DNA of 64,000 nt from Gemmatimonadota bacterium. Its GTDB lineage: Bacteria > Gemmatimonadota > Gemmatimonadetes > Longimicrobiales > Gaopeijiaceae. Each line of letters opens with the position of its first letter. Position 1 is the stretch's first letter. The notes below the pieces were generated by a model. That model worked only from the letters and a program-made list of their open reading frames with translations. It ran no database searches and had not been told where the DNA came from. This document shows, piece after piece, positions 1-64,000 of this stretch. The DNA lies in contig VXOC01000085.1 in NCBI GenBank assembly GCA_009840215.1, forward strand, positions 1 through 64,000. Direction: 5' to 3'. The position numbers and the translations under genes were made by a program.

Positions 1-2
1 GG

Positions 3-857
3 GTCGAGGTGGACGGGGTGGTGCGGCGGGGCTTTCCGACGCCGACGGGGAGGCTCGAGTTCTGGTCGAGGACGCTGGCCGAGTGGGGATGGCCGGAGCT
101 GGCCCTGCCGGGCTACGTGCGCAGCCACGTGCACAGGTCGAGGCTGGACGGGGACCAGATGTGCCTGATCTCGACCTTCCGGCTCCCGGTCCAGATCCAC
201 ACCCGCAGCGCCAACGCGAAGTGGCTGAACGAGATCGCGCACACCAACCCTCTCTGGCTCCATCCCGTCGATGCGACACGGGTGGGCGTGGAGACGGGCG
301 ACCTGGTGCGGGTCGAGACCGGGATCGGGCACTTCGTGGTGAAGGCGTGGGTGACCGAGGGCATCCATCCCGGGGTCGTGGCGTGCTCGCATCACATGGG
401 GCGGTGGAAGACGGGGGACGGGCCGCGCCAGGCGACGGCGACGGTTGCGCTCAACCGGGAGGGGAGCGGGTGGGGGATCGAACGGAAACGGGGGACGGGG
501 CCCTTCCAGTCGGACGATCCGGACACCTCGCGCATCTGGTGGACCGATGTGGGCGTCCACCAGAACATGACCTTCCCCGTCCAGCCCGACCCGGTCTCGG
601 GAGCGCACTGCTGGCACCAGGCGGTGCGGGTGACGAAGGCGGGGGCGGGTGACAGCTACGGGGACATCGTGGTCGACACGGCGAAGTCGCGTGAGACGTT
701 TCGGAGGTGGCTGGAGTTGACGCGGTCAGCCACGCAGCATTCCCCCGATGGGACGCGGCGGCCGTTCTGGCTGCTCAGGCCGGTGCGGCCGGAGCGGGAG
801 GCGTTCCGGCTGCCGGCCGAAGCGGGCAATGGTGGCGGGACCGTAGCTGATATGTAA
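3..857 (+). CDS. Molybdopterin-dependent oxidoreductase, C-terminal part (cut by window start)
   Basis: The frame is open from the first bases, so the N-terminus lies outside the window. The visible 284 residues contain a typical molybdopterin-dinucleotide-binding C-terminal domain: a stretch reading HTRSANAKWLNEIAHTNPLW, then LHPVDATRVGVETGDLVRVE, then the VVACSHHMGRWK segment that contacts the cofactor in the DMSO-reductase superfamily. The catalytic residue and iron-sulfur motifs are upstream and not visible, so the substrate cannot be named. The TorD-type chaperone gene that follows after 145 bp supports a complex, folding-assisted molybdoenzyme, probably exported by Tat. Established: family fold. 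Inferred: chaperone pairing. Confidence 0.85.
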   Translation, partial: VEVDGVVRRGFPTPTGRLEFWSRTLAEWGWPELALPGYVRSHVHRSRLDGDQMCLISTFRLPVQIHTRSANAKWLNEIAHTNPLWLHPVDATRVGVETGDLVRVETGIGHFVVKAWVTEGIHPGVVACSHHMGRWKTGDGPRQATATVALNREGSGWGIERKRGTGPFQSDDPDTSRIWWTDVGVHQNMTFPVQPDPVSGAHCWHQAVRVTKAGAGDSYGDIVVDTAKSRETFRRWLELTRSATQHSPDGTRRPFWLLRPVRPEREAFRLPAEAGNGGGTVADM

Positions 858-1002
858 TGCACACTTTCCATTATGTAATGTGTAGTATACTTTTGGCCTT
901 CGCGGGGCTACGGCGGCCTCTTCCCGTCTTGCCATTCCGCCACCTCGGCGCTCCCGTTGCCCGGGTGACTCCGGCATTTCGCCCCGCGCAGGTGTTCGAC
1001 CG

Positions 1003-1992
1003 ATGGAACTCTTCCGCGCTCTCGGTTCGCTGATCGAGGCCCCGTCGCCGGAGCAGGTCCGGGTCGCGGCGGCGCTGGGCCTTCCCGCGGCACCATCCCC
1101 CGCGGAGCACGGGCGTGTGGTCGGGCAGCAGCGGTATCCGTACGCGTCGGTGTACCTGGGGGCGGAGGGGATGCTGGGGGGGGAGGCGCGCGCCCGGATT
1201 GCCGGTTTCCGGCGCGCGTTGGGACTGGAGGGGCAACCGACGGGTCCCTCGGAGAGCGGTGACGGAGCCTCCACCGGCACGGTCCCGAGCCGGGAACCCG
1301 ACCACCTGGCTGCGCTGCTTGGTCTGCTGGCCGCGCTCGAGCGGTGGCGCCGCGAAGAAGCGGACCCGGCGCGGATGGCCCTTCTCACCCAGGCCCGAAC
1401 CACCCTCTTGTGGGAACATCTCACCTCTTGGACGGGACCGTTTCTCGCAACCTTCGAGCGGTGCGATTCCGCGTTCCATCGGCGTTGGGCTTCGCTCCTC
1501 GAGGAAACCCTGGCCCACCTGTGCGGCGACGTGGAGTTCCCCGACTATCTCCCGGCCGCGCTGCGTGCCGCCCCCGGCTTCGCGGACCCACGCCGGGAAG
1601 GGGGTGCCGCGTTCATCGGCGCGCTGCTGGCGCCCGTGCGCTCGGGCCAGATCGTCCTGCGCGACGATCTGGAGCGGCTCGGGGGCGACCTGGGTTTGGC
1701 CTGTCGCGCCGGCGAGCGCCGATACGTGCTGAATGCGTTCCTGGCGCAGGACCCGGGGCGGACGCTGGCGTGGCTGGCGGACCACGCTGCCGAGTGGAGC
1801 CGCAGGGTTGCCGCGAAGGGTCCCCCCCCGATTGCGGCATGGTGGTCGAAACGGGCGGCGGACATGTCGGCCTTGTTGAAGGAACTTGCGGCCGAGGCTC
1901 AACCCGGGTCCACCACGCGTCCGCCGGATCCGGCAATGGACGACGCCGGGAGCCGTGGTGACCGCTCGGCCAGCACCCGGACCGTCCAATGA
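1003..1992 (+). CDS. TorD/DmsD-family molybdoenzyme chaperone
   Basis: A 329-aa protein, rich in Leu, Ala and Arg, with the all-helical layout of TorD-family chaperones. Landmarks are the PYASVYLGAEGMLGGEARAR segment (family pattern Y..SVYLG..G.L.G) and a long helical C-terminal half (GDVEFPDYLPAALRAAPGF). Such chaperones bind the apo-form of a specific molybdoenzyme and hold it until cofactor insertion and Tat export. The gene starts with ATG 145 bp after the oxidoreductase fragment and overlaps the next gene by ATGA. It is longer than the usual ~200-230 aa; the last ~40 residues are low-complexity. The partner is inferred from adjacency. Confidence 0.8.
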   Translation: MELFRALGSLIEAPSPEQVRVAAALGLPAAPSPAEHGRVVGQQRYPYASVYLGAEGMLGGEARARIAGFRRALGLEGQPTGPSESGDGASTGTVPSREPDHLAALLGLLAALERWRREEADPARMALLTQARTTLLWEHLTSWTGPFLATFERCDSAFHRRWASLLEETLAHLCGDVEFPDYLPAALRAAPGFADPRREGGAAFIGALLAPVRSGQIVLRDDLERLGGDLGLACRAGERRYVLNAFLAQDPGRTLAWLADHAAEWSRRVAAKGPPPIAAWWSKRAADMSALLKELAAEAQPGSTTRPPDPAMDDAGSRGDRSASTRTVQ

Positions 1993-3566
1993 GCACCCCC
2001 GCGCCGCGCCGCAACCGCAACGGCAAAGACCCGGTCGTCGGAGTGGAGGCCTGGACAGGACGCCGCTTTTCGTCGCGCGATGTGGTTGCCGGGCTTAGCG
2101 TCACCCTGCTCATCATCCCCCAGAGCATGGCCTATGCCGAACTGGCGGGCCTGCCGAGCGTCCACGGACTCTACGCTTCCGCGCTGCCCCTCCTCGCGGC
2201 GGGCCTCTTCGCGTCATGCCCGTACCTGCAGTCCGGCCCCGTCGCCCTCACCGCCCTGCTGACCCATGGCGCCCTCGTCACGATCGCCGTGCCCGGGAGT
2301 CGCGAGTACGCCACCGCAGCCGCCCTCCTGGCCCTCATCGTCGGGCTGACCCGGCTGGCCATCGCCACGGTGCGCGCGGGCAAGGTCACCTACCTCATGT
2401 CGCAGCCGGTCGTGCGGGGCTTCACCTCGGGAGCGGCCATTCTGATCCTGCTGTCCCAGTTCCCCTCCACCCTCGGCATGACCGCGGCGGGCGAGAGCGG
2501 ACTCGTCGGCAACATGATTCGTGTGCTGGGCACGCCGGATTCATGGAACCTCGCCTCCCTAGTGCTGACCGTCCTGACCGTGGCGATCACCCTGCTCGCG
2601 CGCCGGATCCACCCCCTCTTCCCCGGGGCGCTGGTCGCGGTGCTGGGTGGGGTGCTCTTCTCGGAACTGGCCGGCTACCGGGGCCCCATCGTGGGCGAAA
2701 TCCCGGGATCACTGCCTCCCATCAGCCTCGCCTTGCCCTGGGGGATGCTCCCCGCGCTGGTCGTGCCGGGCGTGGTGATCGCGCTGGTGGGCTTTGCCGA
2801 GACCACGGCCATCGCCCGCAACTTCGCAACGAATGACCGGGCCCGGTGGAGTCCCGACCGCGAGTTTCTGGCGCAGGGCGCGGCCAACCTCGTCTCGGGT
2901 GTCTGCGGGGGCATGCCCGCCGACGGATCACTCTCGCGCAGCAGCCTCAACCACCTGTCCGGCGCGGGGTCACGGTGGTCGGGGGCCGTCACGGGACTTG
3001 CAGTGCTCGTCTTTCTGCCCTTCGCCGGGGTGCTGACGGCGCTCCCGAAGGCGGTGCTGGCCGGAGTCGTGATCGCGGCGGTGGGCGGACTGGTCCGGCC
3101 CCGCCTGCTGCTGAACGTGTGGACGCTGTCCCGGATCCAGGCGCTGGTGGTTTGGCTCACCCTGGCGCTGTGCCTGCTGCTGGCACCGCGAATCGAACAG
3201 GCTCTCCTGCTTGGTATCCTCATGTCGCTCGCCATTCACGTCTGGCGGGAACGGCGCGCCGGATTCCACAGCTGGATGGAGGGCGACGTTCTCCACCTGG
3301 AGGTCATGGGCATACTCTGGTTCGCCTCGGCGCCCCGGCTGGAGGAGGCGCTCATGGGCCGGCTGACCGATGCGGGCGGCGTGTCCGAGGTGGTCATTCA
3401 CCTCGAGGGCCTCGGCCGAATCGATCTGACTGGCGCACTGGTGCTCAAGCGCGCGGTCGACGAGATGCGGACGCTGGGAATCCCCTCGTCGCTCAAGGGC
3501 GTGCCACCCCACGCGCGCGAACTGATCGACAACATCTTCGGGATGCCGCCGGCGACGTATTTGTAG
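1989..3566 (+). CDS. SulP-family anion transporter with C-terminal STAS domain
   Basis: 525 aa inner-membrane carrier. The N-terminal ~400 residues form a run of hydrophobic helices beginning with the SulP signature region (SVTLLIIPQSMAYAELAGLP, near residue 35), with FVGFAETTAIARNFA-like sequence in the middle and a STAS domain at about 420-520 (RIDLTGALVLKRAVDEMR). SulP proteins move sulfate, bicarbonate or related oxyanions; the substrate is not readable here. The start ATG overlaps the chaperone stop (ATGA), so the two are translationally coupled. Coupling to a molybdoenzyme chaperone suggests an oxyanion link, which is inference only. Confidence 0.88.
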   Translation: MSTPAPRRNRNGKDPVVGVEAWTGRRFSSRDVVAGLSVTLLIIPQSMAYAELAGLPSVHGLYASALPLLAAGLFASCPYLQSGPVALTALLTHGALVTIAVPGSREYATAAALLALIVGLTRLAIATVRAGKVTYLMSQPVVRGFTSGAAILILLSQFPSTLGMTAAGESGLVGNMIRVLGTPDSWNLASLVLTVLTVAITLLARRIHPLFPGALVAVLGGVLFSELAGYRGPIVGEIPGSLPPISLALPWGMLPALVVPGVVIALVGFAETTAIARNFATNDRARWSPDREFLAQGAANLVSGVCGGMPADGSLSRSSLNHLSGAGSRWSGAVTGLAVLVFLPFAGVLTALPKAVLAGVVIAAVGGLVRPRLLLNVWTLSRIQALVVWLTLALCLLLAPRIEQALLLGILMSLAIHVWRERRAGFHSWMEGDVLHLEVMGILWFASAPRLEEALMGRLTDAGGVSEVVIHLEGLGRIDLTGALVLKRAVDEMRTLGIPSSLKGVPPHARELIDNIFGMPPATYL

Positions 3567-3703
3567 GGGAAGCCCGTCGGCGGCTTTCTGGCTGGACTTG
3601 GTCTCACACCCGGAACGCCAGATCGTGAGACAGGGCACGAAGATCTAATCATGGTAATCAGCGCACTTGCATCCGTTGATTTGCGAGTGACACATTGGCA
3701 GGG

Positions 3704-6700
3704 ATGACTCTTTCCGCACGGTCCCTGCAAGACGATCCGCGGCTTGGCCTTGGCGGCGATAGAAACGTGGTGGACGAGAAGGCTCGAACGCCGGGCAACC
3801 GCAGAGCAGCTGCCCCATGGCTGCTCTCCATCTTGTGCCTGTGCATGAGCTGTGGAGAGGGGGCGCCCACTGCGCCGCCGCAGCCGGTTGCCACCATGGT
3901 GATCGTGGCGCCATCGGCCGTGACACTGTCCGCATTGCGAGATACGACTCGACTCACCGCGACCGTGCTCGACCAGAACGGTCAGGTTATGACGGGTGCT
4001 CTGGTGGCATACTCGTCCAGCGCGGACTCGGTGGCGACGGTGGACGTTTCCGGCCTTGTAACCGCTGTGGGAAACGGGACCGCAGTGGTGACGGCCACGA
4101 GCGGCGGAGCGTCCGGGAACGCGACGGTGACGGTGGAGCAGAGGGTGGCGGAGGTGCGCGTGTCGCCGGATTCGGTGACGCTCGTTGCGTTGGGGGACAT
4201 CGTGCGATTGGCGGTCGAGGCGCTGGACGCGAACGGCCACGAGGTGGCAGGCGCCGAGGTCGCATGGTCGAGCGCGGATTCGGTGGCGACGGTGGACGAT
4301 GCCGGCCTGGTGACGGCCGTGGGCAACGGGACTGCAGCGGTGACGGCCACAAGCCGTGATGTGTTCGGCAGCGCAAACGTGGCGGTGCGGCAGAAGGTAG
4401 CGGAGGTGCGCGTGTCGCCGGATTCGGTGGCGCTGTTCTCGATCGGGGACACCGTGCGTCTGACGGCGGAGGCGCTGGATGCGAACCACCATGCAGTTGC
4501 AGAGGCCGGGCTCGACTGGTCGGGTATCGATTCGGTGATGACCGTGGACCCGACGGGCCTGGTCACGGCGGTGGGCAACGGGATCGCGGTTGTTACCGCC
4601 ACAAGCGGTGAAGCGTCCGGGAGCGCCACCGTGACCGTGCGGCAGAAGGTGGCGGAGCTGGGCGTGTCGCCGGACACGGTGACGCTCGTTGCGGTTGGAG
4701 ACACGGTGCGATTGGTGGCCGAGGCGCTGGACGCGAATGGTCACGAGGTGGCGAACATCGAATTCACGTGGTCGAGCACGGATTCGGTGGCGACTGTGGA
4801 CGGGTCCGGCTTGGCGACCGCCGTGGGCAACGGGATTGCCGTGGTGACAGCCACAAGCGGTGAATCCTCCGGAAGCGCTACCGTGACGGTGGAGCAAAGG
4901 GTGGCGGAGGTGCGCGTCTCGCCCGATTCGGTGACGCTCTTCGCGCTTGGGGACACCGTGCGCCTGGGAGCCAACGCGCTGGACGCAAACGGCCATGCAG
5001 TTGCGCGCGCCGGCTTCGATTGGTCGAGCAGCAATTCGGTGATGACCGTGGACACGACGGGACTGATCATCGCCATCGGCAACGGGTCGGCGGTTGTGAC
5101 GGCCACAAGCGGTGACGTGTCCGGGAGCGCGACGGTGACGGTGGAGCAGAGGGCGGCAGAGGTGCGTGTCCTTCCGGAGTCGGCATTGCTCTTCGCGATC
5201 GGCGACACCGTGCGCCTGGCGGCCGAGGCGCGGGACGCGAACGGCCATGCAATTGCGCATGCCGAGTTCGACTGGTCCAGCAGCGCCTTCGGAGTACGCG
5301 TGGACGACTCCGGCCTGGTCACGGCGGTAAGCGAAGGAAACGCCGTGGTGACGGCGGCAAGCGGCGAAGCGTCCGGGAGCGCTGCGGTTCGGGTGACGGT
5401 TCTAACCGGTCCTGCCAGGGACCGGGCGATACTGGAGACCTTCTACGAAGCGACCGGTGGCTCGGCGTGGGCGAACAACGACGGTTGGCTCACGGATGCG
5501 CCATTGAGCAAATGGTACGGTGTCCGCACCGACCGGGGAGGCCGGGTAGTGGAGCTGGAACTCATCGCCAACAATCTGGAGGGCCACATACCGGCCGCGC
5601 TCGGCCGGCTCGATCAGCTCCGGAACCTTGAACTGAGCGGAGCACCCGCCTTCGGTGCGTGGTGTTCACTCACACGTCCAGGCGAGAGGGGTGGCCCCGG
5701 TTGGCCCGAATCCGCGAGCGAGGTGGAAGACTACGACCTGCGCTCGCAGGTCACGCACAGCGTTGGAAACCGTACGCTCGGAGCCGACGATGTTCCGCCG
5801 CGTGCACTCGCGAGTGCAGGCACCAGCGTTCAAGGTCCCGGCAACCGACTGAAGGGCCGGATTCCACCAGAACTTGGCAGCCTGACCAACCTTGAATCGC
5901 TTGGCCTCGGCGTGAACGAACTCTCCGGGCCGCTCCCGCCCGAGCTGGGCAAGCTCGTCAACCTGACCAAGATGTGGCTCCCGGGGAACCTGCTGACCGG
6001 CTCACTCCCACCCGAGCTCGGCAACCTGACCCGCCTTGAGCGGCTGGTCCTGACCGTAAGCTACGACCGTTCACTTGACCCCCGGGGCCCGCGAGCATCC
6101 CTGTCGGGGCCACTCCCGCCGGAGCTTGGGAAGCTGACTAACCTGCTGGAGTTGGATCTCTTCGGACAGAGATTCACCGGGGAGGTCCCGCCGGTATTCG
6201 GAAGGCTGGTGCAACTGCAATACCTGGATTTCGCCTGCAATCGGATTACCGGCACGCTTCCGTCGGAACTGCGAAAGCTCCGCGAATTGCGCTTCTTGCG
6301 TCTGTTCGGCAACCGGCTCGATGGGGAGTTTCCCGAATGGCTCGGTGAGCTCACCAACCTGGAGTATGTCGATATCAGTGGTAACCCTTTCTTGACCGGG
6401 GAGATTCCGCCGGGCATTGGCGCGTTGACCAAACTGGTCAAGCTGTTCCTATCGGAAAACCGGCTCTCCGGCCCGATCCCGGCAGAGATCGGTCGCATGG
6501 CCGGCCTGGAAAAGCTCAATGTGGCGGTGAACCAACTGTCCGGCGTGCTTCCGTCCCAGATCGGGAATCTGACGAATCTGAGGAGTCTGTCGGTTTTCTG
6601 GAACCCCGACCTCGCCGGGCCGCTCCCCCGCGAAATCACCCGGATTCCATTGCAGGAGTTCTATTGGGACATCACCAGCCTCTGTGCCCCGCAGGATCGT

Positions 6701-8746
6701 GGGTTTCAAGGGTGGCTAGCGGGCATTCGGTACCAAAATGGCGCCGGAGACTGCAAACTGATACCGCAAGAGGTCTTCGCCGCGTTTTACGAGGCCACCG
6801 GCGGTTCGAGCTGGACAAGCGATTCGAACTGGCTCACGGATGCGCCCGTCTCGTCCTGGTTTGGAGTGACCGTGGAAGACAGTCTGGTCACCGCCCTGGA
6901 ACTTCCGGGCAATGGACTCTCGGGCATGCTCCCTCCCGCGGTGGGCGACTTTGTGGACCTGAAACGTCTGGACGTGGCGCGCAACGCACTGACGGGCGGT
7001 CTTCCCAGAGACCTCGGGGACCTGATTGAACTCCGAGCACTCGATCTCTCGACCAACCGCTTCTCGGGACGGCTCCCGCGCGAATTCGGGCGCTTCGTAG
7101 CGCTGGAGCGCCTGGACCTGTCCGACAACCAGCTGGAGGGCGCGCTGCCGGGGGACCTCGTCAACCTGCAGTCGCTTGCGGACCTCAACTGGAGCGCGAG
7201 CGGCGCGTGCGCCCCCGAGGCCGCGTGGTTCCAGACCTGGCTCGGTTCGGTCGCGACCCGCTCCGGACCGACGTGTAATGGGCTCTTTTCGCTGTCGGTG
7301 GCCGCCGCCCACCTGTCGCAAGCGGCTCAGGATATCGGCGGCGAGGTTCCCCTCATCGCGGGGCGGCCTGCGCTGGTACGGATCCTTGCGACCGCGGACC
7401 GCGCGAACGATCACACGCCGAGCGCGCGGGCCGCGTTCCTCCTGGATGGCCGAGGGCTTCACACGGTGGAGATGCCGCTCGGCACTTCCCGGGGCCTCAC
7501 CGAGGGCCTTCCCGGGCGATTGGACCAATGGTATCACGCCAGGATCCCCGCGGCGGCGCTTCGCCCCGGCGTCGAAATGGCGATCCAGGTCGATCCCGAC
7601 AGCATCGTCCCCAGATACCCGTTGGACGAAGTGCACGTACCCCTCGACGTACGCGAAGTACCGCCCCTGGAGCTCACGATCGTACCCGTCGTGACAGGGT
7701 CCAGCGGTGACACGGAGGTCCTGGAATGGATCCGGAGCGCCGACGATGCGCCGGTGGAGTTCATGCGCGCGGTGCTCCCGGTTGGCGAACTGGATCTGAC
7801 GATTCGTGAACCGCTCACCATTGCTGACGCGCCGGACGCAGCAAGCTTCGACGACTGGTTGGATCTCCTCGAAGACATCGCACTCCTGCGGGCGACCGAG
7901 AACGGAAGCGGGTATTGGTACGCCGTTGTGAATCGCGACGGTGACGAGGGCATTGCCGGGATCGCCTATGTGGAGGGTCGCGCGGGCGCCGGCATTCCCC
8001 ACGCCGAGGTGTTCGCGCACGAGTTGGGCCACAACATGAGCCTCACCCATGCACCCTGCGGGTCGCCAGCCCGGGTGGATCCGGACTTCCCCTATCCCGA
8101 TGGCAATATCGGGGTCCTCGGCTACGACCCCCGGTCCGAGGCATTCGTGGATCCCTCGACACCCGACCTGATGTCCTACTGTCGTCCCCAATGGATCAGC
8201 GACTACAACTTCACGAAGGCGCTGGAGTACCGGATCCGGGAAGAGGGACAGCCCCGAGCCCGGGCCGCCCAGGTCGAAACCGGTGGTAGCCGGCTGCTGC
8301 TGCGGGGCCATGTGACCGCGGAGGGTGCGCTTCACTTCGACCCCGCGTTCGCGCTCGACGCCCCGGCGCAGCTGCCATCGGGCCCCGGCCCATACCGCAT
8401 CGAGGGCTTCGGTGGGGGTGGCAACCTTGCGTTCTCACTGGACTTCGACATGAAGGCGGTCTCGGAGGGCGGCGGTGGCTTCCTCTTCCTCCTCCCGCTC
8501 GCCGAAGACCGCATCGCGTCGCTGGAGCGCATCGTGCTGACCGGGCCGGAGGGCTCCGCGGCGCTGGATCGGGAGACGCGCGTGTCACCGGTGGCCATCG
8601 TGATCGACCGGGAGACCGGGCGAATCCGATCCATCCTGCGCGGCGACGCGGCCGGGGCGGTTGTGGCCGCCGCCGCAGTGGACGTGCCCTTGGAGCGGGA
8701 GCGGTTGGTGGTCAGCTATGGATTGCCGGAGTTGGAGCCGTGGTAG
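3704..8746 (+). CDS. Giant secreted BIG2 / LRR / metzincin-like protease
   Basis: About 1680 aa. An N-terminal hydrophobic segment ending LLSILCLCMSC suggests a lipoprotein or signal peptide; GTG 3767 or 3770 would give a shorter, more usual leader than ATG 3704. Six Ig-like BIG2 repeats of 84 residues follow (about 3890-5400), each with the pattern VSPDSVTL...GDTVRL...LDANGH...DSVATVD..GLVTAVGNG. Next come two blocks of plant-type LRRs (unit xIPPELGxLxxLxxLxLxxNxLxG), each introduced by a cap of type YEATGGSxWxxxxxWLTDAP. The C-terminal third carries HELGHNMSLTH (codons from 8018), a HExxHxxxxxH zinc site, and a Met-turn-like DLMSYC, so a metzincin protease is likely. Probably a surface or secreted adhesin-protease; the target is unknown. 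A tandem paralogue follows. Confidence 0.85.
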   Translation: MTLSARSLQDDPRLGLGGDRNVVDEKARTPGNRRAAAPWLLSILCLCMSCGEGAPTAPPQPVATMVIVAPSAVTLSALRDTTRLTATVLDQNGQVMTGALVAYSSSADSVATVDVSGLVTAVGNGTAVVTATSGGASGNATVTVEQRVAEVRVSPDSVTLVALGDIVRLAVEALDANGHEVAGAEVAWSSADSVATVDDAGLVTAVGNGTAAVTATSRDVFGSANVAVRQKVAEVRVSPDSVALFSIGDTVRLTAEALDANHHAVAEAGLDWSGIDSVMTVDPTGLVTAVGNGIAVVTATSGEASGSATVTVRQKVAELGVSPDTVTLVAVGDTVRLVAEALDANGHEVANIEFTWSSTDSVATVDGSGLATAVGNGIAVVTATSGESSGSATVTVEQRVAEVRVSPDSVTLFALGDTVRLGANALDANGHAVARAGFDWSSSNSVMTVDTTGLIIAIGNGSAVVTATSGDVSGSATVTVEQRAAEVRVLPESALLFAIGDTVRLAAEARDANGHAIAHAEFDWSSSAFGVRVDDSGLVTAVSEGNAVVTAASGEASGSAAVRVTVLTGPARDRAILETFYEATGGSAWANNDGWLTDAPLSKWYGVRTDRGGRVVELELIANNLEGHIPAALGRLDQLRNLELSGAPAFGAWCSLTRPGERGGPGWPESASEVEDYDLRSQVTHSVGNRTLGADDVPPRALASAGTSVQGPGNRLKGRIPPELGSLTNLESLGLGVNELSGPLPPELGKLVNLTKMWLPGNLLTGSLPPELGNLTRLERLVLTVSYDRSLDPRGPRASLSGPLPPELGKLTNLLELDLFGQRFTGEVPPVFGRLVQLQYLDFACNRITGTLPSELRKLRELRFLRLFGNRLDGEFPEWLGELTNLEYVDISGNPFLTGEIPPGIGALTKLVKLFLSENRLSGPIPAEIGRMAGLEKLNVAVNQLSGVLPSQIGNLTNLRSLSVFWNPDLAGPLPREITRIPLQEFYWDITSLCAPQDRGFQGWLAGIRYQNGAGDCKLIPQEVFAAFYEATGGSSWTSDSNWLTDAPVSSWFGVTVEDSLVTALELPGNGLSGMLPPAVGDFVDLKRLDVARNALTGGLPRDLGDLIELRALDLSTNRFSGRLPREFGRFVALERLDLSDNQLEGALPGDLVNLQSLADLNWSASGACAPEAAWFQTWLGSVATRSGPTCNGLFSLSVAAAHLSQAAQDIGGEVPLIAGRPALVRILATADRANDHTPSARAAFLLDGRGLHTVEMPLGTSRGLTEGLPGRLDQWYHARIPAAALRPGVEMAIQVDPDSIVPRYPLDEVHVPLDVREVPPLELTIVPVVTGSSGDTEVLEWIRSADDAPVEFMRAVLPVGELDLTIREPLTIADAPDAASFDDWLDLLEDIALLRATENGSGYWYAVVNRDGDEGIAGIAYVEGRAGAGIPHAEVFAHELGHNMSLTHAPCGSPARVDPDFPYPDGNIGVLGYDPRSEAFVDPSTPDLMSYCRPQWISDYNFTKALEYRIREEGQPRARAAQVETGGSRLLLRGHVTAEGALHFDPAFALDAPAQLPSGPGPYRIEGFGGGGNLAFSLDFDMKAVSEGGGGFLFLLPLAEDRIASLERIVLTGPEGSAALDRETRVSPVAIVIDRETGRIRSILRGDAAGAVVAAAAVDVPLERERLVVSYGLPELEPW

Positions 8747-8812
8747 GCACCGGTGGCGAGAACACCCCGGGCGCACCTGATTGGAACTTCGCGGAGAGGA
8801 TCCGATGTCAAC

Positions 8813-8828
8813 CATACTTTACAGTATG
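8813..8828. promoter_or_regulatory. Short palindrome in the gap between the two LRR-protease genes
   Basis: CATAC, six bases, then GTATG, sitting about 20 bp before the start of the second LRR-protease gene in an otherwise GC-rich gap. The position suits an operator or a promoter element. No matching regulator is identifiable in the window. Confidence 0.3.
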
Positions 8829-8846
8829 TAAACCGGAGTGGACATC

Positions 8847-9749
8847 ATGATGGATCCGGTGACTTGGCCTCGCAACGTTTCCTTCGCCATGGCGGCGCTG
8901 TTGTTGGCATACTGGACCGGCGGTTGCGGCGACACCGAACCCCCGCCCCCCGCGCCCCGTCCAACGACGGTGACGGTGAGCCCGGCGAGTGTCAGGCTTG
9001 CTGCCTTGGAGACTACCGTTCAGCTCGCGGCGGAAGTGCGCGATCAGTACGGCCAGGTGATGACCGGGGCCGTGGTGACCTGGACGAGCGGCGATGCCAC
9101 GGTTGCGAGCGTGGACGGGTCGGGGCTGGTGACGGCGGTGGGCGAGGGGGTGGCGACGATTGCGGCGACGGCGGGGGATGCGCGGGGAACATCGGCGATC
9201 GCGGTTAGCGACCCGGACAACCCGGACCGGGCGGTGCTGGTGGCGCTCTACGAGGCGACGGACGGGCCGAACTGGGTCGACAGCAGGAACTGGTTGACGG
9301 ACGCGCCGCTACGGGACTGGTACGGTGTGGAAACGGACGGCAGTGGCCGGGTCGTGCAGCTTGATCTCGGCGGCCGGTGGGATGGGGAAGCGCAAACGTA
9401 TGTGCCGCACGGCCTCTCGGGACCAATCCCTCCGGAACTTGGCAGCCTCGCCAACCTGACGCGGCTTCACCTCGCCGGGAACGAACTCACCGGGCCGATC
9501 CCGCCGGAACTGGGCAACCTCGGCAACCTGGCGGGTCTCAGCCTGAATGCGAACAGTCTCACCGGCTCGATCCCGCCGGAACTGGGCAACCTGGGCAACC
9601 TGACGTGGCTCCACCTGGGTGGAAACACGCTCTCTGGACCGATTCCGCCGGAACTGGGCGCTCTCGGCAGCCTGACGGGTCTCAACCTGAGTGCGAACAG
9701 TCTCACGGGCCCGATTCCGCCCGAACGCGGCACACGTCTTCCAGTATAG
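8847..9749 (+). pseudogene. Left half of the second BIG2/LRR/metzincin gene, cut by the mobile element
   Basis: ATG 8847 lies about 8 bp after GGAG (8835-8838); an upstream in-frame GTG at 8838 is possible. The product has a lipoprotein-like leader (LLLAYWTGGC), one BIG2 repeat (VTVSPASVRLAALETTVQLA... GLVTAVGEG), the YEATDGPNWVDSRNWLTDAP cap and four LRR units. Host sequence ends at the 12-bp repeat 9715-9726; the last codons (RGTRLPV, then TAG at 9747-9749) come from the inserted element. The missing LRRs and protease domain resume in frame at 15530. The truncated ~300-aa product may still be made and exported, but it lacks the protease. Confidence 0.88.
9715..9726. repeat. Left attachment repeat (attL core) of the integrated element
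   Basis: TTCCGCCCGAAC here is identical to 15530-15541 at the other end of the element. Flanking bases extend the match imperfectly (CCCG before, GGCAC after; 21 of 24 aligned). Other copies of the LRR unit in this gene mostly read CCGCCGGAAC, so the shared C in both ends supports a duplicated core rather than chance repeat similarity. Confidence 0.75.
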
Positions 9750-9776
9750 TCCGGCAAGGTTTACTATGTAGGCCAT

Positions 9777-9799
9777 AACACGTTATTGGACAACGTGTT
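9777..9799. repeat. Inverted repeat at the left end of the element
   Basis: Perfect 8-bp arms AACACGTT (9777-9784) and AACGTGTT (9792-9799) separated by 7 bp, about 50 bp inside the left attachment repeat and upstream of the integrase. A binding site for the integrase or the AlpA-like protein is plausible from its position. Confidence 0.45.
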
Positions 9800-9863
9800 C
9801 AGTAGGACATGCAGCCTCCGATCGTCCCTTGCGATCCATCGCCATCCGGTGTATTCTTCCCGA

Positions 9864-9892
9864 TGTAGTGCTGCAATGAGTGATACACTACA
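9864..9892. promoter_or_regulatory. Inverted repeat just upstream of the integrase start
   Basis: Arms TGTAGTG (9864-9870) and CACTACA (9886-9892) end 15 bp before the integrase ATG. The right arm overlaps the AGTGATACAC repeat that also occurs near the right end. Likely an operator or arm site controlling or engaging the integrase; inference from position. Confidence 0.4.
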
Positions 9893-9907
9893 AGGACGGA
9901 ACCCACC

Positions 9908-11062
9908 ATGAAGCGACCGAGGACACTCTCCGCCGCGTTCGTGCGGACGGTCAACCGGCCCGGCGTCTACGGCGACGGGCGGGGCGGGCGCGGGCTGAGC
10001 CTTCGCGTACATCGGACACGCGATGGCCGGATCACCAAGACATGGCGTCAGCGTGTCAGGATCGAGGGGCGGCTCACCTCGATCGGACTCGGGCCGTACC
10101 CCGAGGTGACGCTCGCCGAGGCCCGTCAGAAGGCACTGGACAACAGCCGGGGCGTCCTCTTGGGCCAGGACCCGCGCGGGCGTGGCGTCCCGACGTTCGC
10201 CGAGGCCGCCGAGCGGACGATCAAGCTCCACCGGGAGGCGTGGAAGGAGGGGAGTCCGCTTTCCGAGCAGTGGGAGTCCACGTTCCGCCTTCACGCCGCG
10301 GCGCTCCTCGACAAGCGGGTGGACCGGATCGAGAGCGCGGACGTGCTCGCGTGTCTCGCGCCGATCTGGAACTCGAAGCCCGCAGCGGCGCGGAAGACCC
10401 AGCATCGGATCACCGCCGTTTTCCGCTGGTGCATCGGTCGAAACTACCGGGCGGACAACCCGGTGGACCGGGCGGTCGTTGCGCTGCCGAAGGCGAACGG
10501 CCACACGACAACCCACCACCGCGCGCTCCCGCACGGAGAGGTCGCCGCCGCGCTCCGAGCGGTTCGCCGGACCACCGATACACACCCTTCGGCGGCCCTG
10601 TGCGTCGAACTGATCGTCCTCACCGCCGTTCGTCCCGGCGAAGCGAGGGGCGCGCTTTGGCACGAGATCGACATGGACGCGGCGACGTGGACGATACCGG
10701 CATCCCGGATGAAGGCGGGCCGCGAGTTCACGGTCCCACTCAGCACCGCCGCGCTCGATGTGCTCGAACGGGCGCGCAAGCTGTCGGGCGAATCGCCGCT
10801 GGTGTTTCCGTCGCGGACCGGCGGGCCGCTGCCACCGAAAGCGCCGCTCAGGGTGCTCAAGCGCGCCGGTGTCGCCTCGACGCTGCACGGATTCCGGTCG
10901 AGCGCCCGGTCGTGGATGGCCGAGTCGGGCGTCCCGGCGGAGGTCGCGGAGGCTTGCCTTGCCCACGTCCCGAGAAGCCAAGTCGTTCAGGCGTATCAGC
11001 GATCCGACCTGCTGAAACGCCGCGCCGAAGTCATGCAGGCATGGGGCGAGTACCTCGGGTAG
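9908..11062 (+). CDS. int: Tyrosine-type site-specific integrase, P4-like
   Basis: 384 aa. The N-terminal ~90 residues match the arm-binding DUF4102-type domain of P4-like integrases (GLSLRVHRTRDGRITKTWRQ; IGLGPYPEVTLAEARQKAL). The catalytic set is visible: Arg242 in LTAVRPGEARG, HxxR at 327-330 (HGFRSSAR), His353 in CLAH and the nucleophile Tyr363 in VVQAYQRSDL. It should catalyse integration and excision of the element between the repeats at 9715 and 15530. P4-like integrases commonly use tRNA or tmRNA genes; here the target is a protein-coding LRR unit, and no tRNA is seen at either junction. No frame disruption is visible, so it may be active. Confidence 0.93.
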   Translation: MKRPRTLSAAFVRTVNRPGVYGDGRGGRGLSLRVHRTRDGRITKTWRQRVRIEGRLTSIGLGPYPEVTLAEARQKALDNSRGVLLGQDPRGRGVPTFAEAAERTIKLHREAWKEGSPLSEQWESTFRLHAAALLDKRVDRIESADVLACLAPIWNSKPAAARKTQHRITAVFRWCIGRNYRADNPVDRAVVALPKANGHTTTHHRALPHGEVAAALRAVRRTTDTHPSAALCVELIVLTAVRPGEARGALWHEIDMDAATWTIPASRMKAGREFTVPLSTAALDVLERARKLSGESPLVFPSRTGGPLPPKAPLRVLKRAGVASTLHGFRSSARSWMAESGVPAEVAEACLAHVPRSQVVQAYQRSDLLKRRAEVMQAWGEYLG

Positions 11063-11365
11063 CTGCAAGCCAGCCCCAACCCCGATCCGCACAAACCTTC
11101 CTCTTCCCGTAGCGCCGTCGGCGGGCGACCGCGACCGCATTGCCGCCATCCACGGCGGCAAAGCCGAGCCGAACCGGCCTTGCCGGACCGGATTCCACAC
11201 CTCTGGACGTTCACCCCGCAGTTCGCCAAGGGGGGCGTCTTGCCGCGCCGCTGGCGGAGACCCCGAACGAGCCCCGGACAACATCGGACAACTATAGACA
11301 CCATAGACATATAGGGGATTCCCTTTGGGTTGACTGGCTTGTCTGCGTTCGTTCAGCGTTCGGGC
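11063..11365. other. Gap after the integrase with a double CGGACAA motif
   Basis: No convincing gene. CGGACAA occurs at 11275-11281 and again at 11286-11292, 11 bp apart (one helical turn), followed by an AT-rich stretch and the small HTH gene. The reverse form, TTGTCCG, appears twice at the right end of the element (15485 and 15508). This looks like a regulatory region for the downstream genes, with sites shared across the element. Confidence 0.4.
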
Positions 11366-11596
11366 ATGGAGAAGACGCTGGAGGGACAGTTCATCTCACG
11401 CATCGGCGCGTTTCTCGGGCGCTCGGGCGTGAGCCCGACGGCGTTCGGCCAGATGGCGGTGGGCGATCCGAATCTGATGCGCCAGATCGGGCGTGGCCGT
11501 TCGCCGTCGCTCAGGACGGCGGACCGGATTCTCGCGTTCATCGCCGAGCACGACGGGGCATCGGGCGGTGGACGCGATCCCCCTCGACGGTCGTGA
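11366..11596 (+). CDS. Small HTH (lambda-repressor-like) regulator of the element
   Basis: 76 aa from ATG 11366 (an upstream TTG at 11330 would add 12 poorly supported residues). The central part, SGVSPTAFGQMAVGDPNLMR followed by QIGRGRSPSLRTADRILAFI, has the spacing of a Cro/XRE-like helix-turn-helix. Small proteins of this kind are common next to integrases in integrative elements and are presumed to regulate them. It sits 45 bp before the AlpA-like gene in the same orientation. Confidence 0.6.
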   Translation: MEKTLEGQFISRIGAFLGRSGVSPTAFGQMAVGDPNLMRQIGRGRSPSLRTADRILAFIAEHDGASGGGRDPPRRS

Positions 11597-11641
11597 CACC
11601 GGAGACCGACCAGCAAGCAGAGCACAACGAGGAGGAGCAGG

Positions 11642-11953
11642 ATGATGACCGAGAACCCGAGGAACGAGAGAACGAACCCACCGATCCGCTTCCTGCGGCT
11701 GCCCGAGGTGATGAAGCGCACGGGCCTGTCGCGGAGCACGATCTATGTCCGGCTGGCCGAGGGGCGCTTCCCCCGGCCCGTCGCCCTGGGCGGGCGCGCC
11801 GTGGGCTGGATCGAGGCCGAGATCGAGGAGTGGGTCGCCGAGCGGATCGCCGAGAGCCGATCCGTGGGCGAGCGGGCCGGTGAGCGCGTCGAGGCCGCGT
11901 ACCGGATCCCCGAGGCCGGTTGGCGGGCGGCGGAGACCCGCCCGGTGCAGTGA
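11642..11953 (+). CDS. AlpA-family regulator / excisionase
   Basis: 103 aa with a MerR-like winged helix near residues 15-60: RFLRLPEVMKRTGLSRSTIY followed by LAEGRFPRPVALGGRAVGWI and EIEEWVAERIAES, the standard AlpA signature (L..EV...TGLSR.TIY...G.FP.P..LG.R.V.W...E...W). AlpA proteins activate integrase or act as excision factors for P4-like elements. It lies between the integrase and the mobilization genes. A GAGGAG run precedes the start. Confidence 0.88.
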   Translation: MMTENPRNERTNPPIRFLRLPEVMKRTGLSRSTIYVRLAEGRFPRPVALGGRAVGWIEAEIEEWVAERIAESRSVGERAGERVEAAYRIPEAGWRAAETRPVQ

Positions 11954-11990
11954 TGCGGCGCGCTCGAAGCGGCCGGGGAACGGCGTCTTG

Positions 11991-12044
11991 GGCTTGCCTT
12001 GGGGAGGCAAGCCAGCGTACCCCGTGTAGGACACGGGGGCTGGC
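11991..12044. other. oriT: Candidate origin of transfer (two hairpins) upstream of mobC
   Basis: Two adjacent strong inverted repeats. First, a 9-bp stem GGCTTGCCT / AGGCAAGCC with a 5-nt loop (11991-12013). Second, CCCCGTGT / ACACGGGG with a 3-nt loop (12020-12038), extended outward by GCCAGC / GCTGGC (12011-12016 and 12039-12044). A nested hairpin immediately upstream of mobC and the relaxase gene is where oriT normally lies in ColE1-like systems. The nick site is not assigned. Confidence 0.6.
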
Positions 12045-12149
12045 GAGGGGATGGCGCTGCCCCCCTTCGAACCCCAACAACATCCGCGCGCCGCTGGAGC
12101 GCGCGGGCGGGGGCTCCGCCCCCCGTCCCCCGTGTCGGGCGGTCGTCCG

Positions 12150-12488
12150 ATGAGCGGCCGCCGCCCCGCAACCGTCTCCGCCCGCGTGTCGGCGGCAGAA
12201 CTCGCCGACTGGCGGGCCAAGGCCGCGGCCGCCGGCGTTCCGCTGTCGGCGCTCGTCCGGGAGGCCATGGCCCGCACGCGCACATGGACCGCCCCGGCGG
12301 CCGAGGTCGAGCGCGAGCGCACGAAGCAGGTCGCGCGCATCGGCAACAACCTCAACCAGATCGCCCGGTGGGTGAACACCCACAAGGCCGCCATCGAAGC
12401 CGTCGAGGTGATCGTCCACCTGATCGCCGTCGAGCGGGCGCTCCGCGCGCTGGTGCCCGCTCAAAGCCCGGACACCGATGCTCGTTAA
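12150..12488 (+). CDS. mobC: MobC-like mobilization (relaxosome) protein
   Basis: 112 aa from ATG 12150; the frame is open further upstream but that part reads as proline-rich translation of the oriT region. The ribbon-helix-helix start (TVSARVSAAELADWRAKAAA) and the hallmark ARIGNNLNQIARWVNTHKAA identify a MobC/MbeC-type accessory protein that binds oriT and helps the relaxase nick. Its end overlaps the relaxase start by 11 bp, so the two are probably translated together. Confidence 0.88.
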   Translation: MSGRRPATVSARVSAAELADWRAKAAAAGVPLSALVREAMARTRTWTAPAAEVERERTKQVARIGNNLNQIARWVNTHKAAIEAVEVIVHLIAVERALRALVPAQSPDTDAR

Positions 12489-14007
12489 GTTCCTCGCGCA
12501 CGGAACCGGGTCGGCCCGCAAGGCGGCCAAGTACCTCCTCGGCGAGCTTGACGCTGCCGGGAAGGAGCGCGAAGGCGTCGAGGTGCTCAGGGGAGACCCC
12601 CACCAAGTGGCCGCCGTGGCCGATACGCTCCCCTTCGACCACAAGTACACCTCCGGCGTGATCGCGTGGGCGCCGGAGGACGAGCCGACCGAAGAACAGA
12701 TCGAAGCCGTCCTCGACGAGTTCGAGAAGACGGCATGGGCGGGGCTCGAACCCGACCGCTACGCATGGGCGGCGGTGCTCCACCGCGAGAAGGACGGCGG
12801 AGCGCACGTTCATGTCCTTGCCGCCCGATGCGACTTGGAGACCGACCGCAGCCTGAACGTCGCCCCGCCCGGCTGGGAGAAGACGTTCGGCGCGCTTCAG
12901 GACGCCTTCAACCACGAACACGGCTGGAGCCAGCCGGACGATCCGGCCCGGGCCAGGGTGCAGCAGCCCGGACACCGCGCCTACGTCGAGGCCGCCCAGC
13001 TGAGGGCCGGGCTCCGGCTCGAAGCCTCACCCCGAGAGTTGATCCGGGACTACCTGCTCCAGCGCGTCGAGCAAGGCGCGGTGCGTGATCGCCACGAGGT
13101 CGTTGCCGCACTACGGGAGGCGGGGCTTGAAGTGCCCCGCCAAGGGATGGACTACCTGACCGCCATGGACCCCGAGACGGGGAAACGGTGGCGGCTGAAA
13201 GGAGAACTGTACGGAGTTGATTTCCAACGCGAACGACTTGACCGAGCGGCTGCGGAAGAAGTTGGAGACCGAGCGCAGGGAGATCGAGGAGTTGACCGCC
13301 GACGAGCTCGAACGGCTCGCCGGGAACTCGCGGCGCGCCGTCAGATACGCGCTGCGTACCATCAGGCGCGATACGGAGGTGGCGACCGGGCGGATGCGCG
13401 AGTTGCTGATGAAGGGTTGGATGAGGCCCCTTATCGTCGGCCTGAGCCTCTCGCTCGGCACCTTCGGCGGAAGCTGGGCGACGATGCGCTGGCTGTCGAG
13501 GAGCATCCAGACCCGGATCGAGGCCCGCGCCGAACTGGGCCGGGACATCGAGGACGCACGGCGGACGCTCGCCCAACTGGAGGTGGACACGTGGGGGCTC
13601 GTGTTCCACGAGATCAAGGGCGAGCGGTTCGTCGTGCTGCCGGACGGGGTGCTGGACCGTCCGCCGTGGCGGGTGGACGACCGTCCGGCCTTGAAGCTGT
13701 CGAACGAGTGAGGAGGCTGTATGAGCGCGTTAGAGGGGCAGTTGACGAGGGCCTTGCGGAGGTTGTCCGAGCAGTACGAGCGGGAACAGCGGCGGCACTC
13801 CGAACAGGTCGAGGCCTTGCGGCGGCAAGTCGAGCGGCAGACCGGGGAGAACGCCACCTTGAGGCGGCGAATCGAGCGGCTCGACGAGCAGGTGACAGGC
13901 TTGACCGAGTACTACGGGACATCTGGCGCCGCGAGACCGCGCGACCGCGGCTGGTGATAAGGCCGCCGACGCACGGGCCGGACCGCGATGCCGGTCCGAG
14001 CCGGTGA
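12478..14007 (+). CDS. mobA: MobA-like relaxase
   Basis: 509 aa. The N-terminal ~250 residues are a conserved relaxase domain: candidate catalytic Tyr19 (AAKYLLGE), His102 and the HxH pair His110/His112 in LHREKDGGAHVHVLAARCDL, the metal-binding triad of MOBP-type enzymes, then LNVAPPGWEKTFGALQDAFN. It would nick oriT and lead the strand into a recipient using another element's transfer apparatus. Beyond residue ~245 the sequence is Arg/Ala/Asp-rich and low in complexity because two other genes are encoded in a different frame there. The layout closely matches ColE1 mbeA. The relaxase type resembles those on proteobacterial islands, suggesting acquisition from outside the host phylum (inference). 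Confidence 0.9.
   Translation: MLVKFLAHGTGSARKAAKYLLGELDAAGKEREGVEVLRGDPHQVAAVADTLPFDHKYTSGVIAWAPEDEPTEEQIEAVLDEFEKTAWAGLEPDRYAWAAVLHREKDGGAHVHVLAARCDLETDRSLNVAPPGWEKTFGALQDAFNHEHGWSQPDDPARARVQQPGHRAYVEAAQLRAGLRLEASPRELIRDYLLQRVEQGAVRDRHEVVAALREAGLEVPRQGMDYLTAMDPETGKRWRLKGELYGVDFQRERLDRAAAEEVGDRAQGDRGVDRRRARTARRELAARRQIRAAYHQARYGGGDRADARVADEGLDEAPYRRPEPLARHLRRKLGDDALAVEEHPDPDRGPRRTGPGHRGRTADARPTGGGHVGARVPRDQGRAVRRAAGRGAGPSAVAGGRPSGLEAVERVRRLYERVRGAVDEGLAEVVRAVRAGTAAALRTGRGLAAASRAADRGERHLEAANRAARRAGDRLDRVLRDIWRRETARPRLVIRPPTHGPDRDAGPSR
13217..13711 (+). CDS. mobB: MobB-like mobilization protein nested inside mobA
   Basis: 164 aa, wholly inside the relaxase gene in another frame, starting at TTG 13217. 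An N-terminal coiled-coil-like part (ERLRKKLETERREIEELTAD) is followed by a hydrophobic segment (MRPLIVGLSLSLGTFGGSWA) and a second helical stretch. This matches the MbeB/MobB plan of ColE1-like plasmids, where the protein anchors or stabilises the relaxosome at the membrane. The codon use gives an ordinary protein here while the mobA frame becomes Arg-rich, which supports real coding. The non-ATG start is the weak point. Confidence 0.72.
   Translation: MISNANDLTERLRKKLETERREIEELTADELERLAGNSRRAVRYALRTIRRDTEVATGRMRELLMKGWMRPLIVGLSLSLGTFGGSWATMRWLSRSIQTRIEARAELGRDIEDARRTLAQLEVDTWGLVFHEIKGERFVVLPDGVLDRPPWRVDDRPALKLSNE
13721..13957 (+). CDS. mobD: MobD-like small coiled-coil protein nested inside mobA
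   Basis: 78 aa inside mobA, with a strong AGGAGG at 13711-13716 placed 4 bp before ATG 13721. The protein is one long coiled coil (LEGQLTRALRRLSEQYEREQ...), similar in size and pattern to MbeD/MobD of ColE1-like plasmids, which assist mobilization and entry exclusion. It begins 10 bp after mobB ends. The ideal ribosome-binding site argues strongly that this overlapping frame is translated. Confidence 0.72.
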   Translation: MSALEGQLTRALRRLSEQYEREQRRHSEQVEALRRQVERQTGENATLRRRIERLDEQVTGLTEYYGTSGAARPRDRGW

Positions 14008-14094
14008 GTAGCGCGGGGAGCGAAGTGGTCTCCGTTCGTTCCTCAACGTGTATCTTACCGAATCAAGCATCGCTCAGTCCGGAAGGAGGCGAAA

Positions 14095-14180
14095 GTGGCT
14101 GGCAACTCACAGGATGAACTGCGCCCGGTCTACGGTCCGCCCGCACCGAGGGCCGGCGTCAAGGTCTTGGATCGCTTGGA
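14095..14180 (+). pseudogene. N-terminal remnant of a pyridoxamine 5'-phosphate oxidase-like gene
   Basis: GTG 14095 is preceded by AAGGAGG (14083-14089) at ideal spacing. The first ~28 codons, DELRPVYGPPAPRAGVKVLD, resemble the N-terminus of the FMN-binding PPOX-like family (pattern LR.lYG.p..ra..KvLd.LD). Similarity then stops and no frame continues the family fold. The fragment is fused in frame to the barrel gene downstream but is unlikely to belong to it. Recognition is from memory of the family pattern and is moderate. Confidence 0.45.
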
Positions 14181-14340
14181 CGGTTCGATCAAGCGGCGAT
14201 GCGGTGCTCGACCCGCTGGCCTTCCAGAGCCGGGCTCGCTGTTGCCGACGCTCTTCAAGCTGCCCAAGCAGGCCAGTATCCGGACGGCATCCACGGTGGC
14301 AAGGACTGCCGCGTGCAGGAAATCAACGGAGAGGAGACAC

Positions 14341-15324
14341 TTGCCTCGCAAGCTGCACGAAATGGCCACCGCCCGTCCCGAAGGCAAGGATGCGCGCCGC
14401 AGAGAAGACGGCGGAACCCATGCGCGTTCCCAGCCCGGCGATGTGACCGCCACGGCCCGCGCCTTCGCCATCGTGCTCCTTTCGGCGTTGTGGGGCATGG
14501 TTGCCCAAGTCGCGCCGGCGGCCGCCTCGGTCCAGTTTCGCCCGTTCGTAGTCAATCACCCCTCGGCCCCGGAGGAGACCGCCCTCGAGCCCTATATGGT
14601 CGTTGGGTTCGGTATCATACGCTCGGCGACCACACGGTTCAGCGATGGTCACGACTCCGGGCACTACGCGCTGTACGGAAGCGAGGATCTGTTCGATGTC
14701 GGAGCCTTCGCGACCGGCCTGCAAGGTCGTCTCGCCGTGGGTGCGAAGGTGCCGTCCCGACTCCGCGTTCAGTTGGAACTCAGTCTGGCTCGGCGGCTCG
14801 GCTATCGAGGCAACACCAACTACTTGATCGCTGGGGAGCAGCAGCCGTCCGAGGCAAAGCTGGATGCCTGGCAGCTCCTTCTCGCCGGGTTCTACGATTT
14901 GCCAGGCTGGACGCTTGATCCGGGCCGCGAAGTCCGGCCGTTTCTGGGCGTCGGAGCGGGGATCAACACCTACCGCTTGAGCGGCTATGTTCAACGGTTT
15001 CCCGATCCGGTCGATCCCAACGGCCGCCTCCGTCGGGGTCCGGGCGGCGAGATCCCCTACACCGCCATCCCCGGGGGACGCGGGAGGAACCTCTCTTGGA
15101 TGCTGGCAGCAGGTCTGGCCGTGCCTCTTGTGGAGGGTAGTATCCAGTTCGTCCTTAGCTACCGATATGCCGGCTTGGGAGAGATCCAGACGGACATTGG
15201 CGAGATGACCGTCGTTCGGTATCGAAATGACGGGACTTGGGGAGAGAATCTGATCCGAATAAACCAGACCGCCGCCAATCTCAGTGCCCACTCGCTCTTG
15301 GCGGCCGTCGCGTTCGAGCTGTAG
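14341..15324 (+). CDS. Predicted outer-membrane beta-barrel protein (element cargo)
   Basis: About 327 aa from TTG 14341, which follows GGAGAGGAG closely; ATG 14362 is an alternative, and the frame runs back to 14095. A signal-peptide-like segment (AIVLLSALWGMVAQVAPAAA) precedes alternating polar/hydrophobic strands with many Gly, Tyr and Arg residues (PFLGVGAGINTYRLSGYVQR; LVEGSIQFVLSYRYAGLGEI) and a C-terminal strand ending in Phe-Glu-Leu. That is the form of a small porin-like barrel of the OmpA/Opa size class. No family is recognised. It is the only cargo gene of the element, so it may alter the recipient's surface. Confidence 0.6.
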   Translation: MPRKLHEMATARPEGKDARRREDGGTHARSQPGDVTATARAFAIVLLSALWGMVAQVAPAAASVQFRPFVVNHPSAPEETALEPYMVVGFGIIRSATTRFSDGHDSGHYALYGSEDLFDVGAFATGLQGRLAVGAKVPSRLRVQLELSLARRLGYRGNTNYLIAGEQQPSEAKLDAWQLLLAGFYDLPGWTLDPGREVRPFLGVGAGINTYRLSGYVQRFPDPVDPNGRLRRGPGGEIPYTAIPGGRGRNLSWMLAAGLAVPLVEGSIQFVLSYRYAGLGEIQTDIGEMTVVRYRNDGTWGENLIRINQTAANLSAHSLLAAVAFEL

Positions 15325-15529
15325 CTCAGCACGGCGCTCGGCGACTCGTTTGGAAACACTCGGTAGGTCTGCGTTGGCAGCTTGAGAGAATCGTCCAATA
15401 GTTTCCGTTACGGGCGCATAGATTCTCGTTCACATTTGCATATTCAAAGTGATACACAGCCCGATGGATAGTTTGTGTAAGTTGTTGTCCGAAAACAAGT
15501 TGAGAAATTGTCCGATCAATGTTTCCCGG
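15325..15529. other. AT-richer right end of the integrated element
   Basis: No gene seen. It contains AGTGATACAC (15448-15457), shared with the left end, and TTGTCCGA twice (15485-15492 and 15508-15515), the reverse of motifs at 11275-11292. The base composition is clearly more AT-rich than the neighbours. It probably carries the integrase arm-binding sites. Confidence 0.55.
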
Positions 15530-15541
15530 TTCCGCCCGAAC
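15530..15541. repeat. Right attachment repeat (attR core)
   Basis: TTCCGCCCGAAC, identical to 9715-9726. Immediately after it the host LRR gene resumes with CTGGGCACC in the correct frame. Confidence 0.75.
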
Positions 15542-18500
15542 TGGGCACCCTCGGCAGCCTGTCGGCTCTAAGCCTGAATGACAACGAACTCAGGAGCCCG
15601 ATTCCGCCGGAACTGGGTACCCTCGGCAGCCTGTCGGTACTAAGCCTGAATGACAACGAACTCACGGGCCCGATTCCGCGGGAACTGGGCACCTTGGCCA
15701 GCCTGTCGGCCCTCAACCTGAGTGACAACGAACTCACGGGCCCGATTCCGCCGGAAGTGGGCACCCTCGCCAGTCTGTCGGTTCTCAACCTGAATGGCAA
15801 TGATCTGTCCGGCCCGATTCCGCCGGAATTGCGCAATCTCGCCAACCTGACGTTGCTCGACCTGGCTGGGAATACTCTTTCCGGCCCGATTCCACCCGAA
15901 CTGGGCGGCCTTGTCAAGCTGAGGCGGCTCGACCTGGGTGAAAACGCTCTTTCCGGCCCGATTCCGCAGGAACTGGGAAGTTTCGGGAACCTGACGGGGC
16001 TTTACCTGGAAGACAACAGTCTTTCCGGCCCGGTTCCGCCGGAACTCGGCAACCTCGCCAACTTGAGGTGGCTTAACTTTCGCAGTAACCGCCTCACTGG
16101 CCCGCTCCCGCACAGTTTCCTGCTGCTCGACCGGCTCGAGCGTCTCTACGCTTCAGCAAACGATCTCTGCGTCCCCGGCATCTCCGCCTTTTCGGCATGG
16201 CTCAAGGGTATCCGATCCCGCGATTTCGCCGTGTTCACTCCCTGCAACGCCGCCGACATTGCCGCGCTCGAGGCACTGTACGACGCCGCGGGCGGCGACG
16301 GCTGGATCGACTCCGACGGTTGGCTGAGCGATCGCGACCTGGAGGAATGGCACGGGGTCACGATGGACTCCATCGGCCGAGTGACGGAACTCGACCTGGC
16401 GAGCAACGGCCTGGCCGGACACCTGCCGCCACTGATCGAGGACCTGGCTCGGATGACCGTCCTGCGCATGGGAGACAACGCACTCACGGGCAGGTTGCCG
16501 CTTACGCTGACCCGCCTCGCCCTCTCAGAGCTCCGATACGCGGGAACGGACCTGTGCGCCCCGTCCGAAGAGTCCTTCCAGGAATGGCTGGACGGCGTTT
16601 CGTCGCACGAGGGGACGGGTATCGAGTGTGCCCCGCTGTCGGATCGCGATGTCCTTGAGGCGCTCTACAACTCGGCTGGCGGCCCGAACTGGGCGCGCAA
16701 CGACAACTGGCTGACCGACGCGCCGCTGGGAGAGTGGGAAGGGGTCACCGTGGACAGCGAAAACCACGTAGTCGGTCTGGATCTCAGGCAAAACAGGCTC
16801 ACCGACCGGATCCCGCCGGAAATCGGCAGCCTCGCCAGCCTGGCGGTTCTGACTCTGTCGGGAAACGATCTCACCAGCCGGATTCCGCCGGAACTGGGCA
16901 GCCTCGCCAAGCTGACCGAGCTGCATCTCGGCTGGAACCAACTCACCGGCCCGATCCCGCCGGAACTGGGCTCCCTTGGCAAGCTGACGTGGCTCGAGCT
17001 GCCTGGAAACAGTCTTTCCGGCCCGATTCCGCGGGAACTGGGCGGCCTCGTCGAACTGAAGCGCCTCTACCTGGAGGACAACGAACTCACGGGTCCGATC
17101 CCGCCGGAACTCGGTGCCCTCGCCAACCTGACGTGGCTCGAGCTTTCAAGAAACAGGCTGACGGGCCCCATCCCGCGGGAGCTCGGGAGCTTGCCGGGTC
17201 TGGTAGTGCTTGACCTCGGGGACAATGCGCTCAAAGGTCCGATTCCCGCCGAACTCGGGAATCTGGCCCGCCTTGGCTGGCTGTTCCTATGGGGCAACAA
17301 CCTGACCGGCCCGATTCCCGGGGAACTCGGCAGCCTCGCGCGCGTCACCCGCCTGTCGCTCAGCGACAACGAACTTTCCGGCGTCATTCCGGGAGAACTC
17401 GGCGGCCTTGCCCGCGTGACCTCCCTGGGACTCGACGGCAACGCCCTCTCCGGCCCGCTCCCGCCCCGGCTCGGCGAGCTCTCGAGGCTGGAAGCGCTGC
17501 TGCTCAACAACAACGAACTGACGGGTTCGGTGCCCCCGGAGTTTGGCGGCATGGCGAGCCTGCGGGAGCTTTCGGTCGCCAACAACACCGCGATGTCAGG
17601 AGCCCTCCCCGCGGATCTGACCGGTCTCCACGAACTGGAGGCGCTCATAGCTGGCGGCACGGACCTGTGCGCGCCCACGGACGGCGACTTCAAGACCTGG
17701 CTCGAAGGGATAGCCAGGCGCAGGATCCGCCACTGCGCCGAAGGACTGCCGGCGGCCTACCTGACGCAGGCGGTCCAGTCGCGTGAGTTTCCCGTTCCGC
17801 TGGTGGCGGGCGAGCGGGCGCTGCTGCGGGTGTTCGTGACGGCTGGCGAGACCACCCGCGAAGGAATACCGCGGGTCGTGGCCCGCTTCCATGTGGACGG
17901 CCGCGAGACGCACGTGGAAGACATCCCGGGCAAGTCCGATCCGATCCCGACCGAGGTGGACGAGAGTCGTCTCTGGAAGTCGGCGAACGCGGAGATCCCG
18001 GCGCATGTGATTCAGCCGGGGCTTGAGATGGTGGTCGAAGTGGATCCGGATGGGACGCTGAACCCGGATCTCGGGGTCCCGCGACGGATTCCGGCTTCGG
18101 GCCGGCTGGCGGTGGAGGTGCGCGACATGCCCACCTTCGACCTGACCGTGATTCCGTTCGTCTGGACCGAGACCCACGACTCTTCCATCGTGGACCTCGT
18201 CGAGGCGATGGCCGCGGATCCCGAGAACCACGAGATGCTCGAGGACACCCGCACGCTGCTGCCGATCGGCGAACTCGATGTCACGGCACACGAACCCGTG
18301 TTGAGTTCGACCAACAACGGGATCGTGCTGCTCTTCCGTACCGGGGCCATTCGGGCCATGGAGGGTGGGACCGGACACTACATGGGCATGATGGTACCGC
18401 CTGTCAGGTTGGTGGGTGGGGCTTCCTTCGGCCCTCCCGCCAGGTCGAGCTTCTCGCAGCCCTATCCATACATCGTGGCCCACGAACTCGGACACAACAT

Positions 18501-19221
18501 CAGTCTCTATCACGCCCCGTGCGGTGATCCCGCCGGCCTCGACTCCAACTTCCCGCACTCCGACGGATCGACCGGGGCCTGGGGCTACGACCTCCGCGAC
18601 GGCGGGAGCCTGGTACGCCCGTCCACGGCCGACCTGATGTCGTATTGCCGGCCCTCGTGGATGAGCGATTACCACTTCACCAACGCGCTGCGCTTCCGGT
18701 TGAGCGACGCGGACAGCGTGGGGTTGCCGCGGGTTTCGGGGCCGCGCCGGTCGCTGCTGCTCTGGGGTGGAGTGGGTGCCGACGGCGTGCCGTTCCTGGA
18801 GCCCGCGTTCGTGGTTGACGCGCCGTCGGCGCTGCCTCAAACCGGCGGAGCGTACAGGCTCACCGGAAGCACCGCCGGCGGTGCCGAACTGTTCTCTCTT
18901 CGCTTCGACATGCGCCAGGTGGCGGACGGCGACGGCAGTTCCGGCTTCGCCTTCGTGCTCCCTGTGGAGTCCGGATGGGAGGGTGCGCTCTCCAGCATCA
19001 CGCTGTCGGGTCCCGGGGGGTCGGTCACGCTGGATGGTGATAGCGACCGGTCGATGGCGATCCTGCGCGACCCGCGGACCGGCCGGATTCGGGGTATCCT
19101 GAGCGACCTGCCCGCGACGGTGCTGACCCGGATGGATGCGGTTGCGGCCTTGGCGGCGGATCGGCGCTTCGATGTGCTTTTCAGCCTGGGGATTCCGGAC
19201 GCTGAGGCGTGGCGAAGGTGA
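15530..19221 (+). pseudogene. Right half of the split BIG2/LRR/metzincin gene
   Basis: Around 1230 residues resume exactly in frame with the left half. The part holds some 20 LRR units, in three blocks introduced by caps such as YDAAGGDGWIDSDGWLSDRD and YNSAGGPNWARNDNWLTDAP, then a region close to the C-terminus of the upstream paralogue with the zinc site HELGHNISLYH (codons from 18481), a DLMSYCRPSWMSDYHF Met-turn region and a terminal beta-rich domain. Joined to the left half the ancestral protein was about 1525 aa. There is no signal peptide or plausible start; an in-frame TTG at 15508 lies inside the element. Transcription from the element could still give an internal product, but it would not be exported. 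Confidence 0.88.
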
Positions 19222-19337
19222 TCTGACGCAAACAGACGCCGCAAACCCGCCGCCGGGGTTGACCGGATGCCACGATGAAGGACAGGCTAGTGTCGCAATT
19301 GCGATACATGAGACTTCGGATGAAGACACACAGTTCG

Positions 19338-19601
19338 ATGCTTCACGTCCGGATGGACACTGAGATGAATCGGAAGGCGACGGCGGCGCTCGCCGCCGTG
19401 GGGATGACAGCCTCGGAGGCCGTGCGGCTATTCTGCCACCGAATCGCGGTCGATCAGGCTTTCCCGCTCGAACTCAAGGTACCGAACTCACAGACCCGCC
19501 GTGCCATGGCCGAGTCGGAGGAAATGATGAGAAGGGGGACGGCCCGGTTCGCCAGCGCGGACGAGATGTTTGCGGAGCTTGAGGAAGCCGGCGGCCAGTA
19601 A
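19338..19601 (+). CDS. RelB/DinJ-type antitoxin, orphan
   Basis: About 87 aa from ATG 19338; in-frame ATGs at 19275 and 19320 would extend it. LHVRMDTEMNRKATAALAAV followed by GMTASEAVRLFCHRIAVDQA is the standard ribbon-helix-helix region of RelB/DinJ antitoxins, and the C-terminal part (SADEMFAELEEAG) is the toxin-wrapping tail. Normally a RelE/YafQ toxin follows; only a short C-terminal relic is found (next entry). It may now act as a stand-alone repressor or anti-addiction factor. Confidence 0.8.
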   Translation: MLHVRMDTEMNRKATAALAAVGMTASEAVRLFCHRIAVDQAFPLELKVPNSQTRRAMAESEEMMRRGTARFASADEMFAELEEAGGQ

Positions 19602-19676
19602 GCGGACGATTCGCCGAAACCGGGCGGCTTGATCAACTTCGTCCGCGCTGGCACTCACGCCGAGTTGTTCGAATGA
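19602..19676 (+). pseudogene. C-terminal relic of a RelE/YafQ-like toxin
   Basis: Directly after the antitoxin stop, in the same frame, 24 codons end in INFVRAGTHAELFE and a stop. This matches the last residues of YafQ/RelE toxins (pattern ...lvRtGtHseLF). The catalytic body is missing, apparently deleted. Short match, so moderate confidence. Confidence 0.5.
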
Positions 19677-19760
19677 GCGTCCACCAAGGGAGGCGAACTG
19701 ATCCAGAACGGATGCACCGCCGCTCGAATGCAGACGAGCGTGCCGGGGTTGCCAATCCGG

Positions 19761-21065
19761 TCAGACCGTACCCACCTCGTCCACGGGTCCACCCTCGGTT
19801 TCGGCGTCCACCTCGCCCTCCTCGACTTCGCTCTCCGCCTCCCACTCCCGCATCCTCTTCTCCATTACCATCCCGTCGATCGTCTCGATCAACGCCCCCC
19901 CGCGCTTGTCCGTGTGCCGGATCACACCCTCCTCGTCGAGCACGAAGATCGTGGGCCATCCGTACACACCCCACTCGGTCGCGATCGGCCCATTGGCGGC
20001 CACCACGTCGGCGTCAGGCTGGCTGTGACCGTCCCACCAGGTCCGGTAGGCGAGGCGCTCCCCCTTCTTCGCCTCGACGATCGTCTTCAGCTCGGCGTCG
20101 CTGTTGACGCCCAGCAGCGCGACGTCCTCCTCGTCGAAGAGATCCAGCATGGCGCGCTGGTAGGGGTACTCGCCGCGGCACGGCCCGCACCACTGCCCGG
20201 AGAAGATCACCGCGACGATCTTGCCGCGGTATTCCTCCAGCTCGAACTCGACGCCCTCGGTGTCCTTGCCGACGATGTTGGGGGCCACCCGGCCAGGCAT
20301 CAGGTACTCGATGTGGAACCGCACCCTGGCCAGGGCCTCGGCGGCTGCAGGGTACGACTCCTGAAGCGCCGCCAGCCCCGCTGCCGCACGCGCCGTCTGC
20401 TCGTCGCTCATCCGGCCCCGCTGCAGACCCCAGCCGATGCCCGAGACGGAAACCTCGACGCCGCGCTCCAGATCGGCGGTCGATTCGGGGAGGGAAAGGG
20501 CGGCGTCGATCGCCGCGAGCATGCGGTCCACCTGGGCATCCGTGAACGCCTCGCCGGGAGCCGGGTATGTGATCAGTCCGGGCCATGACAGGGCGCGGCC
20601 GACGAAGTCGGGCATCGTCGGCATGGCGGCGGCGTAGTATTCGAGCATGTTCGTGGTCCGCTCGATCATGTCCCGGGCGTCGGGGTGTTGCTCGGCCAGG
20701 GCTTCCAGATAGGCGCCGATCCGCTCCTGCTGCTCCTCGCCGACCTCGGGGATCGCGATGCGCCGCGTGAAGCTCCAGAGATGGAAGTCGGCCTCGCTTT
20801 CGAAGTCGGCCAGCGTCTCCTCGGCGGTCATCGCCGCCTCGAGGGCCGTCATGAGCTCCTCGAAGCTCTCGTCGGAGAGGGGCTCGCCTCCGTTGTCGTA
20901 ACGGGCCGCATCCGGGAACCACGGGCGCTCCGCGGCGGCCGGGAGATTCAATTCAGTGGACATGACGGCGTCATCGCCGGTGCTGGCGCCCGTGGTCCCC
21001 GCGACCAGCACGCCCAGCCCGAACGAAACGACCACGGCACCGATTATTGCCAGGGATCTACGCAT
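19761..21065 (-). CDS. Membrane-anchored TlpA-like thioredoxin protein, paralogue 1
   Basis: 434 aa. One N-terminal membrane segment (residues ~6-26), then two similar helical repeats of about 95 residues (pattern GEPLSDESFEELM..L..AMTA.ETLADFE.EA...LW.F) at ~55-140 and ~165-250, then a TlpA/AhpC-type thioredoxin domain with Cys293 and Cys296 in SGQWCGPCRGEYPY, a conserved TWWDGHSQPDAD segment and the cis-Pro region GWPTIFVLDEEGVIRHTDKR. The tail is strongly acidic. The active site should face the periplasm and reduce or exchange disulfides in a client. It is last in a three-gene operon, its ATG overlapping the previous stop by one base (TAATG). The function of the helical repeats is unknown. 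Confidence 0.85.
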   Translation of the reverse strand: MRRSLAIIGAVVVSFGLGVLVAGTTGASTGDDAVMSTELNLPAAAERPWFPDAARYDNGGEPLSDESFEELMTALEAAMTAEETLADFESEADFHLWSFTRRIAIPEVGEEQQERIGAYLEALAEQHPDARDMIERTTNMLEYYAAAMPTMPDFVGRALSWPGLITYPAPGEAFTDAQVDRMLAAIDAALSLPESTADLERGVEVSVSGIGWGLQRGRMSDEQTARAAAGLAALQESYPAAAEALARVRFHIEYLMPGRVAPNIVGKDTEGVEFELEEYRGKIVAVIFSGQWCGPCRGEYPYQRAMLDLFDEEDVALLGVNSDAELKTIVEAKKGERLAYRTWWDGHSQPDADVVAANGPIATEWGVYGWPTIFVLDEEGVIRHTDKRGGALIETIDGMVMEKRMREWEAESEVEEGEVDAETEGGPVDEVGTV

Positions 21066-22393
21066 TATTCCTGTCCTTTCTCGGCTTCGGCCTCCGCTCC
21101 GGCCTCCGGGTCCTCCTCATCGTCCGTCTCCGACTCGGCCTCCTCCGACTCCACTTCGGCAGCCTCCGACTCCATCTCCCACTCCCGCATCCGCTTCTCC
21201 ATCAGCAGCTCGTCCACCGCGGCAATCAACGCCCCCCCACGCTTGTCCGTGTGCCGGATCACACCCTCCTCGTCGAGGACATAGATCTGGGGCCAGCCCA
21301 GCACGTTCCACTCCGCCGCGATCGGTCCCTCGGCGGCCACCTGGTCGGCGTCCGGCTGGCTGTGGCCGTCCCACCATGTACGGTAGGCGAGGCCCTCCCT
21401 CTCCTTGGCCTGCACGATCGTGTCCAGCACGGCGTCGCTGTTGACGCCCAGGAGCGCCACATCCTCTTCCTCGTAGATCTCCAGCATGGCGCGCTGGTAC
21501 GGGTACTCGCCGCGGCAGGGTCCGCACCACTGCCCCGAGAAGATCAGGGCGACGATCTTGCCCCGGTAGTCCTCGAGCGCGAACTCGACCCCCTCGGTGT
21601 CCTTGCCGACGATGTTGGGCGCCACCTTGCCCGGCATGAGATTCTCGATCACGAACCGCTGCTGGTCCAGCTTCTCCACGGCGTCCGGATACTTCTCCGC
21701 GAGCCTGTCCATGAAGGCCGACACGTGCAGGGACTGTTCCTCGCTGAGGGTCCCCCGTTGCAGCTGCATGCCCAGTTGCCAGAGAGGAACCGACGCTTCG
21801 TCCTCGAAGTTGCCCGAGGCCTCGGGGACGTTGAGGGTGGCCTCGAGCTGCGCGAGCAGCTGCTCCACCTGGGCGTCCTCGAAGGGTTCACCGTCGCTCG
21901 GCAGCCCTTCCGGGTCGGAAAAGAGCGTGGCGAATCCGACGAACGACGGCATCGCCGGCATGGGCGAGGCATAGCCGTCGAGGAGCCTTCTGCGCTGGCT
22001 GATTGCGCGGCTGTCGGGATGCTCCTCGGCCAGGGCGTCCATGTAAGCGTTGATCCGCTCCTTCTGCTCGTCGCTGATTTCGGGAACGGCGAGCCGGCGC
22101 ATGAAGTTCCACAGGTGGAGGTCGGCCTCGCGTTCGAAGTCGGCCAGGGTTTCGTCGGCGGTCATCGCGACTTCGAGCGAGGACATCAACTCCTCGAAGC
22201 TCTCATCCGACAAGGGTTCGCCGTCGTTGTCATACTGGGCCGCATCCGGGAACCACATGCGCTCCGCGGCGGCCGGGAGGTCGAGTTCGAACACGTCGGT
22301 CTCGGCGTCGGGGGCACCGATACCTCCGGCCAGGAGCATTCCCAGTCCGAAGGAAACGACGACTGCGCAGACTACCGCCAGGGGCTGCTTCAT
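21065..22393 (-). CDS. Membrane-anchored TlpA-like thioredoxin protein, paralogue 2
   Basis: 442 aa with the same plan as its neighbours: anchor (AVVCAVVVSFGLGMLLAGGI), two helical repeats, and a thioredoxin domain with WCGPC at 289-293. It differs in the first repeat and has the longest acidic tail of the family, with more than 20 Glu/Asp in the last 40 residues. The start overlaps the stop of paralogue 3 by four bases (ATGA), and its own stop overlaps paralogue 1, so the three are probably one transcript. Close similarity in the redox domain and divergence in the helical part suggest that the helical part selects the client. Confidence 0.85.
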   Translation of the reverse strand: MKQPLAVVCAVVVSFGLGMLLAGGIGAPDAETDVFELDLPAAAERMWFPDAAQYDNDGEPLSDESFEELMSSLEVAMTADETLADFEREADLHLWNFMRRLAVPEISDEQKERINAYMDALAEEHPDSRAISQRRRLLDGYASPMPAMPSFVGFATLFSDPEGLPSDGEPFEDAQVEQLLAQLEATLNVPEASGNFEDEASVPLWQLGMQLQRGTLSEEQSLHVSAFMDRLAEKYPDAVEKLDQQRFVIENLMPGKVAPNIVGKDTEGVEFALEDYRGKIVALIFSGQWCGPCRGEYPYQRAMLEIYEEEDVALLGVNSDAVLDTIVQAKEREGLAYRTWWDGHSQPDADQVAAEGPIAAEWNVLGWPQIYVLDEEGVIRHTDKRGGALIAAVDELLMEKRMREWEMESEAAEVESEEAESETDDEEDPEAGAEAEAEKGQE

Positions 22394-23733
22394 GGGACCT
22401 GTCCTTTCTCGGTTTCGCTTACGGGATCGCCAGCGTTTTCGGCTTCGGTTTCGGCGTCCGCGTCGTCAGTGGGCTCTGCCTCGGCCTCTTCGGCTTCCGC
22501 CTCCGCCTCCCACGCGCGCATCCTCTTGTCAATCAACAGCCTGTCCACGGCGGCGATGAGTTCGCCCCCGCGCTTGTTCACATGCCGGATCACGCCCTCC
22601 TCGTCGATGACGTAGATCGTGGGCCAGCCGCTGACGTTCCACTCGGTTGCGATCGGCCCCCCGGTGGCCGCCACCTCGGCGTCCGGCTGACTGTGCCCGT
22701 CCCACCAGGTGCGGAATTCCAGGCGCTCCTCCTTCTTCGCCTCGACCGCCGTCTCCAGCAAGGCGTCGCTGTTGACGCCCAGGAGCGCCACGTCCTCATC
22801 CTCGAAGAGGTCCAGCATGGCGCGCTGGTACGGGTACTCCCCGCGACAGGGGCCGCACCACTGCCCGGAGAAGATCAGCGTGACGATCTTGCCACGGTAA
22901 TCTTCGAGCTCGAACTCGACGCCCTCGGTGTCGGTACCCACGATGTTCGGCGCGACGTTGCCCGGAATGAGATTCTCGACCAGGAAACGCTGGCGGTCGA
23001 TGAACTCCGCGGCGTCGGGGTTCTCCTCCTTGAGTCCCTCCAGATAGGCCACGATCCGCGCGGTCTGTTCTTCGCTGACCTGGCCCAGCTGCAGACGGTT
23101 GCCGAAGCGCCAGAAGAGGGTGCCCGCTTCACCCTCGATGTCGGAGCCCACCTCGGGCAGATTGAGCGCGCCCTTGAGCGTGGTGAGCATCCGGTCCACC
23201 TGGGCGTCTTCGAAGGGCTCCCCTTCGTTGTCGTATTCGTCGGCCATCCCGAAGAACATGACGCTGAGGGTGGCGGGCGGGGCGCTGGGCATTGAAGCGG
23301 CGTAGGATTCGAGCAGTTGCCCGCGCCGCTCGATGACCGTGCGGTGGTCGGGGTGCTGCTCGGCCAGCTTCTCCAGGTACTCCGTGGCCCGCGCCTTCTG
23401 CTCTTCGGTGACCTCGGGGACCGCGAGGCGGCGGATGAAGCTCCAGAGCTGCGCGTCCGCCTCGGTCTCGAAGTCCGCCAGCGTCTCGTCGGCGGTGAGC
23501 GCCGCGTCAAGGTGCGAGAGGAGTTCGTCGAACTGCTCGTCGGCGAGGGGCTCGCCTCCGGTGTCGTAGTCGGCGATGGGGGGGAACCACATTTCCTGGA
23601 GCGCGACGGGGACATGGGCGAGCGGCGGTGCCGACCCCTCGTCCGCGTCAGGGGCTCCACGGCTGCCGGCCAGGAGCATTCCCAGCCCGAAGGAAACGAC
23701 TACTGCGCACACTACTGCCAGGGGCTGCCGCAT
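22390..23733 (-). CDS. Membrane-anchored TlpA-like thioredoxin protein, paralogue 3 (first of operon)
   Basis: 447 aa. The anchor is almost identical to that of paralogue 2 (MRQPLAVVCAVVVSFGLGML against MKQPLAVVCAVVVSFGLGML). Helical repeats follow, with WCGPC at 292-296 and TWWDGHSQPDAEV downstream of it. It is the first gene of the three-gene minus-strand operon; the 206 bp upstream hold no gene and should contain the promoter. The start is ATG 23733. No lipobox is visible, so membrane attachment is through the uncleaved N-terminal helix. Confidence 0.85.
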   Translation of the reverse strand: MRQPLAVVCAVVVSFGLGMLLAGSRGAPDADEGSAPPLAHVPVALQEMWFPPIADYDTGGEPLADEQFDELLSHLDAALTADETLADFETEADAQLWSFIRRLAVPEVTEEQKARATEYLEKLAEQHPDHRTVIERRGQLLESYAASMPSAPPATLSVMFFGMADEYDNEGEPFEDAQVDRMLTTLKGALNLPEVGSDIEGEAGTLFWRFGNRLQLGQVSEEQTARIVAYLEGLKEENPDAAEFIDRQRFLVENLIPGNVAPNIVGTDTEGVEFELEDYRGKIVTLIFSGQWCGPCRGEYPYQRAMLDLFEDEDVALLGVNSDALLETAVEAKKEERLEFRTWWDGHSQPDAEVAATGGPIATEWNVSGWPTIYVIDEEGVIRHVNKRGGELIAAVDRLLIDKRMRAWEAEAEAEEAEAEPTDDADAETEAENAGDPVSETEKGQVP

Positions 23734-23939
23734 GGGGGGACCTCTTTCTCTGCGGGATGCGGATGCGGCTTTGGGGACCGGTTTACGGAACCATACTGAG
23801 AGTACGGCTCGGTTGGCGTACCGGCAAATGGCGTCGTGGGTTGGGGTGTCCGCCGATGGGCGGGCTGGGAGGGTATTGGGCGGGGATTAGACTGCCCAAG
23901 CGCCGTCAGAGCGCTGGCCTTGCCGGCTCCCACCGGCCC

Positions 23940-24278
23940 TCAGGAGAAGAAACGGCGCAATGACCGGAGGATTTCCTCCATCTTCTCGATCCTGAGGGCA
24001 CCGATTCGCTTGGCGATGAGCGAGGAGTGCATCGTAAACAGCTTGGTCGGTTTCACCATCGATGGTTTGGGAAGCCCACCTTCCGCGAAGTGGCCCTGCC
24101 AGAGGGGCACCGCGTTCGGGTCATCCGTGATTTGAGAGGTCACCGCTGCCAGTACGAGGTCCTCACCGGCGGCGTTGAAGGAATCCGGGGACAGGACCAG
24201 CGCGGGGCGCCTCTTGGATGAACTGAGATCGGTGAAGGGGAAGGAGACGAGAACGATGTCGCCCTGCCTATAGGGCAT
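23940..24278 (-). CDS. MazF/PemK-type mRNA interferase toxin
   Basis: 112 aa from ATG 24278 (ATG 24290 is also in frame). YRQGDIVLVSFPFTDLSSSK followed by RRPALVLSPDSF is the MazF/PemK fold signature, with LAAVTSQITDDP and the SMVKPTKLFTM strand later on. Such toxins cut mRNA; the partner antitoxin is encoded just upstream and overlaps its start. The pair is inserted between TlpA-like paralogues. Confidence 0.88.
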   Translation of the reverse strand: MPYRQGDIVLVSFPFTDLSSSKRRPALVLSPDSFNAAGEDLVLAAVTSQITDDPNAVPLWQGHFAEGGLPKPSMVKPTKLFTMHSSLIAKRIGALRIEKMEEILRSLRRFFS

Positions 24279-24468
24279 CGTAGACGGCATCCTCCTCGTT
24301 TTCCCAGAACTCGAAGCTACGCTCCGAAGCCCTCAACCACGGAACCGCAGCCGCAAGCCGTTTCAACTCACTCTCGGAAAAGACCTGGTAGATCTCGCCG
24401 GGTGTGGGTTTCTCCACCTCCTGCAGGGGCGCGAACACCCCATCCCTATACTCGGCCTTGATGCTCAT
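24268..24468 (-). CDS. DUF104 (AF2212-like) antitoxin of the MazF-type toxin
   Basis: 66 aa. MSIKAEYRDGVFAPLQEVEK is the DUF104 start (pattern ..a.YedGvf.PLe.v), a small beta domain found in antitoxins of MazF- and VapC-type toxins. The acidic C-terminus (FEFWENEEDAVYDAL) would bind the toxin. It ends 11 bp inside the toxin gene, so antitoxin is translated first, as usual for such pairs. Confidence 0.8.
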   Translation of the reverse strand: MSIKAEYRDGVFAPLQEVEKPTPGEIYQVFSESELKRLAAAVPWLRASERSFEFWENEEDAVYDAL

Positions 24469-24522
24469 GGCTCATACTCTATCAGAGAACCGGTGGCGAT
24501 GGTAGGCCTCCTCCCGCCAGGG

Positions 24523-25836
24523 TCAGCTGCTTCCGGCGTCCGTCTCAGCCCCCTCCCCCGCCTCCTCCGCCGGAGCCGCCGGCGTCATCCCCACCGGCCC
24601 GGATGTCTCATAGTCCCGCATCAGCTTCTCCATCCACAGCTCGTCCAGCGCGGCAATGAACTCGCCCCCCCGCTTGCCCACGTACCGGATCACACCCTCC
24701 TCGTCGAGGATGTAGATCGTCGGCCATCCAGTCACGTTCCAGCGGGTGGCGATCGGCCCCTCGGCGGCCACCACGTCGGCATCCGGCTGGCTGTGGCCGT
24801 CCCACCAGGTGCGGTACGGGAGCCGCTCGTCGATCTTGGCCTGCTGGATCGTCTCGAGCTCGGCGTCGCTGTTGATGCCCAGCAGCACGATCGGGCGGTC
24901 CTGGTAGTTCTCCAGCACGAAGCGGTGATAGGGGTACTCGCCCCGGCAGGGCCCGCACCACTGCCCCGAGAAGATCAGGGCCACGATTTTGCCCCGGTAC
25001 TCCTCGAGCTCGAACTCGACGCCGTCGGTGTCCGTCCCGACGATGTTGGGCGCGACGTTGCCGGGAACGAGATTGCTCACCACGAAGATCTCGTCGTCGA
25101 GCATCTCGGCGGCGTCGGGGTGCTTCTCCTTGAGCCCTTCGTAGTAGCCCACGACCCGCTGGACCTGCTCCGGCGACAGGCGACCCTGCTGCAGGCGGCG
25201 GCCGAAGCGCCAGAAGTGGAGCCGGGCTTCACCCTCGAAGTCCGCCAGCGATTCGGGGATGTTCAGGGCGACGTCCAGCCGAGACATCATCTCGTCGATC
25301 ATGCCGTCTTCGAAGAGGTCGCCGTCCGGGTTGAATTCGTCGCCCTCCCCGAAGAGCATCAGCGAACCGGAGAGGGAAGGGGGTGGACGGTCATTGGGCT
25401 CCGAGTAGCTGTCGACCAGTGAGGCCCTGCCGTTGATGATGCCCGCGTAATCGGGGTGTGCCTCGGCGAGATCCGCGAGATACGACTTGACCCGCTCCTT
25501 CTGTTCGTCGCTGATTTCGGAGGGCGAGAGGCGGCGGATGAAGTTCATGAGATGGACTTCGGCTTCACGCTTGAAATCGGCCAGGGTCTCGTCGGCGGTC
25601 ATGGCCTCGTCGACCGCGGTCATCAGCGCCTCGAACTTCTCGTCGTCGAGCGTTCCCCCCTCGGTCGCGTAGTCGCTGATCGGTGGGAACCACGGCTCCT
25701 GCGCCGCGATCGGCAGCTGCCACTCGGATTCGGCGGGGGCCGCGGCGCGAGCGCCGGAAATGATGAACTCGGACGCGACCACGCCGAGGATGAACGATGC
25801 GACCGCGACCATCAGGACTGCCTGGGGCTTCTTCAT
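24523..25836 (-). CDS. Membrane-anchored TlpA-like thioredoxin protein, paralogue 4
   Basis: 437 aa, separated from the first block by the toxin-antitoxin pair. The anchor (AVLMVAVASFILGVVASEFI) differs from the others. The two helical repeats are kept (FEALMTAVDEAMTADETLAD; DEMMSRLDVALNIPESLADF), as are the thioredoxin motif WCGPC at 293-297 and TWWDGHSQPDADVVAAEGPI. The C-terminal tail is short and only mildly acidic. It stands alone; the 207-bp gap before the DsbD gene on the same strand probably holds its promoter. It may reflect an older duplication split by the toxin-antitoxin insertion. Confidence 0.85.
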   Translation of the reverse strand: MKKPQAVLMVAVASFILGVVASEFIISGARAAAPAESEWQLPIAAQEPWFPPISDYATEGGTLDDEKFEALMTAVDEAMTADETLADFKREAEVHLMNFIRRLSPSEISDEQKERVKSYLADLAEAHPDYAGIINGRASLVDSYSEPNDRPPPSLSGSLMLFGEGDEFNPDGDLFEDGMIDEMMSRLDVALNIPESLADFEGEARLHFWRFGRRLQQGRLSPEQVQRVVGYYEGLKEKHPDAAEMLDDEIFVVSNLVPGNVAPNIVGTDTDGVEFELEEYRGKIVALIFSGQWCGPCRGEYPYHRFVLENYQDRPIVLLGINSDAELETIQQAKIDERLPYRTWWDGHSQPDADVVAAEGPIATRWNVTGWPTIYILDEEGVIRYVGKRGGEFIAALDELWMEKLMRDYETSGPVGMTPAAPAEEAGEGAETDAGSS

Positions 25837-26043
25837 TGGGGACCTTTCTTCCCTGGGGGACGCTCCTATCTCAGCGTCCGGACTGCTTCCGGGTCGCGGA
25901 GCGTGCCCGACCCGGCATACATTCTTCGATTCCTCTGATCTTGCACCCGTTCGCTAACGGCGGCAACGACTTCGGCCTTGGAGGGCGGCTTTTCTCGGCG
26001 CACTCTGCGATCCGGAGGTCCGCAAGCGGAAAGCCGCGGACCC

Positions 26044-27387
26044 CTACAGCGCCCCCTTCAGGAACTCCAGAAACTCCTCGCGATCCCGTGTCAGCCCGAG
26101 GAACGTCGCGATCGTCTCACCCTCGCCGTCCAGCACCGCGTAAAGCGGCAGCGCGATCGTGCCGAACTTCTCCTTCTGGTAGTCCATCTGGTCCTCGTAG
26201 ACCTCGCCCTCCCCGTCGGTGAAGAGGCGGGCCAGGACGAAACGCTCCAGCTGCTCCGCGACTTCGGGGATCGTGAACATGTTCGACTCCATCCAGCGGC
26301 AGTTGGTGCAGGTGTAGCCGGTGAAGTCGATGAAGACGCGGTTGCCGCTCTCGCGGGCGGCGGCGAGGGCTCCGTCGAGATCGTTCTGATACCAGTGGAA
26401 GCCGTCGTGCTCCTCGCCCCGTTCGGCCATTGCGAGCGCGCCTGCCGGAGTGTCCTCGAAGCGCGGCGGCAGGAAGGACTCGATCTCGCCGAGGGGACGC
26501 CCGTCGAGGCCGAGGGTGAGCCAGATGCCCAGGACGACAAATCCGCCCGCGAAGCCGAGGCGGACGGGCTTGGGTCGGGCAGCCGGTCCGCCCGCGCCGG
26601 CCGCGGCCACGGCGGACCGCGCGCTGAGCAGGATGTAGGCCGCGATCACGACGCACAGCACCGCCCACGACACGAGCACCACCTGGCGGGTGAAGATTCC
26701 CCACCCCAGCACCAGGTCCGCGTTCGAGACGAACTTGAGCGCGGCGCCCAATTCCACGAGACCCAGCACCACCTTGACCGACTTGAGCCAGCCCCCCGAG
26801 CTCGGCATGCGCTTCAGCATGCGCGGGGCGAGGGCGAGGAAGAAGAAGGGGACGGCGAAGGTCGTCGAGAAGACGAGCAGCCCGACCACCGGCTGCTGCC
26901 ACTGTCCCTGCGAGGCCAGCACGAGCAGCGTGCCCACGAACGGGGCCGTACAGGTGAAGGTGGTGACCGCGAAAGTCCCACCCATCAGCACCGCGCCGCC
27001 GCCCCCCCCACCCGAGCCCCGCTCACGGCTGACCCGGTCGAGGCGGGTGAGTACTCCGGACGGTATCCGGATCTCGTAGAGCCCGAAGAAGTTCAGCGCG
27101 AAGGCCACGAACATGGCCGCGATCGCCATGTTGGTCCACGGACTGGCCGCAAAACGGGCCATCCCCGCGGCACCGACCAGAACCGACGTCGCGAGCCCTA
27201 CCGCGGTGAATGTCCCGATGATCCCCACCCCGAAGAGCAGCGCATTCTTGACCGCCGCCTGGCGGCTCTCGCCCCCGTGCTTCGCGAAGTACGAAGCCGT
27301 GATGGGGATCATGGGGAAGACGCACGGCGTGATGAGCGCGAAGGCCCCCGCCGAGATGGCCAGCCAGAAGAAGGCGCCGTCGATCAT
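26044..27387 (-). CDS. dsbD: DsbD-like thiol:disulfide interchange protein (membrane plus C-terminal thioredoxin domain)
   Basis: 447 aa. The membrane domain holds the two electron-carrying cysteines, Cys22 in ITPCVFPMIP and Cys146 in TTFTCTAPFVG, within eight or so helices. The C-terminal periplasmic domain has Cys360 and Cys363 in FTGYTCTNCRWMESNMF. DsbD passes electrons from cytoplasmic thioredoxin across the membrane to periplasmic partners. The usual N-terminal domain is missing from this chain and is encoded by the gene just before it (3-bp gap), so the protein is split. In this neighbourhood it is the obvious reductant for the TlpA-like proteins (inference). Confidence 0.92.
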   Translation of the reverse strand: MIDGAFFWLAISAGAFALITPCVFPMIPITASYFAKHGGESRQAAVKNALLFGVGIIGTFTAVGLATSVLVGAAGMARFAASPWTNMAIAAMFVAFALNFFGLYEIRIPSGVLTRLDRVSRERGSGGGGGGAVLMGGTFAVTTFTCTAPFVGTLLVLASQGQWQQPVVGLLVFSTTFAVPFFFLALAPRMLKRMPSSGGWLKSVKVVLGLVELGAALKFVSNADLVLGWGIFTRQVVLVSWAVLCVVIAAYILLSARSAVAAAGAGGPAARPKPVRLGFAGGFVVLGIWLTLGLDGRPLGEIESFLPPRFEDTPAGALAMAERGEEHDGFHWYQNDLDGALAAARESGNRVFIDFTGYTCTNCRWMESNMFTIPEVAEQLERFVLARLFTDGEGEVYEDQMDYQKEKFGTIALPLYAVLDGEGETIATFLGLTRDREEFLEFLKGAL

Positions 27388-27390
27388 CGA

Positions 27391-27900
27391 CTATCCCTTC
27401 TTCTTCGGAATGATCTTGACCGGCACCGAGATCTTCTCGGTCTGCGCCGGGAGGCAGACCCGGTTGGTGCACGCCTGGTAGCGGGCGCGGACCTCCATCT
27501 CGCTGACGTCGGAGCCCGCCTCGACCGACACCTGCACCGGCACCGTGTACGAGACCTTGCCCTCGTGCATCTCGACCTGCATCTGGAAGTTCTGGTCGAA
27601 CTTCACCTTGGGCTTGGTGCCCTCGACCTTGCCGGCCAGGGTGAACGGCTGATCCGCGCTCAGCGAGATCTTGCTCGGCACGGGGCCGCCCTCGCCCTGC
27701 GTGATCGAATAGATGTACCAGCCCGCGTCGATCGTCGCCTTCACGGATACGGTGATCTTCGCACCCGGCGCGAGGCTTTGCTCTTCGATCTCCGCGCTCC
27801 AGTGGACCGGATCCTGGGCCTGGGCGCTGCCCGTCACGAGCGCTGTCGAGACCGCCAGCGCCGGGAACAGCGCCGCCAGCGATATAGTTTTCGATATCAT
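27391..27900 (-). CDS. Separate DsbD N-terminal (alpha) domain protein
   Basis: 169 aa from ATG 27900, giving a clean signal peptide (AALFPALAVSTALVTGSAQAQ). The mature part is the Ig-like alpha domain of DsbD: HWSAEIEEQSLAPGAKITVS, GWYIYSITQGEGGPVPSKIS, and the redox pair in YQACTNRVCLPAQTEKISVP. In canonical DsbD this domain receives electrons from the C-terminal domain and hands them to substrates. As a free periplasmic protein it could diffuse to several clients. It lies between the redoxin gene and dsbD in one operon. A 21-bp tandem repeat precedes it. Confidence 0.85.
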   Translation of the reverse strand: MISKTISLAALFPALAVSTALVTGSAQAQDPVHWSAEIEEQSLAPGAKITVSVKATIDAGWYIYSITQGEGGPVPSKISLSADQPFTLAGKVEGTKPKVKFDQNFQMQVEMHEGKVSYTVPVQVSVEAGSDVSEMEVRARYQACTNRVCLPAQTEKISVPVKIIPKKKG

Positions 27901-27913
27901 TTCGCGTCTCCCG

Positions 27914-27955
27914 TATGGTTTCCCATATGACCCATATGGTTTCCTGTATGAATCA
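27914..27955. repeat. 21-bp tandem repeat upstream of the DsbD alpha-domain gene
   Basis: Two adjacent 21-bp units beginning TATGGTTTCC (27914-27934 and 27935-27955), with 17 of 21 bases the same. They lie in the short gap between the redoxin stop and the alpha-domain start. A second regulator-binding site or mRNA element inside the operon is possible; the repeat also creates an in-frame upstream ATG at 27966, probably unused. Confidence 0.4.
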
Positions 27956-27969
27956 TGTGATTTCATGCA

Positions 27970-29370
27970 TCATTCGATCCCGAACCTCTTCAGTTCCTCG
28001 CGGAAGATCGGGATCGAGACGCCGAACTTCGAGAAGGCGCTCGCGATCCTGCCCTCCGGATCGATGATGTAGTGCTTGCCGTCGTAGGCGTTGTAGTTCT
28101 CGTAGACCTCGGGCATCGACAGGTAGCTGTAGCCGTTCTCGTCGAGGACGCCGCTCGCGTCGCTCACGATGGGGTGCGTGATCCCGTTGTATTCGACGAG
28201 GCGCCGCACCGTCTCCATCTCGTCGTAGGTCACCGTGAGGACGGTCAGCCCCTTGTCGTTCAGCTCGCGGTGGAGCTGCTCGACGTGGGGCATCTCGACC
28301 CGGCAGCCCGCGCACGAGTATCCCCAGAAGATCATCAGCACGGCCTTGTTCTCGGCTGCCAGCTCGGAGAGCGTGATCGTGCCGCCGAGCGACGATTCCA
28401 GGGTGAAGTCGGGGGCCGGGGTGCCGATGGGCAGATCGGCGTACTTGCCGCTCGAGAGCCCGTGGTCGGGATCGACCGTCCGGCACTCGGTGCCCTCCGG
28501 CGGGTTGAAGGCGAAGTCGGCCGGATCGGCCTTGCCGCCCTCGCGGATTTCGGTGACCAGGTGTTCGGTGTTTGCCGTCGTCCACACGCTGCCGCCCTCG
28601 CCCTCGGTGGTGGTCACGATCTTGCGCGTGAACCCGTCCTCACCGATGTAGAGACGGCTCTTGTAGAGCGGATCGTCGTCGGGGTAGTTGTAGGCGATCT
28701 TGTAGTGCCAGTCGATCACGTCCACCGGGACCCCGTCGACCTCGTCCTTCCCGACGTAGTCCACCGAGCGCAGCCCCGGGTCCTCCAGGCGCCACTTCGT
28801 GGACCAGTGCCCGGGGACCGCCGAACGGATCAGCCACGGCCCGAAGTCGAAGAAGCTCCAGTGGATGGTATTGAAGCTGTCGACCTCGCGCATCCTGTCC
28901 GGGGGGCCCATCTCGGCGGTGGTACAGTACGGGGCGGGCGAACCCTCGGTGGTCCTGATGCTCCACTTCGTCTCGCCGCCGGAGGCCAGGACGTGGGTGC
29001 TCTTCGACTCCCTGCGCATGAGCGTGGGGTCGTCCGGACCGGTCGGCCCTTCGTACGCGAAGCGGCTCTCGGCGGTGATGTGGAAGAGGTTGGGACGCGC
29101 CAGGCGAAGGACGGTCGTTTCGGCCTGCTCGGTGGACCCCGAGGACCCCTTCATCTCGTAGACCGCGTGGAGGGACTGGCTGTTGGCGAAGGATTCGTCG
29201 CTGGCTTCGAGAACGGCCACCGCCCTGGAATCGATGCGTGGATCGCCGGGTTCGCCGGTGCCCGTGACGGTGGCGGTCCCGCCGTAGCGGAGGCCCAGGA
29301 CGACCGCCAGTGCGCCCAAAGCCACGATAAGGAACGCACTTCGGGTGGTTCTGCGGGCCAGGTCGGACAT
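27970..29370 (-). CDS. LolA-like domain fused to a TlpA/AhpC-type redoxin
   Basis: 466 aa from ATG 29370, which has AGGAG upstream (ATG 29400 is also in frame). An N-terminal membrane helix (SAFLIVALGALAVVLGLRYG) is followed by ~250 residues like DUF2092/LolA-type proteins (VLEASDESFANSQSLHAVYE; beta-rich with many Trp), then a redoxin domain starting PIGTPAPDFTLESSLGGTIT with Cys353 and Cys356 in FWGYSCAGCRVEMPHVEQL. This resembles periplasmic redoxins that pair a lipid- or lipoprotein-binding fold with a thiol function. It heads the operon with the alpha-domain protein and dsbD, so it is a likely direct client or partner of DsbD. Confidence 0.8.
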   Translation of the reverse strand: MSDLARRTTRSAFLIVALGALAVVLGLRYGGTATVTGTGEPGDPRIDSRAVAVLEASDESFANSQSLHAVYEMKGSSGSTEQAETTVLRLARPNLFHITAESRFAYEGPTGPDDPTLMRRESKSTHVLASGGETKWSIRTTEGSPAPYCTTAEMGPPDRMREVDSFNTIHWSFFDFGPWLIRSAVPGHWSTKWRLEDPGLRSVDYVGKDEVDGVPVDVIDWHYKIAYNYPDDDPLYKSRLYIGEDGFTRKIVTTTEGEGGSVWTTANTEHLVTEIREGGKADPADFAFNPPEGTECRTVDPDHGLSSGKYADLPIGTPAPDFTLESSLGGTITLSELAAENKAVLMIFWGYSCAGCRVEMPHVEQLHRELNDKGLTVLTVTYDEMETVRRLVEYNGITHPIVSDASGVLDENGYSYLSMPEVYENYNAYDGKHYIIDPEGRIASAFSKFGVSIPIFREELKRFGIE

Positions 29371-29485
29371 CACTCTGCTCCTGATTCGGGTCCGGGACAT
29401 TCCGCCTACAGATTAGCCGATGGGGCGGATGTGGGGCAAGGTTGAGAGCAGGACAAACCGTGCTGATGCACCCTGTCGAATGCGG

Positions 29486-31999
29486 TCACCCCGAACCAGA
29501 CTCCAGAATCGCGTCGATCCTCGCGACGATATCCGCAAGATGCGCCCCCGTCACCCGATCCCCACCACCCCGATTCACCCGGCTCGACACCCCGTCCCTC
29601 AGCGAACGCAACTGCTCCCGGACCAGCGGCCGAATGTCCGACGTGCTCACGTCCTGCGTAACCGGCCCAAACGGGAACGTCGGCGGCTCCTCCGTCATCA
29701 GCGACTCCATGCGCTCCAGGTAGGCCCGCTGCAGCGCCCGCCGGTACGGACCGATCTCGGAAACCCGCGCGAGATCCTCCCACACCGCCGCCCGCACATC
29801 GTCCAGAAACTCGGCAAGCGGATAGGCGTCCTCGGGCTGGGTGACCTCAAGCTCCGCCAGCGCCGACATCCGCGACGTGGAAAGCAGCTGGTTCAGTACC
29901 GAGGCCTGCAGCCGCGAGATGTTCGCAACACTCGCCCCGTTCGGACCGATTTTCTCCAGAATCGCGGGATCGTTCAGCCATGTCGGCGCGGTGAAGGCCT
30001 CGCGCGCAAGCCATTCCATCGCCCGCTTCTGTTCAGCCCGCGGCAGCCCGTCGAACACCGCCCCGTCCTGATCGGCGGTCTTCAGATCCACATGCACACC
30101 CCCCACCAGCGTCACGATGTGCCGCACGTACCGTGTCCACTGCGTGACCGCCTCGCCGTAGATCTCCGCCAGATCGCTGTAGTCCTCACCCGGCTTCGTG
30201 GTCCACGCGACCAGGTTGGGCACGATGCGGCGAAGGTTGTTCATGCCGTAGGTGTTGGCGCGCACAAGGTCGTCGCCCATGTCCTCGGTTTGTGCGCGCG
30301 GGTCGGTCACCCCGAGTCCGCCCGGCAGGAACTTGTACATGCGGTCGTGGGCGCGGGCGACGATCCACTGGTTGAGTGTGGGGATCTCGTCCTCGGGCGT
30401 TTCGGCGCCGGGGATCACCCGGTACCCCCAGTTCACAGAGTGGTGGTCGTAGACCCCGATCCGCCTCAGGAAGTCCTTCGGCTCGAGCCCGTCCTCCGGC
30501 TGCGCGATGTAGTTCTGGCGCGCGTAGTCCATGATCGTCGGCGCCACGCCCATCTTGCTGGCGAAGCTCTGCGAACGCAGCGAATCGACGGGGTACGACG
30601 AACTGGCCACCATGTTGTGCGGCAGCCCGATCGCGTGCCCGACCTCGTGGGTGATGACCTGCTCCATCGCCTCTTCCATCAGCTCGTCGGTGAGCGGGAG
30701 CTGGCGCGCGTCGGGGTTGGCGGCGCCGGTCTGCACCATCATCCAGTTGCGGTAGGAGCGCATGTGGTTGTGGAACCAGACGATGTCGGACTCGATGATC
30801 TCGCCGGTGCGCGGATCCGACGTGCTCGGCCCCACCGCGTTCCGCACCTCGCTGGCCGACCAGCGCGCCACCGAGTACCGCACGTCCTCGGGGTCCCAGT
30901 CCGGGTCCTCCTCCTTCGACGGGGCCTCGCGGGCGACGATCGCGTTGCTGAACCCGGCGGTCTCGAAGGCGGCCTGCCAGTTCTCGATCCCGCGCTTGAC
31001 CGCGTCCACGTAGCGCTCCGGGGTGGCCGGGTCGACGTAATAGATGATCGGGTCAACGGGGTCGACGACTTCGCCGCGCGCGTACGCCTCCGGGTCGGAG
31101 GGCTCCATGCGCCAGCGGCGGATGAAGGTCTCGGTGGCGGCCTTCTGCTCGTTCAGCCCGTAATTGATTCGGCTGACGGTAAAGTAGCCGAGGCGCGGGT
31201 CCGAGTAGCGGGGACGCATGGGTTCGGCCGGCAGTAGCACGAGTGACTGGTTCATCTCCAGCGACACCGTGTTGGTTTGCGCGTCGTTGGGTGGCGCTCC
31301 CGCGTCGTAGGTCAGCGTGTGCCGCACGTTGATGTTGAGCGGATAGCTCCGCACACGGCTGATGAAGCTGCGGTCGGCGTCGAGGCGGCGGACCTGGTAG
31401 TCGCGGCGCTGGAAGGAGCTGAGGCCCGAGATGGAGGGCGTGTCGCCGCCGAAGAAGTCGGTGACGTCGATGACCGAGCTGGCCGAATCGGGGCCGCGTG
31501 CCTCGACCTCCCAGGACTCGAGGATCGGCGCGAAGTAGTTCGCCTCGACGGAAGCCGCGATGGCGAGGGTGTCGTCGGCGACGGCCGTGCCGTAGTGCTT
31601 GCGCAGCATGATGCGGTCACCGCGCCGTTCGAAGCGGAGCATCTGGCGGTTGACGGCGGACCCGGCGGGGGTGAAGCCGCCCATGCCGTCCATCTTGCCG
31701 GCGATGCGGCTGATGAGGAGGAGGTCGCGGCCGAGCAAAGAGTCGGGGATCTCGAAGAGGTAGTCCTCGTCCTTCTTGTGGACGGTGAAGAGGCCCTCGT
31801 CGGACTCGGCGTCCTTGATGACGTCTTCGTAGGTGGTTTGCTGGGACTCGTCCTGGCCGGGGGAGCCGGGGCGGTCGGGTGTGTCCTCGCCGGGGGAAGG
31901 GGTGGGGGTGGCGGGAGCGGCGTTGGTGGTGGCGCGTCCGCCGCATGCCGCGGCCAGGGCGATGGAGAGGACGGCGGTCCAGGTGCGGAAGTGGTTCAT
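29486..31999 (-). CDS. Lipoprotein zinc-dependent metalloprotease (DUF4953/DUF5117-type)
   Basis: 837 aa. A lipobox (LSIALAAACGG) follows the signal. The large N-terminal part has features of the DUF5118/DUF5117 region (FTVHKKDEDYLFEIPDSLLG, then RDLLLISRIAGKMDGMGGFT), and the catalytic region holds HEVGHAIGLPH at 451-461, a HExxHxxxxxH site, then a Met-turn-like TIMDYARQNY. The family is common in Bacteroidota and Gemmatimonadota and is thought to be secreted or surface-held. It is transcribed in the same direction as, and upstream of, the DsbD operon with an 86-115 bp gap. Substrate unknown. Confidence 0.9.
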   Translation of the reverse strand: MNHFRTWTAVLSIALAAACGGRATTNAAPATPTPSPGEDTPDRPGSPGQDESQQTTYEDVIKDAESDEGLFTVHKKDEDYLFEIPDSLLGRDLLLISRIAGKMDGMGGFTPAGSAVNRQMLRFERRGDRIMLRKHYGTAVADDTLAIAASVEANYFAPILESWEVEARGPDSASSVIDVTDFFGGDTPSISGLSSFQRRDYQVRRLDADRSFISRVRSYPLNINVRHTLTYDAGAPPNDAQTNTVSLEMNQSLVLLPAEPMRPRYSDPRLGYFTVSRINYGLNEQKAATETFIRRWRMEPSDPEAYARGEVVDPVDPIIYYVDPATPERYVDAVKRGIENWQAAFETAGFSNAIVAREAPSKEEDPDWDPEDVRYSVARWSASEVRNAVGPSTSDPRTGEIIESDIVWFHNHMRSYRNWMMVQTGAANPDARQLPLTDELMEEAMEQVITHEVGHAIGLPHNMVASSSYPVDSLRSQSFASKMGVAPTIMDYARQNYIAQPEDGLEPKDFLRRIGVYDHHSVNWGYRVIPGAETPEDEIPTLNQWIVARAHDRMYKFLPGGLGVTDPRAQTEDMGDDLVRANTYGMNNLRRIVPNLVAWTTKPGEDYSDLAEIYGEAVTQWTRYVRHIVTLVGGVHVDLKTADQDGAVFDGLPRAEQKRAMEWLAREAFTAPTWLNDPAILEKIGPNGASVANISRLQASVLNQLLSTSRMSALAELEVTQPEDAYPLAEFLDDVRAAVWEDLARVSEIGPYRRALQRAYLERMESLMTEEPPTFPFGPVTQDVSTSDIRPLVREQLRSLRDGVSSRVNRGGGDRVTGAHLADIVARIDAILESGSG

Positions 32000-32188
32000 T
32001 GTCGGTCTCGGGGCTCCTCGTGGGCTTCGGTTTCCAGAGGTTCAACATGCAGCCGATCCGCCTGCGGTGAAACCTCGTCGGGGGCGCGGGCAACCTTTCG
32101 ACGGGCGTTGGAGTTGCGATAGGTTGCCTTGGAACGGGTCGCGGTAATGCCGCTGCATTCGACCATAGACTCCTGAAGGATCCTGAAA

Positions 32189-32719
32189 ATGCCAAGACTG
32201 CTCGCACTCGGTCTCGCCGCCTCGCTGTTGTCCATTGCCTGGTTGCTCAACCCACCCGGCGACAATCCCCCCGCCACCCACATCTCCGCCGCCGACATCC
32301 TCGCCACGATCGAGAACGCCCCGGCCGGACGCGTCAGTGACCAGCAGATCCGGCACATCGACGCGGGTGGGCACAATGTGGGCGTGGGCGTCGTGCAGCG
32401 TCCGCCCAGCACATCGCTCGGTGCGATTCAGCACCACAAGCAGACCGAGGTCTACTACGTGGTGTCGGGGCAGGGCACGATGGTGACGGGTGGGGAGCTC
32501 ACGAACGGGCGTGAGCTTGACCCGGACGGTGTGGTGGTACGCACGCTCACAGGGCCGAGTGCGGTGGGGGGGATCGAGGGTGGCGAGAGCCGGGAGGTGG
32601 GGCCGGGGGACATGGTGATCGTTCCGGCGGGGTCGCCGCACGGGTTCAGCGAGATCACCGAGACGATCACCTATATCGTGGTGCGGGTGGATCCGGAGCG
32701 GTTGGTGGAGTTGAAGTAG
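32189..32719 (+). CDS. Exported cupin-domain protein
   Basis: 176 aa with an N-terminal hydrophobic segment (LLALGLAASLLSIAWLL). A single cupin barrel follows: IQHHKQTEVYYVVSGQGTMV is motif 1 (two His and Glu as metal ligands) and GDMVIVPAGSPHGFSEITET is motif 2 with a His ligand. Periplasmic cupins of this kind may be sugar or small-molecule enzymes or sensors; no specific reaction can be assigned. It is divergent from the metalloprotease, with a 189-bp gap that holds both promoters. Confidence 0.85.
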   Translation: MPRLLALGLAASLLSIAWLLNPPGDNPPATHISAADILATIENAPAGRVSDQQIRHIDAGGHNVGVGVVQRPPSTSLGAIQHHKQTEVYYVVSGQGTMVTGGELTNGRELDPDGVVVRTLTGPSAVGGIEGGESREVGPGDMVIVPAGSPHGFSEITETITYIVVRVDPERLVELK

Positions 32720-32811
32720 GGGATGGTCACGGCACCCGGGGCGCTGCCAGGCGGTTCTTCGGCTCATGACCACCGACCGCAGTGACTCGCGCTCCGAAAT
32801 GTCAAGTGTAC

Positions 32812-32826
32812 TTTCCATATTGGAAA
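32812..32826. promoter_or_regulatory. 15-bp palindrome, candidate operator
   Basis: TTTCCA, TAT, TGGAAA: a perfect 6-bp inverted repeat in the gap before the M56 gene, in an AT-rich context. The position suits a dimeric repressor; the regulator is not identified. Confidence 0.4.
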
Positions 32827-32921
32827 TCACAGTTGTCATTTATCGAAACCTGATCCAAGTGGTGAGAGTCGCCCGACGCCCTTTGCCCACCTGTAGCCGA
32901 GATCGGCTACGAAGATTGTCG

Positions 32922-32950
32922 TTGATAACACGCACCTCGGGCTCTACTAT
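32922..32950 (+). promoter_or_regulatory. Sigma-70-like promoter for the M56 gene
   Basis: TTGATA (32922-32927), a 17-bp spacer and TACTAT (32945-32950) fit the housekeeping consensus well and face the M56 gene. A TAGCCGA/TCGGCTA inverted repeat sits just upstream. The leader to ATG 33138 would be about 180 nt. Confidence 0.5.
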
Positions 32951-33137
32951 ATACGAGAACCTTCGTGACCGGTGAGGGGTACAACTGGAAGTGGCCACCG
33001 GAAGAAGCCACGAACGACGGGGCAAATGGAAGAGACAGTGGAATGACCGGCAAGCGACAGAAGCGGGAACCGAGCGGCATCACCGGCTGCGGACTCGACA
33101 CCACGAGTGTGCTGCGGCGAAAGAGGGCGACGCGGTC

Positions 33138-34682
33138 ATGATCGCCTGGATGGTGTATGCGGTGCTGGTCGGCGGGACCGTCGCGATTGGCGGATGGGCG
33201 TTGGAGCGATTGGCGGCCTCCGCGGGATGGCCGCGCCGGTTCGCCTGGCTCGCGGCGTTGACCCTGGCGGTGGCTGTCCCTCTGACTGGACGGACTCGCG
33301 CGGCGGTTGCGCCGCCGGTGCAGGAGGCCACAACGGCCGTCGTGTCGCTGGTCAGCGGGGCACCAGTGGCGGATGGTCGGAGCGTGGTTGCGCCCGTTCC
33401 TGGCCCCGGGGTCGCGAATTCGGGAAGGATCGCGGCTCTTGCATGGGGAACCGCGTCCTTGGCGGCCTTTTTCGTTCTCGGCTGCGTGCTGCTGGTCGTG
33501 GCCTGGAGGCGACGCCGCTGGGAGCGGACAAGGGTGGCCGGAACGCCGGTCTACGTCTCCCGCCGCTTCGGCCCGGCTCTGGTCGGCGTCGCCAGAGCGA
33601 AGGTGGTCGTCCCCGCATGGGTGTCGGAGCTTGAGCCGGGTGCCCGGGACGCGATCATCCGGCACGAGGAGGAACATGCGCGTGCGCGGGACCACATCGC
33701 GCTGCTCTACGGCGGCGTCGCCGCGGCGGTGTTCCCGTGGAGTCCGGCGATCTGGTGGATGTGCCGGCGGCTTCGCGCCGCAGTGGAAATGGACTGCGAT
33801 GAACGGGTCCTGGCGTCGGGGATCGGAGTCGCCGATTACGGCACGGTCCTCCTGAACGCGGGAACCCGGTCCCGTGGCTGGTGGGGATTCGCCCCCGCGA
33901 TGGGGAAATCCAGGAGCCTGCTTGAAAGGAGATTGAAGACGATGAGTGAGAAACAACAGAAGCTGGGTGCGGGCCGCGCGGCCATGCTCGCCTGCGTGGC
34001 GCTGGGCTCGCTGGTGACGGCGTGCGACGCGCGGTTGCCGACGGAAATCGGCGACGTGGTCGACGAGGCGATCGAGGTTCAGGCGCGGGAGTTCCGGGGC
34101 GGCACACTTGCCAGATGGGCCCAGGACTCCTACGACGGCTATCTGGCGAAATGGTTCGTCTCGGACCCGGCTCCGCTGGTGTTGGTGGACGATGTCCGTA
34201 CCGAGCGCTACGAGGATCTGCCGGAATCGGTCCGGCTCTGGTCGGAGAGCGGCCTCAGGAGGGACGGGCTGGTGGACCGCGTCGAAGTGATCGGTGGTTC
34301 GAGGTCCCTGGAACTTTACGGCGAGGAAGGCGCCAGCGGCGCCATCCGGATCTTCACGAAGGGCCGGTCGGTGGAGGAGGAGATCGTCGAAGCCGTGGCC
34401 GAAAGTCCGAAGGAATCCGACCGGGACAATCTGTGGGGGGGCAAGTTCTCGGGGATGACCGGGTCGCGCCCCTTTCCTCTCATCATCATCGATGGCGTCC
34501 GGGTGACGGTCCACGCGGACACCCTCGACGAGGACGGCAATCCAGCGCCGTGGCCGGATCCAACGCCGATGCCGGATCCCAGGGACATCGAAAGACTCAA
34601 GGTGATCAAGGGTGCTGCGGCGGTAATGCTCTATGGAAAAGAGGCCGCCGGTGGGGTGATCCTGATCTACTTGAAGAAGTGA
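33138..34682 (+). CDS. M56 (BlaR1-like) membrane metallopeptidase with two C-terminal plug-like repeats
   Basis: 514 aa from ATG 33138; the frame is open upstream but reads as basic non-conserved sequence. The N-terminal membrane domain carries HEEEH at 176-180 (IIRHEEEHARARDHIALLYG) with the third-ligand region AAVEMDCDERVLASG, as in BlaR1/MecR1 sensors. After a further hydrophobic/Cys segment (AMLACVALGSLVTACDARLP) come two copies of a motif typical of TonB-receptor plug domains: IDRVEVI-like then LYGEEGASGAIRIFTKG, and IERLKVIKGAAAVMLYGKEA followed by AGGVILIYLKK. No BlaI repressor gene lies next to it. Probably a membrane signalling or processing protease. Confidence 0.82.
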   Translation: MIAWMVYAVLVGGTVAIGGWALERLAASAGWPRRFAWLAALTLAVAVPLTGRTRAAVAPPVQEATTAVVSLVSGAPVADGRSVVAPVPGPGVANSGRIAALAWGTASLAAFFVLGCVLLVVAWRRRRWERTRVAGTPVYVSRRFGPALVGVARAKVVVPAWVSELEPGARDAIIRHEEEHARARDHIALLYGGVAAAVFPWSPAIWWMCRRLRAAVEMDCDERVLASGIGVADYGTVLLNAGTRSRGWWGFAPAMGKSRSLLERRLKTMSEKQQKLGAGRAAMLACVALGSLVTACDARLPTEIGDVVDEAIEVQAREFRGGTLARWAQDSYDGYLAKWFVSDPAPLVLVDDVRTERYEDLPESVRLWSESGLRRDGLVDRVEVIGGSRSLELYGEEGASGAIRIFTKGRSVEEEIVEAVAESPKESDRDNLWGGKFSGMTGSRPFPLIIIDGVRVTVHADTLDEDGNPAPWPDPTPMPDPRDIERLKVIKGAAAVMLYGKEAAGGVILIYLKK

Positions 34683-34840
34683 TGCGGGTAGCGGGCTTGG
34701 GACCCGGATTTGTCGCGGCGACAGGGGATGGGGAAGAGTCCACGGGGAGGGAGACCAAACGCGCCGGATTTCGGATGTCCCGTACCGTGGTTGGCCATGT
34801 GATCCGGCGTCCCTGACCGGCTTCGGCCACCTGCCGCTAT

Positions 34841-36115
34841 CTACCCGTTCGGCGGTTTCGCCGGAACCGTCCGCATCGCGGGAACGGACTCCACGGTCCT
34901 GGAGCGGTCCATCTCACGCGTCCGCATCTCCATCAGCATGTCGCCCACCTTGGCAATCAGGTGTCCCCCCCGGTCCCCGATGCTGCGAATGACCCCCTTC
35001 TCGTCGAGCACATAGATCGTCGGCCAGGTCGTCACCCCCCAGGCCGTTGCGATCGGCCCGCTCGTGTTCGACTCGGCGTGGCCGTCCCACCAGGTGCGGT
35101 ACGCCGGCGCCTTCCCGCTGGCCTTCGCGCTGCGGATCGTCTCGACATCGGCGTCGCTGTTGATCCCCAGCAGAACGACCGGATCGCCCTCGAACTGTTC
35201 CACGATGAAATGGTGAAACGGATACTCCCCAACACACGGCCCGCACCATTCCCCGGAGAAGATCAAAACGACGATGTTGCCCCGGTAGTCCTCCAGCCCG
35301 AACTCCACCCCCTCGGTGTCCTTCCCGACGATGTTCGGCGCCACCCTGCCCGGCGTAAAGGAAGCCACCCTGTACCTGTGCTCCGCCAGCGCCCCGGCGA
35401 TCTCGGGGTTATTCGCCTCGACCTCGTCGAAGTAGGCGTCCACGCGCGCGAACTGCCCGTCGCTGATCCGGCCTCGCCTGAGCCGGTTGGCGAAGAGCGA
35501 GAAGTGGTGTTCGGACTCCGCCTCGAAATCGGCCTGGGTCTCGGGCAGCTCGAGCATGGCGTCGAGTGAAGCCAGGATGCCGTCGATCTGAGCGTCCGAG
35601 AACGGCTCGCCATCGGCGCTGAACCAGCTGCGATAGCTGTAGTTGGAGACCTTGGACGCGAAGGCGGGGACCTTCTCAGACGGACCGGCGTAGCGTTCGA
35701 GCGCCGCCATGTTGGTTTCGACCACCTCGGCGCGCTCCGGGTGCTCTTCCGCGAACGCCGCCACATATGCCGTGACCGCCTTCCGCTGCTCCAGAGTGAT
35801 CCAGGGACTGGCGAAGCGGCGGATGAAGTTCCAGATGTGGAGCGGGGCCTCGCGGTCGAAACGGGCGAGGGTCGGCCGCGCCGTCAGTGCCTCGTCCAGC
35901 GCGGACATCAGCGCCTCGAAGCGCTCGTCGTCGAGGGGTTCGCCGCCGGTGTCGTAGTCGCCGAGGGGCGGGAACCAGACTTCGGTGGCCGCGACGGGGA
36001 CGTTGATCGGTGGGTGATCCCGGTCCGCCGCCGTGCCGCCACGCGCGTCGGCGATGACGAAGCCCAGTGCGAAACAAACGATCGCCCCTGCGGCGAAGGC
36101 CAACGTCTTCTTCAC
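34841..36115 (-). CDS. Membrane-anchored TlpA-like thioredoxin protein, paralogue 5
   Basis: 424 aa from GTG 36115, preceded by GAGAGGGGC; the longer frame from 36217 is Arg-rich and has no support. Anchor (LAFAAGAIVCFALGFVIADA), two helical repeats, and a thioredoxin domain with WCGPCVGEYPFHHF at 290 onwards. The usual TWWDGHSQPDA is shortened to TWWDGHAESNT. It is the last gene of the second block (5, 6, 7), all on the minus strand. The tail is basic/neutral, unlike the acidic tails of block one. Confidence 0.83.
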   Translation of the reverse strand: MKKTLAFAAGAIVCFALGFVIADARGGTAADRDHPPINVPVAATEVWFPPLGDYDTGGEPLDDERFEALMSALDEALTARPTLARFDREAPLHIWNFIRRFASPWITLEQRKAVTAYVAAFAEEHPERAEVVETNMAALERYAGPSEKVPAFASKVSNYSYRSWFSADGEPFSDAQIDGILASLDAMLELPETQADFEAESEHHFSLFANRLRRGRISDGQFARVDAYFDEVEANNPEIAGALAEHRYRVASFTPGRVAPNIVGKDTEGVEFGLEDYRGNIVVLIFSGEWCGPCVGEYPFHHFIVEQFEGDPVVLLGINSDADVETIRSAKASGKAPAYRTWWDGHAESNTSGPIATAWGVTTWPTIYVLDEKGVIRSIGDRGGHLIAKVGDMLMEMRTREMDRSRTVESVPAMRTVPAKPPNG

Positions 36116-36149
36116 GGCATGCCCCTCTCGCGTGATGCGTACACGGCGG

Positions 36150-37439
36150 TCATTCGGTTCCGTCCTCCGTCTCCGTGTCGGCCGCCTCAGCCTCGATCGC
36201 CGCCGCCTGCTCCGCATCGAACCGGGCCCGGCGAATGTCGAGCACCAAATCGTCGAGCGCGGCGATCAACTCGCCGCCCCGCTTGTTGATGTGCAGGATC
36301 TCGCCCTCCTGGTCGAGCACGTAGATCGCCGGCCAGCCGCGCACCTCCCAGGCCGTGGCGATCGGACCGTCGGTCGCCACGATTTCGGCGTCCGGCTGGC
36401 TGTGGCCGTCCCACCAGGTGCGGTATTCCGGCGCCTCGCCGCGTGCCTTGGACGCCAGGATCACCTCGGGGTCGGCATCGCTGTTGACGCCCAGGAACAC
36501 AATCGGCTCGTCCTTGTACTGCTCCATGGCGAAGCGGTGGTACGGATACTCGCCGCGGCAGGGACCGCACCACTCGCCCGAAAACACGAGCACCACGATG
36601 TTGCCGCGGTATTCCTCCAGCGAGAACTGGACCCCGTCCAGGTCCTTCCCGACGACGCTCTGGGCCACCCGGCCCGGGACCAGGTATTCGATGTAGTTGC
36701 GCCGACCCTCCACCACTTCCGCCAGTTCGGGGTGCTTCTCCGCGAAGGCGTCCAGGTGGGCCAGGACGCGGTCGGTCTGTTCGTCGCTGATCCGTCCGAA
36801 TTGCAGCCGCTGGGTGAAGCTCCGCAGGAGACTGCCCGCCTCCCTCTCGAAGTCGTTGACCGTTTCCGGCAGTTCCAGCATTGCGTCCAGCCCGGCCAGC
36901 ATTCGATCGATCCACGCGTCGTCGAAGACCCCGTCCGGGGGATACAGGCCATCGGGGTACACGTGGGACCGGACCGCCGTCATGAAGGCAGGCATCACGG
37001 GATAGGCCCGGGCGTACATGCCGAGCATCGAGACCTGCCGGTTGATCAGGGCCTCCTGCTCCGGATGCCGCTCAACCAGTCCCATGAGGTAGTGGTTCGC
37101 CCTCAGGGACTGATCCTCCGACAGTTCGGGCATCGCGATCCGGCGGAAGAACCCCTGCACCGCCGGTTCGATGCTGCGTTCGAGGTCGGCCAGGGTCTCG
37201 TCGGCGGTCATCGCCTCGTCGAGTGAAGCCATGAGCGCGTCGAAGCGTTCGTCGTCGAGCGGCTCCCCTTCATTCTCGAATTCCTGGACCGGCGGATACC
37301 AGCTCTTCAGCGCGACGGCGGGGATGTCGACCGTCGGATCCGCGTCGGCCGCCGTGGCCTCGCCGGTGGATCGCGATACCAGGTAGCCGAGGGCGAAGGC
37401 GACGATGAGCGCTGCGGCCGCAGCGGTGGACTTGCGCAT
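36150..37439 (-). CDS. Membrane-anchored TlpA-like thioredoxin protein, paralogue 6
   Basis: 429 aa from ATG 37439. The anchor (AAAAALIVAFALGYLVSRST) matches that of the double-domain gene upstream, so these two are recent relatives. The helical repeats are present (FDALMASLDEAMTADETLAD; RMLAGLDAMLELPETVNDFE), WCGPC is at 290-294, and HINKRGGELIAALDDLVLDI near the end. It lies 34 bp before paralogue 5 and 110 bp after the double-domain gene, so co-transcription is likely. Confidence 0.83.
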   Translation of the reverse strand: MRKSTAAAAALIVAFALGYLVSRSTGEATAADADPTVDIPAVALKSWYPPVQEFENEGEPLDDERFDALMASLDEAMTADETLADLERSIEPAVQGFFRRIAMPELSEDQSLRANHYLMGLVERHPEQEALINRQVSMLGMYARAYPVMPAFMTAVRSHVYPDGLYPPDGVFDDAWIDRMLAGLDAMLELPETVNDFEREAGSLLRSFTQRLQFGRISDEQTDRVLAHLDAFAEKHPELAEVVEGRRNYIEYLVPGRVAQSVVGKDLDGVQFSLEEYRGNIVVLVFSGEWCGPCRGEYPYHRFAMEQYKDEPIVFLGVNSDADPEVILASKARGEAPEYRTWWDGHSQPDAEIVATDGPIATAWEVRGWPAIYVLDQEGEILHINKRGGELIAALDDLVLDIRRARFDAEQAAAIEAEAADTETEDGTE

Positions 37440-37549
37440 TGCGGGGACCTCCATGTGGCGTCGGCGTGCGTCCGCACCAGGACCGGGGACGGATTCTCGG
37501 TTCTCCTGTCGCGCCGCCGATGCCTTCAACATGGTGTGGGAGTGGGGGA

Positions 37550-39553
37550 TTAGCCAGCCGTCCCCTCCGGCTCGAACCCGGCCCGGCGAACCTCCATCAC
37601 CATCCAGTCGAGCACCTGGATCAGCTCACCGCCCCGCTTGTTGATGTAGCGGATCACGCCATCCTGGTCGATCATGAAGACGGATGGCCATCCCCGCACG
37701 TTCCAGGCCCTCGCGATCGGGCCGTCGGCGGCCGCGCCCTCTGCGTCGGGCTGGCCGTGACCGTCCCACCAGGCGCGGTAGTCCGGAGCCTCGCCCCTGG
37801 CCTTCGACGCGAGAATCGTCTCGATGTCGGCGTCGCTGTTGACCCCGAGGAATACGACCGGGTCGTCCTTGTAGAGTTCCATGGCGAAGCGGTGGTAGGG
37901 GTACTCGTCGCGGCACGGCCCGCACCACTCCCCCGAGAAGACCAGCACCACGACACTCCCGCGGTAGTCCTCCAGCGAGAACTCGGCCCCGTCCAGATCC
38001 TTTCCGACGATGTTCCGCGCCACCCGCCCCGGGATCAGGTGTTCCATGTAGCGCCGCCGCTCGTCGACCATCTGCGCCAATACCGGGTGGTCCTCCACGA
38101 AGGCGTCGAACCAGGCCAGAACCCGCTCCGTCTGCTCGTCGCTGATCCGGCCCGTCTGCAGGCGGGCGGTGAAGTCCGCGAAGACGGGGCCCGCATTGCG
38201 TTCGATGTCCTCTACGGTTTCGGGACGCCCGAGGATGGCGTCCAATGCGCCGAGCATGCCATCGATCTGCTCGTCGGTGAAGTACCAGCCGTCGGGAGAC
38301 CAGTCGTCCGGGTACGGCAGCGCTTCGAATCGCTCGTCCTCGAGGGACGCCGCCTGCCCGGACTCGGCCCGCCGCATGTCCGCCAGCATCTCGTCGAGCG
38401 TCATGATGAGGCCCGCGCCCCGCGTGTTCGTGTGACGGATGACGCCTTCCGGGTCGAGCACATGGATGGAGGGCCAGGCGGCGACCTGCCAGTCCGTTGC
38501 GATGGGCCCCTCGGTCGACTCGTCCCACCAGCTGCGGTACGCCGGCGCCTCCCCGTTGGCCTTCGCATCGCGCATCGTCTCGATGTCGGGGTCGCTGTTG
38601 ACCCCGAGGAACACGACCGGGTCGTCCCTGTAGTGTTCCAGCGCGAAGCTGTGGTAGGGGTACTCTTCGCGGCAGGGACCGCACCACTGTCCCGAAAACA
38701 CGAGGACCACGATGTTGCCGCGATAGTCCTCCAGCGAAAACTCGACCCCTTCGAGATCCGTCCCGACGATGTTCCGGGCCACCCGGCCGGGGAGCAGATA
38801 CTCGACGTAGCGGCGCTGCTCGTCGATCATCTCCGCGAGTTCGGGGTGTCTCCCGGCGACGGCGTCGAAATATGCGATGATCCTGTCCGCCTGCTCGTCG
38901 TTGACCTCAGCGGCCTGCAGGAGCTGGGTGAAGTTCCTGAGCATCCGTCCGGCTTCCCTCTCCAGGTCGTTCAACGTTTCGGGAAGCTCCAGCAAGGCGT
39001 GCAGCCCGGCGAGCCGTCGATCGATATGCTCGTCGGCAAAGGAGCCGTCCTCGGGATATAGGCTGCCGGGATAGGCGTGGTTTTGGACCGACACCCAGAA
39101 TGAGGGGATCGTCCTGCGGGCCGGGGCGTTGTATTCGAGCGCCGAGATCTGCCTCCGGATCTGTCTTTCGTGCTCCGGAAAGCGGTCGACGAGGCTGGTG
39201 AGGTACGCGGACGCCCGCCCGGTCTGTTCATCCGACAGCCACGGGATGGCGATTCGGCGGATGAAGCCCTGAACATTCGGATAGATGCTGCGTCCCGGAT
39301 CCGCAAGGGTTTCCTCGGCGGTCATCGCTTCGTCGAGGGCCGCCATGAGCGCGTCAAAGCGCCCGTCTTCGAGCAGCTCGCCGCCGTTGTCGAACTCCTG
39401 GACCGGCGGATACCACATCGTGAGGGCTGCGGCGGGGATGTCGATCGCCACATCCGCGCCGGCGGTGGAGGGGCCGTTGACGGCGCGGGAGACCAGGAAC
39501 ACGAGAGCGGAGGAAACGATGAGCGCCGTTGCCACGGCTGCGGACTTGCGCAT
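37550..39553 (-). CDS. Double-thioredoxin TlpA-like fusion protein, paralogue 7
   Basis: 667 aa from ATG 39553. The order is membrane anchor (VATALIVSSALVFLVSRAVN), two helical repeats, a first thioredoxin domain (WCGPC at 290-294), a third helical repeat (GMLGALDAILGRPETVEDIE) and a second thioredoxin domain (WCGPC at 543-547). The second half lacks its own anchor and first repeat. The first domain has lost the GHSQPD part of TWWDGHSQPDA. The arrangement is what unequal crossing-over between two adjacent copies would give. It is the first gene of block two. Two active sites on one tether could relay electrons or raise local capacity. Confidence 0.85.
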   Translation of the reverse strand: MRKSAAVATALIVSSALVFLVSRAVNGPSTAGADVAIDIPAAALTMWYPPVQEFDNGGELLEDGRFDALMAALDEAMTAEETLADPGRSIYPNVQGFIRRIAIPWLSDEQTGRASAYLTSLVDRFPEHERQIRRQISALEYNAPARRTIPSFWVSVQNHAYPGSLYPEDGSFADEHIDRRLAGLHALLELPETLNDLEREAGRMLRNFTQLLQAAEVNDEQADRIIAYFDAVAGRHPELAEMIDEQRRYVEYLLPGRVARNIVGTDLEGVEFSLEDYRGNIVVLVFSGQWCGPCREEYPYHSFALEHYRDDPVVFLGVNSDPDIETMRDAKANGEAPAYRSWWDESTEGPIATDWQVAAWPSIHVLDPEGVIRHTNTRGAGLIMTLDEMLADMRRAESGQAASLEDERFEALPYPDDWSPDGWYFTDEQIDGMLGALDAILGRPETVEDIERNAGPVFADFTARLQTGRISDEQTERVLAWFDAFVEDHPVLAQMVDERRRYMEHLIPGRVARNIVGKDLDGAEFSLEDYRGSVVVLVFSGEWCGPCRDEYPYHRFAMELYKDDPVVFLGVNSDADIETILASKARGEAPDYRAWWDGHGQPDAEGAAADGPIARAWNVRGWPSVFMIDQDGVIRYINKRGGELIQVLDWMVMEVRRAGFEPEGTAG

Positions 39554-39769
39554 TCTGGGCCTCCCTGTCGGGGGTGCTCGCGGTGATGGGGGACCCGTGC
39601 TTTCGACGTGGGTCGCGATTCGGGGTCCAGTTATCATGGTTTGATGCCATCGCGCGACCGAATGGTTTTCCGGGGACCGGAGAGGTGCGTCCGCGCGAGC
39701 GGGGGTCCGTGCGGTCGCGAACTTGCGCAACTCCGCGCGCCCGGCCACGATGGGCGGCAGGAGGAGCGC

Positions 39770-40525
39770 ATGAGCGACAACGAACACGGTCGGGGCCGCG
39801 GTCAGCACCACACGCGCGATGGCCACGACGCTCACCACGAAGACGGCCACGGCCACGATCGCAGCCCTGGCCACACCCACGACCACCACCACGACGGCCA
39901 TCACCACCACGATCACGACCACCAGGCGGTCCCCGCCGACATCGCCCTGCGCGTGAAGGCGCTCGAGTCGGTGCTGGTCGAGAAGGGGATGGTCGCTCCG
40001 GCGGAGCTCGACGAGATCGTGGACAGGTACGAGAACCGGATCGGGCCCCGGAACGGTGCGCGGGTGGTGGCGCGCGCGTGGGTCGATCCCGAATACCGGG
40101 AGCGCCTGCTCGCCGACGGCACGGCCGCCATCGCGGAACTGGACTACCTGGGCCGTCAGGGCGAGCACATGAAGGTCGTGGAGAACACGGACAGGGTGCA
40201 CAACGTCATTGTGTGCACATTGTGTTCGTGCTATCCGTGGCCGACGCTGGGCCTGCCGCCGTCGTGGTACAAGTCGTCGGCGTACCGGGCCCGCACCGTG
40301 ATCGAGCCGCGCGAGGTGCTGCGCGAATTCGGCATGGACGTGCCCAACGAGGTGGAGGTGCGCGTCTGGGACAGCACCGCCGAGATCCGCTACCTGGTGC
40401 TCCCCGAAAGGCCGCCCGGCACGGAGGACCTGACGGAAGATGAACTCGCCGACCTGGTGACGCGGGACTCGATGATCGGTGTGGCCAGGGTCGCCGCGCC
40501 GTCGTCCGCGGAGGGGTCACCGTGA
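39770..40525 (+). CDS. nthA: Nitrile hydratase alpha subunit, cobalt type, with His-rich N-terminal tail
   Basis: 251 aa from ATG 39770, with GGAGGAG just upstream. The metal site [10 protein letters not shown] (Cys149, Cys152, Ser153, Cys154) has Thr after the first Cys, which marks the cobalt type; the iron type has Ser. [20 protein letters not shown] and [20 protein letters not shown] follow as in the family. The enzyme hydrates nitriles to amides. Unusually, the first ~51 residues contain 19 His with Asp and Gly ([15 protein letters not shown]), like the tails of metallochaperones. The normal subunit is ~200-215 aa, so the tail is an extra. The gene is coupled to the beta subunit (GTGA overlap). 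Confidence 0.95.
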
Positions 40526-41175
40526 ACGGCATCCACGACATGGGCGGGATGGACGGCTTCGGGCCGGTGGAGCGCGAGGAGGACGAACCGGTCTTCCATC
40601 ACCGCTGGGAGGGCAGGGTGTACGCGCTGAACCGGGCGGTGCGGCGGTGGGGGGTCGGCCGCAACTGGCCGGGGTTCCGGTTCGTGCTCGAGAACATTCC
40701 GCCTGCGGACTACCTGCGCATGTCGTACTACGAGCGCTGGTTCCACATGATCGTGAGCTGGCTGACCGGGAGTGGGCTGGTGAGCGGGACCGAGTTGGCG
40801 AGTGGCCGGCCGGATCCCGGTGCCCGGACGCCCGACATTCTGCCGCCTACGGACACGGGTTCGCTGGGGTTTGGCCGACTCGACGTGGCGGTGCCCGCCC
40901 GGTTCCGTCCTGAAGACAGGGTGCGGGCGCGGAATCTCCATCCGGTCGCTCACAACCGTCAGCCGCGATACGTGCGGGGGAGGGTGGGGACGGTGGTCGA
41001 GGACTATGGCGTGTATGCGCTTCAGGACAGCGACGAGGTCGGCCGGCAGCCGTGTGACCGGCCTCAACATGTCTACTCGGTGCGTTTCGAGGCACGGGAG
41101 TTGTGGGGGGACCGGGCGGCCGCGCGGGACGCGGTCTACGTGGACCTTTGGGAAGATTACCTGGAGTCCGTGTGA
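40522..41175 (+). CDS. nthB: Nitrile hydratase beta subunit
   Basis: 217 aa from GTG 40522, overlapping the alpha stop. The family start [20 protein letters not shown] is clear, followed by [20 protein letters not shown] and the C-terminal SH3-like barrel ([33 protein letters not shown]). It forms the heterodimer with the alpha subunit and lines the substrate channel. The length is in the usual range of 210-230 aa. Confidence 0.95.
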
Positions 41176-41199
41176 ACGGCGTGACCGCGTGAGGTCTCG

Positions 41200-41589
41200 A
41201 TGACGACGTCCCCCCGCCTCGACCCCGACCGGCTGGCGGCGCTCCCACCCCTGCCGCGCGACGACGATGGTCCCGTCTTCGAAGAGCCCTGGCAGGCCCA
41301 GGCCTTCGCGCTGGCGGTGAAGCTGTCGGAGCAGGGCCACTTCAGTTGGAAGACCTGGGCGCAGGCCCTGGCGGAAGAACTTGCGGCCGCGGCAGCGCGT
41401 GGCGAGCCCGACGACGGATCACGGTACTACCATCACTGGGTGGCCGCGCTGGAACGCCTCGTCACCGACCGAGGCCTGAGCGACGGGTCCGCATTGGAGA
41501 TACGCAAGGAGGCGTGGGCCGACGCGTACCGCCACACGCCGCACGGGCAGCCCGTCGAGCTGCGGGAGTCCGGTCCCTCGAGCACATGA
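41200..41589 (+). CDS. Nitrile hydratase accessory/activator protein (P14K-like)
   Basis: 129 aa. GPVFEEPWQAQAFALAVKLS followed by EQGHFSWKTWAQALAEELAA is the signature of the small accessory protein related to the N-terminal half of the beta subunit. In cobalt-type enzymes the equivalent protein inserts cobalt by exchanging alpha subunits. It lies 24 bp after the beta gene; its stop overlaps the SDR start (ATGA). The order here is alpha, beta, accessory, whereas cobalt-type clusters are often beta, alpha, accessory. Confidence 0.9.
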   Translation: MTTSPRLDPDRLAALPPLPRDDDGPVFEEPWQAQAFALAVKLSEQGHFSWKTWAQALAEELAAAAARGEPDDGSRYYHHWVAALERLVTDRGLSDGSALEIRKEAWADAYRHTPHGQPVELRESGPSST

Positions 41590-42416
41590 AATCCCTCCTC
41601 ATCACCGGCTGCTCCTCCGGAATCGGCCTCGACGCGGCCAGAACGCTCTCCCGCCGCGGCTGGCGCGTGCTGGCCACCTGCCGGCGCAAGGAGGACGGCG
41701 AACGGCTGCGCGAAGAGGGCCTGGAGAGCTTCCCACTCGACTATGGCGATTCGGCGTCGATCGAAAGCGCGGTGGACGAAGCGCTGTCAAGGTGCGACGG
41801 TGCCCTCGACGCGGTCTTCAACAACGGCGCCCTCGCGATCCCCGCCGCGGTAGAGGACCTCGGCCGCGACGCCCTGGAGACCATCTTCCAGGTCAACCTC
41901 TTCGGCCCGCACGAGCTGGTGCGCCGGGTGCTACCCTCCATGCGCGCCCGCAACCGCGGCCGGATCGTCAACTGCTCCTCGGTGCTGGGTTTCGCCGCCA
42001 TCCCCTTCAGCGGCGCCTACTCCGCGACCAAGCACGCCATGGAAGGACTGACCGACACGCTGCGCCTCGAACTGCGCGGCACGGACATCAAGGTCTCCCT
42101 CATCCTGCCGGGGCCCATCCACGGCACCGCCCTGCACGGCAAGGCGCTCGCGCACATCGAGCGTTGGATCGACGACAACGACAGCGTCTGGCGCGACTTC
42201 TACGAGTCGAAGATGAAGCCCCGCATGTCGAGCGCGAATCCGTCGCGGGCCCCCTTCAGTCTCGGCCCTGAAGCGGTCACGGCCAGGCTCGTCCATGCGC
42301 TCGAGAGCCCGAGGCCCCGGACGCGCTACTACGTTACCAGCATGGCCTGGTTCGCGCGGCTGATGCGGACCTTCGCCCCGCCGCGGGTGCGCGACGCGGT
42401 GGCGGCGCGGTTCTGA
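41586..42416 (+). CDS. Short-chain dehydrogenase/reductase
   Basis: 276 aa from ATG 41586. The nucleotide-binding motif TGCSSGIG is at 8-15 (LLITGCSSGIGLDAARTLSR), a NNGA-type strand follows (DAVFNNGALAIPAAVEDLGR), and the catalytic Ser and YxxxK are in NCSSVLGFAAIPFSGAYSAT and KHAMEGLTDTLR. It is a classical SDR, with Arg after strand 2 (CRRKED) hinting at NADPH. It is coupled to the nitrile hydratase accessory gene, so it may act on a linked aldehyde or ketone; that is inference. Confidence 0.92.
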   Translation: MKSLLITGCSSGIGLDAARTLSRRGWRVLATCRRKEDGERLREEGLESFPLDYGDSASIESAVDEALSRCDGALDAVFNNGALAIPAAVEDLGRDALETIFQVNLFGPHELVRRVLPSMRARNRGRIVNCSSVLGFAAIPFSGAYSATKHAMEGLTDTLRLELRGTDIKVSLILPGPIHGTALHGKALAHIERWIDDNDSVWRDFYESKMKPRMSSANPSRAPFSLGPEAVTARLVHALESPRPRTRYYVTSMAWFARLMRTFAPPRVRDAVAARF

Positions 42417-42471
42417 GGCTTGCGCGCGGCCCCGCCAGTCCGCTCCACAACCCACGCACGAGGAATCCCGA

Positions 42472-43722
42472 ATGAAGCACTTCCGCCCCCTCGCTCTTAC
42501 CTTCGTCTTACCCGTCATCCACGCCTGCGACCGCGGCCCCGCCCCCACCGATCCCGCCGTGGACGCACCCCTGACCGCCACGACCGAGGACATCTACACG
42601 GTGGGCACGAGCGCCGGAGAGGATTGGGAGACCTTCGGGGGGATCGGTACGGTCGCATTCAACGCCGCCGGCGAACTCTCGGTGTTCGACAGCCAGAGCC
42701 GCCGGGTCATCGTGGTCGATGCCGATGGCGGCCACCTCCGCACCTTCGGCAGGGAGGGCGAGGGCCCGGGTGAACTGCAGTTCCCGCTCGCCTTCACCGT
42801 TCTCTCCGACGGGCGCGCGGTCATCTTCGACTTCGGCCGCCCCGGCACCTTCGAGATCTACGATGCGGTGGGCGCGTTCGAGACGGGCGTGACGGTCGAC
42901 ATCATGCAGGGCGTTCCCGGGAGCCTGCTGCTCCCCCTGGCCGATGGACGGCTGGTGTCCGCCGGCGGGCCGCGCTTCAACTTCCCCTCGCCCGATGACG
43001 AGTCGGCCGCGGAGGAGGTCTACCGGCGCGATATCCACGTCTTTTCGCTGGCCGGCGATGACACCGAAGTCCTTTACAGGGCGTGGGACCTTCCTCCCAC
43101 GGAGTCCGAGGTGACCATCGAAGACGAGCAGGGACGGCCGGAGATGACCATCAACCGGATGCGCGCCTTTGAACCCGGTCTCCACCTGGCTGTTCACGTG
43201 GATGGCCGGCTCGCGGTCGTGGACTCGACCACCTATGAAGTGAAGCTGGTCGACGCGGATGGAAACGTGACCGGAACCATCGGCAGGCCCATCGCACCCA
43301 CGGTGGTGACGGAGGAGATCAGGGAAGCCACGAGAGCGCAGCGCATCGAAGCGTACAGCGCCACGACGGCCATCGGATTCATGGGACAGGAGATGTCCAG
43401 CGCCGAGTCGGCCCAGATGCGCGAGACCTTCCTGACGCAGGTCGAGACCATGGTTTTCGCGGACGAGATTCCGGTGATCGCGGGGATGGCCGTGGACCGC
43501 GAGGGCCGGTTCTGGATCACGCGCGCTCCCACAGTGGTCGGCGGCGACGCGCCTACCGACATTCTGACCCCGAACGGGGACTATCTGGGAACGCTGCCGG
43601 CCGGCGGACTGTCGATTCCGGACGCGTTCGGTCCCAACGGGCTCATCGCCTTCATCGAGACCGACGATGTGGGGGTTCAGAGAGTGCGGGTGATTCGACT
43701 GGTGGCGCTGGACGGGGAGTAG
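42472..43722 (+). CDS. 6-bladed beta-propeller lipoprotein
   Basis: 416 aa. The signal ends in a Cys (TFVLPVIHACDRG), suggesting a lipoprotein. Repeated blade motifs typical of the 6-bladed propeller/NHL-like family are visible: GIGTVAFNAAGELSVFDSQS, RRVIVVDADGGHLRTFGREG, EGPGELQFPLAFTVLSDGRA, and later GMAVDREGRFWITRAP. Such proteins are abundant in Gemmatimonadota; their ligands are mostly unknown. It lies 55 bp after the SDR, with a possible hairpin between it and the convergent VanZ-like gene. Confidence 0.85.
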   Translation: MKHFRPLALTFVLPVIHACDRGPAPTDPAVDAPLTATTEDIYTVGTSAGEDWETFGGIGTVAFNAAGELSVFDSQSRRVIVVDADGGHLRTFGREGEGPGELQFPLAFTVLSDGRAVIFDFGRPGTFEIYDAVGAFETGVTVDIMQGVPGSLLLPLADGRLVSAGGPRFNFPSPDDESAAEEVYRRDIHVFSLAGDDTEVLYRAWDLPPTESEVTIEDEQGRPEMTINRMRAFEPGLHLAVHVDGRLAVVDSTTYEVKLVDADGNVTGTIGRPIAPTVVTEEIREATRAQRIEAYSATTAIGFMGQEMSSAESAQMRETFLTQVETMVFADEIPVIAGMAVDREGRFWITRAPTVVGGDAPTDILTPNGDYLGTLPAGGLSIPDAFGPNGLIAFIETDDVGVQRVRVIRLVALDGE

Positions 43723-43733
43723 TTCGAGGGGAA

Positions 43734-43754
43734 GCCGCTTGATGAACGAGCGGC
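43734..43754. terminator. Possible bidirectional hairpin terminator
   Basis: GCCGCT (43734-43739) and AGCGGC (43749-43754) with a 9-nt loop lie between the convergent propeller and VanZ-like genes. There is no T-run, so the assignment rests on position. Confidence 0.3.
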
Positions 43755-43761
43755 AATCCGC

Positions 43762-44349
43762 TTACGGGGGGTCCGGCGGCCCCATCGCGGGCCCCACCAG
43801 CGACGACCCCCACCGCCGCGCCCGCCGCAGCGCCACGCTCGCGCCCACGGCCATCACCGCGGCCAGTACGTTGAAGAGGATGTCGACGGGGTCGAAGACC
43901 CGACTGGGAATCAGCTTCTGGATCCCCTCGTCGATCACGCCCACCAGCGACGCGGCCACGATCGCAAGCAGGGCCGGCGCGGGAACCCGGCGACCCTGTC
44001 CGGCCCGCTCCCTCAGCGCCTCATGGATGAAGACGGCCACCACCCCGTACTCCACCAGGTGCGAGCGCTCCGTCGCGGCCGACATGCGAACGAGGATCAG
44101 CAGGTAGGCGGCCGCGACGCCCAGCGCGACCGCGATCTCGGCGCCCCCGGGCCGCACCTTCAATCCCTGCGTGATGACGGTCAGAAGCACCAGAATACAC
44201 CCGAGCGCGAAGAGCCACACGTCGAAGAAGTCGTTGCCCAGTCTGTCGGTCAGGGTGCGGGCGAGGCCAAGGGTCGAGTAGATGGCCGCCACGACGACCG
44301 CCGTCCAGATCCAGAGGCGCCGTTCCCGGTTGGAAGCGAAGAGGGACAT
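43762..44349 (-). CDS. VanZ-family membrane protein
   Basis: 195 aa from ATG 44349; the upstream extension of the frame lacks support. Four or five membrane helices, with the VanZ-type pattern in the second half: HLVEYGVVAVFIHEALRERA, then VGVIDEGIQKLIPSRVFDPV followed by DILFNVLAAVMAVG. VanZ-like proteins are small integral membrane proteins, some linked to glycopeptide tolerance; here there is no van context and no specific role can be given. Confidence 0.8.
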   Translation of the reverse strand: MSLFASNRERRLWIWTAVVVAAIYSTLGLARTLTDRLGNDFFDVWLFALGCILVLLTVITQGLKVRPGGAEIAVALGVAAAYLLILVRMSAATERSHLVEYGVVAVFIHEALRERAGQGRRVPAPALLAIVAASLVGVIDEGIQKLIPSRVFDPVDILFNVLAAVMAVGASVALRRARRWGSSLVGPAMGPPDPP

Positions 44350-44531
44350 GGGATTGAATGTAGGCGTGTCCCGGTGCCCGCGCGGAATTCGGTCCACGGA
44401 AACGCCCGCTCTTGGGAGCCTCCGCTCAGTTCCGGGGCAACGCCGCTTGCCGCGTCCCACACCGAAATCCCATATTGAAGGCAGTCAGACGCCACCATGG
44501 ACGACGGACTCCGTGGGGCCACCTCGGGAGG

Positions 44532-45227
44532 ATGACCATGATGAGTTTCCTGACCACAGCGTTCCTGATTTCCACCCTGGTGTCCCCGGCGGGCGGATTC
44601 GCACCATCGACCGACGAGCTCAAATGCGGGGTCAGGCCCGGTGGCAATCCGGGCATGCCGGTCGCTGTCATACTCCTCGACCACGAGGTTCTCGAGGGTG
44701 ACGGGGAGGACGTGAGATTCCAGGTCACCTCGTTGGGGGACGACATCCACTCGGTGCATGTTGTCTGTTGGCGCTGGATCGAACTGAACTACGGTGTGAA
44801 GGTGCGCTCCGGGGGCTCCCACGTTCTGACGAACGGATGGGTCGAACAGACTCGCGAGGACCGGATCGCCGCGCTCGAAGCGCTGGTTGCCGCCCAGGAC
44901 CGGCACCGGGACCGGACCGGACAGTACGCCGCCCGGGTCGAGGAGTTGGCGGACTTCGGCGCCCTGTCCGACTACGGCCTGCCGTACTACCTCGTACTCA
45001 ACCTGAGCAGGACGGACGACGGCTGGCAGGCACGGCTGGAGCCGAAAAAGGACTGGTCGGAGGGCAACCACGAGCCGATACGCACGATCTACCGCTGCTT
45101 CGCCTATGCAGGAACGGTTCCCTCCAAGTGGGAGAAGATGCGGAGTGACGGAGGGCCCGGGCCCGGGGAGCGGAAGCCCGAGTGCTACGAGTCGGGGACG
45201 CTGGTCCGGTCGGTGAGGGTCGGCTGA
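44532..45227 (+). CDS. Secreted protein of unknown function
   Basis: 231 aa from ATG 44532, preceded by GGGAGG. A signal peptide (MSFLTTAFLISTLVSPAGGF) is followed by a conserved-looking beta region (VAVILLDHEVLEGDGEDVRF; SLGDDIHSVHVVCWRWIEL), then a helix and strands reminiscent of pilin-like domains (IAALEALVAAQDRHRDRTGQ followed by YAARVEELADFG). Several Cys residues (near 32, 83, 199 and 222) could form disulfides in the periplasm. Family not recognised. Confidence 0.6.
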   Translation: MTMMSFLTTAFLISTLVSPAGGFAPSTDELKCGVRPGGNPGMPVAVILLDHEVLEGDGEDVRFQVTSLGDDIHSVHVVCWRWIELNYGVKVRSGGSHVLTNGWVEQTREDRIAALEALVAAQDRHRDRTGQYAARVEELADFGALSDYGLPYYLVLNLSRTDDGWQARLEPKKDWSEGNHEPIRTIYRCFAYAGTVPSKWEKMRSDGGPGPGERKPECYESGTLVRSVRVG

Positions 45228-45266
45228 GTTTGGCGTGTTGCTGAAATAGCGCCGCCTTGTCGTTTT

Positions 45267-45319
45267 CCGATCGTTGTCCGCCACTTTGATGCCTTAGTGG
45301 CCGACAAATCGACGATCGG
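45267..45319. repeat. Long imperfect hairpin between the unknown secreted protein and the DDAH-like gene
   Basis: Outer arms CCGATCG (45267-45273) and CGATCGG (45313-45319) enclose an inner stem TTGTC-C-GCCACT / AGTGGC-C-GACAA (45274-45285 and 45296-45307) with one C-C mismatch and a 10-nt loop. It lies 10 bp before the GTG start of the next gene. It may be a terminator for the upstream gene, a 5' regulatory RNA structure or a small mobile-repeat relic. TTGTCCGCCACTT recurs at 58204-58216. Confidence 0.5.
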
Positions 45320-45328
45320 GGCAAGCCC

Positions 45329-46198
45329 GTGAGCTTCGGCACAGACAGCATGGTGGCTCCCCTGCGCCGCGTCGCGATGCGCCGGCCGGGACCCGCGACC
45401 TTCCAAGCCGACCCGGAGCTCTGGCACTATACGCGGCGGCTGGACGCCACCCGGCTGGCTCACCAGTACGACCTCTTCGCGCGCCACATCGAGCACGCGG
45501 GCGCCGAGATCGAGTGGATCCCCGCCGCGGACGACGGGCTTGCGGATTCCATCTTCGTCTTCGACCCCTCCTTCATGACGCCGCACGGCGCGATCGTCCT
45601 GCGTCCCTCCAAGTCGCTGCGCCTCCCCGAAACGGCGCTCCACGAGAGGCTCTACGAACGCTTGAACATCCCCGTGATCGGCACCATCGAGGCACCGGGC
45701 ACCGCCGAGGGCGGCGACCTGGTCTGGCTCGACGAGACCACCCTGCTGGCGGGCCGCGGCTTCCGGACCAACCAGACCGGCATCGACCAGCTCGGGGACA
45801 TCCTGCGACCGCTGGGCGTCGAGATCCACGTGTTCGATCTGCCGGTGTGGCGGGGAAGCGCGGCCTGCCTGCACCTGTTGTCGCTGATGAGCCCGCTGGA
45901 CCGGGACCTGGCGCTGGTCTACAAGCCGCTGATGCCGGTGGCTCTGTACCAGATGTTTCTGGAGCGGGGGATCGAGTGCCTGGAGGCGGGCGAGAAGGAG
46001 TTCATGGCGTCGGGGGGACTCAGCGTGAACGTGCTGGCGCTGGGGCCGCGCAAGTGTCTGACGCTGGCGGGGTTCCCGCGGACGCTGCGGACCATGAAGC
46101 AGGCGGGGTGCGAGGTGACCTGCTTCATGGCGGATGCGCTCTGCCTGCCGTGCGAGGGCGGGCCGACCTGTCTGACGTTGCCGCTGTGGCGGGGGTGA
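45329..46198 (+). CDS. DDAH/amidinotransferase-like amidinohydrolase
   Basis: 289 aa from GTG 45329 (ATG 45350 is an alternative). Pentein-fold features: DSIFVFDPSFMTPHGAIVLR (Asp ligand region), IEAPGTAEGGDLVWLDETTL (EGGD), the catalytic-His region SAACLHLLSLMSPLDRDLAL and the nucleophile Cys near the end in GGPTCLTLPLWRG. These match dimethylarginine dimethylaminohydrolases, which hydrolyse methylated arginines to citrulline; arginine deiminase-like activity is possible. The gene stands alone behind a long hairpin. Confidence 0.85.
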   Translation: MSFGTDSMVAPLRRVAMRRPGPATFQADPELWHYTRRLDATRLAHQYDLFARHIEHAGAEIEWIPAADDGLADSIFVFDPSFMTPHGAIVLRPSKSLRLPETALHERLYERLNIPVIGTIEAPGTAEGGDLVWLDETTLLAGRGFRTNQTGIDQLGDILRPLGVEIHVFDLPVWRGSAACLHLLSLMSPLDRDLALVYKPLMPVALYQMFLERGIECLEAGEKEFMASGGLSVNVLALGPRKCLTLAGFPRTLRTMKQAGCEVTCFMADALCLPCEGGPTCLTLPLWRG

Positions 46199-46288
46199 AC
46201 CTCCATGTCCTTCGGCTCGTAGTACCCTTCATCCACGAGGCCGACTCGCGTCCGCTCCTTGTCCGTTTGCAAACCGGGGTAACACGTC

Positions 46289-46552
46289 ATGGAATGGGAA
46301 TTCATCGCGCCGATGATCATCTCCACCGTATTCATCCTCACCGTAGGGGGGGTCATCCTGTTGCGCCCGGTCATGAAGCGGCTCGGGGCGCTGCTCGACG
46401 TGCTGGTTCTCCAGAAGACGAAGGCCCCTGAAGAGGAAAACCGCCGCCTCAGCGACACGGTCGAGACGATGAACGAGCGGCTGACGCTGATGGAAGAGCG
46501 GCTGGACTTTGCCGAGCGGCTGATCGGGAGGGGTGGGGCGGAGGATCGGTAG
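46289..46552 (+). CDS. Small membrane protein with a C-terminal coiled coil
   Basis: 87 aa. One N-terminal transmembrane helix (MIISTVFILTVGGVILLRPV) and a charged heptad-like helix (ENRRLSDTVETMNERLTLME followed by ERLDFAERLIG). The layout resembles phage-shock PspB or small scaffold proteins, though no family match is certain. It lies 90 bp after the amidinohydrolase and before an ATPase relic. Confidence 0.65.
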   Translation: MEWEFIAPMIISTVFILTVGGVILLRPVMKRLGALLDVLVLQKTKAPEEENRRLSDTVETMNERLTLMEERLDFAERLIGRGGAEDR

Positions 46553-46591
46553 CGTCGGGTCCAGGTCACAGGGGCACCCCTCCCCCCCCGA

Positions 46592-46816
46592 CTGGGAGCT
46601 CCGTTCGAACGGCAATACCTGCGTGCGATGGCCGAACTGGGACCCGGTCCCCACCGATCCGGGACGATTGCGGAGGCTCTGGCAAGGCCGGTTCAGCGGG
46701 TGGCCCCGACCCACGCCAGGTAGGTGAAGAAGGGGATGATCTACAGCCCGGCGCATGGGGATACCGCCTTCACGGTGCCCCTGTTCGACCAGTATCTGAA
46801 GCGGGTGATGGGCTGA
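46592..46816 (+). pseudogene. C-terminal remnant of an AAA-type ATPase gene
   Basis: One frame reads FERQYLRAMAELGPGPHRSG, then IAEALARPVQRVAPTHAR, a TAG stop, and VKKGMIYSPAHGDTAFTVPL followed by FDQYLKRVMG and a stop at 46814-46816. This is the winged-helix-like C-terminus of a known bacterial AAA ATPase family (pattern YlRAMAeLGpGpHrSGdIA...KGMIYSPAHGdtaFTVPlFD). The in-frame stop and a missing codon at the R-V junction, and the absence of any upstream ATPase, show that it is decayed. Confidence 0.7.
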
Positions 46817-46836
46817 CCCCCCATCTGTCCGCACTC

Positions 46837-47424
46837 CTAGTCCTCCTCCTCACGCGGCCCGAGCCTCACCAAAAGCCCTCCCACGATCGAGGTCAGGAAC
46901 CAGGCCACCAGAGCAATCCCGAAAACGTCGCCGGCCCATAGGATGTCCATGGCCCAGGCCCCCACCGCGCCCCCGAACCAGAGGGCGAAGTTCTCGATCT
47001 GGAAGACGAACTGGGTCTTGCGCTTCATGCTGTGGAGGGCGCGCACCAGGAGGTAGAACATCGATCCCCCGAAGCCCAGCCAGGCCATGGCGAAAAGGTC
47101 GCCGGACTCGTTGGCCAGCGAGGTGAGAAACCCCAGGATCGTGCCGATGGCGCCCCCTGCGAGGACCCGGCCGGGGGATGGGTATCTCGGTGGCCTGGCG
47201 GGTACGGCGGCGGGCTCCGCCGGCTCCACTTGGGTGCCTGGCTCCTCGTCGGAGAGGATTTCCCGGATCGCTCTGCTCGTCGCCTGTTGATCGATCCCGG
47301 CCTCCGCCGCGATACGGTGCAGTTCGTCGACGGTGAGCGTGTCTCCCCGGGCGTCGATCTCCGCCGCGCGCTGCAGGATGAGAGAGACCTGGGATGCGGA
47401 GATCTTGGTTGGTTCTTCCGTCAT
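46837..47424 (-). CDS. Membrane protein with N-terminal helical domain, family member A
   Basis: 195 aa from ATG 47424. The soluble N-terminal part (SQVSLILQRAAEIDARGDTL followed by TVDELHRIAAEAGIDQQATS and RAIREIL) looks like a small helical regulatory domain. Four hydrophobic helices follow (VLAGGAIGTILGFLTSLA; MAWLGFGGSMFYLLVRALHS; FALWFGGAVGAWAMDI; VAWFLTSIVGGLLVRLG). A homologue with the same plan lies at the right edge of the window (63398 onwards). Family not named; the helical domain resembles those that precede 2-TM domains in several membrane proteins. Confidence 0.7.
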   Translation of the reverse strand: MTEEPTKISASQVSLILQRAAEIDARGDTLTVDELHRIAAEAGIDQQATSRAIREILSDEEPGTQVEPAEPAAVPARPPRYPSPGRVLAGGAIGTILGFLTSLANESGDLFAMAWLGFGGSMFYLLVRALHSMKRKTQFVFQIENFALWFGGAVGAWAMDILWAGDVFGIALVAWFLTSIVGGLLVRLGPREEED

Positions 47425-47541
47425 GGGCTGAACTCCAGGCGGGCGGCTTTCGGCAGGGGACAATTGGCAGAACGGGCGACGTGGTCAAACGGTGTCACCG
47501 AACGCGCTCCGCGGCAACCTTCCCGGGCGGGGCGACGCGCC

Positions 47542-48933
47542 CTACCCCGCCCCCCGCAACCTCCTCGACATCCACTCGAGCATCAGCAACCCAACCAGCA
47601 CCCCGAACAACAGCGGCAACAGCCGCGGATCATCCAGGATGCCCGCAAGCTCGAGTTCCCGCGGCGCCGGGGCACCGATCCTCTCGACCAGTGTCGCGAG
47701 CGGCGTGGGCTCCACCCGTCCGGGCACCTGCCGGTCGAACCGCGGTGCATACGCCACTCCGCTCGCCAGCGCCGACCACCACAGGCGGTGCGCCTCGACC
47801 GCATCGTCGGCAAGACCCGCCATCCGCCAGCGCCAGGTGTCCGCGTAGCCGACCTGAATGACGCGTCCATCTCCGACCCGCCAGGCGGCGATGGCGATCT
47901 TGTCTTCCCGGGTCTCCAGGACCATCGCGCCTTCCTTGAGACGATAGAGGTCTCCCAGCGCGAACGACTGGCGCGGATCGTCGATGGTCTCCCGCCTGAA
48001 GTCGGTGGGGCGGGTGGGGATGCCCCGGCGCGCGGGCAGCAGCGGCTCAAGCGCGCGGACCGAGGATGCCTCTCCCACGGCGACGAGGCCTCCGCCCTGC
48101 CTGACGTACCGCGGCAGCTGGTCGGCGTAACGTGCGATCACCGAGTCGACCGCCACCACAAAGGAGTAGCGGGCCGTGTCGAGCCGAACCTGGCCGGCGC
48201 CCTGCTCGACGTCCCCGGAGGGGGCTACGGCGAAGCGGGCGTCGACCTGCCAGCCGCGCTCCTCCAGGGCGGCGGCGATGAACTTCCCTTCCCACCCGGC
48301 CATGGACACGACCAGCACCGACTTGATGGAAAGGGAGTCCTGCAGGTCATTGGTGGCGAGGCCGTTTCCGTCGATGCTCGCCTGCACGCGGCCCTCGAGG
48401 CGGGGAAGGACGAAGACGGTGCCATGACCCTGGGCGGTGGTGCCGTCCAGCGCGCCCAGCTCGTCACGCAGTTCGACGCGCGTTCCCGGCCGCGCGGCGA
48501 CCCACACCTTCGAAGGCTTCCGCGGATCGGCAACCGGCTCCACGCTCACGGCGCTCGGCGCGGGTGTTTCGCCGTCCCAGCTGGCCCCCGTGCCGGCGCC
48601 GGGAAAGGCCGCGAGCCAGTCGCGGAGGTGGGGGGCGGGGAGCGAGTCGAGCCCGACGTGGATCCGGCGCGGAGTCTCGGTGGTGCTCCAGCGCGCCAGG
48701 GCGTCCTCGACGGCGGGGCCCTCCGCGCGTAGCGAGGGACGCTCACGCAAGGAATAGAAGGCGTGGCCGATGAGGAGAACGATCAGCGCCAGCGAAGCCG
48801 CGCGCGAGGTGCGCTCGAAGAAGACGCGGAGCCGGTGGCGCCGGCGCATGGCCGCTTCGAGATCGCGGTCGCGGGGCGCGGCGGGGTCTTCCCGCGACGG
48901 GGCGCGGCCGGAAGGGTCAGCTGGTGAGGGCAT
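47542..48933 (-). CDS. Membrane protein with glutamine amidotransferase-like fold, last gene of the MoxR operon
   Basis: 463 aa. A single N-terminal helix (ASLALIVLLIGHAFYSL) and a C-terminal helix (LLPLLFGVLVGLLMLEWMSR) flank a large periplasmic part. The middle holds a Rossmann-like segment (SVLVVSMAGWEGKFIAAALE followed by ERGWQVDARFAV, then LPRYVRQGGGLVAVGEASSV) as in the GATase-like domains of aerotolerance-operon proteins. It overlaps the DUF4159 gene by 17 bp. It probably belongs to a complex with the neighbouring BatA-like and DUF4175-like proteins. Confidence 0.72.
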   Translation of the reverse strand: MPSPADPSGRAPSREDPAAPRDRDLEAAMRRRHRLRVFFERTSRAASLALIVLLIGHAFYSLRERPSLRAEGPAVEDALARWSTTETPRRIHVGLDSLPAPHLRDWLAAFPGAGTGASWDGETPAPSAVSVEPVADPRKPSKVWVAARPGTRVELRDELGALDGTTAQGHGTVFVLPRLEGRVQASIDGNGLATNDLQDSLSIKSVLVVSMAGWEGKFIAAALEERGWQVDARFAVAPSGDVEQGAGQVRLDTARYSFVVAVDSVIARYADQLPRYVRQGGGLVAVGEASSVRALEPLLPARRGIPTRPTDFRRETIDDPRQSFALGDLYRLKEGAMVLETREDKIAIAAWRVGDGRVIQVGYADTWRWRMAGLADDAVEAHRLWWSALASGVAYAPRFDRQVPGRVEPTPLATLVERIGAPAPRELELAGILDDPRLLPLLFGVLVGLLMLEWMSRRLRGAG

Positions 48934-49804
48934 ACACGACCAGGTTGACGCCGAAGCGCGTGGGATCGACGCCGATGAAACGCTTGGTGTCGGGGCGGAA
49001 GGACCATTCCGAGGTGTAATCCTTGTTGCTATAAAGGAGCCCGATGCGCTCGTCGCGGTAGATGCCGAAGAGGTGCCGGTGCAGGAGGTTGTCGCCCCAG
49101 CCGTTCAGTTCGTGTGTGGTGGCGGGCGGGCCCCGGTCGAACTCGAAGAACTTGGTGTAGAGTTCGTGGTCGTTGGGGATTTCCTGGAGCGCGTCGGGGC
49201 CGAAGATTCGGGCGAACTCCTCGAGGGCGGTCTTGTGGAACTCTCCGTCGATGTCGTGGTTGTGGTCGTCGACGACGATGAACCCGCCCCGGTCGACGTA
49301 CTTGCGCAGGTTCTCCCGCTCCGTTTCGGTGAAGGCGAGGGGGAAGTGACCCGTAAACCATAAGAAGGGGTGCTCGAAGATCTGCCGGCTGCCCAGCGGC
49401 ACGATGCTCCCGCGCGGCGCCACCGGCAGCACCGTGTAGCGGGCGATGGTGTCGATGAGGTTGGCGACCATCCCCAGACCGCTCTCCCAGTCGCCCACCT
49501 CGTACTGGACCGAGGTCCAGCGGAATTCCTGCGCGGGGAGGGGGGGCGCGAGGGGGATATGGTGCGGGTTCGCGGCGCGTGCCGCGGCGCCCCCGCCCGG
49601 GTTGGAGACTGGCGGGTTGCCGGCTTTGCGGACCCAGGGATGCGTCACCCGCTGCAGTTCCCTTCCGGTCGGCCGGTCGACGGCCGGATTGGGCGGCAGC
49701 GCGGCCGCAGCCCTCGCCGGACCGCGGGTCCCTCTCGCCGTCGAAATGGCGGACGCCAGCGCTGTCGGAATACCCGCTGCCGAATGCCTCATTGCTTCTC
49801 CCAT
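48917..49804 (-). CDS. DUF4159 exported protein
   Basis: 295 aa with a Pro/Ala-rich N-terminal leader. From about residue 95 the DUF4159 domain is clear: FRWTSVQYEVGDWESGLGMV, then EHPFLWFTGHFPLAFTETER, ENLRKYVDRGGFIVVDDHNH, IFGPDALQEIPNDHELYTKF and YRDERIGLLYSNKDYTSEWS. The fold is glutamine-amidotransferase-like, and the family normally accompanies MoxR/DUF58 operons, as here. The biochemical role is unknown. It overlaps both neighbours by 16-17 bp. Confidence 0.85.
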   Translation of the reverse strand: MGEAMRHSAAGIPTALASAISTARGTRGPARAAAALPPNPAVDRPTGRELQRVTHPWVRKAGNPPVSNPGGGAAARAANPHHIPLAPPLPAQEFRWTSVQYEVGDWESGLGMVANLIDTIARYTVLPVAPRGSIVPLGSRQIFEHPFLWFTGHFPLAFTETERENLRKYVDRGGFIVVDDHNHDIDGEFHKTALEEFARIFGPDALQEIPNDHELYTKFFEFDRGPPATTHELNGWGDNLLHRHLFGIYRDERIGLLYSNKDYTSEWSFRPDTKRFIGVDPTRFGVNLVVYALTS

Positions 49805-51723
49805 AGTGCACTCCAGGATGTAAGCCTTCTGCGAATGATCGTCCTGCCCTCAAGCGCGCGTCGCACCTCGTTCAACTGCCCGGTCGCGTCCTCGCCGACC
49901 CGGATGACCGCGATGGCCTCGCCCAGCACCGAGGCAAGATCCGTGAACTCGCGTAGCGCCTCCACCTGCATGCGCATGAGCGTGTTGAGGGCACTATCGG
50001 GGGCCGCCTCCAGCAGACCCACGGCCTCCGCATAGCGGGCCGTCAGGTCGCGCCGCCGCTCGCCGGACATCTCCCGGCGCGCACGGGGCTGTGCGTATCC
50101 GGTATCCTTCCCCTGCATGCGCACCCGCCCCAGGTTGACGATGAGTTCGGGCGGCTGGCCGCGGAAGTAGTACCGTTCCGCGAGCGCGAACTCCTGGAGC
50201 AGCTTGAGCGCGGCCCACATGGGGGGCATCGCGTCTCCCGTCTCGGCGATGTAAAGTGCCCGCGCGCCCTCCCAGAGCGCTTCGTGCGCCTCGGCGAGGA
50301 GCGGATTGGGGTCGAAGACGCCCTCCATGGTCCATTGGTCCTGCATCTGTTCGACGGTCCAGATGATGCGGCGGAGGCGCCTCCCGATCGACTGCGTCGT
50401 GTCCACGAAGAGGTCGCGGTCCATGGTGCGCCGCTCCGCGTGGACCTCCTCCGTGAGCTGGATGACGAAGCGGAGCGTCAGGAGGAGGCTGTCGTCGGGT
50501 GGGGGAGCGCCCTCGATCGCGAGCGAGTCGTACTCGGACGAGGTCGCGAGGCGCAGGACGCGTGTCTCCGAGGTGGTGTAGCTGGGACCCGTCAGCGTGT
50601 TGTTGTCGTAGGTGATGGCGCGCAGCGAGAGCATGTCGCCCTCCTGCAGTCGGAAGTGCGCGAGAGGCAGGGTAAGCGAGATCTCCCCGCTCCCGGCGTT
50701 GGCGAGGGTCTGCCGTTCGAGGGTGTCGCGCCGGAAGCTGATATGTCCCTCCTCCTGTCCCATGGTCACGATCGACTCGAAGAAGGCGCCGCCCAGGCCG
50801 ATGTCGTCGCTCATGCTCGCGTGGAGCCGGATGTCGCCTTCGATGACGCGTACCGTGGTATCGCGCGCGGGGAGGAGCAACTCCACCGAGGGGGACTCGT
50901 CCTGCCGGGGATCGATGACCACCAGGCGGTGGTACTGGCGGTCCCTCAGTTCAAGGGCCACGGCCGAATCGGGGAGGGTGAAGGTGGTCTGCCAGCCGTC
51001 GTCTCCGTCCGGCCCGGGCTCTACGGGCGTGTCGCCGAGAAGGATCTCGATCCCGTCGGGAATCCCGTTGCCGTGCAGGTCGACGGTGCTGCGGGCAAGG
51101 CCGGTGATGGTTGCCGGGTCGTCGAATGCCTCCCGCTGGAGACCGCTGCGCAGGGCGTAGGCGGGCGGGGTGACGGAACCTCGGAGCTCGTTGAGGCGGC
51201 TGGGCATTTCGGCGGTTTCGGTGGCCGTCCCGGGGTCTCCGCCGACCGCGGCGTCGCGCCAGTTCTGCGGCATGGCCGAGTAGGAGACGCCGGTGACGAG
51301 TACGAGGAGCGCGGCCGGGAGGAGTGACCGCAGCGCGGCCCGCCTGACGAAGGATCCGGGATCGACCCGGGCGATGATGGGGGCCAAACGGTCCGCGAGG
51401 CGGTCGGTGTAGTGTGGGTCGATGGCCGTGACGAGGGCGTAGCGCAGTTCGGGGGCGCGCTCTTCGACCCACAGCGCAACGCGTGGCAGCGACCAGACGA
51501 AACGGCGGCGCCAGAGGAGGAGCGTAAAGATTGCGACTCCCGCGACCACCGCGCCCGGGAGCACCGCATTGCGGACTCCGGGGGGGAAGGGGAAGGCGAG
51601 GGACAGGAGCATCGCTGCGACGAGGACGCCCAGGGTGACGCCCGCGCCCAGGAACAGGGCCGTTAGGGCCGTGAGGACGCCGAGTCGGCGCTTCGTGCGC
51701 TGGACCTGTTGCAGGGGCGTCAT
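49789..51723 (-). CDS. DUF4175-like membrane protein
   Basis: 644 aa from ATG 51723; the frame stays open far upstream only because it shadows the previous gene. Two N-terminal helices (LGVLTALTALFLGAGVTLGV; VVAGVAIFTLLLWRR), another near residue 135 (SLLPAALLVLVTGVSYSAM), then a long soluble region with beta-sandwich-like stretches and a helical C-terminus (LTLRFVIQLTEEVHAERRTM; LADLTARYAEAVGLLE-like). This is the usual layout of the DUF4175 proteins of MoxR operons. Start and stop overlap the flanking genes by 4 and 16 bp. Confidence 0.75.
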   Translation of the reverse strand: MTPLQQVQRTKRRLGVLTALTALFLGAGVTLGVLVAAMLLSLAFPFPPGVRNAVLPGAVVAGVAIFTLLLWRRRFVWSLPRVALWVEERAPELRYALVTAIDPHYTDRLADRLAPIIARVDPGSFVRRAALRSLLPAALLVLVTGVSYSAMPQNWRDAAVGGDPGTATETAEMPSRLNELRGSVTPPAYALRSGLQREAFDDPATITGLARSTVDLHGNGIPDGIEILLGDTPVEPGPDGDDGWQTTFTLPDSAVALELRDRQYHRLVVIDPRQDESPSVELLLPARDTTVRVIEGDIRLHASMSDDIGLGGAFFESIVTMGQEEGHISFRRDTLERQTLANAGSGEISLTLPLAHFRLQEGDMLSLRAITYDNNTLTGPSYTTSETRVLRLATSSEYDSLAIEGAPPPDDSLLLTLRFVIQLTEEVHAERRTMDRDLFVDTTQSIGRRLRRIIWTVEQMQDQWTMEGVFDPNPLLAEAHEALWEGARALYIAETGDAMPPMWAALKLLQEFALAERYYFRGQPPELIVNLGRVRMQGKDTGYAQPRARREMSGERRRDLTARYAEAVGLLEAAPDSALNTLMRMQVEALREFTDLASVLGEAIAVIRVGEDATGQLNEVRRALEGRTIIRRRLTSWSALWEKQ

Positions 51724-53105
51724 GCTGCCCTCCTCTTGCGCTTGCGTGAGGTCGTTCCGTCGCGATCGCCGCCCCGTGACCGCCCGCCCGCGGGTCCCTC
51801 GCCGGACCCTCTCGCCAGCCTTCGCCGGGCCCAGTGCTCGGCGAGGGCGACGAGAAGGGCCAGTGTGAGGATCCAGGGCACGGCAGGCGTCACCCGCCGC
51901 ACCTGTCGGCCGATCTCCGACGTGGGGGCGAGGGGGCCGTCGCCCGCGAAGGCGGTAAGAAAGTCGTCCGACAGGGGAGCCGGGTCGCCCGGTTCTCCGC
52001 ACGGGTCGTGGAGGCCCGCCAGGAAGCGTTGGAAGGCGGGGCGGAGGATCGCGTCGCCCTCGGTGGGGAGGGGGACCGCCAGGGAGCGGATGCAACCGTC
52101 CTCGGTGGCGCGCTCGAAGGCGGCCGGTTCGCCGTCCATCCAGCGGGCGTAGACGCGGGTGCCGGGGGCGGGGACGGTAGGTGACGAGTTGTCCGGGGAG
52201 GGAGAGGAGAGCGCTGCGGGCGCGGGCCGCCAGCGGCGCACGAAGGGATAGACCATGACGGCGTCGTTGGCGCGCACTCCGGCAATGGTGTCGTGGGGCT
52301 CGCGTTCGGACCAGAATGCGGATGCCGTGGAATCGGCCCACTCGATCTGCACGGCATCAGCGGCCTCCGTAGATGGCCCGGAGACGGCCCCTCCCACCCT
52401 CACCACCTCGATACGGCCCGGCCACAGCGCCCGGATCCTCTCCGTCGCGGCGTCCCTTTCCTCCCGCGCGAACGGCGAAATCACCACCAGCTGCAGCGAG
52501 TCGGCCCCGTCGCGCAGCCTGGAGGCGATCCGCAAGGCCGCGATCATCGCGCTGGAGAGCGATCCCTTCGCGGTGCGGGTCCCCTGCGCCCCCCCGACGC
52601 CGGCGCCCCGCTCATCAGCCACACCATCGGCGAGCATCCCCCGCGTCCCCTCGGACCCGGTGTCTTCAGCAGCGGCCTCCACCGCAAGCGCCCCCAGCGA
52701 ATCCACCGTCCCAACCTCCATCTCTCGCGCCTCTCGGTCGAAGAACACCACCGCCGCCGCCCCCTCCACGTACGGCCGCGCGCTGTCCGCCAACTCACGC
52801 GCGTCCCGCACCGCACGCGACACATCCACCACCGCGATGCGCGCGACGGGCGCCGAGAGCGGATAAATCAGCGGCCGCGCCAGCGCCGCCCCGAGCAGCA
52901 GGATCAACAGAACGCGCAGCACGAGGAGCCACGGGTCGGTGAAACGCACGGTAATCGCGGTTGCCTGCACCGGAACCTTCGGGATGAAGCGCACGGTGGG
53001 GAGCAGGTCGGTGTCGGGTTCGCGGGTGGAGAGGAAGTGCAGCGCCACGACGCCGGCCGCGATGGCCCCGGCGGCGATCAGGTAGACGGGGGCGAGGAAG
53101 ATCAC
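51720..53105 (-). CDS. BatA-like N-terminal aerotolerance-domain protein
   Basis: 461 aa from GTG 53105, overlapping the DUF58 stop (GTGA). The first ~100 residues are the BatA signature: an N-terminal helix (APVYLIAAGAIAAGVVALHF), LSTREP, and a second helix (PWLLVLRVLLILLLGAALAR) followed by PLIYPLSAPVARIAVVDVSR. A von Willebrand A-like region follows, then low-complexity Gly/Ala sequence and a basic C-terminal tail (GTTSRKRKRRAA). It likely forms a membrane complex controlled by the MoxR ATPase. Confidence 0.8.
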   Translation of the reverse strand: MIFLAPVYLIAAGAIAAGVVALHFLSTREPDTDLLPTVRFIPKVPVQATAITVRFTDPWLLVLRVLLILLLGAALARPLIYPLSAPVARIAVVDVSRAVRDARELADSARPYVEGAAAVVFFDREAREMEVGTVDSLGALAVEAAAEDTGSEGTRGMLADGVADERGAGVGGAQGTRTAKGSLSSAMIAALRIASRLRDGADSLQLVVISPFAREERDAATERIRALWPGRIEVVRVGGAVSGPSTEAADAVQIEWADSTASAFWSEREPHDTIAGVRANDAVMVYPFVRRWRPAPAALSSPSPDNSSPTVPAPGTRVYARWMDGEPAAFERATEDGCIRSLAVPLPTEGDAILRPAFQRFLAGLHDPCGEPGDPAPLSDDFLTAFAGDGPLAPTSEIGRQVRRVTPAVPWILTLALLVALAEHWARRRLARGSGEGPAGGRSRGGDRDGTTSRKRKRRAA

Positions 53106-53986
53106 GCGCGGCTCGCGGTTTCGGGGGGTCGCACGATCCGGCGCACCGCCTGAGGGGCCCCCTGAAAGGTCACCACCTGGGTGTAGGACGCACCGGCCAT
53201 GCGCCAGTCCCGGGCCAGCCGTTCGCGCCAGTCGCCGAAGTTCTCCAGGTAGCGCTGCCGCGAGAGGTCGGTCAGGGGGCGTTTCAGCTGCGCCGCTTCG
53301 GGGTCGACGACCAGGGCGGGGCGGGTGGGGGGAGACATCTCGGTGGTGTGTATGGTGTGTATTGCGTGCACCTCGCGCCCCGCGGCCGCATGCTGTGTGG
53401 CGCGCTTGAGCAGCTCGTCGGCGTCGCCCAGGAAGTCGCTCACGATGGCGATGCGGGCGCGGCGATTCCGGCGCGCCACGGTGTCGAAGACGGGTGCGAC
53501 GGGCGGGGTGCCGCCCGGCTCGACCTGCGCCAGGAGCGCGAGGATCTGGTGGACGATTCCGCGCCGGGTTCGTGCCGGGAGATAGTGGCCGCCGGGCTGT
53601 CCGGTGGCGACAGCGATGCCCACGGGGTCGCGCCCGCTGTGCGCCGCCGAAGCCAGGCCGAGCACAACGTGGCGGGCGAAATGCCACTTCTCGAGCGTGG
53701 CGGCCGGAAATGCCATGGAGGCCGACGCGTCCAGGACGATCATGGTCGGCAGCACGGTCCGCTCGGTGGAGAGACGGATGTAGGCGCGGTCGCGCCGCGC
53801 GAGGAGCTTCCAGTCGATCTTGCTGACGTCGTCACCCTGGCGGTAGGCGCGGTAGTCCTCGAACTCCGTCGAGATGCCCCGCATCCACGAACGGTGATCC
53901 CCCGCCAGCCCTGCGGGGGCCTTGCGGCGGGCGGGCCAGCGCAGCGAACGCACGGCGTCGAGGAGCGCTCCGTCGGCCGCGTTCAT
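53102..53986 (-). CDS. DUF58 (von Willebrand A-like) protein
   Basis: 294 aa. The DUF58 hallmarks are complete: GDHRSWMRGISTEFEDYRAY followed by RQGDDVSKIDWKLLARRDRA, then a MIDAS-like DASASM in TMIVLDASASMAFPAATLEK and IAIVSDFLGDADELL. It sits 6 bp after the MoxR gene and overlaps the BatA-like gene. MoxR/DUF58 pairs act as chaperone-type modules for assembling or activating periplasmic or membrane enzymes. Confidence 0.92.
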   Translation of the reverse strand: MNAADGALLDAVRSLRWPARRKAPAGLAGDHRSWMRGISTEFEDYRAYRQGDDVSKIDWKLLARRDRAYIRLSTERTVLPTMIVLDASASMAFPAATLEKWHFARHVVLGLASAAHSGRDPVGIAVATGQPGGHYLPARTRRGIVHQILALLAQVEPGGTPPVAPVFDTVARRNRRARIAIVSDFLGDADELLKRATQHAAAGREVHAIHTIHTTEMSPPTRPALVVDPEAAQLKRPLTDLSRQRYLENFGDWRERLARDWRMAGASYTQVVTFQGAPQAVRRIVRPPETASRA

Positions 53987-53992
53987 GAACGA

Positions 53993-55066
53993 CTACAGCG
54001 GGATGTTGCTCTTCGGCGGCGGCACCGCCTCGAGGAGGTGGTCGATGATATGCTCGATCGTGATTCCCTCGGCCTCGGCGGCGAAGTTGGGGAGGACACG
54101 ATGTCGCATGGCCGGGTGCAGCACCCGCTGGATGTCCTCGGGAGACACGTTCAGCCGCCCGTTGAGCAGCGCGTGCGCCTTGCCCCCCAGGATCAGCGCC
54201 TGCCCCGCTCGCGGACCCGCCCCCCAGCGCACGTACTGGCGCACCAGCTCGGGCGCCTCGGGCTGGGCCGGACGGGTGGCGCGGGCCAGCGCGGCCGCGT
54301 ATTCGAGCGCGGGCTCGGGCGCGGCCACCTCACGGATGAGCTGGTTGAGCGACAGCAGACCCGGTCCGTCCAGCACGGGATGCACATCGGCATCCCCCAC
54401 CGCCGTCGTCGCCCGCAGAATCCCCACTTCTTCTCCCTGCGCAGGATACCCCACCCGGATGTCGAAGAGAAAGCGGTCCAGCTGCGCTTCGGGCAGCGGA
54501 TAGGTCCCCTCCTGTTCGATCGGGTTCTGCGTGGCCAGCACGAAGAAGGGCCGTGGCAGGTTCATGGTCTCGCCGCCGGCCGAAACGTGTCGCTCCTGCA
54601 TGGCTTCGAGCATCGCCGCCTGGGTGCGGGGCGGGGCACGGTTGATTTCGTCGGCCAGGATGATGTTGGCGAAGATCGGCCCGGGCACGAAGCGGAACGC
54701 GCGGTGGCCGGTGGCCGTGTCCTCCTCCATGACCTCGGTTCCGGTGATGTCGCTCGGAACCAGGTCGGGGGTGAACTGGATCCGCCGGAAGTCCAGCGAC
54801 ATGGCCCGCGAGATGGTCTGGATCAGGAGGGTCTTGGCCAGCCCCGGAACCCCGACCAGCAATGCATGCCCGCCCGCCAGGATCGCGAGCAGGACCTCTT
54901 CGATGACCTGTTCCTGCCCGACGATGACCTTGGCCACCTCCCCCCGCAGCCCCGTCACCCGGTCAAGCAGTTCCTCCTTGGCGGTGTCGGAAAACGGTAC
55001 GGTCAGACCGTCGTCGGCCGTGGCGGCTGCGGGGGCCGCTGCTGTAACCGCCGCGCTAGACGACAT
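53993..55066 (-). CDS. MoxR-family AAA+ ATPase
   Basis: 357 aa from ATG 55066. Walker A is HALLVGVPGLAKT, Walker B IILADEINRAPPRTQAAMLE, and the MoxR-specific stretches are IVGQEQVIEEVLLAILAGGH, RRIQFTPDLVPSDITGTEVM, FVLATQNPIEQEGTYPLPEA and QLDRFLFDI. MoxR ATPases remodel or activate partner proteins, typically with DUF58 and vWA partners, which are encoded next to it. The start lies inside the end of the PmbA-like gene. Confidence 0.95.
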   Translation of the reverse strand: MSSSAAVTAAAPAAATADDGLTVPFSDTAKEELLDRVTGLRGEVAKVIVGQEQVIEEVLLAILAGGHALLVGVPGLAKTLLIQTISRAMSLDFRRIQFTPDLVPSDITGTEVMEEDTATGHRAFRFVPGPIFANIILADEINRAPPRTQAAMLEAMQERHVSAGGETMNLPRPFFVLATQNPIEQEGTYPLPEAQLDRFLFDIRVGYPAQGEEVGILRATTAVGDADVHPVLDGPGLLSLNQLIREVAAPEPALEYAAALARATRPAQPEAPELVRQYVRWGAGPRAGQALILGGKAHALLNGRLNVSPEDIQRVLHPAMRHRVLPNFAAEAEGITIEHIIDHLLEAVPPPKSNIPL

Positions 55067-56435
55067 CGGCAAGCGCCGTGAAGTTGAAGTCGCGGCTCCG
55101 CACCGGCGGCAGCACGAAGGCGCCGCCCGAGGTGAGCACGGGTTCGCCGATCGCTTCCAGGTTGTTCAGGAAGAAGAGGTGCGAGTCCACGTAGCGCATG
55201 TTCTTGATCGGCCGCGTGATTCTGCCCCGTTCGATGAGCCACGTCCCGTCCCGGGTCACGCCGGTGAAGACCAGGTGCCGGAAATCCGCGAACCCGGCGG
55301 TCAGACGGCTCACGTAGACGCCGCGTTCGCAGGTCTCGATCATCTCGTCGAGCGTCAGCAGCGGGGTTCCCGCCTTCGGCTCCAGGCGCACGCGTACGGG
55401 GTTGGCCAGGGGATACTCCTCGCCCCGCTCCAGCGCGGTGTCGTCCCCGTAGCTCAGCTTCTCGAGGATTCCATCCCGGAACCAGTAGGTGCGGTCGAAG
55501 GGTACTCCCGCCCCGTTGAAGGGGCAGAAGGGTCCGTAGGGGTCCATTGGATCGGAGACGAAGGACACCCTCTCGTCGAAGATCTGCTGGCCGATCTTGG
55601 AGCCGCCGGCCGGGTTCGTGAAAGCCGTGAACCCCGCTTCGGCCCCTTCCAGATCCATGTGGTAGCGCATCATGAAGAAGATCATCTGCGCGTACGCGTC
55701 GGGCTCCAGGATAATCGTGTAGCGTCCCGGCTCGATCGCCGACGCATCGCGGGTCCGGTCCGCCTTGTCCGTTGCCCGCGCGGCGACCGCCACCGTGTCC
55801 AGCTCGTCGAAGTTGTTGACAGCCTTGCCGGCCCATCCCGACCCCGAGTTGTCGGCGGTGCGTGCCGTCAGCGACATTGTGCCTGTCGTGCTGCGGCAGT
55901 ACGCCACCAGCCCGGCCGAGTTGGCCACCAGCATGGAACTCGCAGCCAGGTCGAGGGTCCCCGCCGAAACATAGCCTTCCGTCCGTTCGACCGCCTTCAC
56001 GGCCTTCGCGATCCGGTCTTCGATATCGACCGCATGCGTCACTTCGGACCAGAGGCCCGGGGGAACGGGATAGGTGCGTGGCTTGATCAGGCGGCTCGTC
56101 CCGTGCTCGCCGGGCCCCTCGCGTGTGGCCTCCTCGGCCCACTGCACCGCCTGCATGAGCCCGTCGTCGTCGAAGCGTTCGGTCACCCCCGCGCCGGTCT
56201 TGCCGTTCATCATGGACGTGACGGCCACCTGGCCGAGAGACGCGTCCAGCTGCGTCGTGATCTCGTTGCGCGCGACCCGTGAGTTCTGTGCACTGTTCAA
56301 CTGCACCATCACGACCGTGTCCGCGCTCGGATCGGCGAAGGCGAGCACCTTCTGCGCGATCGTCTCGGCCTCTTCCTTCGAGAGGATCTTGCCCGTGGTC
56401 AGGCCGGCCGGAGCCGGCGAAGTCCGCTTGCTCAT
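55056..56435 (-). CDS. PmbA/TldE-like protein of the TldD/PmbA family
   Basis: 459 aa. KILSKEEAETIAQKVLAFA is the usual N-terminal helix, followed by NSRVARNEITTQLDASLGQV, and the C-terminal domain has IKNMRYVDSHLFFLNNLEAI and SGGAFVLPPVRSRDFNFTAL. PmbA/TldE proteins pair with TldD to form a metalloprotease that trims peptide antibiotics or antitoxins; the TldE-type partner normally lacks the metal site, and no HExxxH is present here. The start overlaps the TldD-like stop by ATGA, so the pair is made together. Confidence 0.85.
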   Translation of the reverse strand: MSKRTSPAPAGLTTGKILSKEEAETIAQKVLAFADPSADTVVMVQLNSAQNSRVARNEITTQLDASLGQVAVTSMMNGKTGAGVTERFDDDGLMQAVQWAEEATREGPGEHGTSRLIKPRTYPVPPGLWSEVTHAVDIEDRIAKAVKAVERTEGYVSAGTLDLAASSMLVANSAGLVAYCRSTTGTMSLTARTADNSGSGWAGKAVNNFDELDTVAVAARATDKADRTRDASAIEPGRYTIILEPDAYAQMIFFMMRYHMDLEGAEAGFTAFTNPAGGSKIGQQIFDERVSFVSDPMDPYGPFCPFNGAGVPFDRTYWFRDGILEKLSYGDDTALERGEEYPLANPVRVRLEPKAGTPLLTLDEMIETCERGVYVSRLTAGFADFRHLVFTGVTRDGTWLIERGRITRPIKNMRYVDSHLFFLNNLEAIGEPVLTSGGAFVLPPVRSRDFNFTALADVV

Positions 56436-58078
56436 GACCGCCTCCTGTAGGTGAATACGTTGACCCCGCGGAACCGCGCCGCCGGAGCTCCGACGGTGCG
56501 CCCGATCTGCTGGAAGGGGTCGCCCTTGAATGTCCCGCCGCCGCCCCAGTCAAAGGTGCCGGCACCTCCCAGCATGTCCATCGACTGCCAGAATTCGGGT
56601 GTGCGCGCCAGGAACGTCGGCCGCTTCACCGGCTCACCGAGTTCGCCGTCCCTGATCTCGTGGGCCATGCCGCCGCCCGTGAAGCTGATGTTCAGCATGG
56701 AGGGATCGACCGAGCCGAAACCGCCCCGGTGCATGTAGATGCCGTCCTCCGTCTCGGCGATCATGTCGTCGATGGTCACGTCCTCCGGATTCGGATCCAG
56801 GATCGCGATGCTGGGCGCGACGAGCTGGGTGACCACCGACCCCCCCGACCCGGCCGTCCCCCGGGACCCCTGGGACAATCCGTTCCTTTCGTAGTAGGAC
56901 TTCATGTGTGGCGCGAACTCGCGCGTGGTGAAGTAATCGACCAGAACGCCCTCGCGGATGAGCGGGTAGTCCGCCGGCGGGACCCCCTCCGCGTCCCACC
57001 TGTACATGCCGCCGGCCCGCGGCGCCTCTCCGGTTGCCCGCACGTTGAGCATCGGGTTCTTGAAGTCGTACTGTCCCAGCACTTCCTCCGGCGGGCTCAG
57101 GTAGCTCGTGCCACCCGCGTGCATCTCGTAGCCGAGCACCCGGTCGTACTCCAGCGCGTTCACGATCGACGAGTTGAAGACCGACGACACGGCGGAGGCA
57201 TCGAGAATCACGTCATAGCGCCCCACATCCGGATCCTTCGCGCCGACCATCTCCAGGGCTTCCTGAATCGTCTGCTCGGCGTCCTGTGCGAAGGGGATCC
57301 CTTGGATCGCTTCCCAGCCGTAGCCGCCGGTCTTGAAGGACAAGGGGGTGCTCGAAGCGAAGTCCATGCGGTCTTCGGAGACCACCTGGACGCTGTAGGT
57401 GTTGCCGAAGCCGTGGAACCGCTGCGCGATGTACGATCCTTCGCTCGAGGCGAAGACGACGTCCGACTTGCCGAACTCGAACCACGAAAAGGACCCGACG
57501 CCCGGGTACTTTTCCGCGTGCTTCATGATCGCTTCGTTCGCTTCGACCTGCAGCTCAAGCTGGTCCTGGATCGTGTAGTTCCACGGGTCGATGTCGATCG
57601 GCGTCTCCCACTTGCCGTCCTCGACGACCGGAGCCGGCGCCAGTTCGATGGTGCGCTTCGAGCCCCAGGGATTCAGCGATGCCTGGCGGCACGCAAGCCG
57701 CGCGACTCGCGCGGACTCCTCCTCCGTGACCATCGTGGAGGATGCGAATCCCCACGCTCCCTCCACGAGGACGCGAACCCCGAAGTGAAGCGATCCCTGG
57801 ATCGCCTGCGTCGAAATCCGGCGGTCCGATGCGATCGTCGTGCGTGTGATGCCGCTCGCGACGCGGACGTCGGCGTAGCGGGCTCCGGCCGCCTTCGCGG
57901 CGTCGAGCGCCGCCATCGCGATGGCGCGCACGTCGGGGTCGTCCAAGAGGGGCCTGAAGGGGCGGTAGCTGCGGGCGGCCGCAAGGGGATCGGCCAGCAG
58001 GCGCCCGTCGAGGCCCACGAGCCCGGCTGCCGCGAATGCGGAGCCGGTGCGCAGGAAGTCTCTGCGGGACCAGGTCAT
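56432..58078 (-). CDS. TldD-family protein with Tat signal and a lost metal-binding motif
   Basis: 548 aa from ATG 58078. A twin-arginine signal (WSRRDFLRTGSAFAAAGLVG) indicates export. The TldD N-domain (ARYADVRVASGITRTTIASD) and C-domain (SMLNISFTGGGMAHEIRDGE) are clear. At the active site the family reads H-E-x-x-x-H before LE/YDRxLG; here the same place, residues 302-307, reads NSSIVN followed by ALEYDRVLGYEMHAGGTSYL. All three metal/catalytic residues are replaced (His to Asn, Glu to Ser, His to Asn). The protein may be a non-catalytic partner or use another site. It is the first gene of the eight-gene operon. Confidence 0.88.
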   Translation of the reverse strand: MTWSRRDFLRTGSAFAAAGLVGLDGRLLADPLAAARSYRPFRPLLDDPDVRAIAMAALDAAKAAGARYADVRVASGITRTTIASDRRISTQAIQGSLHFGVRVLVEGAWGFASSTMVTEEESARVARLACRQASLNPWGSKRTIELAPAPVVEDGKWETPIDIDPWNYTIQDQLELQVEANEAIMKHAEKYPGVGSFSWFEFGKSDVVFASSEGSYIAQRFHGFGNTYSVQVVSEDRMDFASSTPLSFKTGGYGWEAIQGIPFAQDAEQTIQEALEMVGAKDPDVGRYDVILDASAVSSVFNSSIVNALEYDRVLGYEMHAGGTSYLSPPEEVLGQYDFKNPMLNVRATGEAPRAGGMYRWDAEGVPPADYPLIREGVLVDYFTTREFAPHMKSYYERNGLSQGSRGTAGSGGSVVTQLVAPSIAILDPNPEDVTIDDMIAETEDGIYMHRGGFGSVDPSMLNISFTGGGMAHEIRDGELGEPVKRPTFLARTPEFWQSMDMLGGAGTFDWGGGGTFKGDPFQQIGRTVGAPAARFRGVNVFTYRRRS

Positions 58079-58203
58079 GTGGGTCTCCCGGATCTGAAGT
58101 CTTGGTCTGGGGTTATAGCCGGACCGATAGTAGGGGGGAATGGGTGGGGCGCGCAACGGAGTATCGTGAGCTGGAAGCGCGCGCACAGGTGTAATATGAC
58201 AGA

Positions 58204-58216
58204 TTGTCCGCCACTT
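58204..58216. repeat. Second copy of the TTGTCCGCCACTT motif
   Basis: This 13-mer is identical to part of the hairpin at 45274-45286 and lies in the divergent gap between the TldD-like operon and the barrel gene, about 107 bp before the barrel start. No hairpin partner is seen at this site. Confidence 0.35.
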
Positions 58217-58322
58217 CGGGTATCTTGGGTCATGGACATCCCCGGCTTGCCGCCGTACCCTGGCAGGTGGGAGTCGGGCCGGGCGAGTGAAACCTTCGGT
58301 GATCGTGAGGGAGTATGGCCGC

Positions 58323-59159
58323 ATGAATCGGAACCGGCCACGACGGGTCGGCGGTCCGCTGCGTCTTGCGTTGCTGGCACTGGCACTGTCTCAGTCGTCT
58401 GGTCCCGCCCTGGGCCAGCAGTCATCTGGGGCGTCGGGCGGTCTGTACATAGGCCTCGCCCTTCCAGCCGGGGTTTTCGGTGCCACGATGCAGAAGACCG
58501 TCGACAACACGGCACCAAACACCCTGGTACCCGATCCCAGGCGCGGACGAATCTTTCGCGACGAGGTTTCGGGCAGCACCGCCGCGTACGGAGTCGGACT
58601 GGTCGTCGGATATCGCCTCCCGCTTGGCGACGGTCCGTGGTACGTCGACGGCGACATCGGCGCCGGATGGAAGAATGGTGCCGCCGAGGCACAGTTCGAC
58701 GGGGTGGGTGTCTCTCCCGAGCGCAGGCAACTTGGCGAAAGCTGGCCGGACAGCTGGAGCCTGACGAAGGACGTGAACTACGAAGCCACGCTCAGGTTCG
58801 GGGGCGGTCCGGGCCGGCTCCGGCAACATGACCTCAGTCTCTACCTGCTCGCCGGAGTGCGCTTGGCAAGTCTGCAGTTCACCAACCACTACAACGGGTG
58901 CTTCATGCCGGAAGCCTGCGAGCACTCCGAGTTCAGGTCCGGCGCAGAGAACCGGGATATGGAGTTGACCGCCTGGAAGTCGGGTCTGGGAATCGAAAAG
59001 CAGGTGAACGAAGGGGTCGCGATCCGTGCCGAAGCGAGCTATTCGGCATACGGCAGGGAGGAGTGGACCACGCCCTTCGAAGAAGTGGGGGTCATGGTGG
59101 ATTCGAGCATGGATACGAACGAGGTCGGTCTGACCGTGGGGTTGCTCCTCCGGTTCTGA
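58323..59159 (+). CDS. Predicted outer-membrane beta-barrel protein
   Basis: 278 aa from ATG 58323 with a signal peptide (LRLALLALALSQSSGPALGQ). Alternating strands rich in Gly, Tyr and Trp (AYGVGLVVGYRLPLGDGPWY; LYLLAGVRLASLQFTNHYNG) lead to a C-terminal strand ending in Leu-Arg-Phe, typical for outer-membrane insertion. Two Cys (CFMPEACEHSEF) could form an exposed disulfide loop. Family not recognised. It is divergent from the TldD-like operon. Confidence 0.68.
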   Translation: MNRNRPRRVGGPLRLALLALALSQSSGPALGQQSSGASGGLYIGLALPAGVFGATMQKTVDNTAPNTLVPDPRRGRIFRDEVSGSTAAYGVGLVVGYRLPLGDGPWYVDGDIGAGWKNGAAEAQFDGVGVSPERRQLGESWPDSWSLTKDVNYEATLRFGGGPGRLRQHDLSLYLLAGVRLASLQFTNHYNGCFMPEACEHSEFRSGAENRDMELTAWKSGLGIEKQVNEGVAIRAEASYSAYGREEWTTPFEEVGVMVDSSMDTNEVGLTVGLLLRF

Positions 59160-59214
59160 CGAGCCGGGCCGCGTCGGCCGTCACCGTGGGCGGATGCGCC
59201 TTGCCAGCCCGTGG

Positions 59215-60018
59215 TCAAGACCCCCCGGCATTCGAGCGGCGATGCATCTGTGCTGAGCGCCTCACTTGCCCTCGGACTGCGGCATATCCCGGCTCCACCT
59301 CCAGCGCACGTTCATACGCCGCGCGCGCCTCGTCCGCCTTCCCCATCGCGTCGTACGTCCGCCCCAGCCATGTGTACGCCTCCGCGTGCCCCCACGCGGG
59401 CAGCGGAGTCTCCGGATCGTCGTCCGCAAACAACTCGATCGCGGCCAGGAAATGGACGAGCGCCGCCTCGTGACCGCCACCCCACATCTCCGGTTTGTGG
59501 AAGGCCGCGATCCCTTCCAGCAGCCTGACGCGCGGGTTGTCCGGCCCGAGCCGCCTGGCCTTCGCCAACTCGCTGTCCGAGAGCATCCCCAGTGTCATCG
59601 CCTCGGCGTCGCTGACGATCTGCATGCCCAGGACGGAGGACAGAAGTGCATGCGATTCGGGAATGGGCGCGATCTCGATCGAGCGCTCCAGGAACGACTG
59701 CGCCTCCCTGGCAATGACGATTGCGCCTTCCACGTCCGTATCCATTATGGGACCCGCGAGGCGATAGAGGGCGAAGCCCATGTAGTGATTGATGATTGCG
59801 TCGTCGGGAAGGGCGGTCACGGCGCGGCGGGCCAGAGTCACCATCCGTGCGAGGGCGTCGTTGTCGCCGGTGATATCGGCTTCGCGCAGTCCCGTACGCA
59901 GGCGTTCCGCGACGGTGACGGGGTCGAGATCCTGGGCGGTGAGGTTGGGGGGAGTGGCCGACATGAGGGTCGAGGCCAGCACGGCAAGGGTCGTTGTCGC
60001 TTTGCGCGGTATCGACAT
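59215..60018 (-). CDS. Exported TPR-repeat protein
   Basis: 267 aa with a signal peptide (TTLAVLASTLMSATPPNLTA). Helical TPR-like units are visible (ALARMVTLARRAVTALPDDA; AQSFLERSIEIAPIPESHAL; AEAYTWLGRTYDAMGKADEA followed by RAAYERALEVEPGYA). It is the last gene of the TonB-receptor operon, 24 bp after the receptor. Periplasmic TPR proteins often serve as partners of the receptor or of a linked transporter; the client is not known. Confidence 0.8.
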   Translation of the reverse strand: MSIPRKATTTLAVLASTLMSATPPNLTAQDLDPVTVAERLRTGLREADITGDNDALARMVTLARRAVTALPDDAIINHYMGFALYRLAGPIMDTDVEGAIVIAREAQSFLERSIEIAPIPESHALLSSVLGMQIVSDAEAMTLGMLSDSELAKARRLGPDNPRVRLLEGIAAFHKPEMWGGGHEAALVHFLAAIELFADDDPETPLPAWGHAEAYTWLGRTYDAMGKADEARAAYERALEVEPGYAAVRGQVRRSAQMHRRSNAGGS

Positions 60019-60042
60019 TTGTTTCTCCTGGGAGATTCGGGT

Positions 60043-62340
60043 TCAGAAGGGAAGGGTGGTCGTCACCCCGAAGTAGATGGTGCGGGGGAACGGGGTCTTG
60101 AGGGCGATGCGCTCGGAGTAGTCGGCGCTGTAGCGGTAATCCCGCACATTAACCCGATCGAGCGAGTTCATGACCGAGACGAAGAAGACGGTCAGGTTGT
60201 CGGCCCAGAGACTCTTGAGCACGGTGGCGGACAGATCGAGCCGGTTGTAGGTGGGCAGCCGCTCCGACATGGGTGCGCCGTAGTGGGGTTGCCACAGGTC
60301 GCGGCCGGAGTCGAAGGTCGCGCTCCGGATGGGGGTGAAGGGGGCGCCCGTTGCGGCGCGGTAGGCCACGCCGGTTTCCAGCCAGCCACCGAAACCGCGA
60401 TTCACAACGATGTGGAGCGTGTGGGTCACATCGAAGGGCGACCGCGCCGATTCCCCGCTGTCCGGGTCCGTGCGCTCGGATCGAATGAAGCTGTACGCAA
60501 GTCGCGCGTCGAGCCCCAGTAGGGTGAACTCCTCCTTGACGAAGACATCGGCGCCGGTGGCCGCACCGGTCCCGCCACCGCGGGTGACGCCCTCGCGCGT
60601 CCGCGCCGCGAGCGAACCGTAGCGTTTGCGGTAGGCCTCGACGCGGATGAGACGCGCCCCGTCGTCCCAGGTCGCGCCGGCGATGAGGTGGCGGGCGTGC
60701 ATGGCGGGGAGCGTGGGGTCTCCGAGCGTCGGCTCGTAGAGCAGGGGGTCGGGGACCTGGTGGAAGGCGCCCCACGCGGTGGTCAGCGCGAGGTGTGCCG
60801 TGGGTCGCCAGGAGGCGGACAGGCGGGGGGCGGCGGTGACACGCCCCGTGAAGGTAGAGCGGTCGGTACGCAGGCCGAGCAGGAAGCGAAGGGCGTTCGA
60901 CGGCTGCAATTCGAGTTCACCGAAGGCTCCCACGCGCACCCCCGGCTCGTCGGCCGAGAAGACGGTTGTGGACGCGCCGGGCGCGTTGTCGTGGGACCGT
61001 ACGGGGATCGACCCCCGGAGGTCGGCCGTGCGATGTTCCAACTCGGTCCCCGCGGCCACGGAGGCTCCGCGTCCCAGCGGCACTTCCACCTTTGCGCGCG
61101 CCTGGGTCAACCGGTCCCCCCGCTCCAGCCGCAGCGCGCCGAAGTCCTCGTCCTTTCGCGAGCCGCTCGTCGCCAGTCCCCACGTCAGACCGAATCCCCG
61201 CAGGTCCTCCAGCCCCGAGAGAGCGAGGAGGTCGGCCCGGCCATCGGAGCGGTAGATGCCTGAGTACCCGGGGTCGTCGATCCGGACGCCGACGCGATCG
61301 GTCTGCAGGAGTGCGAAGGCCTTGAGGCTTCCGCCGTCACGGTACAGCCACTGCCCGCCGCCGCTCAGATCGCTGGAGCTGGGGACTTCGTCGAACTCGT
61401 CCCTTCGGCCCGTCATGCGCATGAGCATTTCGGTGTCGGTGCGCGTCGCGGTCACGCGCAGCCCTGCAGTCTCCGACAGATCGAGGTGCAGCCCGGCCGA
61501 CAGGGCTCCGATTGCTGCCGTTACTCCCAGTTCGCTCTCGGCCGGTCTGTCGACACTCTCGAGGTCCGCGACCGCCGACAGCGCGTCTCCGTATTCGGCG
61601 CCGAAGCCGCCCGCCGAAAACCGGATGCCGCGCAGCTGGAAGGGGTCGAAGCGGCCGAACGAGACGGTGCGGTCGGTGTCGAGGCGAAAGGGTGAGAGCA
61701 CCGTCGCGCCGTCGAGCAGCACCCGCGTCTCGGAGAGGTCGCCACCGCGCACGAACAGTCCCGCTCCCTCGCCCACGCTCTGCAGTCCGGGGAAGGTCTG
61801 GATCGCGCGGAAGGGGTCGGCTGCCGCCCCCGGTGTGAATACGACTTCCAGTTCGTCGAGGGTGACGTCGGGGAGGTTGCCGAGCCGGTATGTGCCCGCC
61901 TCGACGGTGATGGCTTCCAGGGAGACGGGCGCCAGTTGCAGCGTGATCGGGATTGGGTTGGCCGGGGGAAGCGCGACCACGCGGCGGACTTCGAGGTAGC
62001 CGGTATGCTGAACCACCAGCGTCGCGGAGCCGCGTGCGGCGGTCGGGAAACGGAAGACCCCCGCCGAGTCGACGCTCGCGCCTTCCAGCGTTTCCAGGAG
62101 GAAGGCGTCGGCTCCGGCGAGGGGACGCCCCGCCAGATCGCGGACGGTTCCGGTGACGATAGACGGTTCCTGGGCTCGTGGCAGTCCGCGCATTCCCGGT
62201 CGAGTGCCGGGAGGATTCGCTCCATGGGCTGCCGGGCTCAGGGGCCCGAGGGACGCAGAGAGACAGACACCGGCGACCGCGACTTGCAAGGCCACGGCGC
62301 GCCCGCGCCGCGTGCGGCCCACCCCCACCCGAATCACCAC
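60043..62340 (-). CDS. TonB-dependent receptor with N-terminal carboxypeptidase-like domain
   Basis: 765 aa from GTG 62340, one base after the regulator's stop. The signal region (ALQVAVAGVCLSASLGPLSP) is followed by a carboxypeptidase-regulatory-like domain (IVTGTVRDLAGRPLAGADAF), a plug domain (GLQSVGEGAGLFVRGGDLSE followed by TRVLLDGATVLSPFRLD) and the barrel, ending PFPRTIYFGVTTTLPF. The receptor should import a large or scarce ligand using TonB energy; no ligand is suggested by the neighbours. It is co-transcribed with a membrane protein, a regulator and a TPR protein. Confidence 0.9.
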   Translation of the reverse strand: MVIRVGVGRTRRGRAVALQVAVAGVCLSASLGPLSPAAHGANPPGTRPGMRGLPRAQEPSIVTGTVRDLAGRPLAGADAFLLETLEGASVDSAGVFRFPTAARGSATLVVQHTGYLEVRRVVALPPANPIPITLQLAPVSLEAITVEAGTYRLGNLPDVTLDELEVVFTPGAAADPFRAIQTFPGLQSVGEGAGLFVRGGDLSETRVLLDGATVLSPFRLDTDRTVSFGRFDPFQLRGIRFSAGGFGAEYGDALSAVADLESVDRPAESELGVTAAIGALSAGLHLDLSETAGLRVTATRTDTEMLMRMTGRRDEFDEVPSSSDLSGGGQWLYRDGGSLKAFALLQTDRVGVRIDDPGYSGIYRSDGRADLLALSGLEDLRGFGLTWGLATSGSRKDEDFGALRLERGDRLTQARAKVEVPLGRGASVAAGTELEHRTADLRGSIPVRSHDNAPGASTTVFSADEPGVRVGAFGELELQPSNALRFLLGLRTDRSTFTGRVTAAPRLSASWRPTAHLALTTAWGAFHQVPDPLLYEPTLGDPTLPAMHARHLIAGATWDDGARLIRVEAYRKRYGSLAARTREGVTRGGGTGAATGADVFVKEEFTLLGLDARLAYSFIRSERTDPDSGESARSPFDVTHTLHIVVNRGFGGWLETGVAYRAATGAPFTPIRSATFDSGRDLWQPHYGAPMSERLPTYNRLDLSATVLKSLWADNLTVFFVSVMNSLDRVNVRDYRYSADYSERIALKTPFPRTIYFGVTTTLPF

Positions 62341-62341
62341 C

Positions 62342-62671
62342 TCACCCCGCCGCCTTTCCCTCGAGATCTTCCGGCGCCGAATGCAGCAACCGCTCCAGGT
62401 TGTCCACGTACTTCCGGAACGCGTCCCGCCCGGCACCGGTGACGCGGTACCGCGTGTGCGGTTTCCGGTTCACGAAGTGCTTGGTCACCTGTACGTAACC
62501 GCCGTCCTCGAGCTTGCGCAGGTGCGCGCCGAGGTTGCCGTCGGTCGCGCGGACCTGGTCGCGCAGGTAGGTGAATTCGGCGTCGTCGACGCTGACGAGG
62601 ATGGCCAGCACGGAAAGCCGGATCCGCGAGTGGACGAGCGGGTCGAACTGGCGGTAGTCGTACGTTTTCAT
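62342..62671 (-). CDS. Winged-helix transcriptional regulator (MarR/ArsR-like)
   Basis: 109 aa from ATG 62671, overlapping the preceding membrane-protein stop (ATGA). FDPLVHSRIRLSVLAILVSV followed by DDAEFTYLRDQVRATDGNLG and AHLRKLEDGGYVQVTKHFVN is the winged-helix domain that treats each regulator as a dimer. It probably represses its own operon through the inverted repeat at 63325-63341 and so controls the receptor downstream. Confidence 0.85.
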   Translation of the reverse strand: MKTYDYRQFDPLVHSRIRLSVLAILVSVDDAEFTYLRDQVRATDGNLGAHLRKLEDGGYVQVTKHFVNRKPHTRYRVTGAGRDAFRKYVDNLERLLHSAPEDLEGKAAG

Positions 62672-63279
62672 GCGACGAGGTGGAGCTGGAAGGACGTGCC
62701 CCGGCGGACGCGAAGCACCACCCCGGGAACCACCATCAACAGGACCAGCCCACCGGCGATCACCAGGTTCGACTCCGGAGACGGCCGGAGCAGCAGCGCG
62801 CCTCCGAGGATCCACCACACGGCCGCGAGCAGCCAGTAGATCGCGTGATTGGGGAGCACCGCCGATGCAAAGAACGAAGTGCCGATGACAACGGCCTGGA
62901 GTCCGGGCGCGACCTGTTGCGGCAAGGACCCGGATCCCAGGCCGAGGAAGCCGATGAGCGACAGGGAGAGCGCGCACCCGATCCAGATCGACGACAGAAT
63001 GCGGTTCACCAGTGAGTTGACCGGCGCGCGCTTCAGGTTGCGGTTCCCGAGCAGGGACGAGCCGACAAAACCGATGGCGACCGTCACGGCCCAGATGGCG
63101 GTGACCGAGACGGTCATATGGCCCTGGTGGACCAGGTACGTCAGCGTCTGGGCGGTCGCCAGCAGGCAGCCCCAGAGGATGAGGTGGCCGCTGCCGTCGG
63201 AGGCGGTCTCCCGCGCACCCTCGATGACGCGGCGGATGAAGGCGAGGTCGTCTTCGGGGCGCGGGGTGGGGTCGGGCAT
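62668..63279 (-). CDS. Multi-pass membrane protein, first gene of the receptor operon
   Basis: 203 aa. A charged N-terminus (RPEDDLAFIRRVIEGARETA) precedes five or six helices (HLILWGCLLATAQTLTYLVH; AIWAVTVAIGFVGSSLL; IWIGCALSLSLIGFLGLG; AIYWLLAAVWWILGGALLL; LVIAGGLVLLMVVPGVVLRV). It is co-translated with the winged-helix regulator, a pairing common in Gemmatimonadota and Acidobacteriota, where the membrane partner may control the regulator. No family name can be given. Confidence 0.72.
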   Translation of the reverse strand: MPDPTPRPEDDLAFIRRVIEGARETASDGSGHLILWGCLLATAQTLTYLVHQGHMTVSVTAIWAVTVAIGFVGSSLLGNRNLKRAPVNSLVNRILSSIWIGCALSLSLIGFLGLGSGSLPQQVAPGLQAVVIGTSFFASAVLPNHAIYWLLAAVWWILGGALLLRPSPESNLVIAGGLVLLMVVPGVVLRVRRGTSFQLHLVA

Positions 63280-63324
63280 GGCGTGTCTCTCTGGTTGCGG
63301 ATTCGTGTGATACGAGTGCAGAGT

Positions 63325-63341
63325 ACTCTATAACACAGAGT
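63325..63341. promoter_or_regulatory. Candidate operator of the winged-helix regulator
   Basis: ACTCT (63325-63329) and AGAGT (63337-63341), 7 bp apart, lie about 45 bp before the first gene of the regulator operon (minus strand). A TATAGA-like -10 element on the minus strand overlaps the repeat, which fits autorepression. Confidence 0.45.
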
Positions 63342-63397
63342 AACGACAGCCAACACCCGGGTCAAGGAGTTTGATCGAGTGGGGTTTTCCCGCGCGG

Positions 63398-64000
63398 TCA
63401 GCCCGCTCCGGCCCCGATCCTCGGCGGATCGTCCGGCTCGCTCCGTTCTTTCGAGCCGAGCCGTACCATCAGTCCCCCGACCACCGCGACAAGGAACCAC
63501 GCGACGATCAGCGGGGCCAGGATGTCGTCCAGGAAGAAAACCGGGAGGAGTTGGGGGAGGGTTGCCAATGCGGCGCCGGTCCACACCGCGAGGTTCTCAA
63601 TCTGGAAGTTGCGCTGCTCCCCGCGCTTCATGCACAGCACCCCGCGTGCCATGAGGTAGAGAGTGGCGGTCCCAAGTCCGACCATGGCCCCTGCGGTCAG
63701 CGGTAGCAGAGGATCGGTCATTACCGCGGCTGACAACCCATAGATGAATCCGCAGGCAGCACCGACCGCTCCCCCCGCCGCGATACGCCAGGGCAGCGAC
63801 AGGCCCGTCCTCGTTGCGGGAACCCGGGGACTCCGCCCGGCCACGGACGATCCCGGCTCGGGCGAGGTCTCCGGCGCGCTTTCCCCTTCCGCCAGCAACT
63901 CCTGAATCGCGGTCTCGGTCGCCTTGGGATCGATTCCGGCCTCGGCGGCGATGGCGCGCAAGTCCTCGGCGCTCATCGAATCCCCGCGGGCGTCGATCTC
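63398..64000 (-). CDS. Membrane protein with N-terminal helical domain, family member B (cut by window end)
   Basis: The visible 200 residues lack the N-terminus, which lies beyond the window: the frame runs to the last base as EIDARGDSMSAEDLRAIAAE, aligning with EIDARGDTLTVDELHRIAAE of the 46837 homologue. Four hydrophobic helices follow (IAAGGAVGAACGFIYGLSAA; AGAMVGLGTATLYLMARGVL; VWTGAALATLPQLLPVFF; LIVAWFLVAVVGGLMVRLG). The QRNFQIENLAVW stretch is also shared (QFVFQIENFALW). A dispersed paralogue pair; function unknown. Confidence 0.7.
   Translation of the reverse strand, partial: EIDARGDSMSAEDLRAIAAEAGIDPKATETAIQELLAEGESAPETSPEPGSSVAGRSPRVPATRTGLSLPWRIAAGGAVGAACGFIYGLSAAVMTDPLLPLTAGAMVGLGTATLYLMARGVLCMKRGEQRNFQIENLAVWTGAALATLPQLLPVFFLDDILAPLIVAWFLVAVVGGLMVRLGSKERSEPDDPPRIGAGAG

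Follow-up and report, generated by a model that had tools for sequence, protein, structure and literature searches.

The window, a stretch of 64,000 nucleotides from a Gemmatimonadota contig (VXOC01000085.1), contains a relaxase gene, mobA, whose second half is also open in another frame. The original prediction had placed two genes, mobB and mobD, inside the relaxase gene, and both reading frames are found there, in frame +1 relative to mobA. The features of this region are as follows (coordinates are those of the window):

12478–14007, + strand: mobA, encoding a MOBP relaxase (509 aa) with catalytic Y19 and the three-histidine motif H102/H110/H112
13198–13204, + strand: AAAGGAG, Shine–Dalgarno sequence of mobB, within the RLKG codons of mobA (base counts from 62 copies)
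13211–13213, + strand: site of the ancestral mobB ATG, ACG in the window copy (TAT to TAC in mobA, silent for Tyr)
13217–13711, + strand: mobB (164 aa), frame +1 inside mobA, TTG start
13711–13716, + strand: AGGAGG, Shine–Dalgarno sequence of mobD (variants seen in homologues)
13721–13957, + strand: mobD (78 aa, coiled coil), frame +1 inside mobA, ATG start
13958–14004, + strand: C-terminal tail of MobA past mobD, ending ...RDxGPSR (conserved in 44 copies)

The stop codon of mobB (TGA) and the AGGAGG of mobD have one base in common, the first A of the latter motif. This Shine–Dalgarno sequence, described as ideal in the prediction, stands exactly four bases before the ATG. The turn of the relaxase toward Arg, Ala and Asp is also real: these residues make up 30% of MobA 1–247 and 49% of MobA 248–509, the rise begins with the overlap, and the hydrophobic residues drop from 27.5% to 16% between the same two parts. 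The tail of MobA past mobD is a possible T4SS export signal.

Homology to the ColE1 mobilization proteins

MobA matches PF03432 (5.2e-6), and the NCBIfam MbeA model aligns to its residues 1–487 with a score under the cut-off of that model. Y19, H102, H110 and H112 are invariant across 34 MobA homologues. In a profile comparison with E. coli MbeA (hhalign probability 99.8%, 450 columns), homology reaches column 486 of the MobA profile. MobB aligns with E. coli MbeB over 90 C-terminal columns (98.4%, 37% identity), and tblastn of MobB to MbeB genes gives E values of about 1e-5; its N-terminal half does not align to ColE1-type MbeB, and a Pfam scan of MobB returned no family. MobD matches PF04899 (MbeD_MobD, 1.5e-6) above the cut-off and NCBIfam MbeD (5e-8) under the equivalog cut-off.

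Structure modelling (mean pLDDT 75) predicts for MobB a single long helix, in which a hydrophobic segment at about residues 70–93 probably spans the membrane, and a small C-terminal beta domain. A search of the PDB returned no solved relative of MobB, and the MobA tail matched only designed helical repeats. The AlphaFold model of MobA (pLDDT 41) was too poor for interpretation and was set aside.

The nesting is of the ColE1 type, as had been proposed: the three proteins are homologous to MbeA, MbeB and MbeD, and the nested genes occupy the same +1 frame. In plasmids of E. coli and Methylomarinovum the nested genes are likewise in +1, and mobB begins just past an RLKG-type motif, with its Shine–Dalgarno sequence within the codons of this motif and at the same position before mbeB as in the window. 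An Acinetobacter plasmid has nested reading frames in the same frame and at the same place. Plasmid pSNC3-Kan shows the same offset, with mobA at 1659–3212, mobB at 2347–2865 and mobD at 2872–3105 (PMC9282650). Because homologous proteins are encoded with the same frame offset right after the same RLKG motif, the nested layout is inherited and no new overprinting.

The locus shares with the ColE1 mbeC-mbeA/BD operon the gene order, the overlap of mobC with mobA, Y19, and the AAGCCAG motif upstream of mobC. The two differ in their setting, ColE1 being a small multicopy plasmid and the Gemmatimonadota module lying in an integrated element with an integrase and AlpA, and also in the relaxase motif. 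The MOB-HEN subfamily is defined by a HEN motif III that replaces the three histidines (PMC12857230). Whereas the ColE1 type (MOBP5/HEN) carries HEN, and the E. coli relative reads HQD...ELNF, the Gemmatimonadota relaxase has the canonical three-histidine motif, with H102, H110 and H112 invariant across the 34 homologues, and thus falls outside MOB-HEN. In the broad sense of MOBP5, homology to MbeA with Y19, nesting in +1, and homology of MobB and MobD place it with the ColE1-type mobA/BD modules.

A module with both the nested layout and the three-histidine motif is found in the Methylomarinovum tepidoasis plasmid IN45P (NZ_AP024719.1), where MobA is 50.7% identical over residues 1–338. This module differs in its location on a 20.5-kb plasmid and in its MobB, which is 27% identical. 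In the gene table of IN45P (3270–3947), mobA is listed as hypothetical and both nested genes are absent. In RSF1010 (mobA/mobB, MOBQ), a membrane MobB is also read from another frame within a relaxase gene, which belongs to a different relaxase family. Neither mobilizable elements of sponge Gemmatimonadota nor overprinted relaxase genes turned up as the subject of an earlier report in our search of the open-access literature.

Selection on both reading frames

The nested frames could be chance open frames of GC-rich DNA, with mobA alone coding. When synonymous codons of mobA were permuted in 5000 trials, both nested frames stayed open in 19% of the shuffles, and a spurious 140-aa open frame in +2 covers the N-terminal part of mobA (12666–13088). 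In GC-rich DNA, the openness of a single sequence is therefore weak evidence, and we dropped it as proof of nested genes (P = 0.19).

Conservation among related copies is more informative than the length of the open frames. In 44 of the 47 copies in which the overlap is covered, a set chosen partly for tblastn matches to all parts, mobA, mobB and mobD are all intact over the overlap. The three others comprise two copies with a broken mobB (L029 and L030) and one with mobD and mobA both broken (L068). As a control, frame +2 contains 7–15 stops in every copy of the 47. By the terms of the original prediction, homologues whose nested frames often contain stops would speak against it. A MobB profile search of 298 Gemmatimonadota genomes gave 79 matches that cover 150 or more of the 164 positions, and by a count of the resulting table only 5 of them contain a stop.

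The substitution analysis by codon position that it had suggested as a check supports two coding frames. In an OLGenie-like count over pairs 80–98.5% identical, we classed each change as nonsynonymous or synonymous in either of the two frames. Across the mobB region the ratio is 0.48 (0.38–0.60) in the nested frame and 0.76 (0.63–0.93) in the mobA frame, and across the mobD region it is 0.50 (0.34–0.74) and 0.52 (0.36–0.75), respectively. Among the controls, a false +1 frame over the N-terminal part of mobA gives 0.97 (0.74–1.31), and the values for false +2 frames lie between 1.23 and 1.53. A set of twenty disjoint pairs agrees, with nested ratios of 0.53 for mobB and 0.46 for mobD. Diversity at the three mobA codon positions tells the same story, at about 0.08–0.14, 0.07–0.12 and 0.32–0.34 ahead of the overlap, flat across the mobB region (0.25, 0.22 and 0.26), and again in the mobA-frame pattern in the tail past mobD (0.16, 0.28 and 0.47).

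From these comparisons, purifying selection acts on the nested frames, and the mobA frame is constrained too, though more weakly. The homology to MbeB and MbeD, the nested ratios near 0.5, the 44 intact copies of 47 and a mobB start codon kept in every one of 62 copies leave chance open frames with a practically negligible probability. On this comparative evidence, nested mobB and mobD are more than chance.

A second alternative accepts mobB and mobD as real genes and regards the second half of mobA as passive read-through that itself serves no function. In the overlap, the third-position GC content (GC3) is host-like in the nested frames (0.90 for mobB, 0.85 for mobD) and not in the mobA frame (0.53, compared with 0.86 in mobA outside the overlap). 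MobA is R/A/D-rich here, and residues 339–403 are modelled without structure, in a low-confidence model. Over the second half of mobB, the mobA frame has a ratio of 0.93 (0.71–1.24), indistinguishable from neutral. Against passive read-through, the mobA-frame ratios are below 1 both in the first half of mobB (0.58) and in mobD, the mobA frame survives only 7% of synonymous mobB shuffles yet is open in 44 copies, the tail past mobD is conserved, and the profile homology to MbeA extends to column 486. We consider this alternative very improbable, and two-layer coding the better account of the region.

Start of mobB and relative age of the frames

An ATG six bases past the conserved AAAGGAG starts mobB in 37 of 62 copies. 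The remaining 25, the window copy included, have ACG, ACC or TCG at this site, and TTG, GTG or ATG six bases downstream. All 62 copies thus have exactly one mobB start codon at two sites six bases apart, never both and never neither. On a tree built from the non-overlapping part of mobA, the start state switches 7 times, at least 4 of them on well-supported branches; an independent-pairs test of the switch gives p 0.125, with only 4 well-supported pairs. The TTG at 13217 is the likely start in the window copy. Since this copy has lost the best-placed ATG, and 12 nt separate the TTG from the Shine–Dalgarno sequence, mobB may be weakly translated here.

The original prediction described mobB and mobD as laid over the relaxase gene, with the R/A/D-rich sequence as the cost. 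The dual coding stands; the direction is doubtful, as it is the nested frames that carry the host-like GC3. Such a pattern would be expected if mobB and mobD were the dominant and perhaps older layer, and the tail of MobA may thus be younger than they are, but it is no proof of the age order, because GC pressure fills the least constrained position. Tentatively, mobA may once have ended near RLKG, lost its stop codon and read through pre-existing mobB and mobD, with the far end kept as a C-terminal export signal. We put this history forward as a possibility less probable than its opposite. In it, loss of the ATG through a mobA-silent change would move the mobB start by six bases, and the same event would underlie all ColE1-type relaxases.

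An integrative mobilizable element and its hosts

The module lies within a larger element, whose further features are:

9715–9726, + strand: left direct repeat TTCCGCCCGAAC, putative attL core, within a leucine-rich-repeat (LRR) gene
9908–11062, + strand: tyrosine integrase (PF00589, 3.7e-20; PF13356 arm-binding domain)
11642–11953, + strand: AlpA-family excisionase/regulator (PF05930, 1.5e-23)
11991–12046, + strand: candidate oriT, with hairpins and an AGCCAGC...GCTGGC dyad, AAGCCAG at 12009 (fold z = -3.8)
12051–12488, + strand: mobC, ribbon-helix-helix accessory protein, overlapping mobA by 11 nt (PF21983, 9e-11; PF05713, 2e-9)
14095–15324, + strand: cargo, predicted outer-membrane beta-barrel protein (PF13505, 3e-4, under the cut-off)
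15530–15541, + strand: right direct repeat TTCCGCCCGAAC, putative attR core, within the continuing LRR gene

The likely start of mobC is at 12150, homology often beginning near residue 34. The candidate oriT sits between the AlpA gene and mobC, and 28 of 46 copies have the dyad in the corresponding upstream position; of the remainder, many are truncated. AAGCCAG stands upstream of mobC in ColE1-type plasmids too. We infer that the AAGCCAG/dyad stretch is the oriT, with a predicted nick within CTGG/CTT on the - strand at the AAGCCAG site.

The direct repeat is 12 bases long in this element and 16 bases in a related copy, L076, which does not share the cargo stretch. With an offset of 5815 bases, the LRR frame at 15508–19221 is in frame with that at 8838–9726, by arithmetic and with the flanks not joined. 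An integrase and direct-repeat ends thus surround a relaxase/oriT-like module without T4SS genes, which identifies an integrative mobilizable element. With other such elements it shares the tyrosine integrase, AlpA, the relaxase, the oriT-like site, the flanking direct repeats and the lack of a mating apparatus of its own. It differs in its apparent target, a repeated leucine-rich-repeat coding motif and no tRNA gene; no tRNA gene was found as integration site in the window. The integrase appears to insert at this repeated coding motif, which as an attachment site would give many sites per genome.

The LRR coding motif CCGCCCGAACTCGG, which encodes PPELG, stands 190–193 bases ahead of the integrase start in almost every copy with 90% identity or more. 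This comparison covered integrase relatives at loci L105, L127–L136 and L145, whose LRR-coding flanks differ. Elsewhere in the window, two tandem paralogue clusters on the - strand (19761–25836 and 34841–40201) encode thioredoxin-like proteins with a common N-terminal region.

The nested module was expected to be unusual in a phylum of this kind, and it is not: of the 298 Gemmatimonadota genomes sampled, 30, from 4 of 119 genera, contain relatives of MobB, with up to 12 matches each (MobB profile). Further copies of the MobA N-terminal domain are numerous, up to 11 matches per genome in 98 related genomes searched. Most of the hosts are Gemmatimonadota MAGs, among which is Candidatus Palauibacter denitrificans. 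Judging from isolate names and from published work on the group (PMC10469786), we take the host communities to be sponge-associated. The module is also present in Gammaproteobacteria MAGs, where mis-binning is possible, and a 6.19-Mb Bryobacterales chromosome record (OX638379.1) contains a copy in which none of the three frames is broken. Phage records gave two unannotated matches only. In the Bryobacterales copy, the MobA N-terminus is 85% and MobB 82% identical to the window copy. This level of identity across phyla points to transfer between them.

In some copies (L003, L010 and L038), a TAG replaces codon 4 of mobA (MHV*FLA) and other sequence takes the place of mobC upstream; in L003 and L078, homology starts at the mobA start, as if recombination had joined it there. 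Genus relatives, for example at G010:C40, G017:C2 and G008:C288, contain open frames for divergent VirB4-like and coupling-protein-like proteins, paired about 8.5 kb apart; these pairs are candidate helper conjugation systems.

The existence of broken copies, by the early mobA stop or in mobB (L029 and L030), is compatible with a decaying relic whose integrated copies no longer transfer. So is the search for VirB4/VirD4-type helper genes: the window genome and the single-contig relative G001 yielded none, and G021 gave only weak matches to the TrwB domain. We judge decay unlikely, if less so than passive read-through. Both frames are under purifying selection, modules 93–97% identical occur in different genomes, and an intact copy is present in the Bryobacterales chromosome. 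In addition, divergent VirB4- and coupling-type ATPase domains in many relatives make a helper element plausible.

Taken together, the locus very probably serves an integrative mobilizable element as its mobilization module; it is homologous to the ColE1 mbeC-mbeA/BD operon and has retained the two-layer coding. We propose that one mobC–mobA transcript would yield MobC and the MobA relaxase, while internal ribosome-binding sites would yield a membrane-anchored MobB and a coiled-coil MobD from the +1 frame of the second half of mobA. The roles in this scheme would be nicking of the oriT-like dyad ahead of mobC for MobC and MobA, and support of the membrane-located relaxosome for MobB and MobD. 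Transfer would depend on a helper conjugation system acting in trans.

The points of interest are the three-histidine relaxase, its location on an integrated element and the possibility that the order of overprinting was the reverse. Where annotation bars long overlaps, mobB and mobD of such elements will go unrecorded, as they did in the IN45P gene table. The more than 40 diverged dual-coding alignments, with their false-frame controls, make it possible to test directly which frame is older and what the tail of MobA does. The ColE1 overprinted mobilization module now extends to integrated elements in Gemmatimonadota and in one Acidobacteriota chromosome, and the nested arrangement is inherited and common in Gemmatimonadota.
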